A stretch of 64,000 bases of DNA, taken from Plumapathes pennacea (Eukaryota; Cnidaria; Anthozoa; Antipatharia; Myriopathidae). Below the pieces are notes generated by a model. The model did not search any database. It worked only from the letters and a program-made list of their open reading frames with translations, and was not told the DNA's origin. The stretch covers positions 19,847,670 through 19,911,669 of the forward strand of contig OZ038467.1 in NCBI GenBank assembly GCA_964036295.1, read 5' to 3'. Within the stretch, counting starts at the first letter, position 1. Every line of letters begins with the position of its first letter. This document shows positions 1 through 64,000 of the stretch, one piece after another. A program made the position numbers and the translations under genes.

Positions 1-450
1 TCAGTCCCGGGCGGCACACTCCCACCTAAAACTTTGAGGAGTGCCCCTCCCGGGGGGGGGGGGGGGGGGGGGAAACCGTTCGAGCGGTACCTAAATCACA
101 TATACCAAGTTTATTAATTACTCTCTCCATGCACATCAACGTGGATCAAGATTGATATTTGACCATACAAACAGAGTGTGCCTTGATTTCCCACTTTTCA
201 AACGTTAGAAGGGTGGAGTGAAAAATTTGACTACTTTCTAAGAGGATCAGTACGGCCCAACATTTTTGTCCAGGATTGTTGTTGAATAGGATGCACGAAA
301 GCTTATTTCACTAATGTGTGAACAAAAACAAATAAACAGATACCGTAGGTGAAACTCGGAACTGTGGACCACAACGCCTTGACAGTTTTATGTGAAGTGA
401 AAGAGAAGCTCAAACCTGACGAAAATTTACATGTTTAAGGCGAGTCGCGT

Positions 451-772
451 ACGCCAAGGCTGTGCGGTATTACGAACTGTGGCTCAACACTGCAAAACAA
501 AGTGGAGACAAAGAAGGCGATGGAGTAGCTTATGGTGGGCTTGGGAAGAGTCATTACTCACTCGGGCAGTACGACAAGGCTGTACAGTGTATTACTAATT
601 GAAGCTCAATATTGAAAACCAATTGGAGACAAAGCAGGCGAAGGAGTAGTTTAGGGTGGGTTTTGGAACTGTCATCACACCCTCGGGCAGTACGGCAGGG
701 CTGTACAGTTTTACGAACTGTGGCTCAACACTGCAAAACAAATTGGAGACATCATCACAGTGAGTACAAAAG
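451..772 (+). pseudogene. TPR-repeat gene fragment (decayed), copy A
   Basis: Three imperfect 40-codon units can be read on the plus strand. The first reads like a tetratricopeptide unit, with YYELWLNTAKQ, then GDKEGDGVAYGGLGKSHY, then SLGQYDKAVQ. The later units need frame changes and contain stops, for example the TGA in AATTGAAGC near 597. This pattern (A.A..YYE......K..GD..GEG.AY..LG..) matches the GPSM2/NB-ARC-type TPR arrays known to be expanded in corals. No flanking exon or splice site was recognised. It is read as a non-functional fragment, and the family is inferred from the repeat pattern only. Confidence 0.6.
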
Positions 773-1030
773 GAATAAAGACAGACAGTTTTGAATTTGT
801 ACCTTGGTATAAAATAGTTTATTACACGACTTCACATTTTCGAGTGCAAATACGGGCCAAAACGAGTGCAAAGATGGGAGCGTATTGCACTCGTCAGGAA
901 CCAGATCAACTGGTTTATTAGCTTACATGATCAGTTTTCGCAAGCAAAGTTTACGAACGCGTCATTTTTTGTTCCATTTTGCGCGCGGCGAGAATGTTTG
1001 CCCTGCTTCGTTTGTCGTGTAATAAACAAT

Positions 1031-1167
1031 TTATTACACGGGAAGGAGTGCAATACGGCTGTATTTTTACTCGTCAGTTTTATTTGTTCTCGCCTGAAGC
1101 AGGCTCGAAAAAATAAAACCAACTCGTAAAAATACTCCGCCGTATTGCACTCCTTCCCGTGTAATAA
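1031..1167. mobile_element. Palindromic MITE, copy A
   Basis: The two halves are near-perfect inverted repeats: TTATTACACGGGAAGGAGTG at the left and its complement at the right end, with the middle folding through CTCGCCTGAAGCAGGCTCGA. It is about 137 bp with no coding potential. The same TTACACG-type termini recur at 14646-14784. The superfamily is not determined. Confidence 0.75.
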
Positions 1168-1406
1168 CCTCTTTGTATATTGAGTACTGGTAAATAGTAG
1201 GTACTAGTATCAAGGTACTGACTATCTGGAATAATCTTAGGGCTAATCATTTCTAGTTTGGTCAAACAGTATGGACAGGACTACAAGTATGGTCTGAATA
1301 ACTTCAGACCAATGTGTGCGTGCATGTTACACATTTGTATGCACACACACACCCGGCACACAGACATGCACACACGGATATCTGTCAGCAACATTATTAT
1401 TATTAA

Positions 1407-1883
1407 TTATGACCCATCAAATATTTCCTCCCGCGCGTGATTGGTAGAATCGTGACACGTGACCGAATAACGTCCGCTCGTGAGCGGACATTATCAGCGA
1501 ATAACCCCCGCCTGGCGAACTAACTCTGTTTATTGACAATATCCGAACACAGTTCTATTTATTTAGTCACAAAAATCATTGCAAAACGACTACTGAGGAG
1601 GACATCAATTTATTGGCCGAAAATGCAGTTCCAGAAAGCACTAAAAAGCTTCACAGTTTCCGCGCCGTTATTTGCGCTGCGAGAGGAAATATTTGAAGGA
1701 TAATAAAGACAATAAACTACTTTTGGCTTCGGAAATATGCACGGATAATTGTCCTTGGACATTATCTGTTCCTCGAAGCTCGAGCTTCGCTCTCGGGCAA
1801 CTGTTCGCTTCTCGGAACAGATAATATCCTCGGACAATTATCCGTGCATATTTCCTCGCCAAAAGTAGTTTATTGTTTATATA
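1407..1883. mobile_element. MITE present only in duplication copy A
   Basis: It starts TTATGACCCATCAAATATTT and ends near GTTTATATAA. Its right part contains a near-perfect palindrome (about 1729-1857) around TGCACGGATAATTGTCC. Copy B at about 46770 reads straight from ATTATTATTA into AATAACCAGTAACC, so it keeps the unoccupied site. A second member of the family lies at 6703-7203. It is non-coding, about 480 bp, and inserted after the segmental duplication, or was lost cleanly from B. Confidence 0.8.
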
Positions 1884-2449
1884 ACCAGTAACCAACAAGA
1901 ATATCTGATTTCAAGTTTTGTTTGAATGCAGATTTCCTGAGAGATTTGTATTTTCCTTTTATGAGTTCCACACTTTTATTACCTGGAATCGTATACTAAG
2001 TTTTCCATAGTTTGTTCTTGCAGCAGGACGGTAAAAGTTTTTCTTAGAGGCCAATCTAGTATTGTAATCATGCATTTCAATAAAGAACTGTGAAAAGGCT
2101 GGGGGAAGTTTGCAAGTGTAGTAGCCATACATAAAAAGTGCATTATGGAGGAAAATTAGGTCCAAAAGTTTAATGATTACTGAATACAATAGCTTGCCTC
2201 AAAGCATTCTGGTAGTTGTAGTCAAATGTCATTATGCAAATTACTATTAATAATGAATCTTTGATCGATCTCTGGCGGTAAGAGCGATCCGCATTAATAT
2301 ACAACAACACAACTCCTTCAAGCCCCTGTGCGTCTTTCTGCGTGCAACACACGTTTCTGCCAAGATGCGCGTTATTGCCTCCTGAGATGAGGAGGTTTTG
2401 CCGGAAGAAGTAAATCTTTAGATTTTTTAAAGGCCCTAGATCAGTCACA

Positions 2450-2690
2450 ACAACTGCTTCACAGTATTTAAGTGACAAAGTAAATGTGACAAAGAGTCGC
2501 AAAATTGTGGCCGTGGCTCGTGCAAGGAGAGAGATACATCGCCGAAGCGGCTCGTGATTTTGAACTTTTTCTCGTGTTCTCCCAACATCCCGCGTGTTGA
2601 TATGAGTACAAAGACATGGAAACTCGTGTTATATTTAAGAAATATAAAACGCGCGTCGTGTTTACATAGCCTGATGCAAACACGAGAAGG
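2450..2690. mobile_element. Fragment of a palindromic MITE (copy A; copy B at about 47380-47595)
   Basis: The stretch from CGCCGAAGCGGCTCGTGATT through ACATCCCGCGTGTT to ACATGGAAACTCGTGTTATA is shared with the complete palindromic element at 32281-32472. Here only one half is clear. The neighbouring CGCGTCGTGTTTACAT segment forms a second small inverted repeat with the CGAGCCGCCGCGG tract. Confidence 0.55.
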
Positions 2691-4120
2691 AGTTTGGGAG
2701 AATGAGAAAGTTTGTGTAAACCCGAGCCGCCGCGGCGAGGGTTTACACAAACTTTCGAAGTAAGCGTTTTATATTTCTTTTATAAAATAAACGACAGCAG
2801 TACTACTGCAAAAGCGACCGTTTTACGTGATTATCAAAGTCGAGATTCTCAACACAAACTGAAACCAATCACAGATTGTTGTTTAACGTGCCGAGCGGAC
2901 GAGACAAGTTTTCAAATCTTTAAATTCGGAACTTAAGAATGCTGGAGAAATGAATAATCAAGAAGTCTTTCCATCGATGACTCTTAAACTGAATTTCCCT
3001 TGGCTCGGTTGGCGCTTCTGTAGTATGGGAAGTTTTATCGTGACGTAATTCCGCTCGTTCGCGTCGCCTGGCCGTCAAACGTGTCGCGGCGGCTATTAAA
3101 GAGTTTTCTCTTAATTGAAGGTTGAAAAGTTGTTCAAAAAACTGTTATTTCCTGGGATAATTCGGGACAAATAGGAATAGAGAACATGTGCATTACTTTT
3201 AGATGCAAAATAGAGGCACGGATACGCTAAAGGAAGAGAAGATGACATTTCACAGATCTCCAAACTTTCACAACACAAGAAAAGATCAAAGCACAGGTTT
3301 TTCTTACTAGGGGGAACCACCAGGACAAATCTGGCTCAAATGGCCCCAGAACCCGCACAGTTAGCCAGGAGACACAGATAAACCAGATCAGTGTGTTCAA
3401 GTCTCATTTTATTAGTAAATATTCTTGTTGTCCGATCGAGTGAAATCCCCATACATTTTCTTATAACCGCCATTATGTTGCGCCCGCGAATTATCAGCGG
3501 AATCACCCCCAACGCTTGGGCCGCCTGTGATCAAAGAAGCCTGGCACGGCCGCGAGCGCTGAGAAGACAAGACTCAAAAGTCGGAAAAATATAGGTTCCC
3601 GGAGATGAACATGCCCGAGGATGCAGTAAACTCTGCATAGAAGTACGACTATCCAATTGCCGTCGACGATTTTTGCAAACAATTCGCCTTGCAGCGTACA
3701 CAAGGAATTTAAGAAATTTATCGATGCCGGGCGCTCTGTCAAGTTTCATGAAAACTTGCGAATTTCAAGAATTGCAAGCCAGGAAAGACAACCCAAGCAG
3801 TCTGACTACGGTCCGCCACCATTGACACGCAAGTTATAAACATTCACGAATCTGTACAGATCCGTTTGGGGAAGATAAAGGCAGAAAGAAAAGGCACTGT
3901 GCGAGTCGCAAATTGAATCACTTTGACGGCCAAAGGAAATGAAATGTACGCGCCATTTTTGACGTCATAAAAAGATTCCGTAAAACCTCCCATACATGAC
4001 AGAGCTTTCTTAAGCAGCTAGTGAAGCTTCTTCTGTGCAGATTGAAGTGATGCAAGTGATCGATGTGAACTGCACTAAATGCCCGACTAAATGGAAACAA
4101 CGTTTGGGAAGCTGCTCTGC

Positions 4121-4402
4121 AAGTAAGTAAGTAAGTAAGTAAGTTTATTTGACTCGAGGTACAAGTTATTTATACAGATTAGGGCCAAGAGGGCCTAGTA
4201 CAAGAGATTATCGACTGATAACAATATTAGAAATACATATAATAGATAGACGAGAAAAATATAAAAAATACAAGACTAAAATTAGAATGATTTACATAGT
4301 TTTCGAGAACGGGACATCACTTATAGCATAAGCTAATCGAGAGGATGCCCCAAATTACATATTTTGCATTTTGAAGCTATTTACATAATTGTCAATATAT
4401 GG
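4121..4402 (-). mobile_element. LINE/SINE 3' fragment with (ACTT)n tail
   Basis: Copy B (about 49018) reads straight through from GCTGCTCTGC to TACATTACTT, whereas copy A carries 282 extra bases here. The insert begins with an (AAGT)n tract followed by TTTATTTGA. On the minus strand this is a short 5'-truncated fragment ending ...AAATAAAC(TTAC)n, the microsatellite-type tail of CR1/L2-like LINEs. Only TGC is duplicated at the junctions. No reading frame is left. Confidence 0.7.
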
Positions 4403-6702
4403 TGCTACATTACTTCCTGCTGAAGAAACTGATTTTGGTATGGTACGAGTAGATGACCTTCAGTATCGATGTAAGTAAACTGGGAAACCAAGTGTGGGGC
4501 TTCTAAACTTAAGGGGTGATAGAAATAAGTCAGATTTGGCAGGTAAAACACGTCAGAAAAATCCTTACCCTACCCCTCTTAGTCGATTTTTGTCCACTTT
4601 GTTTTCATTAAACTTTGCTGGTCCCCTGATGGCAAGGCGCAATTTTTGCGATCGTTTTAGGTAGGCTTCGAAGTTGAGCGATGCAGGCTATATATAATTC
4701 CTATATTCAGACTTTGAAAACTCCGCTTTGTTTTAAAGTCATCAGAACATGTGGTGTTAGGGGTGGCGAATGGTTCCTAGAAAATTGTGAGTCTCGGAAA
4801 CTTTTGATCCGATCTCGAAATCTCGAAAGCCTTTCCTGATGAATCACGAAATGTTTGTGCTTCGTTTATGTTTTCAGGATTTTCTAAAGACTCGGTCTCG
4901 GATTTTCAAACAAGGGTCTCGACGAGTCTCGGATTTTACCATTCGCCACCCCCTTTGCCTCGTGTCTTATGAATTGAACTTTTCCTTATAATTCCCACTG
5001 GGATCAAAATTATAAACTGCCTCTTTTCAATGACTCGCTTTTAAATGACCCTCGACTTGTATTGGCTCAAAACGGATGATTGACACTTTCGTTTCTCCAC
5101 AGGCAGCCCACAAGGTGTTACTAAGTCACTCCTGGTCGGTCAAGGTCTGATGACGTCACGGCCGATCGGTTAACAAGGATTTGTATGGGGAGATTTTCAA
5201 ATCACATTTTACGCGTGAAAATAAAAAATCATACTCCTGAAATTTGTCAGATAACATTACGAGTCCTTATTTACCGCTTAAGGTGACTTTCGAGGCGATT
5301 TGGCGCCGATTTAGCGATTTTGTTTTTTGTGGTGATCGTGTAAGTACTTAAATTTGTGGGCTGCCTGTGGTTTCTCTATTTCTTGCATTGCCTGGAGTTT
5401 ATGACTCAGAACTTTCAGATAATATGAACCAATCACCGTGTGCTGATTCTCGACCTAGAAAAGAAAAACACGAAGAAAAAAAAAAGAAAAAAGAGCGTGG
5501 CACCCAACGAGCTAAAATCAGCCTTGTTACCAGACTTCGGAAGTTGTCGTAATCGAGCAGTCCTGGGACAAGTAAAAACAAATATGGCGCCCATTTCGGT
5601 TTGAGGACTTGGCGGAGGAATTTGTACAAGTCTTTACAGGTTTTAAGGTAATTGGTATAACTAGTTGAACATCGAAATATTTCCTGTAGGCCATTGAAGT
5701 ATTTTGTTTGCTCTTTTAGAAAGGGTCAAAGAATTTCCATCTATCTGTGCAGTATGCATTGTCAAATTTCAGGTTCGTAATTACACGTGGTTAAATTTGT
5801 TTTAAGTATGGTTTGGGTGTTGTTCTTAGAGCATGCATCTTGCTACAAACCTGCAGATACCACTGATTCCTGGATGTAGACAGCAATAAAGTGGAAAGGG
5901 CGATCGATGGGTAGGTTGAAAATGTTTGCTAATAGTTTAACAGCACTAATTCAGAGGTTTATCATTAGCAAACAGTCTCAGGATGTTCGAGGATAACAGT
6001 TTGTATCAATTCTAGCGGTGGATGGTACAAAACAAACGCCAAACTGCTAAAAGACTTGAGTCTTGTTCTGTGACTGAGGGGGTTAGTCACGACTGGTGTT
6101 GGTCAGTGGCAATCATTCCACTGAAGCCTGGTTCATTCTCATGCATTCAGGCCCTATAAATTGTATGATTTTTCTTGAAGCCATTGACCGGCCATACGTT
6201 GCCCAATGTTTTGGTTGCCCTTGTATTTTTTTTGGTTATCGGGGACACTGGACAACCATTTACTTCAAACCCTGCACACATATAGCATAATTTGTCTGGA
6301 AAAGAGAAAGCTTAGATGTTAACAAATCCTTATCTAATTTATGCTGACAGTATTTGCCAGAAGATTGAAGTGCACTCACAGGGTGAATACTGTAGGCAAG
6401 AAGTCTGAGAAGTTTGTGTGGAAGATTTTTAGATTCTCCTTTAAGTGACTTCACTGAATCTCCAAAGGTAAGCACCAGCAAAATCCTAAAAGCCTTGGCC
6501 AAAATGGACTACCAAGTCAAGCCAACTCAAGCTGTAGTAATGTGATTGTGATTTTGTTATATTTCAGTTGGATACTCACCATTCCTTGTTGTTATTGCTG
6601 CTGAATTTATCTGGCTGACCAACAAATGTGAACTATCAACCCAAACCCCTTGAACAAGATTCAGGTATTGTACATGATTAATTTAGTAATTAATATCTAT
6701 AT

Positions 6703-7203
6703 TTATGACCCATCAAATATTTCCTCCCGCACGTGATTGGTAGAATTGTGACACATGACCGAATAATGTCTGCTTGTGAGCGGACGTTATCAGCGAATAA
6801 CCCCCGCCTGGCGAACTAACGCTGTTTATTGACAATATCCGAACACAGTTTTATACATTTAATTCACAAAAATCATTGCAAGACGACTACTGAGAAGGAC
6901 ATCAATTTATTGGTTGAAAAAGCAGTTCCAGAAAGCACTAAAAAGCTTCACAGTTTCCGCACCGTTATTTGCGCTGCGAGAGGAGATATTTGAAGGATAA
7001 TAAAGACAATAAACTACTTTTGAAATATTCACAAATAAGAAATATGCACAAATAATTGTCCTTGGACATTATCTGTTCCTCGAAGCTCACAGTTGCCCTC
7101 GAGCTTTGCTCTTGGGCAACTGTTCACTTCGCAGAACAGATAATATCCTCGGACAATTATCTGTGCATATTTCCTCGCTAAAAGTAGTTTATTGTTTATA
7201 TAT
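6703..7203. mobile_element. MITE, same family as 1407-1883 (copy A)
   Basis: It begins with the same TTATGACCCATCAAATATTT and carries the same terminal palindrome near 7040-7175. It is present in both duplication copies, so this insertion predates the duplication. It lies between GCP5 exons. Confidence 0.8.
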
Positions 7204-8829
7204 CCAGGGTTACCAGACTTTCCCTTTGGGCTGATAAATTATTGTTTTTCTGACAAACTTGCCCAGAAGAAAGGTGTTAGTGTCACTGTCATGGCTACAG
7301 TTTACCCTTCAGCCACATTGTACATGCCAAAACCTGGGTTTCATTATGTCCTGATTTCTTTTACTGGTATCTCAAACTGATACAGGCTATTGTGCATGTA
7401 TGATTCAATGGTTTTCATTCTAAAGAACCATCAACTTCAGTTTTCTCCTTTTGATTCTAACCAGAGATAAATACTGTACATGTTTCATTCAGTGTGGAGA
7501 ACTTGGCTTTTTATTTTTGTTATGAAGGCTGGTTCTCCTTCCAATTCTCTTTGCATCTACTCATGTACATTTTCTTCTCAAATGGTTGGGAGAATTAATA
7601 TTTATATGAATTCAGAATTGGTTTTAGGTGTGAGGTTGTAAAATCCCTGAACCTTTAGTCCTGTTAGATGATTTATCCGGAATTTTCTGACTTAATTTGG
7701 TACCATACAATAGACAAACCTCAGTCTATAAGTGATGCTCAAAACTTGTTAATTGAAGAAGGTGCAGCACTTTGAATAGTTGTCCCCAGCTACAGGTCGG
7801 GTTGAGCTGTCAGTCAGTTGTCAGTCAACAGTGACTGAGACAAGAGCTGTTCAGCAAGGGTTGAACCTGTTTAGAGACAGGTAAAACTTGTTTGTTACTG
7901 ATTGAAGGATTACAACAACTTTTTCATTTACATAAATTTTCTTAGCTGAGGCAGATGGACAAGGAATTTGATTGGAGGGCATATTTGCTGGATGGAGCTG
8001 AAGAAGAAGTCATTGGAATCCCATCTGAAAACCAGGATGATTGGGTGAGTTAAACTTGACAATCAATCATCCATGTACTGTACTGTACAAAACTTGTATT
8101 TTATATTTGTTTGCACAGTTGATATGATAAACACGTTTTGGAATCTCAAACCTTTTTCTCCCAAGAGTTTCAAGTTTCCCTCTTCAGCTTCTTACCATAA
8201 ATATGTCATACAGTAAGGAAAACTTGGCTTTTGGTAGCATGCTGGTAGAAAGCTGATTAAATTATCAGTTCTCACTATATCACTCATACACTTTCTACTT
8301 AAAAGGTTGGGAGAATCTGAGTCCATAATATTTTTCCTCAGGATTGGTCAGAGGAAGAGATATGTACATTAGATCTGTCTGTATGCATGCAACCAAGGCC
8401 ACTAGCCCAGGATACCTGACTTTCCAGTTATTTTAGCAGATTTTCCTAGGACTTATTTTGCTGAGAAGAAAGCATTATCTGGGCTAGTAGGTCAATAGTT
8501 GGCCAGCCTGCCCTTTGAAAAGAAAATATACTTCTAAAAATTAATGGGAAGTTAATTTAAAATTCACTACCTTTACTTGAAGCCCTTAACTTTATTTATA
8601 GTGGGCTATTTTACATTAATAATAATAATATTGTCTAATAATAATAATATTATCTTACTGACAAGTAGATTTTTGGGACCTTGACGACCAGGCTTTACTA
8701 TAAGGTCTTCACATACAACATGGTGTAGTTTAGAGTTTTAAAATCTTTCAGTTTTGGTTTTGCATTTCTCTTCTCATTTTCTTGTGTCAGGAAGAGGAAG
8801 AGCTTGACACAGCAAGTGATTCAGGCATT

Positions 8830-8837
8830 AGTATGGG

Positions 8838-8885
<48 letters not shown>

Positions 8886-8886
8886 G
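8830..8886 (+). repeat. (CAA)n polyglutamine tract
   Basis: A near-pure CAA run lies inside the GCP5 exon 8791-8949 and would encode 16 glutamines. The same tract in copy B (about 53147-53174) has 9 and is interrupted by CAG. The length difference keeps the frame. Confidence 0.95.
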
Positions 8887-9229
8887 CTCCGTGGTCTTGG
8901 CAGAGTGGAGTATGGACAAGAGTATAGCAATGAAGAAAGGACATTTCTGGTACAGTATGCCATTAAACACCGTTGGTGTTTTCTCTTTTTTACATATTTA
9001 ATGCAAATGTTCAAAGCTCATGTTTGGATCGCTAGCGTCACTTGCTCCGATGAAGGGCTAGTGCTCAAAACGTCAGCTTCCATTTTCTTTACATCTAGGT
9101 GTCACACATTAATTGATTCATTATTTTTAACTTAGAAATTAATTGACTTCATGCCTGACACACATGTAAAATATTCTCTTTTTCTCATTCCTTCCTGTTT
9201 TTCAGGGCAGTTATCAGACACTATTGTTC

Positions 9230-9560
9230 TAAGATTAGCGCCATCCAAAATCGAGGAATCGTGCTCGTTCAGTTCAAATTTATGCGCACTCCGACTAGAC
9301 GCGGTGCGAGGCTTTGTTCGACATACGTAACAAGATTTTGACACTTGTTTTTTCTGCCGATGGTAAATATGTAAGGCTTGTATTTCCTGCCAAAATTCAA
9401 GCTCGACATTTGCTATTTGAAATTTTATCATGCGTTATTCAATCTCGACATTCATTATTCGGTTTAAGGATGTTTTTTAACTGTGGAGAGAGGAAGGGAG
9501 GCTGCCCCCCCCCCCTCCCCCCACCTTAATAAATTAATCATTAATTTGTTATTTTGTCTA
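9230..9560. other. Intergenic stretch
   Basis: No gene was recognised between the GCP5 stub and the COX15 exon. The only notable feature is a C-rich run at 9506-9526. Confidence 0.5.
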
Positions 9561-9568
9561 ACTGTCAG

Positions 9569-10618
9569 GTTACTGGATGGTGGGTTGTTCTGGCATAGTA
9601 TTTGGTGCTGTCGTCTTGGGAGGTGTCACTAGTCTAACAGAGTCAGACCTGTCAATGGTTGATTGACATTTGTTTAAGGGGATGAAGCCACCCAAATCAC
9701 AGGAGGAATAGGAAAAAGAGTTTGCTAATTGCCAGAAATTTCCTGAATACACATAGTAAGTTTAACAATATTATTACAAAGTTTTACATCTTTACCAAAT
9801 ATGCGATACTCAAAGTGAATAAGAAGAGGTTTCATGTTTGTTATTTTGTCTTCTTTTGATTTTTCTAAAAAATAGATCCTGTTTGTGTTGTAATTTTCGA
9901 ACCAGTTCAAAAACTTAAACTGGGTCAATGTTTTTAAACCAAAATCAAAATCTCAAACCTTACAACATAAACGTGTTTACTATACAGTAAGGGGGTCGAT
10001 AAAGGCAGATATACACTTATACACCTACAATGAGTTGCAAAATTGTTGAGACTTTCTTTAAAAATGATAAATTTTGCATTTGTTCCTTTCACTTTAAGTA
10101 AAATTGTGCTCAATCTGATCATTTCCCCCTCCCTCCTTTTCAGTGTTGATCCCGTAATACTTTGTAACAGATTTGGGGGCTCAAACAACATTGCAATAGG
10201 GGGAAGGGGAGAAGAGAAGCAAACAAGTCCAAAATCGAAAAACAGGGTGAAAATGAAATAAAGTGTCTCAACTATTTTTGCAACCCGTTGTGGTTACTAT
10301 ATAAATTTCGTTTTATTTTCTCGTGATCTGGGAAACTCAAAGTGAAGGATACAAATTAAAGGAAGTCACACGATCAATGGTGCAATTAGAGTGATAATTG
10401 AATCATGTTGTTGTCTCCATTGTATTTTTAGTTCCAATCAAGGCATGTAACTATCAGAATTCAAGAAAATCTTCTACATGGAGTATGCGCGCCACATGTG
10501 AGGTCGGTTGACAGGCCTGTCATTCTTCCTTCCAGCTGCTCACTTCTGGTACAGAGGTGCACTAAACAAATCTCTGAAAGGTCGAGTTGCAGTCTTTGGT
10601 AGCTTGGTTCTCTTTCAG
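9569..10618 (+). pseudogene. COX15: COX15 (haem A synthase) fragment, two exons with stops
   Basis: COX15 converts haem O to haem A in the inner mitochondrial membrane. Exon 9569-9755 reads [20 protein letters not shown], then [11 protein letters not shown], then a stop (TGA 9664 at the Trp of MVDWH), HLFKGMKPPKSQEE, a stop (TAG 9709 at the expected Trp), and EKEFANCQKFPEY. Exon 10432-10618 reads SNQGM, a stop (TAA 10448), LSEFKKIFYMEYARHM, a stop (TGA 10499 at the expected Trp), and GRLTGLSFFLPAAHFW through to VFGSLVLFQ. The phases join (TA|T) and both exons keep AG acceptors and GTAAGx donors, so this is an unprocessed pseudogene. The flanking COX15 exons are not visible. The intron 9756-10431 holds nothing recognised. 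Confidence 0.85.
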
Positions 10619-10639
10619 GTAAGCCTTGTTAATGTCTAG

Positions 10640-11300
10640 AATCAGGAATTTAGACCCAGGCTCCTGGGGCTAGATTAAACCAATTTTTTTTAGTCTCTGA
10701 ATCCAACTCAAACACAGAAAACAGGTAATTGAGCTAGTAACTGATAGAAACCTGCCCTTTGAATTTGAAAATATATTTTAATTTTGGAGAAAACGACAGT
10801 CAAAGTTGGAGTTTGACAGGGTTTAAGACCCAGGCTCCTGGGGTTTTTAAACCAAATTTTTTCATCTCTGAATTCAACTCAAACACAGAAAACAGGTTAT
10901 TGAGCTTGTAACTGATAGAAATCTGCCCTTTGAATTTGAAAATATATTTTAATTTTGGAGAAAGCAATGGTCAAAGTTGGAGTTAGTTACTGGGTTTAAG
11001 ACCCAGGCTCCTAGGTTTTAAACCAAATTTTTTTGGTCTCTGAATCCAACTCAATTGCAAAGAATAGGAATTTGAGCTAGTAATTGATAGAAATCTGCCC
11101 TTTGAATTTGAAAACATGTTTTAATTTTGGAGAAAACGAATGTCAAAGTTGGAGTTTGACAGGATTAGACCCAGGCCCTAGGCGTTGTATTAGACCAAAT
11201 TTTTTTGTCTCTGAATCCAACTCGAACACAAAAAATAGGTACTTAAGCTAGTGACTGATAGAAATCTACCCTTTGAATTTGTATACATTTTTTTTTTCAT
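10640..11300. repeat. Tandem repeat, about 176-bp unit, four copies
   Basis: The motif GACCCAGGCTCCTGGGG recurs near 10652, 10828, 11000 and 11168. Each copy is followed by AACCAAATTTTTTT, TCTCTGAATCCAACTC and CTGCCCTTTGAATTTG. Copies differ by scattered substitutions. It lies just downstream of the second COX15 exon and is non-coding. Confidence 0.9.
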
Positions 11301-11389
11301 ACACGAGCATACATTTTTGGCACTGACAATAAATTTTTAGTTTAGAATCTGTTTTTCAGTTTAGAATATATATTTGGTTTAGAATATAA

Positions 11390-11832
11390 TTGTCGCGTTC
11401 CCGGTGCAGCAGACACGTGGTGTTGTGCACCAGAGTTCGTCAGGTTAACCACCGTGAAGTACGAGGCGGACAGCAAGATTTAAATTCCTTTACTTAGAAT
11501 CAGGCTGAGCCGACTATACAGCACATGCGGTAAAAACTAGAAATGAATACAAAATTACCGAAGTTAAGGAGCGGTAAAAGTACAATCTTGATCAACTATA
11601 AAAATGAACAAAAAGAAACAAAAGAAAAACTAGAAGTATTCGAGCGTAACTTACATCTGATCTTGACTCCAGGGCTTTACAAATATACTCCGAAAACTCC
11701 GCAGACTTCTAGACTCCTTTCGCTCCGATGTTAACTCCAAGACTGAGAATGTGCTACTGACACGTTGGCAAACTAAATTCCTAACTTATGACTAAACTAG
11801 ACTGGCCTTGCCAGTGAGCTCGCGGCGTGAGT
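11390..11832. other. Unassigned sequence before TIR element
   Basis: The stretch is single-copy in the window. It starts near TGTCGCGTTCCCGGTGCAGC and could be a solo LTR, but no clear target duplication or paired copy was found. Confidence 0.25.
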
Positions 11833-13495
11833 TGGGTCGAGACCAGAATATAAAATGGAAAGTAGGGGACAAGAGCGGAACTCCCAAGAGAGACTTCCAA
11901 TTTCTCACCATAAAAATATCACACAGTATAGAGAACTTGGCTTTTGACACCTTGCTCTTTTGACACCTTGATTAAACTAAAAATTATTATTACAACACTC
12001 ATACACTTGCTTCTTAAAGGTTGAGCGACCCTGCATCTTGAGAATGCGTGACATATCTTTTTATGCACAATCGATTATGACAGTTTGACCTTGACTCATA
12101 TTTCTAATCAGAGGCCACGATTAATCCAGCCTTCGCTTCACTACTTATGTGTTTTCTTTTGTTAACTCAATACGTTTCTTCTATCAGGCTTTCGAGTATT
12201 CGTGCTCTGTAACAAATGTAAAATTGAAAGCGAGGAATGTCACACGAGAGATGTTTACAATATTATTGCGCTTTTTGTTCACAGTGTGTTCAGTCCATTT
12301 GTGACTGCAAACTCAATCAGAATTATTTCGGTGTATTTTTCATTTCTGGTATTTAATGAACATTGCGAAACAAAGACTACATGATCGAATGAAAGAAACA
12401 CTTCAACAGGCAATGTACGATACACAGAAGAATTTTATGAGGCAACAGATGTCATGTACAGAGTAAAGCATAAAGTGTCATTGTTTTACGGCTAAAGCTC
12501 ACCGTAGCTTTGGTTTCTGTTTTCGCCCTGTTATCTTCCCAAAAGTATTTCGTGTCGCCACAGAAAGTTTCGTCGGGACTAAATACTTATCGGCGACAGA
12601 GATATTTGCAATACCCCAGAAGTACCATCAAACATTTGTTTACGGCTATTCTCAAAGCTTGTGCAGTGAACGCGAGCCAAAATCTTTTCCTAAAATCCAG
12701 TTTATCCGTGCGCATTCCACAGAGCCAAATGGCGTTGAATTTGAATGGATGCAGTTTACTTTTTCGCTTCACTACTTATGTGTTTTCTTTTATTAACTCA
12801 ATACGTTTCTTTCTATCAGGCTTTCGAGTATTCGTGCTCTGTAACAAATATAAAATTGACAGCGAGGAATGTCACACAAGAGATGTTTACAATATTATTG
12901 CGCTTTTGTTCACAGTGTGTTCAGTCCATTTGTGACTGCAAACTCAATCCTCAGAATTATTTCGGTGTATTTTTCATTTCTGGTATTCACTGACCATTGC
13001 GAAACAAAGGCTACATGATCGAATGAAAGAAACACTTCAACAGGCAATGTACGATACGCAGAAGAATTTTATGAGGCAACAGATGTCATGTACAGAGTAA
13101 AGCATAAAGCGTCATTGTTTTACGGCTAAAGCTCACCGTAGCTTTGGTTTCTGTTTTCGCCCTGTTATCTTCCCAAAAGTATTTCGTGTCGCCACAGAAA
13201 GTTTCGTCGGGACTAAATATTTATCGGCGACAGCGGTACCATCAAATATTTGTTTACGGCTATTCTCAAAGCTTCCGCGGTGAACGCGAGCCAAAATCGT
13301 TCCCGAAAATCCAGTTTATCCGTGCGCATTCCACAGAGCCAAATGGTGTTGAGTTTGGATGGGATGCAGTTAACTTTTACACACAAGTAACGAGCAATTC
13401 ACTGGCCACATCTCGAGTTGTTTAGCGAAGTCAATTACGTCATCGCCCAGCACGTGATAATATGAACCAATCACCGTGTGCTGATTCGTAACCCA
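11833..13495. mobile_element. TIR element (TGGGTCGAGA ends), with internal tandem duplication
   Basis: The left end is TGGGTCGAGAC; the right end is a degenerate inverse (GATTCGTAACCCA). It is the inverted-orientation relative of 24260-25309. A unit of about 630 bp is present twice, starting near 12131 and 12762. The repeat carries a conserved open stretch, shifted between frames, containing YHQTFVYGYSQS and SFPKIQFIRAHSTEPN, next to an intron-like TTTCTTTCTATCAG. The product and superfamily are not recognised. The end fragment ACCAATCACCGTGTGCTGAT also appears at about 5430 and 50047. Confidence 0.6.
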
Positions 13496-13763
13496 GAAAA
13501 AAAATAAAAATAATAAAAATAAAAATATGACGATGATAAAGACACGCTTTCCAATCCTAAGCTCGTCGGCTTCGCCACGAGCAAAAAGGGCGTAAACTAA
13601 AGTGCGGCTAGCTACAATAGACGATCATTGATTCAAACAAATCAGGAAATGAGCATATTAACAAACAATGAGTCTTTCAGTTCTCTTAAAGTGAACAGTT
13701 CCTGTGCGGTAAACGTGACACTCCTCACCCAAGGATCCCTGATCCTTGCTACAAGTAGTCATC

Positions 13764-13994
13764 TTACTCCTCCTCTGGTTGAGCGGTAATGCTCTCTGGC
13801 TGTGGCTTCTCAGGTTCTGTAGGCACCGGTAGGATCAGCTCCTTGATAGGGCGTAGAAACGTTCTTCTCTTGCCTTCCTTCACCATGGCAACTTCTACTG
13901 TGCGGACATGTCCATCCTTACTCTTCACAACGGCGACAACTCGTCCCATGGGCCAGTCGCTGCGGTAGGCTCCCTCTTCTTTCATGAGAGTCAC
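13764..13994 (-). pseudogene. BEL/Pao C-terminal DUF5641-like tail
   Basis: VTLMKEEGAYRSDWPMGRVV followed by DGHVRTVEVAM is the small beta-barrel found at the C-terminus of BEL/Pao polyproteins. The frame ends with an acidic tail and a stop at 13764. Confidence 0.8.
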
Positions 13995-14096
13995 ATCTCC
14001 GACATTAAGGTCTCTCAGAGGTTTCTGCCACTTTCGTCGTGCCTGCAGGGACTGAAGGTACTCTTGTCTCCACCTTAGCCAGAACTGGTCTGCCAG

Positions 14097-14452
14097 TTAC
14101 TGGATGCGTCTCCAACGGCGACGTGCGTATACGTCCGGGGGCAGAAAGTCGCCAGGCGGAAGACCAAGCGGTCGCGTTTTCATCGTTAGCAGCATAGCTG
14201 GTGACAACGGTTGAGGGTCGTCTACGTCCGATGGTATTGCTGCGATGGGGTGCGCGTTTACTATGGCGGTGACCTCCGCCATGAGGGTGACTAGCAGCTC
14301 ATGTGTCAGCTGAGTGCTTCCGAGCTCTGCGAACATGGCGTCCTACACGCGACGGATGGTTTCTATCTGTCGCTCCAGTACGCCTCCGAAGTGCGAAGCA
14401 TGTGGGGGAGTGAAGATCCACTCGCACCCTTGATCCTTAAGATACCACTCTT
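14097..14452 (-). pseudogene. BEL/Pao integrase, C-terminal part
   Basis: After the two MITEs the minus strand resumes with CEWIFTPPHASHFGGVLERQ, which is the end of the DDE core. It continues with ELLVTLMAEVTAIVNAHPIA, a typical BEL/Pao signature. A stop separates the two frames near 14343. Confidence 0.8.
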
Positions 14453-14636
14453 TATTATATAGACACGAGTGTTTTACTGGAAAATATACCGTGCGTAAAA
14501 TCCATACGAAACTACATCCGGGACCCGAGTGGCGTATTTTCCATATCCTCACTAGTGAGGATATCGTTGGCATCATTTCCCGTTTTTGCACGGTTGTTTG
14601 TGCAATTTCTCGTAAAACACTCGTGTCTAATATAAT
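14453..14636. mobile_element. Palindromic MITE in the BEL integrase
   Basis: The ends ATTATATAGACACGAGTGTT and the inverse (AACACTCGTGTCTAATATAAT) are near-perfect inverted repeats. It disrupts the integrase frame between the RGTNFVGG region and CEWIFTPP. Confidence 0.75.
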
Positions 14637-14645
14637 AAAAAGAAA

Positions 14646-14784
14646 ATTACACGGCGGCTTGAAGATATGGATTTTATTTTCTCGTGGTAAAAACAATATT
14701 TTACTCACTCGCGAAGCGCTCGTTTGTAAAATATTGTTTTTACCACTCGAAAATAAAATTCATATCTTCGCGCTGCCGTGTAAT
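14646..14784. mobile_element. Second palindromic MITE in the BEL integrase
   Basis: It runs from TTACACGGCGGCTTGAAGAT to the inverted ATCTTCGCGCTGCCGTGTAA. Its centre, ACAATATTTTACTCACTCGC, also folds back. It sits about 10 bp from the previous MITE, and its TTACACG ends resemble those of the element at 1031-1167. Confidence 0.75.
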
Positions 14785-14789
14785 ATCCT

Positions 14790-15707
14790 CTATATCTTCT
14801 GCTGTTCCATCTCCTTCAAGGCTTCATCTAGTTCGGACTTTCCTCCGACGAAATTTGTTCCTCGGTCGCATCTGAGCAGGGTCACAGGACCGCGGAATGC
14901 GAGGAACCGTCTCAACGCGCAGATGAAGGAGCTCGCGTCCATGGACTCTATAACTTCGATGTGAATGGCTCTGCTGCTGAGGCAGGTGAAGACGAGTCCC
15001 CAGCGCTTCGAGTTAGCTGCTCCTCCTCGCATCTTGCGGGTCTGGACTGACCAGGGACCAAACACGTCAAATCCGACGTTAGTGAATGGCGGTGTTATCT
15101 GCGTTCTGTCGGCTGGTAGGTCGGCCATGCGTTGCTCGACTGGGGATCCCCGTAGTTTCTTACAGATTACGCACTGGTTGAGCTCCCTGACGACCAGGCG
15201 GTGGCCGCCAACAAGCCAGTATCCAGCTTGCCGGATGGCGCCGTGAGTTATCTGCCGCCCTTGATGTTGGACTTGTCTGTGGTACTTGCGAACTCTCGGT
15301 TGAGACACATGGTGCTCTTTAGGTAGAATCACTGGGTGCTTCTCTCCATATTCCATCTCCGCACGTCGTAGTCGACCACCTACACGCAAGGTTCCGTGGT
15401 CATCCGTGAAGGGATCCAGGCGGTATAGGGTTGACTTCTTCAGTGCATGCTTTCTCTGGCGGGTTCGCTCACGGCCGTTCTCCTCCAGTTCGGCACCGAC
15501 GGAAAGCAGTGGTCCAAGCTCCTCGTTGAACTCTTCTGCTTGAACTGCGCGTATGATAACCGTCATCGCCTGCTGCAGTTCCTTCACTGTAGAGCTGCGA
15601 AGCTTGCTTTGGGTGGCTTTCTGATTGTGCTGTTTCTTCGTGTCAGGGTTACTCTTCCTGCGCCTGTACTCGATGAGGACGGTCAGATTTGCGATGGCGC
15701 GTTGCAA
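14790..15707 (-). pseudogene. BEL/Pao integrase, first part
   Basis: The 305-codon frame contains the integrase zinc-binding domain (RKYHRQVQHQGRQITHGAIR, then CVICKKLRG) and the first two acids of the DDE triad, in FDVFGPW and LLRCDRGTNFVGG. It ends after LDEALKEMEQQKI because a MITE is inserted. The catalytic Glu should lie beyond the MITEs. Confidence 0.85.
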
Positions 15708-15960
15708 CGAACTGAGGCTTGAGAAGCGTGAAAACCTTTCAGCTCCGGGACTATGGCGCTCGCGTACTCGAGTGGTGCAGGCTAAAACTTCCTTGAGAAC
15801 CTCAGGGTCGGATTCGTCTAGCGGAATCTCCTCTGGGTGATGTCGAGGTGGGCTGGGATCTCTCAGGAAGCTCGGTCCGGTCAGCCAGCTCGATTCAGTC
15901 AGACTAAGGGCGCTGAGTCCACGAGTAGCGAGGTCCGCAGGGTTTTCTTTCGTGTCGATA

Positions 15961-16395
15961 TACAGTAAAAACCCGCATAAAAGAACACATGTTTTGGGGG
16001 TTCAGGCTGATCTTGTTCTTATTTATCGGGTGTTTTCTGCAAAATCAGCCTGAAAGTGTTCTTAAGGTGTTCTTAAAATTGTTTCTAAAAATTAAACACT
16101 GAACAAGACTACCAACACTCAACAGATGAAATAATGCTCAAGTACAAAATTTTTATTAATTAGTTGATGACAGAAGCCAGATGGTAACATTCATTTGGTT
16201 ACATAATTTTATTTAGCAAAGTCCAAAAACAATGACAGTATCTAATTCAGTAACTCATGCCATCCAGCTTTTTATATAAGAACAATTTTCATTTTTCAGG
16301 CTGAATGTGTTCTTATTTCTATGGTTCCTTTTTTAACCAAATTTCAGCCTGAGTGTTCTTAATCCACTTGTTCTTTTATGCGGGTTTTTACTGTA
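15961..16395. mobile_element. Tc1/mariner-type MITE (TA target) in the BEL element
   Basis: Perfect terminal inverted repeats are seen: TACAGTAAAAACCCGCATAA at the left and its complement at the right. Removing the insert and one TA restores GATATCTCC, which reads in frame as GDIDT in the BEL polyprotein, so the target is TA. Internal GTTCTTAT and TTCAGCCTGA motifs recur. No open frame is present. Confidence 0.85.
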
Positions 16396-16962
16396 TCTCC
16401 ACTGACTAGGGCTGGAGACTTTCCGGATTATCTGGACTCGGTTGGTTACGTAGACGTAAAATCTTCGACACTCGTTTTGGATGTAGCCAAGGACAACTTT
16501 CGAGTCTGTGTAGAAGATGACGTCGTTGATAACTATGTCGATTTCTCTCTGTATTCTGCCTGCAGCTAGCGCGGCCTTGACAGCGCCACAGAGTTCCAGG
16601 CGAGGAATACTGGTAGTCTGGGCTGTGCTACTTTAGACTGGCCAAATAAATGTGCTGTGCTGACTTCTCCCTTGTCGTTCACCAGTCGCAAGTAGACTGA
16701 GGCTCCGATTGCGTCTTTGCTTGCGTCCGAGAATGCATGAATCTCTGCCCGGGAAACTGTGCCGAAAATTGCTTGCGTCCGAGAATGCATGAATCTCTGC
16801 CCGGGAAACTGTGCCGAAACCTTCTGGGTGATAACAGCGGGGTACCGATATTCTCTCTAAGTCGGCTAGTGAACTCCGCCAACGGTGCCATTGTTGCCGT
16901 AGAGCATCCGGGAGAGGATTGTCCCACCCTAGGGGGGTGTTGTTATTCTTGTTCTTCCCCAT
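16396..16962 (-). pseudogene. BEL/Pao RNase H-like region
   Basis: VSRAEIHAFSDASKDAIGA is the first RNase H motif. A direct duplication of about 52 bp at 16717-16822 repeats the HAFSDAS segment and shifts the frame. Further on, the plus-strand text at 16400-16560 translates on the minus strand to the remainder, ending in the GDIDT..NPADLATRG box, which is split by the MITE at 15961-16395. Confidence 0.7.
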
Positions 16963-17583
16963 GCGGACTAAATTGCTGTAACAGCAATCTTCCCTCTAGT
17001 AGTATAGGCACTGCCAAGCCGAGCGGGTCGTAGATGGAGTTCACGACGGACAGGACTCCTCTCCTGGTGAACGGTTGATCAGTTAGGGAAACTTTGAAGG
17101 TAAATGCGTCTCCCTCTAGATTCCAGTAGACGCCAAGTGACCGCTGGTCTGGCAGGCTGTCATGGCACAAGTCCAAATCGCGAACATCTTTTCCCCTGTC
17201 TTCTGTCGGAAAGGCTTCCATGACTTCTCTCGAGTTGGATACGATCTTGTGGAGTCTGAGGTTGGCTGTAGCCAGCATTGCTTGGGTGTTGGTCACGAGC
17301 TTGTCCGACTGTCGGAAGCGAGACTAGTCCGTCGTCGACGTAGAAATTGCGGTGGACGAAATCCGCGGCTTCTTTACCGAACTCCTCCTCGCCGTCAACT
17401 GATGTCTTCCTTAGGCCAAATGTAGCTACGGCTGGGCTTGGTCCGTTGCCAAACAGATGGACGTTCATTCTGTACTCCTCTATAGGCTTTCCGCGAGTGT
17501 TGTCCTTGAACCAGAGAAAGCGCAAGAAATCTCTGTGGTTGGAGTCGACGTAGAATGAATGGAACATCTGCTTGATGTCGCAC
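16943..17583 (-). pseudogene. BEL/Pao reverse transcriptase core
   Basis: Two overlapping frames on the minus strand carry the RT palm. One has MFHSFYVDSNHRDFLRFLWF, MNVHLFGNGPSPAVATFGL and the catalytic FYVDDGL. The other continues with SLTDQPFTRRGVLSVVNSIYDPLGL, the thumb and connection segment. A frameshift separates them. The polymerase YVDD box is intact, but the chain is not. Confidence 0.85.
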
Positions 17584-17631
17584 TACACAGCTACGTTTTC
17601 TCTGCGGAAACGGAGTAGTACGCCAGTCAGG

Positions 17632-19851
17632 CTATTCATGAGATCTGGGCCAGCCAACAGCTCCTTGTTCAGGGAGCGCTTGAGACTCTTCAGGCGGAAC
17701 TGGAGAGGTGTGGCCCTTGCTGATAACCTTCTCCATGAACTCTACGTAGTCCTTTTCCATCTGAGGCTTCTTGCGTAGAGTGCGTAGTAGCCCGTTTAGG
17801 CGGTAAGCCGCCTGGCTCCTGTTGTTTGGCATACTAGGATTCTCGTGGCGAAAGGGAAGCGGCATTTCCCAGTTGCCTAGGACTAACTCGATCTTATCGA
17901 CCGCCAGAAGACTGGTGCGACGGGCCCGCACGTGTGCCGGGCCATCGACGAGGTCTAGACACATCTGTCCTGTTATGGTCCAGCCGAGGGACAGTCGTTG
18001 GGCCCGGGGAGCTCCTCTAGGCCCGTTGATGAACTCTCTGACCTTGAGCAGCTCCGGTGCGTCTCGGCCGGTCAAGATGTGGACGTCAGCAACGTTGTCG
18101 AAGGGCGGAATCTTGCTGGCGATCTGCTGCAGGTGGGGGAATCTCCCCGCCATGTCCGGTGTAGGGATTTCGCGCTTATCCCGCGGAATGTTGTCATATT
18201 CGACCAGTGCTGGCAACGCTGATGTAGCTCCGCTGACGGATCGCACTTTTAGGCCTGTCACGCGACGTCCGTACTTCACTTCTCTGTCGCAGCTGCACGT
18301 GGAGAGGTAGTACTTTTCCGGTGGGCTGTTCACTCCGAGCTCGTCTGCGAGTTCACTGCTGATCAAGGAACTGTTGCTTTGTTCGTCGATAATGGCGTAC
18401 ACGCGATGTGTCTGGTCTGGATTATCGGTGTTGAACACGTCGACCAACAATATCTTCCCGCAGGATAATCCTCCCTCCTTTGCACTGCTGCATACTGCAG
18501 TGCAACTAGAGTTCACGTTCGTCCCTTTGTCTGTTTTTTTTCTTTGTGTAGCAGCGCGATGTGGCGCTTGTCTCCGCAGATACTTCACTGTATTTGTTGC
18601 GTACACTTGTTCGACACGTGTCCTGTCTTTCAGAGACTTTGCCTGGAAGACTTTGCGCTCTGCTAAGCCGTGTCCATCCCGTTCGTGGAACAAGCAGCGT
18701 TTTGTTTTGTTTTCTTCTGGCTTCGGGTCTGGCACACTAGCGACGGGCTGAGTGCTGGTCTTTAGCGCTCTCTTGTTGAGTCTGCGGGGCGTGGATCCTG
18801 TGGTGACAGTGGCGTGGGGTGGCCTGCTTCCTGCCAGAACGTTCGGGTTGGTTTTTATCCTGTTGTGATCTTGAATGACCTTAGAGAATATCTCGAAACT
18901 TGGGTACATGCCCTCGTTCTTGTCCGTGTGTTCTGCTATCTTCTTTTCCCATTTCCGGCGGAGAGAAGACGGGAGTTTTTCAGCGATCGGCTGGATAGCG
19001 TTTGGATAATTGAGGCACGCGAGTCCCGGAAGTTGCGTGACTTGATTCTCGACGTCGGCGCACAGGCCTGCAAAGTGTTGCAGTTTCCCGTTGTCGTTAT
19101 CGGCAAATGTTGCGGTCTGCTGCATGCGGTCAAGAAGGGCATTGGTAGTGACTGCCGCGCTTCCGAAACGTCTCTCTAACTCCAACCACAGGCTGGCTAA
19201 CAACTCGACGGGGTTATGTTGCTGTCGTTTCCTGAAATTATCGACAACCCGTTGAACCTCCCCACTTGTGAAACTTCTCAAATAATTAATTTCCCGGATA
19301 GGAGATACGTCGGCGTCTTTAATCATCGCCTTAAAGGCCGCTTTCCATGGATGAAAGAGCGTGGCGTCTTCGGTAAAAATGTCTGGTTGACATTTCGGAA
19401 GGTTTTGCCGAGCTAGACCTGCCACTATTTGCTGGTTCGCAGCTTGGAAGCTTTCAATAAACCGACTTTCGGAAATGTTTCCTTTTGGGGTCGAGGCGAC
19501 AAAGGGGCGTTGACTAAAAACGCGCTGAGTGACGTCATTATTACTTGCCTTTGTGTCCCGTGTTTCAGGAAATTGCGGGGGCGGCGCTTCTTGTTCGGGC
19601 AAGTTCTGAGGCATTTTGTTCGCGGGTGAGGGGTCAAAGGTGGGTGTGGTGTGAACCCACTGATGAACTCGCTCTCCTGGCTTAGCGTTTGGGACTCCCG
19701 GCAATTCATGATTTTCTCCGATTTCGTCATCGATCATGGCTTGCTCGATTGCCTTCAGCTTCGCGTCGGCTACTGCGACTTTTTTCTTTGCCGAAAGAAC
19801 TGCCAATTCTTTTTCGAACTGCGCCTTTTCCTGTTCGCGGCTTTGCTCCAT
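17632..19851 (-). pseudogene. BEL/Pao gag-protease-RT start
   Basis: This is a long frame of 739 codons. The N-terminal quarter is a charged coiled coil. The middle carries the gag segment (FHPWKAAFKAMI, INYLRSFTSGEVQRVV, LWLELERRFG) of the DUF1759 type. The next part has a weak zinc-knuckle remnant, then the aspartic protease with YAIIDEQSNSSLI in place of the usual DSG/DTG triad, and RLSLGWTITG. The C-terminal end has the DNNRSQA-like box that leads into the RT. The frame is lost after RSHE; the RT continues in other frames downstream. Confidence 0.85.
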
Positions 19852-20042
19852 TTCCGCCTCACGTTTTCTCCGTTCGTGTTCTCTTTCGGCGATTAAGCGT
19901 TCGTATTCTGAGCTTTCGCGCGCTGCTGCGGCTTCTGCGAGAGCTTTTATCCTGGCACTGCTAGCGTATCACATGTAATATACTAATCGGGGACACTTTT
20001 AAGAAAATATATGAATTAAATTAGGATTAAACTATACTAATT

Positions 20043-20390
20043 AAAAATGTTATTTTAACACTACTATTACTATTATGATACAGGTTTGAATCACTTACTG
20101 GACATTGAGTATTAAAACTTACTACTATTTTTATTGTGATGAAAGTTGTTAACTCATCTAAATCAAATCTAGATTAAACTATACTTATTAAAAATATTGT
20201 TCTGACACTGCTATTACTGTTATTGTTAAAACTTAGTACTATTTTTTTGTGATGAAAGTTAACTCATCTAAATCAAATCTAGATTGAACTATACTTATTA
20301 AAAATGTTATTCTAACACTGCTATTACTATTATTATTAAAACTTACTACTATTTTTATTGTGATAAAAGTTGTTAACTTATCATTGCTAA
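20043..20390. repeat. AT-rich tandem repeat, about 111-bp unit
   Basis: CTAAATCAAATCTAGATT recurs at about 20158 and 20269, together with AACTATACTTATTAAAAAT and AAAACTTACTACTATTTTT. About three degenerate copies lie between the BEL element and the LINE tail. Confidence 0.85.
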
Positions 20391-20442
20391 AACTATTTAC
20401 TTATCGATGCGGTATGCAGATTTAGTGCACATAGGTAGGCTT

Positions 20443-22299
20443 TTAGGCCTTTAGTATGCTTAATACGATACGATACGATACGATACGATAATCTTTATTT
20501 AAACACGATAAGAGTTTAAGCATCAGCTTGTGGGGTCGTGAATTATGACATAATTTGCAGTCCACGCATGAGTCAGAGTTAATAAGTACAGATAGGTCCA
20601 TTTTCCTTATTATGTTCTTAAACGATGAAAGTGAGGTAGAATTTCTGGTGCTGCTTTTTAGTTTCGTCCATAAATAGGGTCCAAAATATCTCAGTGAGTG
20701 TTTTCCATGAGTGGTTGTGTTTACTCTGGGGAGAAAGAAGTCACTGTTTCTTAGGTTGTAGTTATCACACGAGCGGCGGAATAATTCCAGGACATTCTGT
20801 GGTAGCAGGTTGTGTTTTGCCTTATACATAAAGATAGCGATGTCCTGTAAGCGTCTGTTAGACAATGTGGTTAATTTTGCTCTTATTAAAAGTTCACTGT
20901 AGGGCGATTTCCAATCGCAGTATACAGCTCTGAGGCCGCGTTCGTTGATGCGTTCAAGTTTGTTGCTATCTGACTTCTTGCAAAAATGCCACGAGAGCCC
21001 ACAGTATGTTAAATAGGGAAGGATTGCCGTTTTGAAAATCTGTAGCTTTGCTTCGACTGGGATGAGCTTTCGTAGTCGCATTAGTACCCCCACCCGCATA
21101 CTTGCTTTCTTGCTTGAGGTTGAGATATGTTGCGAGAAGGTTAGATCTTGATCAGTGACAACTCCCACTAGTTTTAGGTCTTCCACTTGCTTGATTCTGA
21201 CACCGTTTATTTTCACATCCAGTTGTTGGTTTGGTTGATTGGTGATGACCATGGTATTGTATTTACTGAGGTTTCCTTCTAGAAAGTTTTCATTATACCA
21301 CTTTGAAGCATTCTTTCCATCTTCCTTTAGATTACTCAGAGCCTGTGCCGGGTTTTTGTGAGAACTGTATAACTGGTGGTCATCGGCGTACGTTTCCTTT
21401 CCATGTAGAAAAGGTCGTTTTGGTAGATGTTCCAAAGTAGTGGGCCTAAGGACGACCCCTGAGGACAACCTCTTCGCGTTTTCGCCCAGCCGCTTGTGAT
21501 GGGGCCTATTCTCGTCCTGTTCTCGCGCGAAGTATGAGTTCATCACTAGATTCAGTGCACTTTGAGATAGACCGTAAGCCTCAAGCTTTGCTAACAGCAG
21601 CGTGGGGTGTAGCGAGTCGAATGCTTTACTCATGTCTGTAGATAGGATTGCGGAGGTGCACCCATCATCCATGGCTCTCTTCCAGTCTTCCACCAGTCGT
21701 ACCAGCATCAATTCACAACTGTACTGTTTTCGGTAAGCTGATATGAAAGGATCGAAGATATCTTCGAATTTAGCATTCAGTTGCTGGCAGAGCAGCTGCT
21801 CGAAGATTTTGTCAACTGCGCATAATATAGTTGCCGGTCTATAATTGGTTTTGTCGTGAGGGTCATCCTTCTTGTGCACTGGGACCCATTCCCCCATCTT
21901 CCAGTGTTTGGGCCATGTGTTGTCTTGTATCACCTGATTGAATATAGATGTAAGTGATGTTGCGATTTCATCTGCAACTAGTTTTAGGACTGAAGGGGGA
22001 AGGTTGTCATGTCCCGTTGCCTTGTGTGGGTTTAAAGCTTCGAAAGCTCTCAGGACTTCCCTTCTATCAATCTCTCTGAAGTTGAAAGAGTTTACGGAGT
22101 TCCTTTTGCGAATCATATTGATGCTTGGGTGGATATTGCAATGGTCCGCCGTTAAACTAGCCGCTTTGTGTCCTCCTATTGCTTCGGCAACTGTAGAGAA
22201 ATAGCTTGTGAACTCCTCTGCAACAACCTGTTGATCCTGTTCTATTTTCCCGTTTATGTTGAGGGAAATGACATCACAGGGACGTTTGTACTTTGACAC
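20443..22299 (-). pseudogene. LINE reverse transcriptase (CR1/L2/jockey-like), 5'-truncated
   Basis: The 618-codon frame on the minus strand covers the RT. It has NYRPATILCAVDKIFEQLL, ILSTDMSKAFDSLHPTLLL and YADDHQLYSS, then the thumb and C-terminal region (LTFSQHIS, RKLIPVEAKLQIFKTAILPY). Between about 21395 and 21525 the conserved motif RGCPQGSSLGPLLWNIYQND is found in another frame, so two offsetting indels corrupt the RT core. No endonuclease domain is present. The element ends in a TATCG-repeat tail at the left side, which fixes its orientation. Confidence 0.85.
20461..20492 (-). repeat. (TATCG)n LINE 3' tail
   Basis: Five or more ACGAT units on the plus strand follow the stop region of the LINE and precede AATCTTTATTTAAACACG. 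Read on the minus strand, this is a pentanucleotide 3' tail after an AATAAAG signal. Confidence 0.8.
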
Positions 22300-22575
22300 G
22301 GTAAACTGCGTTTGAGATGCTCAAAATTGAATTCAAAAAGGAGAAAAGAAAGAAAAGAATTTCGAAAAACGGGGAGCTTTTGATGTCGGACGATCGGTGG
22401 TTTGACGAGTGGTACGGTCGAGTGGTAAATGCACTACAGAAGTTTGTACTTGGACACTGTAAACTGCGTTCGAGATGCTCAAAATGAAATTCAAAAAGGA
22501 AAAAAAAAGACAAAAAATATTAGGAGAAAAGAAATCCGATCATCCGATCACCGTATTTAACGGGGGTTCCGCTAG
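22280..22575 (+). mobile_element. Helitron-like 3' terminal unit ending CTAG (1)
   Basis: The unit contains GTTTGTACTTTGACACGGTA, GAGATGCTCAAAAT and an A-rich tract twice. It ends CCGTATTTAACGGGGGTTCC GCTAG. The same terminal arrangement is seen at 22958. This suggests a short non-autonomous Helitron family; the 5' end is not defined. Confidence 0.5.
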
Positions 22576-22958
22576 TGGACAAATTAAACCGGCAATAAGA
22601 TAATGTGTGTTGGTTTCGATTTCCTGCGCAACAAATTAAACTGGTAATTAGATAATGCGTGGTTTGAATTTTCTGACGCAACAATTGCTTGTGTACTTGT
22701 TAGTCATAATTATCAAATCGTCAATTCAAACTAAATCGCCAGCACAAGCAAACCAGAAATCTTCTTGACCATAGTTTTTCAATCAAGCTGAGGACGCAAT
22801 TACTGAACGTGAGAATTTCGTTTTGAGTTTGAGTGACTGGATGGCCACGAGTGGTATATGCACTACAGAAGTTTGTACTTTGAATTCAAAAAGGAAAAAA
22901 GAAAGACAAAAACATTAGGAAAAAAAACCGATCGCCGTATTTTACGGGGTCCCGCTAG
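22576..22958 (+). mobile_element. Helitron-like 3' terminal unit ending CTAG (2)
   Basis: The right end, GTATTTTACGGGGTCCCGCTAG split as GTATTTTACGGGG plus TCCCGCTAG, matches the end at 22575. It abuts directly on the TCCCCGAGC start of the next Helitron, a head-to-tail contact. The first part holds two related stretches, ACAAATTAAACCGGCAATAA and ACAAATTAAACTGGTAATTA. Confidence 0.5.
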
Positions 22959-24182
22959 TCCCCGAGCGAAGTGAGGGTAATAATCACGGCGCTAATGCAG
23001 CAAAATCGCCTTGTTTGGAGACTCCAAGCGGGTCGCCATCTCGCAATGAGTTTGTTCGTGTGTCAGTCTGGCGTACGACCTCGTCCCCAGGGCCATCCGC
23101 GTTAAGCAACGACAAAGGATCGATCACGTGTCCCGCTGTAGTTTTACTGATACTCTGAATAAGATTGAACGATCGCGACAAATATCGTATAAACTGCGTT
23201 CACGAAAATGAATTTGAGAACTGAAAAACTTGAAACACAAAAGTTTCTTGAAACTCGTCTTCAAAAGAGAAGGGAGCAAGCACGGGCAAGGCGGAATCGT
23301 GAAACAATCGAACAGCGCCAAATACGTCTAGAGAAAAGACGACAATCCTGTTGTGACCAAAAGCATCATGAACAGAAGCGTGCTGAAGAAACGACTCCGC
23401 AAAGGAAACAGCGCATGAATGCCGATAAAAAGCGGCATGAACACAAACGGGCCGAAGAAAAGACTCCTCAAAGAGAACAGCGATTGAAAGCGAATTGGGA
23501 ACTTCAGCAGCAAAAGCGGGCCGAAGAAAAGACTACGCAGAGAAAACAGCGCATGAATGCCGATCGAAAGCGACATGAACAGAAGCGGTAACGCAGACAA
23601 CTCCAAAAAGAGAACAGCGCTTGAAAACAAATCGGGAACTTCAGGAGAAAAAACGGGCCGAAGAAAATACTCCGCAAAGGGAACAGCGCTTGAAAACAAA
23701 TCGGGAGCTTCAGACGCCGTTTTGTGTTGAACTCAGATACTTATTCAGAAAGGACAAACAATAAAGGTTAGTCAGTAGAAATCGAACAATCACCATGACA
23801 AATATATTTTACCCGTATCTTGTAACCCGATCACTTCAAGAATGTATTAGAATCTGTATGCTGATCATTTTCCCTAATTGAAGTATTGTTTTAATACGCT
23901 TCTGTCGCCAGTTTCGGCTACCGTATTCGTTCAGAGCGATCCGAACTTGGAGTTTTGAATTATTTAGTCAGATGTCTTTTTTTTTTCTTTCAAGACAAAC
24001 TGTAGCAAATGCTGTAATCTGACAAGCGGCGATTGCAGCGAGAATCGTTCACAAGCCCTTTGAAATATGACTACATGTAGGTCTGAAGCCCGTGTATAAT
24101 TTGAAGTACACCGTGCGAGTTTTGCTTTGATGCTGGGAGAAATTATGCTGCTTTTAGCGGGTTCACATACAAAACAATTCGA
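22959..24182 (+). mobile_element. Helitron, 3'-truncated copy
   Basis: It starts TCCCCGAGCGAAGTGAGGG, the same 5' end as the complete copy at 26606-28158 (reverse strand), and stays alignable to about 24182. There the copy breaks into an unrelated hairpin (GCTCGCGGGGGCCTGGGCCC). The first half carries the basic-repeat frame at 23208. Confidence 0.75.
23208..23591 (+). pseudogene. Helitron-type basic repeat protein fragment
   Basis: The 127-codon frame is a run of charged repeats of the type KRAEEKTPQREQRLKAN, with QARARRNRETIEQRQIRL at the start. Repeats of the form (ETPEQRE.RL) are known at the N-terminus of Helitron replicases in invertebrates. The frame breaks at 23589, but the repeats continue in another frame to about 23720. 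No Rep or helicase domain follows. It is probably non-functional. Confidence 0.6.
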
Positions 24183-24212
24183 GCTCATTGCTCGCGGGGG
24201 CCTGGGCCCCAA
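23964..24212 (-). other. Conserved frame in Helitron copies, unknown
   Basis: The minus-strand frame contains SSNCFVCEP, IKAKLARCTSNYTRASDL and RACERFSLQSPLVRLQ. The other Helitron copy has a matching frame at 26989-27228 (plus). Conservation in two copies of the same element does not by itself prove coding. Confidence 0.3.
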
Positions 24213-24259
24213 GCGAGCTTAAAAATGGAAATTCTTTTTTTTTTTCCGTGTTCTTTTCT

Positions 24260-25309
24260 GGGTCGAGAATCAGCACACGGTGATTGGCTTATGTTATCAC
24301 GTGATATGCGATGTAGTAATTGACTTCACGAAACAACTCGAGATGTGGCCAGTGAATTGCTCTTTATACTTGAAAAGGTAACTGCATCCCATCTAAACTC
24401 AACAGCATTGGGCTCTGTGGAACACTCTGCACGGATAAACTGGATTTTAGGGAACGATTTTGGCTCGCGTTCACCGCGGAAACTTTCAGAATAGCCGTAA
24501 ACAAATGTTTGATGGATACTGCTGGGGGATTGCAAATATATCTGTCGCCGATAAATATTTAGTCCCGACGAAACTTTCTGTGGCGACACGAAATACTTTT
24601 GGGAAGATAACAGGGCGAAAACAGAAACCAAAGCTACGGTGAGCTTTAGCCGTAAAACAATGACGCTTTATACTTTACTCTGTACACGACATCTGTTGCC
24701 TCAAAATTCTTCTGCGTATTCGTACATTGCCTGTTGAAGTGTTTCTTTCATTCGATCATGTAGCCTTTGTTTCGCAATGTTCATTAAATACCAGAAATGA
24801 AAAATACACCGAAATAATTCTGAGGATTGAGTTTGCAGTCACAAATGGACTGAACACACTGTGTACAAAAGCGCAATAATATTGTAAACATCTCTCGTGT
24901 GACATTCCTCGCTTTCAATTTTATATTTGTTACAGAGCACGAATACTCGAAAGCCTGATAGAAGAAACGTATTGAGTTAATAAAAGAAAACACATAAGTA
25001 GTGAAGCGAGGGCTGGATTAATCGTGGCCTCTGATTAGAAATAAGAGTCAAGGTCAAACTGTCATAATCGATTGTGCATAAAAAGATATGTCACGCATTC
25101 TCAAGATGCAGGGTCGCTCAACCTTTAAGAAGCAAGTGTAGGAGTGTTGTAATAATAATTTTTAGTTTAATCAAGGTATCAAAAGAGCAAGGTGTCAAAA
25201 GCTAAGTTCTCTATACTGTGTGATATTTTTATGGTGAGAAACTGGAAGTCTCTCTTGGGAGTTCTGTTCTTGTCCCCTACTTTCCATTTTATATTCTGGT
25301 CTCGACCCA
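24260..25309. mobile_element. TIR element (TGGGTCGAGA ends), short form
   Basis: The termini TGGGTCGAGA (24260) and TCTCGACCCA (25309) are inverted repeats. The body is the reverse complement of 11833-13495 without its internal duplication. Opposite-strand frames are open in the conserved part. On the plus strand, LVPTKLSVATRNT followed by KITGRK also resembles a segment near 25900 (GLVSTKISVVTVNT), which makes the plus strand of this copy a plausible coding direction. The function is unknown. Confidence 0.6.
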
Positions 25310-25487
25310 ATAGTACATTGGCCTGTATATTCTGTATATTCTTTTGAGTACGCCACAAAAAAAATTTGGTATATCTGTATGTTTTCTTAAAATTTGGAAT
25401 GGTACTGTACTGTGCTCAAGTGGATGACATGCTCAGAGCCAAGTATTTTCTATGTGTACCTTTTTGACACAAGGTTTTTGTTATTAG

Positions 25488-25984
25488 CTCGCGAATCCCA
25501 CTTTGTGGGATTTGCGAGGTATAGTAATCACTTTCCCCTCCCTACTTCCCTACTTCCCTGCTTCCCTATTCTCTCTGTTGTCAACAATGGATTTCCAAAT
25601 AAAGCAGTTGCGGTTTTCCAAATTTGGGCATGATAAAGGCGCGTAACAGGGTGTGTCGAACAACGCAGTTTAAAAGCAAGATGTTGTCGTAGTTGTTGCG
25701 ACCATATTTTTTTTCGGAACGTGTTCTCATTTTGAAGGTTTGTCAAGCGTTCGAAGTTTGTTTGGCCATTGATTCTGAGCTTGGTTGTGTTTCACTCTGT
25801 TGTGTTTTGCGTTGTTATTGCGACATTTTGGCGCGGTGCCATGAAGGTCAAACAATCAGTGGCACCGATGGCGTTATCGCAAACAAATCTGAAGCCGTTG
25901 GTTTAGTATCCACCAAAATTTCTGTAGTGACAGTAAATACGGCTTGGAAGATACAAGGCCGAAAGATATTGAATCTCGGCTTAA
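25488..25984 (+). mobile_element. Hairpin-ended element, left part (host of a Kolobok insertion)
   Basis: It begins with a hairpin, GCGAATCCCACTTTGTGGGATTTGC. A frame near 25586 starts MDFQIKQLRFSKFGHDKG, similar to MDFQIRNFQRRSLSISKFGH at 53536. It is interrupted at TTAA (25981) by the Kolobok element and probably resumes at 29434, ending near the hairpin at 30041-30080 (CACCACGAAGTGGTG). The family is not identified. Confidence 0.4.
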
Positions 25985-26605
25985 AGGGGTACTTTGACCA
26001 AAATCGGACCACTTTGAAATACTATTTTAACTACTTTAAATGAAAGTGTATGGTATGAATAGCAAAATGTCCCAAAAACTTTTTTTTCAGATGTAAGACT
26101 CCTGAGATATATTAATTCAAAGGAGGCAAAAACGCCTGTCCGCCATGTTGAATAAATATTTCGGGTCAGCGGTTTACCACTCTGACGTCATCTTACCAAC
26201 GAGACACGGACTTCTCACACATTTCTTTGCAAATGTCTTCGAGTAAGAGCGAACTTTCATTGATAATTTCTTCGAATTCTTTTTTATCGACTCACGAGTC
26301 ATTATTAGATGTTTCACATGTACATTCAAGTGTTGAAGGCAGTACGTTTGTGTAAGACGACAGTCTTTGAACCAGTTGCCACGGAAGAAGAACTAGCGGT
26401 GTCCGTCGAGCAAGTCACAGTCGAAGAAGAACAAGAAGCCGAATTCAAGAAAAGATTCAGCCGAGAAGTAAATTTTGGAACGTGGTAAGACCATTATTAA
26501 TGTATCACGCTTGAGAACTCGGAAATTTACGAAGACGGTAACGCTCAAATTACTGCAAAATCAACATGAACTTTTCGATTCTATCAAAACATTTCAATTC
26601 TATTA

Positions 26606-28158
26606 CTAGAAATACGATAATCGCAGATACCCCCTCACTCTGACATTGATGGGACTTTTACTTTGGTAACTCCCAACAAGAGTAGCCTTTGTTTTACCGA
26701 AATGTTGACTCAATCTTTTCTTCGAACTCAAGTGCTACACGCAAAGGAAGGAGAAAAAGAATGGTGTGTGTTATATTTTTGCGTTGAAAAAAGAATCGAT
26801 TGCGTGACGAAGTACGTATTTCCACGGTCGGCACGTCAAATTAATTCATACAGTCTGCCAAGCACGTTCTCAAAATTTAATACTCAAAGTTTGAAGTTGG
26901 TCGGCCGTCGTAGTACGGGAAAAAAGGAACACTGATTTTCCAATTTTGAATTCATAGGCAGTACAATTAAATAGGCTTCCTGTGCGATTTGTTTTTACTC
27001 TGGACTGCATGCTCCAGACTCAGGCATGCATATTTAATAGGCTCGAATTGTTTTGTATGTGAACCCACTCAAAACAGTAAGATTTCTTCCAGAATCAAAG
27101 CAAAACTTGAACAGTTTACTTCAAATTATACACGGGCTTCAGACCTAGTAATACTTCTAAGGGCTTGTGAACGATTCTCGCTGCAATCACCGCGTGTCAG
27201 ATTACAGAAAAATAAGACATCTGACTAAATCATTCAAGACTCCAAGTTCGGATTGCTCTGAGCGAATACGGTAGCCGAAACTGGCGACAGAAGCGTAGTA
27301 AAACAATACTTCGAGGGAAAATGATCAGCATACAGATTTTAATACATTCTTGAAGTGATCGAGTTCAAGCTATACGGGATAGAATATATTTGTCACGGTG
27401 ATTGTTCGATTTCCACTGACTAACCTTTGTTGCTTGTCCTTTCTAAATAAGTATCTGAGTTTAACACAAAACGGCGTCTGAAGCTCCCGATTTGCTTTCA
27501 AGCGCTGTTCCCTTTGCGGAGTTGTCTGTGTTACCCGCTTCTGTTCATGTCGCTTTTGGTCGGCATTCATGTGCTGTTGTCTTTGCGGAGTCTTCTCTTG
27601 AAGGTCTCGAAGTCTTCTCTTGAAGCTTTTTCTCCTGAAGGTCTCGATTCGCTTTCAAGCGCTGTTCTCTTTGCGGAGTTGTCTTCATGTCGCTTTCGAT
27701 GGGCATTCATGCGCTGTTTTCTTTTCGGTGATAGTTCTGTCTTTTGTCGAGACGAACTTGGCGCTGTTCGATCGTTTCACGATTCCGCCTTGCTCGTGCC
27801 TGTTCCCTTCTCTTTTGAAGACGAGCTTCGCGAGACTGTTGTGTTTCAAGTTTTCCGGTTTTCAAGTTTTCCATTTTCGTGAACACAGCTACGATATACT
27901 GTAGTTGCTTCGTTCAATCTAATTTCTCTCATTGCGAGTAAAACTACAGGGCCGGGCCACACGTGATCGATCCGGCCTTTGTTATTGGTTCTGCAGCGAC
28001 GCGATAGGAACTGGGGAGAGGTCGCACGCAAGACTGACAGACTGACAGACTGACAGACGAACATTAGATTTCGAGATGGCGGCATGCTTGGAGTCTCCGA
28101 TAAGTCGATAATACTACTGCATTAGCGTCGTGAGTATTTCCCTCACTTCGTTCGGGGA
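26606..28158 (-). mobile_element. Helitron inserted in Kolobok copy 1
   Basis: Read on the minus strand it begins TCCCCGAACGAAGTGAGGG and ends GCGATTATCGTATTTCTAG, the TC...CTAG termini of Helitrons. The second Kolobok copy (about 38305-38325, minus strand) keeps the empty site CTATTAAAACATCG, so the 1,553-bp insert entered exactly between A and A (T|T on its own strand), without duplication. A short inverted motif (CGAT-TATCG) stands before the CTAG. It carries the basic TPQREQR repeats (27370-27870) but no Rep or helicase. Confidence 0.9.
28026..28058. repeat. GACTGACA short tandem repeat
   Basis: Four units of GACTGACA lie inside the Helitron. Confidence 0.8.
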
Positions 28159-28817
28159 AAACATCGAAGAACTAGCGGCGTACGTCGAGCAAGTCACGGT
28201 CGAAGAAGAAGCCGAATTCAAGAAAAGATTCAGCCGAGAAGTAAATTTTGGAACGTGGTAAGACCATTATTAATTTAACACACTTCAGAACTCGGAAATT
28301 TACATAGTCAGTAGCACACAAACTACTGCAAAATCAACATGAACTTTTCAATTCTATCAAATTATTGAAGGATCTAGTAAATGCATGGGTTTTAATGTAA
28401 AGTGAAATTCATAGATCGTATACAGTGCCACTATTTTGAATAAATACAATTACGTTGATTTGACATGCCGACTGTTGTGTGATTCCGCCCGGCGTTGTGT
28501 CTTTATGAAAAGCCGCCGTCTAGTTAACTTGACTGTTTTATTAAGCTACAACAATCACACTGAAACACCGCCTTTTGTTGTATTCACTAACGCTTGTAAT
28601 AGTATGGTTTTTAGTTGCATCAATCCGAAAAATGCTTCAAATTTACTCGAATGGACTCAGAACAAGTTGTCACGCCGCCACAGCGTGCGATGTGCGATGA
28701 AAACGAAAGTTCAGTTCTTGCAATTTCTGCTAAACGAAACATCTAAGAAAGCAGTTTGATGACAGTTTGCAAATTGTGGGACTCTTAAACTGCTCAAACT
28801 TAGAAAAAATTCCCTCG

Positions 28818-29126
28818 TCAAGACTTACGACAATATCTTGCACTTTCGCCTCGATCTTTAGTTGCTCTCCAAATTGTGGGGACTGACCCTAGAATCAGTC
28901 TGCTGGACAAAACCTTCTTGGTGGAGCCTTGAAAAACAGCTCTCTTCGAAATGCTTCGAGCAGACAGAGAAGCGATCACCAGGATTGGAGTTCTTGTGAT
29001 AAAGTAGCACAAACCGTTCTTCCACATCGTGCACAGCGCTTTATTATTGAGCGAAATGTGAAGAGAAATGCCCTCTTTCGGGTTGTACTTGCTGTCGCAG
29101 CCCTGCACTACACACCTACCTGGCAT
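28818..29126 (-). pseudogene. THAP-domain exon, frame-broken (copy 1)
   Basis: MPGRCVVQGCDSKYNPKEG gives the CxxxxC start of a C2CH THAP zinc finger. The middle of the domain (RKNFNPGDRFSVCSKHFEESCF in the homologous copy, here split as RKN and so on) is in another frame, and the end (SVPTIW, the AVPTIF box of THAP) is back in the first frame. A GTAAGT donor follows. THAP domains bind DNA in Kolobok and P-element transposases. The two offsetting frame shifts make the reading non-functional. Confidence 0.75.
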
Positions 29127-30089
29127 GTTGTACAGTTTTGTTTGAAAATTCCAAATTCTACTTCGATTTCAATCAAGTTACACGCGCTCTTCTGCAAAAC
29201 TTCACACTTCCCTTATAGTTATGATACTTCGCGTTGGTAAGATGACGTCACGCCGGTCTCTCCAATCCCCACTTGGAATAAGAAAAACAGAGGTCAAAAA
29301 GTGACACTTCCAAAAATAATTTCGACAAACGGTTTGGTAGGATTGTTAGTGGTGTGCTAAAGATTGTTTTTGACTGTTTTTAATTGAATTGAATTTAAGT
29401 GGTGGTCCGATTTTGGTCAAAGTACCCCTTTAAGAAAAACCAAAAATATCCACTTCCGGTGAATGTTTACAAGTTCATAAGTATGCAAATTAGTCAGGTA
29501 TTTCAATTCTTGGTTTGCATGTGACGCCATAAAAAGCCATCTAAAAGTAACGTATCCTATAAGTCCAATACATTGATATGTTCAGGACTATCATGCCTTA
29601 GTACTTAAAGCAAAATTCTGAGTCGATATGGACATTTGAATACCGTGACAACAAAGCCGTGTGACACGCTCGTGACCGACTAAAAAAAGGTGCTTGTGTC
29701 TGAATTATAAAGTTTTCCATCACGAAACATTTTAAAGTTGGCACTGCGAAAGATGTGAAGTAACTAAACATCAAGCTGAGTCACAGATCAACTTCATTTC
29801 GTGTTCCGAGTTCGACTAACATGGCGGCCGCATACAAACTCTTATCAAATCTCAAAAAAAAAAAAAATTGCCGCTGCTTCGCCAAAATGAAGCCTAGACA
29901 ATCCAAAATTGGCATCTGGACTAATTCAGGCATGCTCTTTTTAGTTCTGGAGCCAAAAAGGTACAATCTGTTATTTTGGAGAGTGCTGCGGTCGCGTAAC
30001 CCGTGAAAACCGCGTCGATAATTCTTATAAAACACTTTTTTAGCCCGCGTTCACCACGAAGTGGTGAATTGAGCAAGTTCTATAAATAG

Positions 30090-31035
30090 TTATAACATAG
30101 TCACGATACAAGCCGCGCGCTGATTGGTCGAAAGCCGTGGTTTGCCAGAGTATAAACCACACTTACCCGTGGTTTATAAGTTATAAACCACGCTTACGTC
30201 ATCCTCTGGCAAAAAAGAGAAAATAATGCGAGAATGGAGTCACCAATGCCCAACTTCGAGATAAAATTTGGCTTTAAGTGAAGGCACCGGCTAGTACGGT
30301 TCACCGTGAATCGGTAAAGAACGTGACCTCATCAAAAAGCATTTCAACAGTTTGGAGAGGGAAAATCTATGTCGAAGAACGGCAAGTTTCTTGTCAGCGT
30401 CGGGGAAAGCGACTCGGTTTAAGCACTGTCCCTAAGTACAGCATATTTGGGAGTCACAATTACATCAGTGGGTTGTATGAATGAAGTTGAATACTTCAAC
30501 AAGGAAGGAGAGAGCAAATCATTCAGTTGAAGAAGATCAGCCGTGAGCAATCACTGAACATGAACGGCGAAGACAGACGAACAGACGTATTTGTAGTGAT
30601 GTAAGAGAAAGAATTTCCGACGATGTGACTGAAAAAAGTGATTGAAGAATTTTCGGATGGACTTCAAATGATTGTACTACGAGGTAGAGTCAAGAAATCG
30701 GTAAGTTTTCATTCACACAATTTTCGAGTCGGCCGTTGGAGCATTTGTTGATTCCCTTCAAATTTGCATTTTATGCACTAGCCGACTGTATGATTTCATG
30801 TACTTGTAGTCCAAAGTTCTACAGGAAATATAGTTCTTTACTGTGAGATGTTGTCTATTTTTTATAGAACAGACGGCCTGGTTGAAAAATTGAAGCGAAA
30901 CTGTACTGACTTGGCAATTTGGACCGCCGAGCCGTTTAGGAGAATCTATTTTTTCATCGCTGTTAGCATTCCAACATTTTGATGAATAAAGACAGTTTTA
31001 TTCTGAAAGTTTTGAAGTTCTATGTTATAAAACAA
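30090..31035. other. Mostly unassigned; small inverted repeat at 30152-30213
   Basis: TTTGCCAGAGTATAAACCAC and the inverted CTCTGGCAAAA bracket a palindromic TATAAACCAC core, which suggests a MITE. A similar GCGCGCTGATTGGT motif occurs at 30114 and, varied, at 31392. Nothing else is recognised up to 31035. Confidence 0.4.
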
Positions 31036-31039
31036 ATAA

Positions 31040-31211
31040 ACCAGCCTCAAGCGTGCTCCGTTCAGAAATAAAGCACTTAGCAAGTGCCGAGAGCACTCAA
31101 GAAGTGGGGAAAAACGCTCGCCTTCGGCTCGCGTTTCTCCCTACACTTCTTTCGTGCTCTCGTCACTTGCTGCGTGCTTTATTTCTGAACGGAGCACGCT
31201 TGAAGCTGGTT
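31040..31211. mobile_element. Palindromic MITE
   Basis: The ends CAAGCGTGCTCCGTTCAGAA and the inverse are near-perfect terminal repeats of about 60 bp. The loop contains CTCGCCTTCGGCTCGCG. No coding capacity is seen. Confidence 0.8.
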
Positions 31212-31375
31212 AATTTGTTAACTACTTCCGCAAAAAATAAGTCCTTTTACAAATTCGCGAGCTTACAGCTGCCTTGCTGCTTTGATTTACTTTTTTTGTT
31301 ACAAGGTTGTTTGCTTTTTATGAAGGAAAACTTCAGTACAGTTATGTAATAAAGGTGGTATAATAAATATTATAA

Positions 31376-32280
31376 AATAACTATGATACTACGCGCGCTC
31401 TGATTGGTTAAAAAACCATTTTATAAATAAGTACAAAGACATGGAAATGACGAATCCTGAAATAAAAAGACTGCGTGTCGTCCCCTACTTCAAAGATTCA
31501 TGTGTTACAGAAACTTCAGTGGGCTATTAGAACAAATAGTGAAGCCGTGTACAAATCATGTGCAATTAGTGAAGCAGCGTGAAGAAAAGTTGTCTGAATA
31601 TTGCATGAAATTTAATTCGGAAACCGTGAGACAGAAAGCCGACAATTACACAGTCAAAGAACATTCTCTAAAGTTTCTAACCTTTATACCTTCGTCTCCT
31701 GTGGCTCGTAGCTAGTAACAGATGGCTTAGATCACCGGAGTTTCACACGAATAATTGTAGGTTTATGGTGATGAAGACACAAACAGTCTTCGCTAATGAG
31801 TCTGTCTCGGCTGTCGGCTCGGTGGCACAAAAGCTGTTGAGTCAATTCAATGGAGCGACTGTCGTCCGGCAGAGTTCAAGTAATGCTCAAGTAAAGCAAA
31901 CAAATGTACAAACTACCTTCTTCAGCAGAATAGTGTTGTTGTGCAGACATGTTTACGTCGAGTGACACCGTTGTCCTGAAAGTTGAAACCTGACGGCTCA
32001 AAACATTCTCGCCGGTTCTTTTGAATTCTTGACAAACAGTGGTACTAATATCCGACACATTTCTTGCGAAATTCATCTTCATTTAGCAGCCTGTCAAGTT
32101 TTTCAAGTGAACGGGAGTGGTGTTCCGTTTTCATTCGTGGACTGACTTGAGCGAAGTGCCGTGAAACAGACTTTCCGATTGGACGAGCGCGCGTTTTGAC
32201 GGTTTTCGGGAGAATCTTGAACTTGATCATTTTCAATATAAAGTTCTTTCAGGTAATAAAAGTTTCGTTATTTTATAAAA
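31376..32280. other. Unassigned repeat-like stretch
   Basis: It begins with ACTACGCGCGCTCTGATTGG and ATAAGTACAAAGACATGGAAA, the latter shared with MITEs at 2610 and 32440. A frame at 31500-31715 and another at 31765-31965 show no recognisable domain. Confidence 0.3.
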
Positions 32281-32472
32281 GCAATATGACACTCGTTTCC
32301 ATGTCTATGTACTCTTATATAAACACTTGAGATGTTGTGAGAACACTCGAAAAAGTTCAAAATCACTCGCCGAAGCGGCTCGTGATTTTGAACTTTTTCT
32401 CGTGTTCTCCCAACATCCCGCGTGTTTATGTAAGAGTACATAGACATGGAAACTCGTGTTATATTGCTTAAA
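32281..32472. mobile_element. Palindromic MITE (ATATGACACTCG... ends)
   Basis: The left half AATATGACACTCGTTTCCAT is the inverse of the right half ATGGAAACTCGTGTTATATT. The centre, ACTCGCCGAAGCGGCTCGTG, folds on itself. Partial copies exist at 2520-2640 and 47450-47545. Confidence 0.8.
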
Positions 32473-32904
32473 TAAATGAGGTTTGAGAATTAATTATTAA
32501 TTGCAAAGATTTTTCACTGCAAACGAAGTGGGGAAGGTGTATACTCGAAGGTAACCAAATCACGCTGTTTTCTACAAAAAAAAAAAAAATATGGTCATGG
32601 AGTTCAAATGACTTCAGGTAAGTTACCTTGGTCGGACAATTGTCATACGGGCAAGATCACTGTGAAAATCAAGCTGAGTTTTTGGTATAAACAGAGCGAT
32701 GCAAATGCGAAGAAGCCCGGCTTTAAAAGAATACAAGGTCACATTTACATTCGCCGAATTTTTTGTATCTGTAGATTGCCGTGTAAACTCGATCGGATTG
32801 AGACCTTACCGCTATTAATTTTTAAATTATTTGAGTGTGTTCTGGCCGTGATGACGCTACTGAGCGCTCGTGAACTGTAATATACAGTACTGTGCAAAAG
32901 TTAT

Positions 32905-33105
32905 GAGAGCGAAATTAGAGAAATTTCGTCCTTTGTTTTTGCAAAATTTCGTGGAAGTATCGCCCAAACGCCTGTGTGAAAATTCGACGAAATTTCGCAA
33001 GGCCTGCGCGAAATTTCGCAAATCCAAACGAAATTTCGAACGAAGTTTCACTTCGCTCGTGCGAAAATTTGACGAAATTTCGCAAACCGAAACAAAATTT
33101 GATCT
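32905..33105. repeat. GAAATTTCG-rich cluster
   Basis: The self-complementary motif GAAATTTCG or its close variant AAAATTTCG occurs about ten times in 200 bp, spaced about 10-25 bp apart. Further members lie at 33525-33605 and 40555-40670, on the other side of the foldback element. Confidence 0.7.
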
Positions 33106-33412
33106 TTGGACGGTGGAAGCATGGACTGTCACACCACGCCTGTCAAGCCTTCTCTGAATCTGGCTGCTTGTTCGCATCTGATTTTCAATGAAGACTTGAG
33201 CTGCCGAATCCAGCTTCCTTGACTGCCCTGACTTGGGGAGGTTCTCGATTGATCCGGTGAGTTTCACTTTGTTCACTATCCTGGCGAAACTTTGATAACT
33301 GATGCGGAGACCTTCATCATAGTTCAATTGCTTGAATATAGAAATAGGTTAAACACCGCGTTCACAGAGAACTAGAATTTGCTTGCGTGTGTAGTCTGAT
33401 ACCTTCGGCATG
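33105..33412 (-). pseudogene. Tc1/mariner transposase N-terminal relic
   Basis: The minus strand from ATG at 33412 reads MPKVSDYTRKQILVLCERGV, then TAA, then ISYQSFARIVNKVKLTGSIE, NLPKSGQSRKLDSAAQ and LDRRGVTVHASTVQR. This is the paired-type DNA-binding helix-turn-helix of Tc1 transposases. The catalytic DDE part is absent and is replaced by the GAAATTTCG cluster. Confidence 0.8.
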
Positions 33413-33871
33413 ATCGCTTAAGGAGAAATGACACTGAGCAATATGCAAAGTCGTTCTAATATACAAACAACGGGCCATGGAGACGAAGTCTCAAGAGAAT
33501 TTGGAAAGAATCGTTCGTCGGCAGCGAAACTTCGATGTCCTCAATGAACTTTCGCTCGAAACTTCGATGAGTCAACGAAATTTCGCTGACGAGAGCGAAA
33601 CTGCGATGAGTGGGAGAAGTTAACGTGTTAGCTGCTAGTTGCTAGTTGCTTGTTGCGATTTCACTAAGATGATACAGCGCTAAAAAGCTCACAAAATGGA
33701 AAAAACGTCACGATGTATTTGAACAATGGTTACCATGGAGACGAACGAAAAGCAAATACGACTTTCAGTTCTTAGTAATCAAATACAACCAAACAGACAA
33801 CATAGCCAACTGATGAAAAATAGATAATCACTTTAATTTCTTTTAATCATACCTGATAGGTGTATTTGCGC

Positions 33872-33903
<32 letters not shown>

Positions 33904-33944
33904 TAATAATAATAATGATAATAATAATAATAATAATAATAATG

Positions 33945-34020
<76 letters not shown>
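33872..34020. repeat. (TAA)n microsatellite
   Basis: About 150 bp of TAA repeats with a few TGA interruptions, directly left of the foldback element. Confidence 0.98.
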
Positions 34021-34022
<2 letters not shown>

Positions 34023-35443
34023 TACGACAACGAAAGACTCCTGGGCCCAGTTGTTGAAAGAGTGGATAGCGCTATCCGCCGGATAAGTCCTTATCCAGTT
34101 GATAAAATAGGCTTAAGAGTTGATGTCTGTAAAAATCAAAGAAATGTGGCAATCGGCGGCCAAAGTCAAAAAATCAAAATCGCTCATACTTTGGTCAGTT
34201 GTAGGCATTAGTAAGTAAGAAAACGTGATGTAGTTAGTTTGTCCAGATTTCACCTCCTTTGGGAGAAAATTTGCAAAACGTAATTCGGCCGATTCTCAGG
34301 GGAAACAACGATTTTCAAAGGTCAAGAAAATCACTCTCGTTCTTACAAAGAAATGTACCAAGGGCTCTGTACTGGTTGTTTATTTGTTAAATAGGTCTTT
34401 AGCTTTCTTCTGAGAAGATTATTCAATGAATACCATTATCTGTGAACTATTGGTAAATTAATAACAGAGGTCATATTTCAGTCACATTTCATTGTCATAA
34501 TTTATGTCTAATATGAAGCGGGTTTTCACCATGCGCGGGGACTTCAAATACCATGAAATTTTGGTTGTGGTTAGTTTGAATGTTGATCTTTTAAACTATC
34601 GACTTTCTTTTTTGGGGTCTGTGAGCATTTCTTCTAAAAACGTCACCAAAATTGCTCGATTTCACGCAAATGACGTTTCTCTCGCCCACAAGTCGGTTAT
34701 CGCGTGGATTAAAAAAACACAAATATATTTCTTTTAGGTACTTTCTATCAAAACTGTGACACCTCTGGTAACTCTGTCTTTCGTTGTTGAAAAAAAAACT
34801 GATTTAATATCAGTTTTCTGCATGTAAACAAACGTTAAAAATTTGCATATATATCGCGAAAAGCGTCTCACTTTAGCAAGGCGAAACGTCGTCCTTTAGA
34901 ATGATATGTAGGTGAATAAGGGTTTGATTGAGTAGTAATAAACCGATACTTTAACTTTTGGATAATTTAGCGGGCACTTTTCGTGACACATTACAAGTTC
35001 AGACCGCGGTCACGCACGGGATTGTTCACTCCGGCGACAAAGAAACAATCGGAAAAATAGTCGCCACTTTACCCTCAAAACACAACTATGGTCTTCTACA
35101 ATGATGGCAGTTCCGAGACACTGCGATACGTATGACAAATCAGTCATACCAGTGGTGCCTTAGAATGTTTCGTAACAGCTCGGGAGTCTCTATTCTCTTC
35201 CAGATTGATTATATCAAGCTAATTTGAAACTGATAACCCATCGATAAACTAACGTTGTTCCTTTATTTTTCGGGCAATTTAGGACGCATTGCTGTAAATA
35301 TACCCGCCTTTCAATCTACACTTCGTTTATTGGAATACGTGACTCGTTAGTTTCTTAGATTGAGGTCACGCACGGGAAGTACTGTTCATTTAACTCCTGA
35401 CGCCGTTTTCCTCGGTTCGCGGTTATTTCGGTTGGTATTGCTG

Positions 35444-35446
35444 TTT

Positions 35447-35510
<64 letters not shown>

Positions 35511-35513
35511 TCC
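35444..35513. repeat. (TTTC)n microsatellite
   Basis: About 17 units of CTTT lie in the loop of the foldback element. Confidence 0.97.
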
Positions 35514-37361
35514 TTATATCTTTCTTTCTCTCTCCCTCTTTTTATTTTATTTTTATTTTTTTTTTTGCGGATAACACTTCGCAAACACTTTGCAAACTTA
35601 GCAAACCATTTTTGTCAGGGAACTTGTCTCAGTTTCTTCTCTTTTCCATATCCGTTTCCCATTTTATTATTTTGTACATTATTTAATTATCACCCGTATG
35701 CTAATATGCTACCTCAAACTCACCCTCTCTGCACGTGAAAAGGACGCCATAGTTGTTCCTTTTCAAGAATGTTAAGTTTAATGAACGACTTTAACCAGGA
35801 GTCAGATCGTCATTTGCCAAAACTTGATAATGAGAAATCCATTCAAAACTTGTTTTGGCCGTGTTTGGATTGTGCGGGGGTGAGGGGATGCGCATAAAGG
35901 CTCTACTTTGACTCCAAGATGGTACAGAAAGAGGTAGTACAAAGGTTTGAAACTCTTTGTCGCTGTTTTGACGGCTAATTTGTTACGGAACTCTGCATCT
36001 TGTGGGGTGAAATTTATAGTTTGGAAAAAGACCGTCAGAAAATTGAGATATTAGCTCATTTGTCTAATTCACATCACTATACCTCCATTACTCTGCAAGA
36101 CTAAAATTTGTTTTGAGGGTAAGCAGGAGACTATTTTTTCAGAAAAAAAAAAAAATTATTTTGCCACACTGATATGATGGAATAAACAGTCCGGTGCGTG
36201 ATCACGATCTAGGAAACTAAGTAATGCATTCTTTACAGAGTTTTTAAGGCGAGGGTATTTATTTACGGCGGTGCTCGCTAAATTACCCAAAAGGTAAAGT
36301 TTCGGTTTATTACTTTGTCGATGAATCGCAAGTGTTCAGCAACAAGTCACTCTGAAGGACGACGTTTCGCATTACTTGAATAGGTGGACTACTGATCGCG
36401 GTAAATATGCAAATGTTTAGCGTTTGTTTACATGCGGAAAACTTATGTTAGATCGCGTTGTTTTTGTCATTATCTAAAGACAGAGTTTCCAGAAGTGTCA
36501 CAGTATTGAAAGAAAGTACCTAAAAGAAATACATTTGTGTTTTTCAATCCACGAGATTTTTGGGCGAGAGAAACGTCATTCGCGTTAAATGAATGGTACT
36601 CTCGTGCGTGACCGCAATCTACAAATTTAACGAGTCACGAATTCTAAAACGGCGGGTGTATTTAGTACAGCAGTGCCCCCTAAATTACACAGAAGGTAAA
36701 GGAACAACGTTACTTTATCAATGGCGTATCAATTTCAAATTAGCTTAATATGATCAATCCGGCAAGAATAGAGGCCCCCGAGCTGTTACGAAATATTCTA
36801 AGGAACCACTGGTATGACTGATTTGTCATACGTATCGCAGTTACTCATTATTGCCATCATTCTAGAAGACCGTAATTTTATTGTAAGGGTAAGGTGGCGA
36901 CTATTTTTCCGATTGTTTCTTTGTCGCCGGAGTGAACAGTCCTGTGCGTGACCGCGGTCTGAACTTGTAATGTGTCACGAAAGTGTGGATTGAAAGGCGG
37001 AGGCATTTACAGCAGTGCCCGCTAAATTATCCAAAAGTTAAGGGGGTACTTTGACCAAAATCGGACCATCACTTAAATTCAATTAAAAACAGTCAAAAAC
37101 AATCTTTAGCACACCACTAACAATCCTACCAAACCGTTTGCCGAAATTATTTTTGGAAGTGCCACTTTTTGACCTCTGTTTTTCTTGAGCCGTGAATAAA
37201 TCGATAATTCCGAGTGGGGATTGGAGAGACCGGCGTGACGTCATCTTACCAACGCAAAGTATCACAACTATAAGGGAAGTATGAAGTTTTGCAGAAGAGC
37301 GCGTGTAATTCTTGATTGAAATCGAAGTAGAATTTGGAATTTTCAAAGAAAACTGCACAAC

Positions 37362-37670
37362 ATGCCAGGTAGGTGTGTAGTGCAGGGCTGCGACAGCAAG
37401 TCCAACCCGAAAGAGGGCATTTCCCTTCACATTTCGCTCAACAATAAAGCGCTGTGCGCGATGTGGAAGAACGGTTTGTGCTACTTCATCGCAAGAACTT
37501 CAATCCTGGTGATCGCTTCTCTGTCTGCTCGAAGCATTTCGAAGAGAGCTGTTTTTCAAGGCTCCACCAAGAAGGTTTTCTCCAGCAGACTGATTCCAGG
37601 ATCAGTCCCCACAATTTGGAGAGCAACTAAAGATCGAGGCGAAAGTGCAAGAGATCGTCGTAAGTCTTGA
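37362..37670 (+). pseudogene. THAP-domain exon, frame-broken (copy 2)
   Basis: The frame opens with MPGRCVVQGCDSKSNPKEG (C2 of the C2CH finger). The expected CSKHFEESCF box is present at about 37531-37560 but one frame off. SVPTIW is again in the opening frame. A GTAAGT follows at about 37660. The same double shift is found in copy 1, so it is not a local sequencing error; it was amplified with the family. Confidence 0.75.
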
Positions 37671-38430
37671 CGAGGGAATTTTTTCGAAGTTTGAGCAGTT
37701 TAAGAGTCCCAAAATTTGCAAACTGTCATCAAACTGCTTTCTTAGATGTTTCGTTTAGCAGAAATTGCAAGAACTGGACTTTCGCATCGCACGCTGTGGC
37801 GGCGTGACAACTTGTTATGAGTCCATTCGAGTAAATTTGAAGCATTTTTCGGACTGATGCAACTAAAAACCATACTATTACAAGCGTTAGTGAATACAAA
37901 AAGGCGGTGTTTCAGTGTGATTGTTGTAGCTTAATAAAACGGTCAAGTTAACTATACGGCGGCTTTTCATATAGACACAACGCCGGGCGGAATCACACAA
38001 CAGTCGGCATGTCAAATCAACGTAATTGTATTTATTCAAAATAGTGGCACTGTATACGATCTATGAATTTCACTTTACATTAAAACCCATGCATTTACTA
38101 GATCCTTCAATAATCTGATAGAATCAAAAAGTTCATGTTGATTTTGCAGTAGTTTGTGTGCTACTGACTTCGTAAATTTCCGAGTTCTGAAGTGTGTTAA
38201 AATTAATAATGATCTTACCACGTTCCAAAATTTACTTCTCGGCTGAATCTTTTCTTGAATTCGGCTTCTTCTTCGACCGTGACTTGCTCGACGTACGCCG
38301 CTAGTTCTTCGATGTTTTAATAGAATTGAAATGTTTTGACAGAATCGAAAAGTTCATGTTGATTTTGCAGTAATTTGAGCGCTACCGTCTTCGTAAATTT
38401 CCGAGTTCTCAAGCGACATTAATAATGGTC

Positions 38431-38613
38431 TTACCACGTTCCAAAATTTACTTCTCGGCTGAATCTTTTCTTGAATTCGGCTTCTTGTTCTTCTTCGACT
38501 GTGACTTGCTCGACGCACACCGCTAGTTCTTCTTCCGTGGCAGCTGCTTCAAAGACTGTCGTCGTCGTACGCAAACGTACTGCCTTCAACACTTGAATGT
38601 ACATGTCAAACAT
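38431..38613 (-). CDS. Acidic exon of the Kolobok-like element, unknown function
   Basis: The minus-strand frame reads TEEELAVCVEQVTVEEEQEAEFKKRF in two parts and SREVNFGTW before a GTAAGA donor. A second copy of the same exon lies at about 38220-38320. In copy 1 it is found at 26386-26486 and again at 28165-28258. Upstream, a short frame starts MSSSETELSLIISSNSS at 38692. It probably belongs to an accessory protein of the transposon family; the function is unknown. Confidence 0.4.
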   Translation of the reverse strand: MFDMYIQVLKAVRLRTTTTVFEAAATEEELAVCVEQVTVEEEQEAEFKKRFSREVNFGTW

Positions 38614-40456
38614 CTAATAATGACTCGTGAGTCGATAAAATAGAAGAATTCGAAGAAATTATCAATGAAAGTTCGGTCTCACTCGAAGACATTTGCAAAG
38701 AAATGTGTGTGAAGTCCGCGTCTCGTTGGTAAGATGACGTCAGAGTGGTAAACCGCTGGCCCGAAATATTTATTCACGGCCAACATGGCGGACAAGCGTT
38801 TTAGCCTCCTTTGAATTAATATATCTCGGGAGTCTTACATCTGAAAAAAAAGTTTTTGGGACATTTTGCTATTCATACCATACACTTTCATTTAAAGTGG
38901 TTAAAATAGTATTTCAAAGTGGTCCGATTTTGGTCAAAGTACCCCTTTAAAGTATCGGTTTATTACTACTTAATCAAATGCTTATTCACCTACATATCAT
39001 TCTAAAGGACAACGTTTCGCCTTGCTAAAGTGAGACGCTTTTCGCGATATATATGCAAATTTTTAACGTTTGTTTACATGCAGAAAACTGATATTAGATC
39101 AGTTTTTTTTTTTCAACAACGAAAGACAGAGTTACCAGAGGTGTCACAGTTTTGATAGAAAGTACCTAAAAGAAATATATTTGTGTTTTTCAATCCTCGC
39201 GATAACCGACTTGTGGGCGAGAGAAACGTCATTTGCGTGAAATCGAGCAATTTTGATGACGTTTTTAGAAGAAACGCTCACAGACCCCAAAAACGAAAGT
39301 CGATAGTTTAAAAGATCAACATTCAAACTAACCACAACCAAAATTTTATGGTATTTGAAGTCCCCGCGCATGGTGAAAACCCGCTTCATATTAGACATAA
39401 ATTATGACAATGAAATGTGACTGAAATATGACCTCCGTTATTAATTTACCAATAGTTCACAGATAATGGTATTCATTGAATAATCTTCTCAGAAGAAAGC
39501 TAAAGACCTATTTAACAAATAAACAACCAGTACAGAGCCCTTGGTACATTTCTTTGTGAGAACGAGAGTGATTTTCTTGACCTTTGAAAATCGTTGTTTC
39601 CCCTGAGAATCGGCCGAATTACGTTTTGCAAATTTTCTCCCAAAGGAGGTGAAATCTGGACAAACTAAGTACATCACGTTTTCTTACTTACTAATGCCTA
39701 CAACTGACCAAAGTATGAGCGATTTCGATTTTTTGACTTTGGCCGCTCTTTCTTTGATTTTTACAGACATTTGCTCTTAAATGTTAAAGCTTATCCACTA
39801 GATAGCGACTTATCTGTTGAATAGCGCTATCCGCTCTTTGAACAACCGGGCCCTGATATTCAGCAATTACGAAATGATGCGGAAAATACTGCCAATGTGT
39901 TATGCGCGACTGCCGTTAACAGTCCACAATGACCTTCCTTGGCATTTTATTAAATCGGCATCATTTACTCCTTTAACCTGAATACGATGACCTTTGTGTG
40001 GTGCAATTCACGAATCGAACATAAACACCCCCGTTATCACCTCTTTAATGGACTTTTGACAGGTGCGACGGACTCTTGAACTGTCTAGTACCAGAGACCT
40101 TTTCTCATAAACTAGAAACTATAAGCTAGAAACTCAGTTGATCCTAGCCTGCGTAGCAAGCGTTAGAGCTGCTGGGACTTTTTCGATTTATGGCTGCGCG
40201 AGAATTGTGGCGAGCCCAAAAATGTAGTTGAGGGGGGAGGGGAGAGGAGAAAAAGGAACTTTTTTCCCGCTGCCCTTCCGCTGGTAGAACAATCGAGGAC
40301 TGTACCAGTCCTGTTTATTGACAGCTTAGTTTCTTTGTCTCTTTTACAGTCTAATTCACAATCGCCTCGTGCAAATTCTTAGATAACACTTAGCTCCCAA
40401 TACAGATGTACAGTTGTCACCACTCTACTTAGGTAATATTTCCATTTCCATTTGAC

Positions 40457-40457
40457 T

Positions 40458-40512
<55 letters not shown>
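40457..40512. repeat. (ATT)n microsatellite
   Basis: About 18 units of ATT, followed by GCAACTAGCAACTAGC. This parallels GCTAGTTGCTAGTTGC at 33630 on the other side of the foldback element. Confidence 0.97.
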
Positions 40513-40903
40513 CGCAACTAGCAACTAGCATAAAACCTTTGCTGTCGATGAGTCAACGAAATTTCGCCCACAAGAACGACATTTCGATTTTAGCGGTGCG
40601 AAAATTTGCCGAAATTTCGTTTCTTTCAAAATTTCGCACTTTTTCGCAATTTCGTCAAATTTGAGCGAGACGTAAACGTGTGACCAAAATGTGTAGTGAA
40701 AACGGTTTGAGGATCCCTTTGAAGATTTGTGATTTCGCTTTCAGTTCGGCCTTTTTTATTTTGATGTAGAAAATATATCGTTGACACAAAGTCAATCGGG
40801 TAACATCGATACATGTATGTACCAGTACATTCCAGGACACATGTCCTGTTGTATGTTGTGTCGTTTACAATACCCGCTTATATATGTCTCTTTCTTGTTT
40901 CAG

Positions 40904-43900
40904 CAAGTTCTGGGATTCTGACGGCGGCATTAAAATAAAGGATGCCTTCCTTTACGGATATTGTGGAGCGCACAACTCTAAACTGGATTAGTTTCTGTAC
41001 TGTGCTCATAGTAGCTGTAGTTGGAAGTATTTGTGGAGGGGTATTTACAGGCATAAGATATCTCAAAGAGTCGCGAGATTTTCACTGCTACATATCATTT
41101 GAAAAGCCTACAAGAGAGGAATCTGTTGAGGATTACTGCTACCGGAAATATAGTCGCGAGCATAACAAAGAATTTCCTCTGGCAGTTTATGTGGTACTCT
41201 TATTAGATGTGCCAGTGGGAGTCGTGACTGTGGTGTACGCAAGCTATGTATATTCTCGAGTTGTCGGTAAATGCATGGATGGAACACATAGGCTCAGAGT
41301 TTTTTCAGCGTACATGGTCCAGCTTGTTGTCAGGTCTGTCATCCTGGGTGTTTTTCTTTGTTTGCAATGGTCGGTGTTTTCCTCGGTCGTCTTTCCAGCT
41401 GATTCTACTTGCAAAACAACAGCATCAACTGAACAGCCTGGGTCACAAAACTTAACTACAGGTGTGGCAAATGCAAGTACTTCAGCACCTTGGCGGATCT
41501 ACAACTGTAAAAACCCACACGCAAGGACAAAATCTGTATTAGCCTGGGTACTGTTTTCAACAAGTTTATTGGCTTTTGCTTCATCGGTTTGGGAGACGGG
41601 GCAGCTTATCTGCCGTTGTAAGGATCCAGATTTCCGTGAAGACAAAAAGTTTTGCACTGACTATCTTGACATAAAATTCGATAACACGCCAGGTTCGATA
41701 GGTAGGTATCCCTTGGTTCATAAAAGAAACCCTATAGCAATGGGCTTCCCTAGAACAATGTTGCCTCGTAAGGGGAGAGAAGACAATCCTGATACGATTT
41801 GGGGGTAATAGTGCTGTCAAAGACCAAACTTTTGTCATCGTCGTAAATTTTGTGGCGCATTATAGTTTCCTACAGTATTTCAGTGGAAATACTGTATGAT
41901 AAGCAAACGTTACATTTAAAGCTTTTATTCATCTTTGTTTTGCAGATGATGGTGTTGAATTACAATCAGTTTCAGGTAAACACGCACTCTGTGTACCGGG
42001 TATTTGCTTGTTAGTAAAAGTTGTTTCTGTTTTAAATACCCTGAACCTCCATGTCACTTTATCAGTACATTATGATTGTACATTACTACCATAAAATCAA
42101 ATCTGTTGTAGTTATAGTTTTAGCGATGGGACCTTTACATCAGGTTGGTCACATGATTAAAATCCACGACGTGACTCTCAGTTCATAAGCAACATCATAA
42201 TTTTTGGATACTTGTGCTATAAGCTCATCTTGTTGCTTTGCCGACCTTCGATAAAACGCCAGATGCGAATGGTAGGTATCCCTTTATTCATAAAGGAAAC
42301 TCTATAGCAATAGGCTTCCCTAGAACAATGTTGCCTCGCAAAGGGAGAGAAGACAATCCTGATACGCTTTGGGGGTATTAGTACTATGAAAGACCAAACT
42401 TTCATCATCGTCGTAAATTTTGTGGTGCATTATAGTTTCCTACAATATTTCATTGGAAGTACTGTATGATAAGCAAACGTTACATTTAAGGTTTTTATTC
42501 ATCTTTGTTTTGCAGTTGATGGTTCTAGTGACATTGAATCACGTACAGATTCAGAATTATCGTCAGCTACAGGTAAACACGTACTCTGTGTACTGGGTAT
42601 TTGTTTGTTAGTAAAAGTTGTTTATGTTTTAAATACCCTGAACTTCCGTGACACTATATCAGTACATTATGATTGAACATTACTATCATCAAATCAAATC
42701 TGTTGTAGTTATAGTTTTAGCGATGGGACCTTTACATCAGGTTGGTCACATGATCAAAATCCACGACGTGACTTTCAGTTCATAAGCAACATCATAATTT
42801 TTGGATACTTGTGCTATAAGCTCATCTTGTTGTTTTGCCGACCTTCGATAAAACGCCAGATGCGAATGGTAGGTATCCCTTTATTCATAAAGGAAACTCT
42901 ATAGCAACAGGCTCCCCTAGAACAATGTTGCCTCGTAAAGGGAGAGAACACAATCCTGATACGCTTTGGGGGTATTAGTACTATAAAAGACCAAACTGTC
43001 ATCATTGTCGTAAATTTTGTGGCGCATTATAGTTTCCTACAGTACCTCAATGGAAGTACTGTATGATAAGCAAACGTTACATTTAAGGTTTTTATTCATC
43101 TTTGTTTTGCAGATGATGGTCCTAGTGACATTGAATCACCTACAGATTCAGAATTACCGTCAGCTACAGGTAAACATGCACTCTGTGTACTAGGTATTTG
43201 CTTGTTAGTAAAAGTTGTTTATGCTTGTGATCACTAGCTTCAACAATGAGCCTTCTATCCTGAAGTTTAGTGTTTAAAGTCCCTCCTTTTTCCCAAAATC
43301 ATACAAGCGGCGGAGTGAACACAGACCTTGCTTCACCGCTTGGTTGTAATTTGTCCTTGTGTTATTTAAATGTAGTGATGCGGCTATTATTTAAGGTTTC
43401 TATTCATCTTTGTTTTGCAGATAATGGAACTACAAACACTAGATTACGTAAAGGTAATGTCCACAACGTGACTCTCAGTTCATAAGCAACATAATTTTTG
43501 GATACTTGTGCTATAAGCTCATCTTGTTGTCTTGCCGACCTTCGATAAAACGCCAGATGCGAACGGTACGTATCCCTTTATTCATAAAGGAAACTCTATA
43601 GCAATGGGCTTCCCTAGAACAATCCTGATACGCTTTGGGGGGTACTTTTTCGGACCGTTGCACTCTATTTCAGACCAAAGACACAAAATGCTTGAATATG
43701 ATACCCTTTGGAGCGGTACATACCTATATGGCTTATATATGTCTTGGAGTACTTTGCACATTTTCACTGCATTCTTGCAGGCGGCAGGTTGGACCCTCGC
43801 CGCCGGTCGCACAGTGCAGGACTGTATTTTTCAACTTGCTTTAATGACGATCTCCGGCCCTGTTACACTTAATTGCTTCGCTCCCTAACTATATTCTTTT

Positions 43901-44916
43901 ATTCAATAGAAAAACGCACCCCTCCCGCTATCGTATTAAAATGGGCCTGTATTTATATTCAAAGTCTGAGTAGTTTTACTTTTGCTATACGTACGCTAGT
44001 GCTTAGTAATTTCATTGAATGTATATTTCCTCCACTGTAGTTTTACAGTACTTTTACTGCGTAAACACCTTCCGTTGGTTTACAATTGTACATATTCCAA
44101 GATCTTTAATATATAGCTAAACGTATGGTACTTATTCCTTAGTTAGGCGCGCAAACATTTAGTTCTTGCATGTTGTAGTAGGGTATATACTTGGCTTAGA
44201 GAAACATATTCGAATTCTTGAAGTACTATGCGATTTGTCTTGGAGAAAATGTTTCTTTTGAGTATCTCTGTTAGGCGACCTATAATCCCGTGCAAACTGG
44301 TCTAGAAACACACGTATCATTTTTGCATAAAAGTATCTCTCTTTATGAACCTTCGCAGCACCTTATCACAGTCTTCTTTTTTTCCACAGTCACACTTGAG
44401 CATCTGCGTGAACGAAGCCAAGAAAAAATGGACGACAGGGTGATGTGTGGGGAATGGTTTTTCAAAGAAATCAATGATATGGGCATGAGAACATTTGATT
44501 GTCCAGTGTCTAGTACGCGCCTCAGGTACGTCTGCAAGATCGAAAACAAGTTCACCGGTGAGTCCACCGTTGTCCAGCCAGCGCAGTTTGATCTGTTTAA
44601 CGATATGGCGGGGCTTCTAAAGTTTGTCTATCATCTAATCAGCAAGAAGCTCCGGGGGAAATACAGGGGTGTGTCGCCAGACCAACTGTACAGGTTTGAG
44701 ATTAGAAGAGAAATGAAATTGGTGGCAGAAAGCCAGTTGGTACAGCAGTACGTGAGGTTTAACAAGGGCAATAACAACTGGGAGGTTCAAGTGTCCTTTG
44801 AGAGCGACCCAGAACTTCAGGAAGAACGCTATTATTACCTACGCATTAAAAGTTCCCGCTGCATACAAGATGGCGTACCGGGACCGATTACCTTTCGTGT
44901 GATTGAGTGGACTTGA
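40904..44916 (+). CDS. Four-transmembrane connexin-like protein with modular linker (gene model)
   Basis: Model: exon 40904-41701 (acceptor TTTCTTGTTTCAG; ATG at 40942), then 41946-41975, 42516-42572, 43113-43169, 43421-43453 and 44390-44916. All junctions are GT-AG and all are phase 1, giving about 487 aa. Exon 1 encodes four hydrophobic segments (about residues 15-37, 81-105, 123-152, 197-217), two Cys in loop 1 (49, 66), two in loop 2 (157, 189), and NLT/NAS glycosylation sites in loop 2. A Pro lies in TM2 (91), and TM3 reads VILGVFLCLQWSVFSSVVFP. This order and these positions recall connexins, but with two Cys per loop as in innexins and pannexins. The family is not proven. The micro-exons make an acidic, Ser-rich cytoplasmic linker. 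If the first intron is retained, a 288-aa form ends at 41808. Confidence 0.7.
41946..41975 (+). CDS. Micro-exon 1 of the four-TM gene (30 nt)
   Basis: The tract CATCTTTGTTTTGCAG precedes and GTAAAC follows. Phase 1 at both ends; it encodes DDGVELQSVS. It can be skipped without changing the frame. Confidence 0.65.
42516..42572 (+). CDS. Micro-exon 2 of the four-TM gene (57 nt)
   Basis: Same acceptor tract and GTAAAC donor as micro-exon 1; phase 1 at both ends. It encodes DGSSDIESRTDSELSSAT. Confidence 0.65.
43113..43169 (+). CDS. Micro-exon 3 of the four-TM gene (57 nt)
   Basis: A duplicate of micro-exon 2 with a few replacements (DGPSDIESPTDSELPSAT) and the same splice sites. The arginine and two serines of exon 2 are changed to proline here. 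Confidence 0.65.
43421..43453 (+). CDS. Micro-exon 4 of the four-TM gene (33 nt)
   Basis: Same TTTGTTTTGCAG acceptor, GTAATG donor, phase 1 at both ends. It encodes NGTTNTRLRK, a basic end before the C-terminal domain. Confidence 0.55.
44390..44916 (+). CDS. C-terminal domain exon of the four-TM gene, unrecognised fold
   Basis: The tract TCTTCTTTTTTTCCACAG precedes it. The frame enters as TLEHLRERSQEKMDDRVMCG and ends FRVIEWT with TGA at 44914. The domain of about 150 residues alternates hydrophobic residues as in beta strands (RLRYVCKIENK, NWEVQVSFES, RYYYLRIKSS), with one helical stretch (DMAGLLKFVYHLISKKLRG). No known motif was found. It could also be read as an independent gene, since ATG codons lie inside (44428), but its phase fits the upstream micro-exons exactly. 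Confidence 0.65.
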
Positions 44917-45179
44917 TTGATGACTTGAGGTTGTGAGAAGCTTATTGTTGTGTTGTGTTATTTTAGTTGGGAAACTCGGTAGAAACGACTTAGTGTGATG
45001 GCTTGCCAATATTTAACAAAGGTTGACAAAGCCGGATCTTTGACAGATCAACATCCTGGGCAAAAGATTTGGGACAATCCCCCGTCCCCCGGGGTGGGGG
45101 GGACTCCAATACGTGAGCCATATAGGTATATACCGCCCCAAAGGGTATCTTATTCAACGTTTTTAATCTGAAATAAGGT

Positions 45180-45345
45180 ATCAGTTTTGAGCCTTTGGTC
45201 TAGAATAGGGTTGGAGATTTTGTTATTTGGTCTGAAATAGGGTCAAAAATCGCACATTTTGATCTGAAAACGGTAAAAAAATGCACATTTTGGTCTGAAA
45301 TAGGGTCGAAAATCGCTAATTTTGGTCTGAAATAGGGCAAGGGTT
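45180..45345. repeat. Tandem repeat (GGTCTGAAATAGGG, about 35-bp unit)
   Basis: Four to five degenerate copies of TTTTGGTCTGAAATAGGGTC with AAAATCGCA spacers. It ends exactly where homology to the window start begins (45347). Confidence 0.85.
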
Positions 45346-45794
45346 TTCAGTCCCGCGCGGCACACTCCCACCTAAAACTTTGAGGAGTGCCCCTCCCGGG
45401 GGGGGGGGGGGGGCGACAACCGTTCGAGCGGTACCTAAATCACATATACCAAGTTTATTAATTACTCTCTCCATGCACATCAACGTCGATCAAGATTGAT
45501 ATTTGACCATACAAACAGAGTGTGCCTTGATTTCCCACTTTTCAAACGTTAGAAGGGTGGAGTGAAAAATTTGACTACTTTCTAAGAGGATCAGTACAGC
45601 CCAACATTTTTGTCCAGGATTGTTGTTGAATAGGATGCACGAAAGCTTATTTCACTAATGTGTGAACAAAAACAAATAAACAGATACTGTAGGTGAAACT
45701 CGGAACTGTGGACCACAACGCCTTGACAGTTTTATGTGAAGTGAAAGAGAAGCTCAAACCTGACGAAAATTTACATGTTTAAGGCGAGTCGCGT

Positions 45795-46118
45795 ACGCCA
45801 AGGCTGTGCGGTATTACGAACTGTGGCTCAACACTGCAAAACAAAGTGGAGACAAAGAAGGCGATGGAGTAGCTTATGGTGGGCTTGGGAAGAGTCATTA
45901 CTCCTCGGGCAGTACGACAAGGCTGTACAGTGTATTACTAATTGAAGCTCAATATTGAAAACCAATTGGAGACAAAGCAGGCGAAGGAGTAGTTTAGGGT
46001 GGGTTTTGGAACTGTCATCACACCCTCGGGCAGTACGGCAGGGCTGTACAGTTTTACGAACTGTGGCTCAACACCGCAAAACAAATTGGAGACATCATCA
46101 CAGTGAGTACAAAAGGAA
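45795..46118 (+). pseudogene. TPR-repeat gene fragment (decayed), copy B
   Basis: This is the duplicate of the fragment at 451-772, with the same frame breaks. The lesions therefore predate the segmental duplication. One small deletion near 45902 (CTCCTCGGG instead of CTCACTCGGG) is private to this copy. Confidence 0.6.
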
Positions 46119-46373
46119 TAAAGACAGACAGTTTTGAATTTGTACCTTGGTATAAAATAGTTTATTACACGACTTCACATTTTCGAGTGCAAATACGGGC
46201 CAAAACGAGTGCAAAGATGGGAGCGTATTACACTCGTCAGGAACCAGATCAACTGGTTTATTAGCTTACGTGATCAGTTTTCGCAAGCAAAGTTTACGAA
46301 CGCGTCATTTTTTGTTCCATTTTGCGCGCGGCGAGAATGTTTGCCCTGCTTCGTTTGTCGTGTAATAAACAAT

Positions 46374-46510
46374 TTATTACACGGGAAGGAGTGCAATACG
46401 GCTGTATTTTTACTCGTCAGTTTTATTTGTTCTCGCCTGAAGCAGGCTCGAAAAAATAAAACCGACTCGTAAAAATACTCCGCCGTATTGCACTCCTTCC
46501 CGTGTAATAA
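46374..46510. mobile_element. Palindromic MITE, copy B
   Basis: Duplicate of the element at 1031-1167. It was carried along by the segmental duplication. Confidence 0.75.
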
Positions 46511-49500
46511 CCTCTTTGTATATTGAGTACTGGTAAATAGTAGGTACTAGTATCAAGGTACTGACTATCTGGAATAATCTTAGGGCTAATCAAACCAGAT
46601 ATCCATACAGCATGTTAATCATTTCTAGTTTGGTCAAACAGTATGGACAGGATTACAAGTATGGTCTGAATAACTTCAGACCAATGTGTGCGTGCATGTT
46701 ACACATTTGTATGCGCACACACACCCGGCACACAGACATGCACACACGGATATCTGTCAACATTATTATTATTAAATAACCAGTAACCAACAAGATTATC
46801 TGATTTCAAGTTTTGTTTGAATGCAGATTTCCTGAGAGATTTGTATTTTCCTTTTATGGAGTTCCACACTTTTATTACCTGGAATCGTATACTAAGTTTT
46901 CCATAGTTTGTTCTTGCAGCAGGACGGTAAAAGTTTTTTTTAGAGGCCAATCTAGTATTGTAATCATGTATTTTGTTTATTTCAATAAATAACTGTGAAA
47001 AGGCTGGGGGAAGTTTGCAAGTGTAGTAGCCATACATAAAAAGTGCATTATGGAGGAAAATTAGGTCCAAAAGTTTAATGATTACTGAATACAATAGCTT
47101 GCCTCAAAGCATTCTGGTGGTTGAAGTCAAATGTCATTATGCAAATGTACTATTAATAATGAATCTTTGATCGATCTCTGGCGGTAAGAGCGATCCGTAT
47201 TAATATACAACAACACAACTCCTTCAAGCCCCTGTGCGTCTTTCTGCGTGCAACACACGTTGTTTCTGCCAAGATGCGCGTTATTGCCTCCTGAGATGAG
47301 GAGGTTTTGCCGGAAGAAGTAAATCTTTAGATTTTTTAAAGGCCCTAGATCAGTCACAACAACTGCTTCACAGTATTTAAGTGACAGTAAATGTGACAAA
47401 GAGTCGCAAAATTGTGGCCGTGGCTCGTGCAAGGAGAGAGATACATCGCCGAAGCGGCTCGTGATTTTGAACTTTTTCTCGTGTTCTCCCAACATCCCGC
47501 GTGTTGATATGAGTACAAAGACATGGAAAACTCGTGTTATATTTAAGAAATATAACACGCGCGTCGTGTTTACATAGCCTGATGCAAACACGAGAAGGAG
47601 TTTGGGAGAATGAGAAAGTTTGTGTAAACCCGAGCCGCCGCGGCGAGGGTTTACACAAACTTTCGAAGTAAGCGTTTTATATTTCTTTTATAAAATAAAC
47701 GGCAGCAGTACTACTGCAAAAACGACCGTTTTACGTGATTATCAAAGTCGAGATTCTCAACACACAAACTGAAACCAATCACAGATTGTTGTTTAACGTG
47801 CCGAGCGGACGAGACAAGTTTTCAAATCTTTAAATTCGGAACTTAAGAATGCTGGAGAAATGAATAATCAAGAAGTCTTTCCATCAATGACTCTTAAACT
47901 GAATTTCCCTCGGCTCGGTTGGCGCTTCTGTAGTATGGGAAGTTTTATCGTGACGTAATTCCGCTCGTTCGCGTCGCCTGGCCGTCAAACGTGTCGCGGC
48001 GGCTAAGGGTTTTCTCTTAATTGAAGGTTGAACAGTTGTTCAAAAAACTGATATTTCCTGGGATAATTCGGGACAAATAGGAATAGAGAACATGTGCATT
48101 ACTTTTAGATGCAAAATAGAGGCACGGATACGTTAAAGGAAGAGAAGATGACATTTCACAGATCTCCAAACTCTCACAACACAAGAGAAGATCAAAGCAC
48201 AGGTTTTTCTTACTAGGGGGAACCACCAGGACAAATCTGGCTCAAATGGCCCCAGAACCCGCACAGTTAGGCAGGAGACACAGATAAACCAGATCAGTGT
48301 GTTCAAGTCTCATTTTATTAGTAAACATTCTTGTTCGATCGAGTGAAATCCCCATACATTTTCTTATAACCGCCATTATGTTGCGCCCGCGAATTATCAG
48401 CGGAATCACCCCCAACGCCTGTGATCAAAGAAGCCTGGCACGGCCGCGAGCGCTGAGAAGACAAGACTCAAAAGTCGGAAAAATATAGGTTCCCGGAGAT
48501 GAACATGCCTGAGGCTGCAGTAAACTCTGCATAGAAGTACGACTATCCAATTGCCGTCGACGATTTTTGCAAACAATTCGCCTTGCAGCGTACACAAGGA
48601 ATTTAAGAAATTTATCGATGCCGGGCGCTCTGTCAAGTTTCATGAAAACTTGCGAATTTCAAGAATTGCAAGCCAGGAAAGACAACCCAAGCAGCCTGAC
48701 TACGGTCCGCCACCATTGACACGTAAGTTATAAACATTCACGAATCTGTACAGATCCGTTTGGGGAAGATAAAGGTAGAAAGAAAAGGCACTGTGCGAGT
48801 CGCAAATTGAATCACTTTGACGGCCAAAGGAAATGAAATGTACGCGCCATTTTTGACGTCATAAAAAGATTCCGTAAAACCTCCCATACATGACAGAGCT
48901 GTCTTAAACTTGCCGAGCAGCTAGTGAAGCTTCTTCTGTGCAGATTGAAGTGATGCAAGTGATCGATGTGAACTGCACTAAATGCCCGACTAAATGGAAA
49001 CAACGTTTGGGAAGCTGCTCTGCTACATTACTTCCTGCTGAAGAAACTGATTTTGGTATGGTACGAGTAGATGACCTTCAGTATCGGTGTAAGTAAACTG
49101 GGAAACCAAGTGTGGGGCTTCTAAACTTAAGGGGTGATAGAAATAGGTCAGATTTGGCAGGTAAAACACGTCAGAAAAATCCTTACCCTACCCCTCTTAG
49201 TCGATTTTTGTCCACTTTGTTTTCATTAAACTTTGCTGGTCCCCTGATGGCAAGGCGCAATTTTTGCGATCGTTTTAGGTAGGCTTCGAAGTTGAGCGAT
49301 GCAGGCTATATATAATTCCTATATTCAGACTTTGAAAACTCCGCTTTGTTTTAAAGTCACCAGAACATGTTGTGTTAGGGGTGGCGAATGGTTCCTAGAA
49401 AATTGTGAGTCTCGGAAACTTTTGATCCGATCTCGAAATCTCGAAAGCCTTCGTGATGAATCACGAAATGTTTGTGCTTCGTTTATGTTTTCAGGATTTT

Positions 49501-50200
49501 CTAAAGACTCGGTCTCGGATTTTCAAACAAGGGTCTCGACGAGTCTCGGATTTTACCATTCGCCACCCCCTTTGCCTCGTGTCTTATGAATTGAACTTTT
49601 CCTTATAATTCCCACCTGGATCAAAATTATAAACTGCCTCTTTTCAATGACTCGCTTTTAAATGACCCTCGACTTGTATTGGTTCAAAACGGATGATTGA
49701 CACTTTCGTTTCTCCACAGGCAGCCCACAAGGTGTTACTAAGTCACGCCTGGTCGGTCAAGGTCTGATGACGTCACGGCCGATCGGTTAACAAGGATTTG
49801 TATGGGGAGATTTTCAAATCATATTTTATGCGTAAAAATAAAAAATCTTACTCCTGAAATTCGTCAGATAACATTAAGAGTCCTTATTTACCGCTTAAGG
49901 TGACTTTCGAGGCGATTTGGCGCCGATTTAGCGATTTTGTTTTTTGTGGTGATCGTGTAAGTACTTAAATTTGTGGGCTGCCTGTGGTTTCTCTATTTCT
50001 TGCATTGCCTGGAGTTTATGACTCAGAACTTTCAGATAATATGAACCAATCACCGTGTGCTGATTCTCGACCTAGAAAAGAAAAACACGAAGAAAAAAAA
50101 AAGAAAAAAGAGCGTGGCACCCAACGAGCTAAAATCAGCCTTGTTACCAGACTTCGGAAGTTGTCGTAATCGAGCAGTCCTGGGACAAGTAAAAACAAAT

Positions 50201-53200
50201 ATGGCGCCCATTTCGGTTTGAGGACTTGGCGGAGGAATTTGTACAAGTCTTTACAGGTTTTAAGGTAATTGGTATAACTAGTTGAACATCGAAATATTTC
50301 CTGTAGGCCATTGAAGTATTTTGTTTGCTCTTTTAGAAAGGGTCAAAGAATTTCCATCTATCTGTGCAGTATGCATTGTCAAATTTCAGGTTCGTAATTA
50401 CACGTGGTTAAATTTGTTTTAAGTATGGTTTGGGTGTTGTTCTTAGAACATGCATCTTGCTACAAACCTGCAGATACCACTGATTCCTGGATGTAGACAG
50501 CAATAAAGTGGAAAGGGCGATCGATGGGTAGGTTGAAAATGTTTGCTAATAGTTTAACAGCACTAATTCTGAAGTTTATCATTAGCAAACAGTCTCAGGA
50601 TGTTCGAGGATAACAGTTTGTATCAATTCTAGCGGTGGATGGTACAAAACAAACGCCAAACTGCTAAAAGACTTGAGTCTTGTTCTGTGACTGAGGGGGT
50701 TAGTCACGACTGGTGTTGGTCAGTGGCAATCATTCCACTGAAGCCTGGTTCATTCTCATGCATTCAGGCCCTATAAATTGTATGATTTTTCTTGAAGCCA
50801 TTGACCGGCCATACGTTGCCCAATGTTTTGGTTGCCCTTGTATTTTTTTTGGTTATCGGGGACACTGGACAACCATTTACTTCAAACCCTGCACACATAT
50901 AGCATAATTTGTCTGGAAAAGAGAAAGCTTAGATGTTAACAAATCCTTATCTAATTTATGCTGACAGTATTTGCCAGAAGATTGAAGTGCACTCACAGGG
51001 TGAATACTGTAGGCAAGAAGTCTGAGAAGTTTGTGTGGAAGATTTTTAGATTCTCCTTTAAGTGACTTCACTGAATCTCCAAAGGTAAGCACCAGCAAAA
51101 TCCTAAAGCCTTGGCCAAAATGGACTACCAAGTCAAGCCAACTCAAGCTGTAGTAATGTGATTGTGATTTTGTTATATTTCAGTTGGATACTCACCATTC
51201 CTTGTTGTTATTGCTGCTGAATTTATCTGGCTGACCAACAAATGTGAACTATCAACCCAAACCCCTTGAACAAGATTCAGGTATTGTACATGATTAATTT
51301 AGTAATTAATATCTATATTTATGACCCATCAAATATTTCCTCTCGCACGTGATTGGTAGAATTGTGACACGTGACCGAATAATGTCTGCTTGTGAGCGGA
51401 CGTTATCAGCGAATAACCCCCGCCTGGCGAACTAACGCTGTTTATTGACAATATCCGAACACAGTTTTATACATTTAATTCACAAAAATCATTGCAAGAC
51501 GACTACTGAGAAGGACATCAATTTATTGGTTGAAAAAGCAGTTCCAGAAAGCACTAAAAAGCTTCACAGTTTCCGCACCGTTATTTGCGCTGCGAGAGGA
51601 GATATTTGAAGGATAATAAAGACAATAAACTACTTTTGAAATATTCACAAATAAGAAATATGCACAAATAATTGTCCTTGGACATTATCTGTTCCTCGAA
51701 GCTCACAGTTGCCCTCGAGCTTTGCTCTTGGGCAACTGTTCACTTCGCAGAACAGATAATATCCTCGGACAATTATCTGTGCATATTTCCTCGCTAAAAG
51801 TAGTTTATTGTTTATATATCCAGGGTTACCAGACTTTCTCTTTGGGCTGATAAATCATTGTTTTTCTGACAAACTTGCCCAGAAGAAAGGTGTTAGTGTC
51901 ACTGTCATGGCTACAGTTTACCCTTCAGCCACATTGTACATGCCAAAACCTGGGTTTCATTATGTCCTGATTTCTTTTACTGGTATCTCAAACTGATACA
52001 GATTAAAAGCTATTGTGCATGTATGATTCAATGGTTTTCATTCTAAAGAACCATCAACTTCAGTTTTCTCCTTTTGATTCTAACCAGAGATAAATACTGT
52101 ACATGTCTCATTCAGTGTGGAGAACTTGGCTTTTTATTTTTGTTATGAAGGCTGGTTCTCCTTCCAATTCTCTTTGCATCCACTCATGTACATTTTCTTC
52201 TCAAATGGTTGGGAGAATTAATATTTATTTGAATTCAGAAATGGTTTTAGGTGTGAGGTTGTAAAATCCCTGAACCTTTAGGCCTGTTAGATGATTTATC
52301 CGAAATTTTCTGAATTAATTTGGTACCATACAATAGACAAACCTCAGTCTATAAGGATGATTGGGTGAGTTAAACTTGACAATCAATCATCCATGTACTG
52401 TACTGTACAAAACTTGTATTTTATATTTTGTTTGCACAGTTGATAATGATAAACACATTTTGGAATCTCAAACCTTTTTCTCCCAAGAGTTTCAAGTTTC
52501 CCTCTTCAGCTTCTTACCATAAATATGTTACAGTAAGGAAAACTTGGCTTTTGGTAGCATGCTGGTAGAAAGCTGATTAAATTATCAGTTCTCACTATAT
52601 CACTCATACACTTTCTACTTAAAAGGTTTGGAGAATCTGAGTCCATATATTTTTCCTCAGGATTGGTCAGAGGAAGAGGTACGTACATTAGATCCGTCTG
52701 TATGCATGCAACCAAGGCCACTAGCCCAGGATACCTGACTTTCCAGTCATTTTAGCAGATTTTCCTAGCAATATTATTTAATTGCTCAGAAGAAAACACT
52801 ATCTGGGCTAGTACGTCAATACAGCTATAGCTTGCCCTTTGAAAAGAAAATATACTTCTAAACATTAATGGGAAGTTAATTTAAAATTCACTACCTTTAC
52901 TTGAAGCCCTTAACTTTATTTATAGTGGCTATTTTACATTATAATAATAATATTGTATCTTACTGACAAGTTGATTTTTGGGACCTTGACAACCAGGCTT
53001 TACTATAAGGTCTTCACATACAACATGGTGTAGTTTAGAGTTTTAAAATCATTCATTTTTGGTTTTGCATTATTTTCTTTTCTCATTTACTTGCATCAGG
53101 AAGAGGAAGAGCTTGAAACAGCAAGTGATTCAGGCATTAGTATGGGACAACAACAACAACAACAGCAACAACAGTTCCGTGGTCTTGGCAGAGTGGAGTA

Positions 53201-53237
53201 TGGACAAGAGTGCAGCAATAAAGAAAGGACATTTCTG
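50201..53237 (+). pseudogene. TUBGCP5: GCP5 5' exons, broken, copy B
   Basis: This is the duplicate of 5584-8949. It shares the extra T after the first six codons, the TGA at 50481 and the three stops in exon 50968-51084. The 303-bp deletion removes nearly all of the exon that reads MDKEFDWRAYLLDG in copy A, leaving only its last nine bases (GATGATTGG) before the donor. In contrast to copy A, the donor after DWSEEE (52661-52678, then GTACGT) is intact. The final exon 53100-53237 carries only 9 glutamines. Neither copy can encode a normal N-terminus. Confidence 0.8.
51319..51819. mobile_element. MITE, same family as 1407-1883 (copy B)
   Basis: Duplicate of the element at 6703-7203, with only a few substitutions. 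Confidence 0.8.
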
Positions 53238-54604
53238 GTACAGTATGCCATACCATTGATGTTTCCTCTTTTTTACATATTTAATGCAAATGTTCAAAGC
53301 TCATGTTTGGATCGCTAGTGTCACTTGCTCCGATGAAGGGCTAGTGCTTGAAACGTCAGCTTCCATTTCCTTTACATCTAGGTGTCACACATTAATTGAT
53401 TCATTATTTTTAACTTAGAAATTAATTGACTTCATGCCTGACACATATGTAAAACATTCTCTTTTTAAGCTCGCCCCACGAAGTGGGGGTGAGCTTAAAG
53501 TTGTCACGGTGTGCTTCCAGGCTTCTGTGTCAACAATGGACTTCCAAATAAGGAATTTCCAAAGAAGGAGCTTGTCAATTTCCAAATTTGGGCACGGTCG
53601 TGTTACGCAGTACGTTCAAACAGAAGACGTCGAAGCTTCGTGTGGAAGTTGTTTCTGGAATTTATTCTTGTTTGTCATGGTTGTCAAGCATTCGAAGTTT
53701 GTTTGGCCATTGAGCCTGGGTGTTTGTACGAATGTAGGGCACTGCTACAGTGACACTGAAATTACGTGGCCATTGTGCTGTGATTACGAAAATATACCAC
53801 GATTGATCGACACTAAAAGATAGTGACTAAAAGAACACACGAGTGACCACAAATGACCACGAGTGACCACGAATGACCACGAATGACCACGAGTGACCAC
53901 GAATGACTACGAGTCAAATAAGCTCCTCACGTAACTGTAACGTCATTTTATTGTCATTTTAAATTTAAAACGCAATATCATGCACCCATGATAAAGTGTA
54001 AAAATTTCACCAGTGTCATTTTAAAAAACAAACACTTGGAAGAAAACGCCGACCACAAGGCGTAAAGTACACACAAATATGTCCCTTGCGTGACGAATCA
54101 CGTGTCAACGTCGGCTGTAGACAATGTGACACAGCGTGCTGTATTTAACTCAAACTCGTGACCCTACCGAACAGATTTGGCTCTTTTAATTAAGTCGTGG
54201 GAATTGCTCACTAAATTCACATGGCGTGGGAACCTATATATGATTGGCTGATCGCAGAGATAAGGCTGCTGAGATGTCAAAAAAATTTGCATTTCTGGTC
54301 CTCTTGCCATGGAAGTCCGGATAAAAAAACCGAAAGATTTTACTCCGAAAAAGTACGACCAAAGTAAGACAACGAAAAGACCTAACACTGGAGTGAAGGA
54401 CGTGGAGGTTATTACTATCGGCGACGTGGAAAGTAAATAGAGAACCGACGGAAGAACAGAATTTCAGTAGAGAGCTTAAGCAGCAGACGTTTTTGATATC
54501 ACGGACGTCAAAATACCGAGGAAGACTGGATCGACAGCGGCGTTTTTGGCGCGAAATTTTTAAATAACTTTGTTCAGTCATTGTTCCCGACTTTATTTTG
54601 CAAC

Positions 54605-55186
54605 ATGCCGCATTTAAAAGATGTTAGAAACGCACTTTTAATTGCTCACAACAGAGGTTTATTATCGGATGCAGCGCTGTTGCTGTTATTGGAAGAGAAT
54701 TCGTCCAAAAACTCAGAATTTTCGTACGAAAAGTACGAAAGGTTTAATATCGAGCGTGTTGAAGAAGCGGAGTGCAAGGCCGAGTTTAGAGTTGAAAAAA
54801 AAGACCTACCACAGCTTGCTGATGCGCTTCAGCTACCGGAAACTTTCCACTGTCATCAACGGACCACAGCAGACAGGTTGGAAGGACTATGTATTTTATT
54901 GAGACGAATGTCATTTCCATTCCGTATAGCCATATGGATTAGAGGCAAAAACGCTGTTTTGACTACTGAAAAACGTTACTTTAGATATATGTACTGTACT
55001 TACGGGTTTAATTTGATGTTTGAAGCCATGTCTCAATCGTTCCGCTCTCAAAGCCACTGTCAGAACAGTCAGAACAACACGAACTGCAAACAACCTGGTT
55101 TCACGTCCGTGCCTTCTCGTCAAAAACGTCAGCACATGCGCATTGATTGCGAAACCCAAATCGAGGCTTCCGGTTGCCGTCCGTGA
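54605..55186 (+). pseudogene. PIF/Harbinger-type transposase N-terminal fragment
   Basis: The frame starts MPHLKDVRNALLIAHNRGLL. It contains AECKAEFRVEKKDLPQLADA, LQLPETFHCHQRTTADRLEG and LCILLRRMSFP, the pre-catalytic region shared by Harbinger transposases (FR..K.DL..L...L..P......R....EGLCILLRRL..P). The DDE region does not follow; the frame continues with unrelated residues and stops at 55186. It is a truncated copy. Confidence 0.6.
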
Positions 55187-55443
55187 ATCAAGAACGTCTG
55201 GTGCTTAAGCTCTCTAGTAACTGAACAGAAACGTGAGAAAGGTGCTGCAGTCAGACGCCGAAAGTGATGATTCTGAATCACTACCAAATGCTGCACAGCA
55301 AAGTCCCGGCAGTCGATTGTATTTAGTAAAACTTTTCAGACTCGGGGACACTCGATAAGCCGGTCATATTACAGCTTATGTTTAAAACAGTATATAAATA
55401 AAATTGATGTCACAGTCACGCGAAGGACTTAATTTAACTCTTG

Positions 55444-55560
55444 GGGCCAGTTGTTCAAAGTGTGAATAGTGGATAAGTGTTAAAATTTAGCCTTATAGTA
55501 TCAAATGGATAAGAATTTCTCCTGTGGATAGCGCTATCCGCTCTTTGAACAACTGGGCCC
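55444..55560. mobile_element. MITE with GGGCCCAGTTGTT-type ends
   Basis: The ends GGGCCAGTTGTTCAAAG and CTTTGAACAACTGGGCCC are inverted. Inside is GTGGATAGCGCTATCCGC. It is a 117-bp relative of the foldback element at 34043-39853. Confidence 0.85.
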
Positions 55561-55838
55561 TGGTCGTTTGTAGCCTGTTCTGCAGTGAGTTGGTAATGGC
55601 GTCACTGTCACGCTATTAATACTTTACGCCTTGTGGTCGGCGTTTTCTTCAAAGATTTTGTTTTACACTTCACGAGCGAGTGATTTTACATTTTATATTT
55701 AAATGATATTAAAATGACGTCACAGTCACATGAGGAGCTTATTTTGACTCATGGTCACTCGTGGTCACTCGTAGTCACTCGTGGTCACTTGTGGTCACTC
55801 GTGGTCACTCGTGTGTTCTTTTAGTCACTATCACACTA

Positions 55839-57440
55839 AAATTAATGAAACGACATGGCTGTTATGCTGTGATCATGAAATGCAGACATTGTGCTGTTTT
55901 GTAAACAAAAGTAAAAGAGCAGCCGTTAAACGAGGGTGCTTCTACAGCTGTGATTGACGCAAGCTATCACGTCGCCAGATCGAATGGCAAGGATTGTGTT
56001 GCGGAAGAAACATCTGAATGTGAAATGCTTGACGGACGATCGCGTTACCATTTTACGTGGAAGGGTAAGATTAATCGGAAGCGAGCGAGAGAATCGTCGC
56101 GTATTCCTTTACGCAAAGTTTGAAGGCTTTTGCGAAAGAACAAACACGTGCGGCGAAAGGTACGTCGCTACATAAGTAAATTTGTTCCCAAGTCATCTGC
56201 TCTTGCCGATTGCTGTAAAAAGCGTGAAACCCGTGTCAATCACTGTTTAACGAGGCACGTAAAGCTTGCAAATAAGAGCAAGATTAAGGTTCGCAAACAT
56301 GTTTATCTGTGTAAGCAGCGGCCAAATACGAAACATAATCAAAGCAGCAAGGCAGCTGTAAGCTCGCGAATTTGTAAAAAGTACTTTTGCGGGAGTGGGT
56401 ATTTAATAGAACTGGCTCAAGGCCACATCGTAAAAATTGCTCAATTTTAGGTATGTTCGCATCCGTTTCCGCGGGCCTCCACTTTTGCTGAACCGCGTAT
56501 TCGATTTAGTCTCAGTTTTGAAAACCCTCATTTACAAGGCGGGAGAGGCTGAAAATTATAAACTTAGACGCTCGAAATGGGAGAATTTAAAATCTTCACC
56601 AAGTGCCAAATCTTTGAACAGGAAGTAGACCTTCCGGAGTCGCACTGAAAAAATTCTATCCGTGACTTCATTACTCATGTCATGTCAGCTTATGTTCAAC
56701 ATCTACATATTCATCAGAGGCCATGATACTCCAGCCTGGGCTGCATTCAAACTAAATACGTGCTTAAAGAAAACACGCCTTTCTTCTTTTGGCTGAGTTT
56801 CAAGTCGAATAAGTTTAAGTGAAATCTGATAACTTGTTGACATTACTTGCGGTTTTGGTCAAATTCATTTTCCAATTCTTCTTCTTCTTCCAGTTCTCTA
56901 CAGCATTTTTCATTGTTGGCGAAAACTATGCGAAGCAAAGCAGCTATAATCAAACGATAGAAATATTTCGACAAGCTGAAGTCGCTCAGGGCTGTCAGTG
57001 GTCACGGGTATTTCAACTTTGACTTGCGCTTGTCAAACAACCGAGAATTTACCAAAACCTGTGTGATAATGGTTCTGAAGTGCAACAGATCTACTGGCAA
57101 TTAAGGAATACAATGGTAACAATCAAAATAACTCCAGAAAACGTCTTCCCGTCTCTTCGTTTCTTCATGCGTATTCTCTGATGCTCAAATTTCATAGGCA
57201 ATTGTTGACACAGCATGGCGGACTGACTGACTGACTGACTGACGCAGTCTTAACTGCAATAAGGTGGAACGCATAAAAATGCCACCACAAAAACTACTTC
57301 GACGATCGCGTTCTCGATTTTGTTGCGTTGTCGGTAATATCGATACTGCCTAAATTGGGAACAGAACGACTTCCATATTTGGAACCATTGTTGACAGCAC
57401 CGGGACACGGGACACATTCCAGTTGGACTAAGCGCATAAA
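55839..57440. other. Continuation of the insertion, unrecognised
   Basis: The sequence after the Harbinger-like element continues the pre-existing insert (ATGCTGTGATCATGAAAT resembles GTGCTGTGATTACGAAAA before it). Short frames at 55954-56175 and 56130-56450 are rich in Lys, Arg and Cys but show no domain. A TGAC short repeat stands at 57224-57243. Confidence 0.35.
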
Positions 57441-57450
57441 GCTTCGCTTT

Positions 57451-58326
57451 TCAGCACTTCGGGCTGAACGCGAGCTTAAAAAGAATAGGGTTGTCAGAAG
57501 CCACAGGTTTACCAGTGATGCAAACAATAATTTTTACTGCAATAAATATAAGCCGTATATCCAAGTGGCTTTTGGCCTTCACCAGGTGCAAAGCTGAAGA
57601 TTCGATGTCCTTCAGACACATCTGATTCTTGTAAAAGTGTATCCATGTTTCCAGAAGTCTCTCTTCAAGCTCAGTTAATTCTAACTCAGGTGGCTTATGT
57701 GGGAGTGTCATTTTATTGGCCTTTGCACAGCTTGGCATCTTACCAGCTTTGATGTTTTGATGGCAAGTTCTACAATCCATTCAGAATTGTTCACATTAAG
57801 ATCTGATGCATTAAGATCTGAGCTGAATGAATGTTCATGACATCTAATTACACCAGATTTGTACCAAAGTTGATCACAGCAAGTACACACAGTACTCAGG
57901 TCCACATTTAATATTTTCATGAAATTGTTTAATAAGACCCTCAGTGGTTTTAAATTTGTTCATCTGTTTTTCTTTTAGTCTCACTAGTTGTGATTTTTTT
58001 TTTTTTTTTTTTTTTTTTTTGGCTTTTCTCTTTTCCTTTAACAAGATCGGGGTCCTTTTTCTTTTTCTGGCCTGTCCGTCTTTTTCTTTCACATGATCTG
58101 GGTTTCCTTCTCTGTATATTTTCTTAGCTTCATTTTCTTTTTGTTTTACTTTGGGATTATTTTTCTGTTTCATGTGCATTCTCATTAGTTTCTCTTTAGC
58201 AAGGTATTGTTGATCCATTCTTTGCTTTCTTTCATAATCTCTCAAATAAGCTTTTCGTTCCTCAAGAGCTGAAGAATCACAATCTTTGTTGTTTGAGCAA
58301 CTAACTGCACAAACATAACATAACAA
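57451..58326 (-). pseudogene. Helitron replicase N-terminal fragment (DUF6570-like)
   Basis: On the minus strand a basic, coiled segment (ERKAYLRDYERKQRMDQQYL, a poly-Lys run from a poly-T tract at 57999-58020, KFKTTEGLIKQFHENIKCGP) leads, after a frame change near 57874, to VCTCCDQLWYKSGV and CRTCHQNIKAGKMPSCAK, then LELTELEERLLETWI. This is the cysteine-rich region that precedes the Rep domain in many invertebrate Helitron replicases. Rep and helicase are absent. Confidence 0.65.
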
Positions 58327-58668
58327 TTATGTCATTTTGATTTATATTATTTTGCACTGCACTATTTACAGCATCATGACTGCAATCCTGGCTTTGTACA
58401 CAATTATTTGTCACCAATGGAACGTACAGTAGAAACATAGTGAACCTAAAAAATTCTTCTTTGGAAGTTTCTGGGTTCAACTAGAGTGCTTTCTGCAACA
58501 TTTTGAGCAGATTCTATGATTCTATGATGTTAAATGAATATTGTCTCACTAACTATAAAAGCAAAACAATATTTTAAACAAAAACCATGTGAACCCTATC
58601 GACCAACAATAATGGGCGAGCTTTCAGCGGCAACGCTGCTTTGATTCTCATTCCTTTCTGTTTTTCAG

Positions 58669-58780
58669 GGCGGTGACTCCGGTTTATCAGACACTATTGT
58701 GAGACAGTACTGGAGGGACACACTGCCTACAGACAGCAGGACAGTTCTGAAAGTGGGCATTTCAGCATTGCTGACTCATG
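58669..58780 (+). pseudogene. TUBGCP5: Further GCP5 exon, separated by an insertion
   Basis: A tract TTCTGTTTTTCAG precedes an open frame reading GGDSGLSDTIVRQYWRDTLP and then TDSRTVLKVGISALLTHG, up to a GT at 58781. In copy A the first 21 bases of this exon (with a 9-base deletion) follow the same acceptor at 9206 and then break off. The exon is therefore the natural continuation of the GCP5 fragment in copy B, pushed 5.2 kb downstream by the insertion at 53466. IVRQYW fits the region after the acidic segment of GCP5. No stop is seen here. A BEL/Pao relic starts 270 bp downstream. Confidence 0.6.
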
Positions 58781-59053
58781 GTACTGTAAATATATGTACA
58801 TCCATTTATGTGTCCCCTGTGCGTTTCCCCAAAGAATGCGTCAGCGTGTTATGTTGAGTTATAGAAGCACGCAGGAATTTAAGAAAACACAAGAGCAGTG
58901 TGGAGAAGCACGAACTCCGCAAAAAAAAAAACCGGAAGAAAAATATTCAAGTTTGATGAGTCAAATTGACACGCGCGTGCTACAGTACGTGTATGTTGAG
59001 TTATAATGCACATGGCATTTGTCAGCATTTACCAATCAGATCTCGCGTACTAT

Positions 59054-62000
59054 TCACATTTTCTTTTTCTGCCAGAGGGCTCTCTTGACAGCTTGATCTC
59101 TGTTGTTGGGCATAGTCACGTTGGAGTTTCGAAAGGGAAGAGGGATCTCATGTTGACCTTCGATTTTCTTGATGCCGCTCTCTACTTTTCGCAGAAATGC
59201 TTGATCCTCCTGTGAGTACCCGCGGTTTTCGGGGCTTTTGCTGGGGGTGTGATCGTTGAAGTCTAATTCAAGCATCGTTAACAGAGCCTTGGGCGTTACG
59301 ATTTCTTTGATGGTTTCGACCTCTCTCACAGTGATCCGGTTTGCTGTGAGGACATTGTTGTCCGGTTTGTAGCTGACTCGCAGAGGACCGCTTATGGTTC
59401 AACTGTGCCTGAGGCGAACAGCAAAAGGGCCCTCACCTTGCCTGGGCACCTCTTCCAAAGGCTCTAGTGCAGCAGGGCAATTACTGCCGATCAACAGGCC
59501 AATCTCCAAGTCCGGCCTAAGCTCCGAGATTTCTTTGGATACTTGGCGGAGATGCTCCCAGTGACTGATCATCTCGGGCGTTGGAATTTGCTGGTGGCTA
59601 ACTGGAATTTCGTCCCTTGTGAAGGTCTGTGGCAATTCGATGGAATTGTGATCATTTAGATCTGTCACAATAAGCCCGCTCAGGGCGGTACTGTCCACGT
59701 AGCTTTGTCCATGCATGGTGCCCAGCTGCAGTCTTGTTCTGATACCGTCTGCTCCTAACTGGCTTTTGATGGTTTCGGAAGCAGAACAACCTCCGCTACC
59801 ACCGTCGTAGAAGGCGTATGTTGTTACCATCCGGTTGGTGCCTTTTTGTTTCACTTTGACTGGGACTATTGCATGAAGCACGATATTTTCTTCAACACCA
59901 GCGTGGTTGCAAGAGTTCTGTGTATCAACGAAACCGTTATACACCCTGGTGGCTTTTTGGCTGGCTCCGGCTTCGTCACTTTCGCTTTCTTGGTTAATTT
60001 GAACCCGTCTATGTGGAGCGCTGTGGGGTGTCGCTTGCTGCATTTCCGACATGTCCTCTTCTTCGTGCATCCTTTAGAAATGTGGTTGCTTCCATAGCAG
60101 GCGAAACACATTCTGTTGTCTTTGAGGAATGCTTTCTTGTCTTCAACAGTTTTCTTAGCGAAGTTCTCGCAGTCATCTAGGTCGTGGGATTTGCTGATCG
60201 GCTCAAAACTGAGGGCTTGGATCTGGGTGATGCGTCGACATGCGTGGCAAAGCTGGTGATTTCAGTTTGACTTTGATAAACGGTTTGCTGCTCTATGTGT
60301 GGCTGAATCTTGGCCTCTCTTCTGCACCATGTAGGCATTCTTTTCGAAGATTGGGTCGTTTGCGGACTCGGCGGCAGACTCAACAAAATCGACGAGATCT
60401 TCGAAGTCGGCTATCTTCTGGTTCCTGGTCCTCTTCTTGGTGACCAGGTCACACCATTTGTTCTGTAGGTGTGAAGGAAGCTTTTGAAAGATTATCTGCA
60501 TATTTGGGGAGTGATTGAGTACTGTCATATACGGTATGTTCTTCATGGCGTTCTTGCACTTGGTTAGGAAGAAGGAGAAACGCCTTAAGGCTGCTACATC
60601 GTTCTTCACTGGTATCCAGCTCAGAGCTTTATCGTTAACGAAGGCTATAGATATCTTATACGGGTCTCCGTACTCCTTCTCCAGCAGTCTTCTTGTTTCT
60701 TAGTAGCCTTCTTCCGGATCTAGGTGCAGACATCCCCCGATTAGTTCCTTAGCTTCGCCTTGAACGTGTTGTTCCAGGTAGTACAGCCTGTCAGCGTTGC
60801 TGGTGGTCCTGGATTCGATGCGCACGGTAAAAGCCATAATAAAGGTCTTGTAGTCGATAGAATCTCCTTTAAATATGGGGACCTCAGGCTGTGGTAGGCT
60901 CATTGCCGCGGTCAGCTGTGGGGTTGCTATTACTTGCTGGTTCTGCTGTTGCTGCATGAGTACTATAGCTTCAATTGTTTGCTCGTTCAGAACAGCAATT
61001 GAGGACTTCGTCCCGACTGTCCTTTGGCGCATCGATAGCTTTGGTACTATTGCGTGAGCTTGACTCCTGGTTTTGGAGTCAGTCGGGTTGAACAGCGGGG
61101 TTGAGTGCAGAAGCAGCAGCGGTTGGTGGGCGTGGGAAATCGTGATGGTCACACATTGATTAGTTCGAGCCAAAGTTGCTGTGAGCAGGAACGGCTGGTG
61201 GTGGTAAAGTCATGCCTGGAGGTAGATAAGGCGACAAAAAAGGTAACTTGCATGGATCGGCCGACGGGGGTAGCAACACGTTATTGTCAGCGTTTTGTCT
61301 GGCTTGATCTTCGTCGATTTCCACGTATGTCTTTTCCCTCACTTGAGCCTTGGCGATTTCCAGTTCCAACTTTAATTCCTGTTCTGCTGCAAAGAGTGCC
61401 TGGGTTTTCTTTAGCTTAGCCTTTTCAGCTAACAGCTCGGCGACTTTGGTTTTCTCTTTAGCCCTAGCAGAAACTGTAGATGATGCTTTGGATCTACTGG
61501 ATGCTTTGGATCTTTGGACGTTTTGGATGCTCTAGATCCAACATCGGAAAGACAATTTGTTCAATTTGTTCCGATAGGCGGTGCTAAATTTGCGTAATCC
61601 AGCCAGCGACTTGTTCCCTGAACTCGAGGAAAGACTTCTCCTTGGCGTTGTCTCAGACTGTCTTGTTCTTCCTCAGAGTTAAGCTCGTCATAGTGAAGAC
61701 TATATGCGTGTTGGAATTGCTCAAATAAAGTGTTCACATTACCAAGCTCCGTTTTCACTAAGTGCAAATTTGCATCTTCGGCCATGAGCCTGGTTAGTTC
61801 ATTTCTCTTTCGCGTGACCGCTGACAGCGCGGCCGTCTGGTTTCCTTTCAGGCGACGAAAGTTTTCTTCTCGGCCTTTTTCGGTTAGAGTTCGTTGACAA
61901 GTTCCGACGTTTTCTGTCTGTTCTCGTTCATTGTTCTGTCTCGCCGCTGGTGGCTTCAGACATGTCACGAAAGTCACGCGGAAAGTTCCAGCAATTGTTG

Positions 62001-62112
62001 TCTGTCTCGCCTTTGCTAGCTCCAGACATGTTGCGAAAGTGTGCAAGATTTCAGTGATGGAAAGAAATTCTTTGATACAAATGCGGATGCAGGAACCTAC
62101 GTTCCTCCCCAT
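59054..62112 (-). mobile_element. Second BEL/Pao relic (gag to start of RT)
   Basis: On the minus strand: a charged gag N-terminal part (61561-62112, RKRNELTRLMAEDANLHLVK); a DUF1759-like gag (60700-61173, GDSIDYKTFIMAFTVRIESR, and 60262-60609, NIPYMTVLNHSPNMQIIFQK); zinc knuckles (59866-60111, CFACYGSNHISKGC, CRKCSKRHPTALH); a protease (59399-60070, YAFYDGGSGGCSA, PTPEMISHWEHL); and the DUF-like segment that opens the RT (59054-59329, EIPLPFRNSNVTMPNNRDQA). The RT core, RNase H and integrase are missing. Frame breaks separate the pieces. It differs from the family at 13764-19971. Confidence 0.85.
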
Positions 62113-62640
62113 TCACAGGACGATAACGATAACGGTAATGAGACCAATGCAATACTTCGCTTAAAAGATACGCGCGTTCGCCGTCTTTACGGGAGCCAAA
62201 GTCCTTGCACATTTAATGGTTCCCAAAACGATACACGACAGATTACGGTATCAAAGACTAAACGAAAGCGAAACAAAAGAACTAATTAGACTACATTTAG
62301 ACCACAAAGTTACAAATCGAAAAAAAAAAAAAAAAGAAACATTGAAAGAGATCTACTTACATTTGTGTTCCTAGTAGGTCTCTATAAAACGATGAGTGGT
62401 AATTACGGTCTATAAAACGTGTCCACTCACTGTCTATCAAAAACGTGTCTGATAACTGTTGCGTTCAACCTTGATTGCGCGTGTCGCGCATGCGCTTTAT
62501 CGGTAATCCGCATCAACAGTATGATTGACTTATATATTCCTGTTACAGATTCCAGTGCATTAAAATCAAGTACAGTCTGTGTTTCTCTGTAGCTGGTACG
62601 GTACAGTTCCAAGATTTAAAGTAAGTGGAACACTCTTGAA

Positions 62641-62679
62641 ATGTCTGGGAGGGGAGGCCGCCGAAGTTCGGATTCCCAG
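62641..62679 (+). CDS. Possible first coding exon (weak)
   Basis: ATGTCTGGGAGGGGAGGCCG opens a frame MSGRGGRRSSDSQ that ends exactly at GTACAG. The context (Arg/Gly-rich start, donor-like end) would fit a first exon of a nuclear protein, but no second exon was found in the remaining 1.3 kb. Confidence 0.2.
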
Positions 62680-64000
62680 GTACAGCTTTTTATTTTAAAT
62701 TAGGCCTTGGCAGCGTGGCAGGAGTGAAAAGTTCTGACTTTGATGTTGGGACAGAAATATATGCAGCTTTTGTAGTGTTCTAACTTGTGGCCTTTCTCAG
62801 CCGCCGTAGTTTGGATAATAGGGACCTTAAGATACAGGACGGGAGAGCACGACGGCGACGGCAAATCCGCTAGAGGATTGGGCAGAGGACGCGGTCGTGT
62901 CATGCTCTTAAAAGTAGTTAAGAAGCAGCACGACGGCTGAGCAGAACGTCGGATAACCTGATTAGTTTTGCTGTACCATTTTAATCTCTGGCGACTCTAT
63001 GATCATGGCACATGAGACATATATAACTATAGAACATTGGCTCCGATGAATTTGTGGTTTTGTACGAGCAAAACGTTTCTAAAAGCCCCTTCGCGTCGAG
63101 GAATATATTGATCCTGCCGAGTGCAGTCTCGTTCGCTAGAAACCTGCCTAGTATGCTGAATCGTTAGTGATCGAGGATAAATAGTAAAAGCGGCAACAGC
63201 GAGCTTTTCGCGACATGTTAAAATTGCGGTCAACAAGCTGACTAAGCTGTCTCAATTCGTTCTGCCGTAATTTGCGAAATCGGTGTGTGCGACATTACAA
63301 TACACAGGGATTAAAACAAACACATTCAGCGGGCTAAACATCTATATTGAGAGCTTGTGTTGTGAAGATCAGCATTCGGACAAATACATGAAACACACGC
63401 AGTAAACAGACGATTTAATGACCGAAGACTCAAGCAAACAATACATGTTTTTCGATACTCGAATATATCAAGGAAAGAAAATGGTTCAAAAAAGACAATT
63501 CATAAAATCGTGGAGAGTTTATACTCTGTTGATCGTACTTACGAGGTTTCAGGGCGAATAATTTGCTTTTCCTGGCCGCTTGACATATCTCGAACGAACT
63601 GCAAAATCTCCTGTGACAGCGATGCTCGTAAATCGCGGAATACTCCGCACTAAAATGCTCAAGTAAACTTCCATACGGCTCAAGAATATGTTCAGTGGTT
63701 CTCGTTTAGGTTTCAGGTCGTAAACATTATAAAACTGGGATGCTTTGTGCTTGTGAGCTTTTGAAAGTTACTCGAACGAAATTCGTGCGACAAGTCGCGG
63801 AAACAATAGCTGTGGTTACACACACCATGGTATCAGCGATTTCCAAGATAAATGTGACCACGGCAAATTCACCTTGGGATTTCATGCTTCAGGTCACACA
63901 GTAAATAACTGCCAAGGTGAAATCAGCCAACTAAAACACATTGTTAAAAATCATGGAAGGTTCAAGAAAGGTAGCGAATCTATTGTCGATTCTACTGGTT
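62680..64000. other. Right end of the window, no gene recognised
   Basis: A weak MITE-like motif (GGGACCTTAAGATACAGGAC...ACGACGGCGACGG) lies at 62821-62865. The rest shows no domain, no tandem repeat and no duplicate in the window. Confidence 0.4.

What the first reader, a model, noticed from the sequence alone, without database searches (positions are those of the whole stretch)
40904..44916. Connexin-like four-TM protein in a probable cnidarian, fused to an unknown C-terminal domain
Seen: four hydrophobic segments, two Cys in each extracellular-type loop, a Pro in TM2, an LQW-containing TM3, and a loop-2 Cys followed by a polar stretch and TM4. Known: connexins are generally regarded as chordate proteins with three Cys per loop; innexins and pannexins have two. 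The order, spacing and TM2/TM3 features recall connexins, while the Cys number recalls innexins. Inference: this could be a lineage-specific large-pore channel, or a convergent four-TM family, coupled by a flexible linker to a cytoplasmic domain with no motif I recognise.
Basis: partly seen in the sequence, partly recalled or inferred. Interest (0 to 1): 0.8.

Follow-up and report, generated by a model that had tools for sequence, protein, structure and literature searches.

The report
Connexin relative from immune-receptor family
This gene makes a membrane protein related to connexins, the gap-junction proteins thought to belong to chordates only, and many of its relatives in the same genome are joined to immune-sensor parts, so the family may include channels that immune sensors open.

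Summary
In detail: window 40904-44916 holds a six-coding-exon gene model (all five introns phase 1) for a 487-residue, four-TM protein with two Cys per outer loop, a linker of repeated mini-exons and a 175-residue C-terminal domain. The connexin resemblance is homology. The genome (290 Mb) carries many relatives. A profile of 18 domains finds only connexins in the PDB (25 of 25 hits, best E 1.8e-6); with a second subfamily E is 5.9e-11 (34 of 37 hits connexins) and HHalign probability 98.6%, against 0.16% for innexins. The new point: in eight relatives the connexin-like domain shares one uninterrupted ORF with a NACHT domain, and in six of them LRRs follow: NLR receptors with a connexin-like front end. 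Membrane-spanning anthozoan NLRs are in print (PMC5094078), but I found no paper calling that part connexin-like. The window gene has no NACHT or LRR but another C-terminal domain. Channel function, oligomerisation and gating are inferred. The organism is probably an anthozoan, not proven; neither canonical connexins nor innexins turned up in its genome, with uninformative controls.

The parts
40904..40941 (+). 5' untranslated stretch behind a likely 3' splice site
   Evidence: pyrimidine-rich tract plus CAG at 40901-40903; in-frame stop 40936-40938
40942..41701 (+). coding exon 1: the whole four-TM connexin-like domain (residues 1-253); read-through would end at 41808
   Evidence: family and connexin alignments
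40978..41061 (+). TM1 (residues 13-40)
   Evidence: hydropathy
41062..41169 (+). loop E1 with E43, F47, C49 and C66
   Evidence: E43 and C49 invariant in 18 of 18 aligned domains
41170..41256 (+). TM2 with Pro91
41296..41397 (+). TM3 with invariant Y124 and R131 and the LQW motif
41398..41526 (+). loop E2 with C157, C189 and N-glycosylation sequons N170 and N177
41527..41601 (+). TM4 ending near invariant E218
41946..41975 (+). coding exon 2 (linker)
   Evidence: phase-1 GT-AG
42516..42572 (+). coding exon 3 (linker, in a tandem repeat)
43113..43169 (+). coding exon 4 (linker, in a tandem repeat)
43421..43453 (+). coding exon 5 (linker)
44390..44916 (+). coding exon 6: C-terminal domain (P0002), with relatives on C4 and C2 of the same genome

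Best explanation
The gene encodes a divergent homologue of connexins. In this genome many copies of the domain are the N-terminal, membrane-embedded part of NLR-type receptors (connexin-like domain - NACHT - winged helix/HD2 - LRR); the window gene carries a different C-terminal domain instead. Shown: homology to connexins, four-TM plan, NACHT (and LRR) in the same ORF in relatives, Walker A and B motifs in most of the ORFs checked. Inferred: N and C termini are cytosolic; E1 and E2 are stapled by two disulfides (C49-C189 and C66-C157); subunits assemble into a connexin-like ring that is a wide, non-junctional (hemi)channel, because E2 is long and carries N-glycosylation sequons; in the NLR members, ligand-driven NACHT oligomerisation assembles or opens this ring, releasing ions or ATP as an alarm. 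The window protein would be a channel subunit gated by, or tethered through, its own C-terminal domain, perhaps mixing with the NLR members.
For: Family profile against the PDB: 25 of 25 hits at E up to 10 are connexins, best 1.8e-6; with the second subfamily 34 of 37, best 5.9e-11. HHalign against 7 connexins: 97.6%, E 4.8e-12 and 98.6%, E 1.5e-15; against 3 innexin/pannexins 0.16%, E 0.37. Pfam Connexin matches 13 of 18 members at E up to 1, best 4e-11; 5 of 16 genome-wide matches pass the curated cut-off. Of eight columns invariant in 18 domains, five (E43, C49, Y124, C189, E218) align with columns invariant in seven connexins (E47, C53, Y136, C180, E209 of Cx26), and R131 with a column that is R or K. 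C66 and C157, partners in the connexin disulfide scheme as I recall it, are both present in 15 of 18 and both absent in 3 of 18, never one alone. NACHT, HD2, winged-helix and LRR by Pfam; Walker A in 6 of 7 and Walker B in 7 of 7 ORFs checked. E2 sequons in 16 of 18.
Against: No functional, oligomer or localisation data. The window protein alone scores below Pfam's cut-off (19.1 against 31.3 bits), is not among the 16 genome-wide Connexin matches, and its single-sequence tests are mixed. The SRPTEKT motif and middle Cys are missing. Its AlphaFold model is poor (mean pLDDT 48.8). The three domains lacking C66 and C157 form one clade, so the paired loss may be one event. For 8 of the 18 aligned domains, the window gene among them, no NACHT frame was seen in the stretches fetched. 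dN/dS between the window gene and its tandem copy is about 2 on very few changes, so decay of this copy is possible.
Confidence: 0.6

Rival explanations
1. The domain is homologous to connexins but no longer a channel: it anchors the receptor in a membrane and helps it oligomerise, and signalling goes through other partners.
For: Absent middle Cys and SRPTEKT motif in the window protein; truncated or frameshifted copies exist.
Against: The retained invariants (E43, TM3 Y/R, TM4 E, outer Cys) are residues conserved in channel-forming connexins; Cx23 is reported to form hemichannels with four loop Cys (PMC3920103, passage).
Confidence: 0.28
2. It is a true gap-junction protein that docks between cells and replaces innexins in this animal.
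For: Connexin homology; no innexin found in the genome (uninformative control); zebrafish Cx23, with four loop Cys, is reported to form gap junctions as well as hemichannels (PMC3920103, passage).
Against: N-glycosylation sequons in E2 in 16 of 18 domains, a feature said to hinder junction formation in pannexins (PMC8769644, passage); anthozoans are reported to lack gap junctions (PMC3882753, passage); NLR context.
Confidence: 0.05
3. The window copy is a decaying or dispensable duplicate without function of its own.
For: Recent tandem duplication of about 45 kb, repeated linker exons, dN/dS about 2 on few changes.
Against: Exon 1 and exon 6 frames are open in both copies, the window splice sites are intact, and the invariant residues are kept.
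Confidence: 0.2
4. A convergent four-TM family unrelated to connexins.
For: Only weak single-sequence scores; 2 of 9 shuffled decoys hit unrelated Pfam families at E below 0.004; 2 of 150 shuffles exceed the local HHalign score.
Against: Family-level searches are specific for connexins over most of the domain.
Confidence: 0.02

Closest known systems
Connexins (Pfam PF00029), especially the four-Cys Cx23 (GJE1)
   Same: Four TM, E1 [WY]xxExxxFxC...CY pattern, TM3 Y and R/K, TM4 Glu, outer Cys of both loops; as in Cx23 (PMC4729916, passage) the middle Cys of each loop is missing in the window protein.
   Different: Probably non-chordate genome, no SRPTEKT motif in the window protein, longer E2 with N-glycosylation sequons, fused to NACHT(-LRR) in relatives, a different C-terminal domain in the window gene.
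Membrane-spanning (TMD) NLRs of anthozoans (PMC5094078, passages)
   Same: NACHT-LRR proteins with 3-5 TM segments at the N-terminus; reported to form one clade of anthozoans only.
   Different: 'Connexin', 'pore' and 'ion channel' do not occur in that paper's main text; identity of its genes with these was not tested.
LRRC8 (VRAC) channels
   Same: Four-TM large-pore domain followed by LRRs (recalled).
   Different: LRRC8 is pannexin-like and has no NACHT (recalled); no Pfam match to such a family among those listed.
Plant CC-NLR resistosomes
   Same: NLR whose N-terminal part becomes a membrane channel (recalled).
   Different: The plant part inserts on activation (recalled); here the domain has four TM segments of its own.
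Innexins/pannexins
   Same: Four TM and two Cys per loop.
   Different: No sequence relation detected.

Membership tests
Connexin | Profile similarity to connexins over the domain | tested here: met
   A1 and A5 against PDB sequences and against 7 connexins
Connexin | Pfam PF00029 curated cut-off (31.3 bits) for the window protein | tested here: not met
   19.1 bits; 5 of 16 genome matches pass it, and the window gene is not among the 16
Connexin | Four TM with two outer loops | tested here: met
   hydropathy
Connexin | Three Cys in each outer loop | tested here: not met
   two per loop in the window protein; Cx23 is the printed exception; one relative, L029, has three in each loop
Connexin | SRPTEKT-type motif before TM4 | tested here: not met
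   NPHARTKS in the window protein; NEKTAF in relative L047
Connexin | Hexameric channel or gap-junction activity | not testable with these tools
   no experiment
Connexin | Predicted fold | tested here: inconclusive
   single-sequence model, mean pLDDT 48.8, too poor to judge
Innexin/pannexin | Sequence similarity to innexins or pannexin 1 | tested here: not met
NLR (NACHT-LRR) | NACHT and LRR in the window gene | tested here: not met
   no NACHT-like frame of 40 or more residues in the window; C-terminal domain: best Pfam match E 0.15 to an unrelated family
NLR (NACHT-LRR) | NACHT and LRR, with winged helix/HD2, in relatives | tested here: met
   NACHT in 8 of 8 frames that also hold the 4TM part, LRR in 6 of 8
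CALHM, LRRC8, claudin, tetraspanin | Pfam match | tested here: inconclusive
   none listed for the window protein at E up to 10; 1 of 18 domains to Tetraspanin at E 0.36

The most novel reading that the evidence does not exclude
Connexins did not arise in chordates: the connexin domain is older, and in anthozoans it serves as the built-in membrane channel of NLR receptors, so that these animals have one-piece immune sensors that open a large pore, an animal counterpart of the plant resistosome channel. The window gene would be a NACHT-free subunit of the same system.
Probability: 0.45. Interest if true: 0.97.

Novelty: new variant of a known kind. Interest (0 to 1): 0.9.

Why it matters
Two surveys (PMC8769644, passages; PMC6391747, parts 1 and 2 of 4) report no connexins outside chordates, apart from one sea-urchin transcript that the first could not confirm, and the first describes connexins as arising de novo in chordates. 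A connexin-homologous domain in a genome where no canonical connexin was found reopens that question and offers an outgroup. If the domain is a pore, anthozoan membrane NLRs become candidate ligand-gated large-pore channels, a direct link between pathogen sensing and membrane permeability that can be tested in oocytes or cultured cells.

Tried and rejected

Relatives elsewhere: none in viral or bacterial contig collections (a retroelement frame used to place the organism, also found nothing). Organism: Rfam and tRNA scans empty; GFP and innexin families not found in the genome, but their controls were empty too, as was the Connexin control, so absence is not proven. The cnidarian reading rests on TPR repeats that I recall as coral-type, on finding no canonical connexin, and on print that membrane NLRs form an anthozoan clade. 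A sponge is not excluded (PMC5094078 says sponge NLRs may have TM segments).

Not in print, as far as searches show; 'connexin' with 'NACHT' and 'cnidarian' gave 0 papers. Preprints and most subscription journals are not held, and the supplementary lists of NACHT domain combinations in PMC8260672 and PMC10236652 were not seen.

Full report
What is in the window. Window 40904-44916 carries one gene model on the + strand. Coding exon 1 (40942-41701) encodes the whole four-TM domain; four mini-exons (41946-41975, 42516-42572, 43113-43169, 43421-43453) make a Ser/Asp-rich linker; exon 6 (44390-44916) encodes a 175-residue domain. All five introns are GT-AG and phase 1, and the product has 487 residues. 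The linker region is built of tandem repeats of about 570-600 bases (41677-42629 against 42247-43226, 90.6% identical).

The genome. After many busy replies, the genome search showed that the window lies in a 290,015,204-base assembly of 24 contigs and that the protein has 29 matches at E up to 0.001 (five of these rows are only the repeated exon-1 tail). The nearest is a tandem copy 46 kb upstream (89% identical), as expected from the duplication in which window 1-9183 largely repeats 45347-53466; next come a copy on C11 (55%) and clusters on C3 and C5.

Homology to connexins. Eighteen near-complete domains were aligned (A1; the window copy first; partial, frameshifted or insert-bearing copies such as L024 and L030, and one near-duplicate in L017, were left out). 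Invariant: M1, E43, C49, Y124, L128, R131, C189, E218. In seven connexins E47, C53, Y136, C180 and E209 (Cx26 numbering) are among the invariant columns, and they align with E43, C49, Y124, C189 and E218. The A1 profile against the PDB sequences returned 25 distinct chains at E up to 10, all connexins, best E 1.8e-6, most aligned from TM1 or E1 to TM4. HHalign of A1 with the connexins: 97.6%, E 4.8e-12; with two innexins and pannexin 1: 0.16%, E 0.37. A second subfamily (5 matches, the query included, in ORFs of 1197, 523, 1326, 1121 and 1189 residues, the last at E 3e-4 only) is represented here by L048 and L047, which share C49, the TM3 Tyr and Arg, C189 and the TM4 Glu. A nine-sequence alignment with them (A5) gave best E 5.9e-11 in the PDB, 34 of 37 hits connexins, and HHalign 98.6%, E 1.5e-15. 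Pfam Connexin matched 13 of 18 A1 members at E up to 1, best 4e-11.

The NLR link. Pfam on long frames: L019, L020, L021, L022 and L025 hold both Connexin and NACHT at E up to 0.001; L018 holds NACHT and LRR but Connexin is not listed at that limit (it scores 18.5 bits, and 332 bits to the family HMM). L047 and L048 of the second subfamily hold both. Connexin passes Pfam's own cut-off in L025 (37.8 bits) and L047 (33.2). LRRs follow in L018, L019, L020, L022, L025 and L048; the frames of L021 and L047 end without them. HD2 and winged-helix matches were listed for 5 of the 6 frames. My own scan flagged ten ORFs with both parts, fragments included. Walker A was found in 6 of 7 ORFs and Walker B in 7 of 7. 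For four copies whose 4TM part is in an exon of its own, a NACHT frame lies downstream on the same strand: about 9.5 kb (L026/L033), 2.9 kb (L027/L034), 2.2 kb (L028/L035) and 5.3 kb (L031/L042), confirmed by Pfam; that these are joined is not shown. So of the 18 aligned domains 6 have NACHT in the same ORF, 4 have such a neighbour, and for 8 none was seen in the stretches fetched (window, L032, L023, L029, one in L016, one in L017, two in L015). L031 is the closest relative of the window gene outside the tandem pair, so the NACHT-less state of the window gene may be derived; but L029, next in the tree with weaker support, shows no NACHT either.

Cysteines and loops. In connexins disulfides join the two loops (PMC4729916, passage); that the first Cys of E1 pairs with the third of E2 and the third with the first is recalled. 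In A1, C49 and C189 are present in 18 of 18; C66 and C157 (sought within a few columns) are both present in 15 and both absent in 3, with no mixed case. The three form one clade in a FastTree tree, so this may be one event. Extra Cys are rare: one in E1 of one L015 copy and of L029, one in E2 of the other L015 copy and of L029; L029 thus has three Cys in each loop, with spacing unlike connexins. Cx23 lacks the middle pair and is reported to form hemichannels, and in zebrafish gap junctions too (PMC3920103, passage). E2 carries N-glycosylation sequons in 16 of 18 (0 to 4 per domain). Glycans in these loops are said to hinder junction formation by pannexins (PMC8769644, passage); hence my guess of a non-junctional channel.

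The C-terminal domain. It occurs in the tandem copy (95%), three times near C4:824-828 kb (one partial) and once on C2. Three aligned C4 and C2 copies carry a CPCG...C...C pattern that looks like a small zinc site (recalled pattern); the window copy has lost part of it. No Pfam match better than E 0.15 and no PDB match better than E 0.085.

Selection. Among seven paralogues of the C3/C5 type (six of them NACHT-linked), the nine pairs above 55% identity show dN/dS of 0.28-0.74 in the domain; window gene against the C11 copy 0.67; against its tandem copy 2.1 in exon 1 (dS 0.026) and 2.3 in exon 6 (dS 0.009).

Print. Connexins are reported as absent outside chordates (PMC8769644, passages, with one unconfirmed sea-urchin transcript; PMC6391747, parts 1 and 2 of 4 read). 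Anthozoan NLRs with 3-5 N-terminal TM segments, forming one anthozoan clade, are in PMC5094078 (passages); 'connexin', 'pore' and 'ion channel' have no occurrence in its main text. 'Connexin' does not occur in the main text of PMC8260672 or PMC10236652 either, whose supplementary domain lists I did not see. Anthozoans are said to lack gap junctions, and Acropora digitifera to lack innexins (PMC3882753, passage). The genome here gave no innexin match and no canonical connexin: the best Connexin score genome-wide is 43.2 bits, while recalled Cx23, a divergent vertebrate connexin, scores 107. The controls of these genome searches rang in no genome, so absence is not proven.

Verdict. The connexin homology is close to certain; the NACHT fusion in relatives is shown at DNA level; the mechanism (NLR-gated large-pore channel) is the best guess; the species is probably an anthozoan.

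Noticed in passing
window 1-9183 and 45347-53466: Tandem duplication with a unit of about 45 kb, long aligned pieces 91-99% identical; the upstream unit carries a second copy of the gene just outside the window.
   Followed up: partly
window 41677-43226: Tandem repeats of about 570-600 bases that duplicated the end of exon 1 plus a linker mini-exon, lengthening the linker in frame.
   Followed up: partly
L045 (C4:823500-833400) and L046 (C2:29406500-29416400): Relatives of the C-terminal domain with a CPCG...C...C pattern; what they are joined to was not worked out.
   Followed up: partly
C1:26198107, C1:21936697, C3:12311104, C4:10548844, C2:36867156 of G000: Second connexin-like subfamily; NACHT was confirmed for the two C1 loci only, the others were seen just as long open frames. 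L047 has an EKTAF stretch close to the connexin EKT[IV]F.
   Followed up: partly
L029:1702-2385: The one aligned relative with three Cys in each outer loop, as in ordinary connexins, but with other spacing.
   Followed up: no
window 45764-46137: Fragments of TPR-type repeats just 3' of the gene, of a kind I recall as common in corals.
   Followed up: no
window 14000-20000 and 59000-62000: Long minus-strand frames that look like retroelement polyproteins.
   Followed up: no
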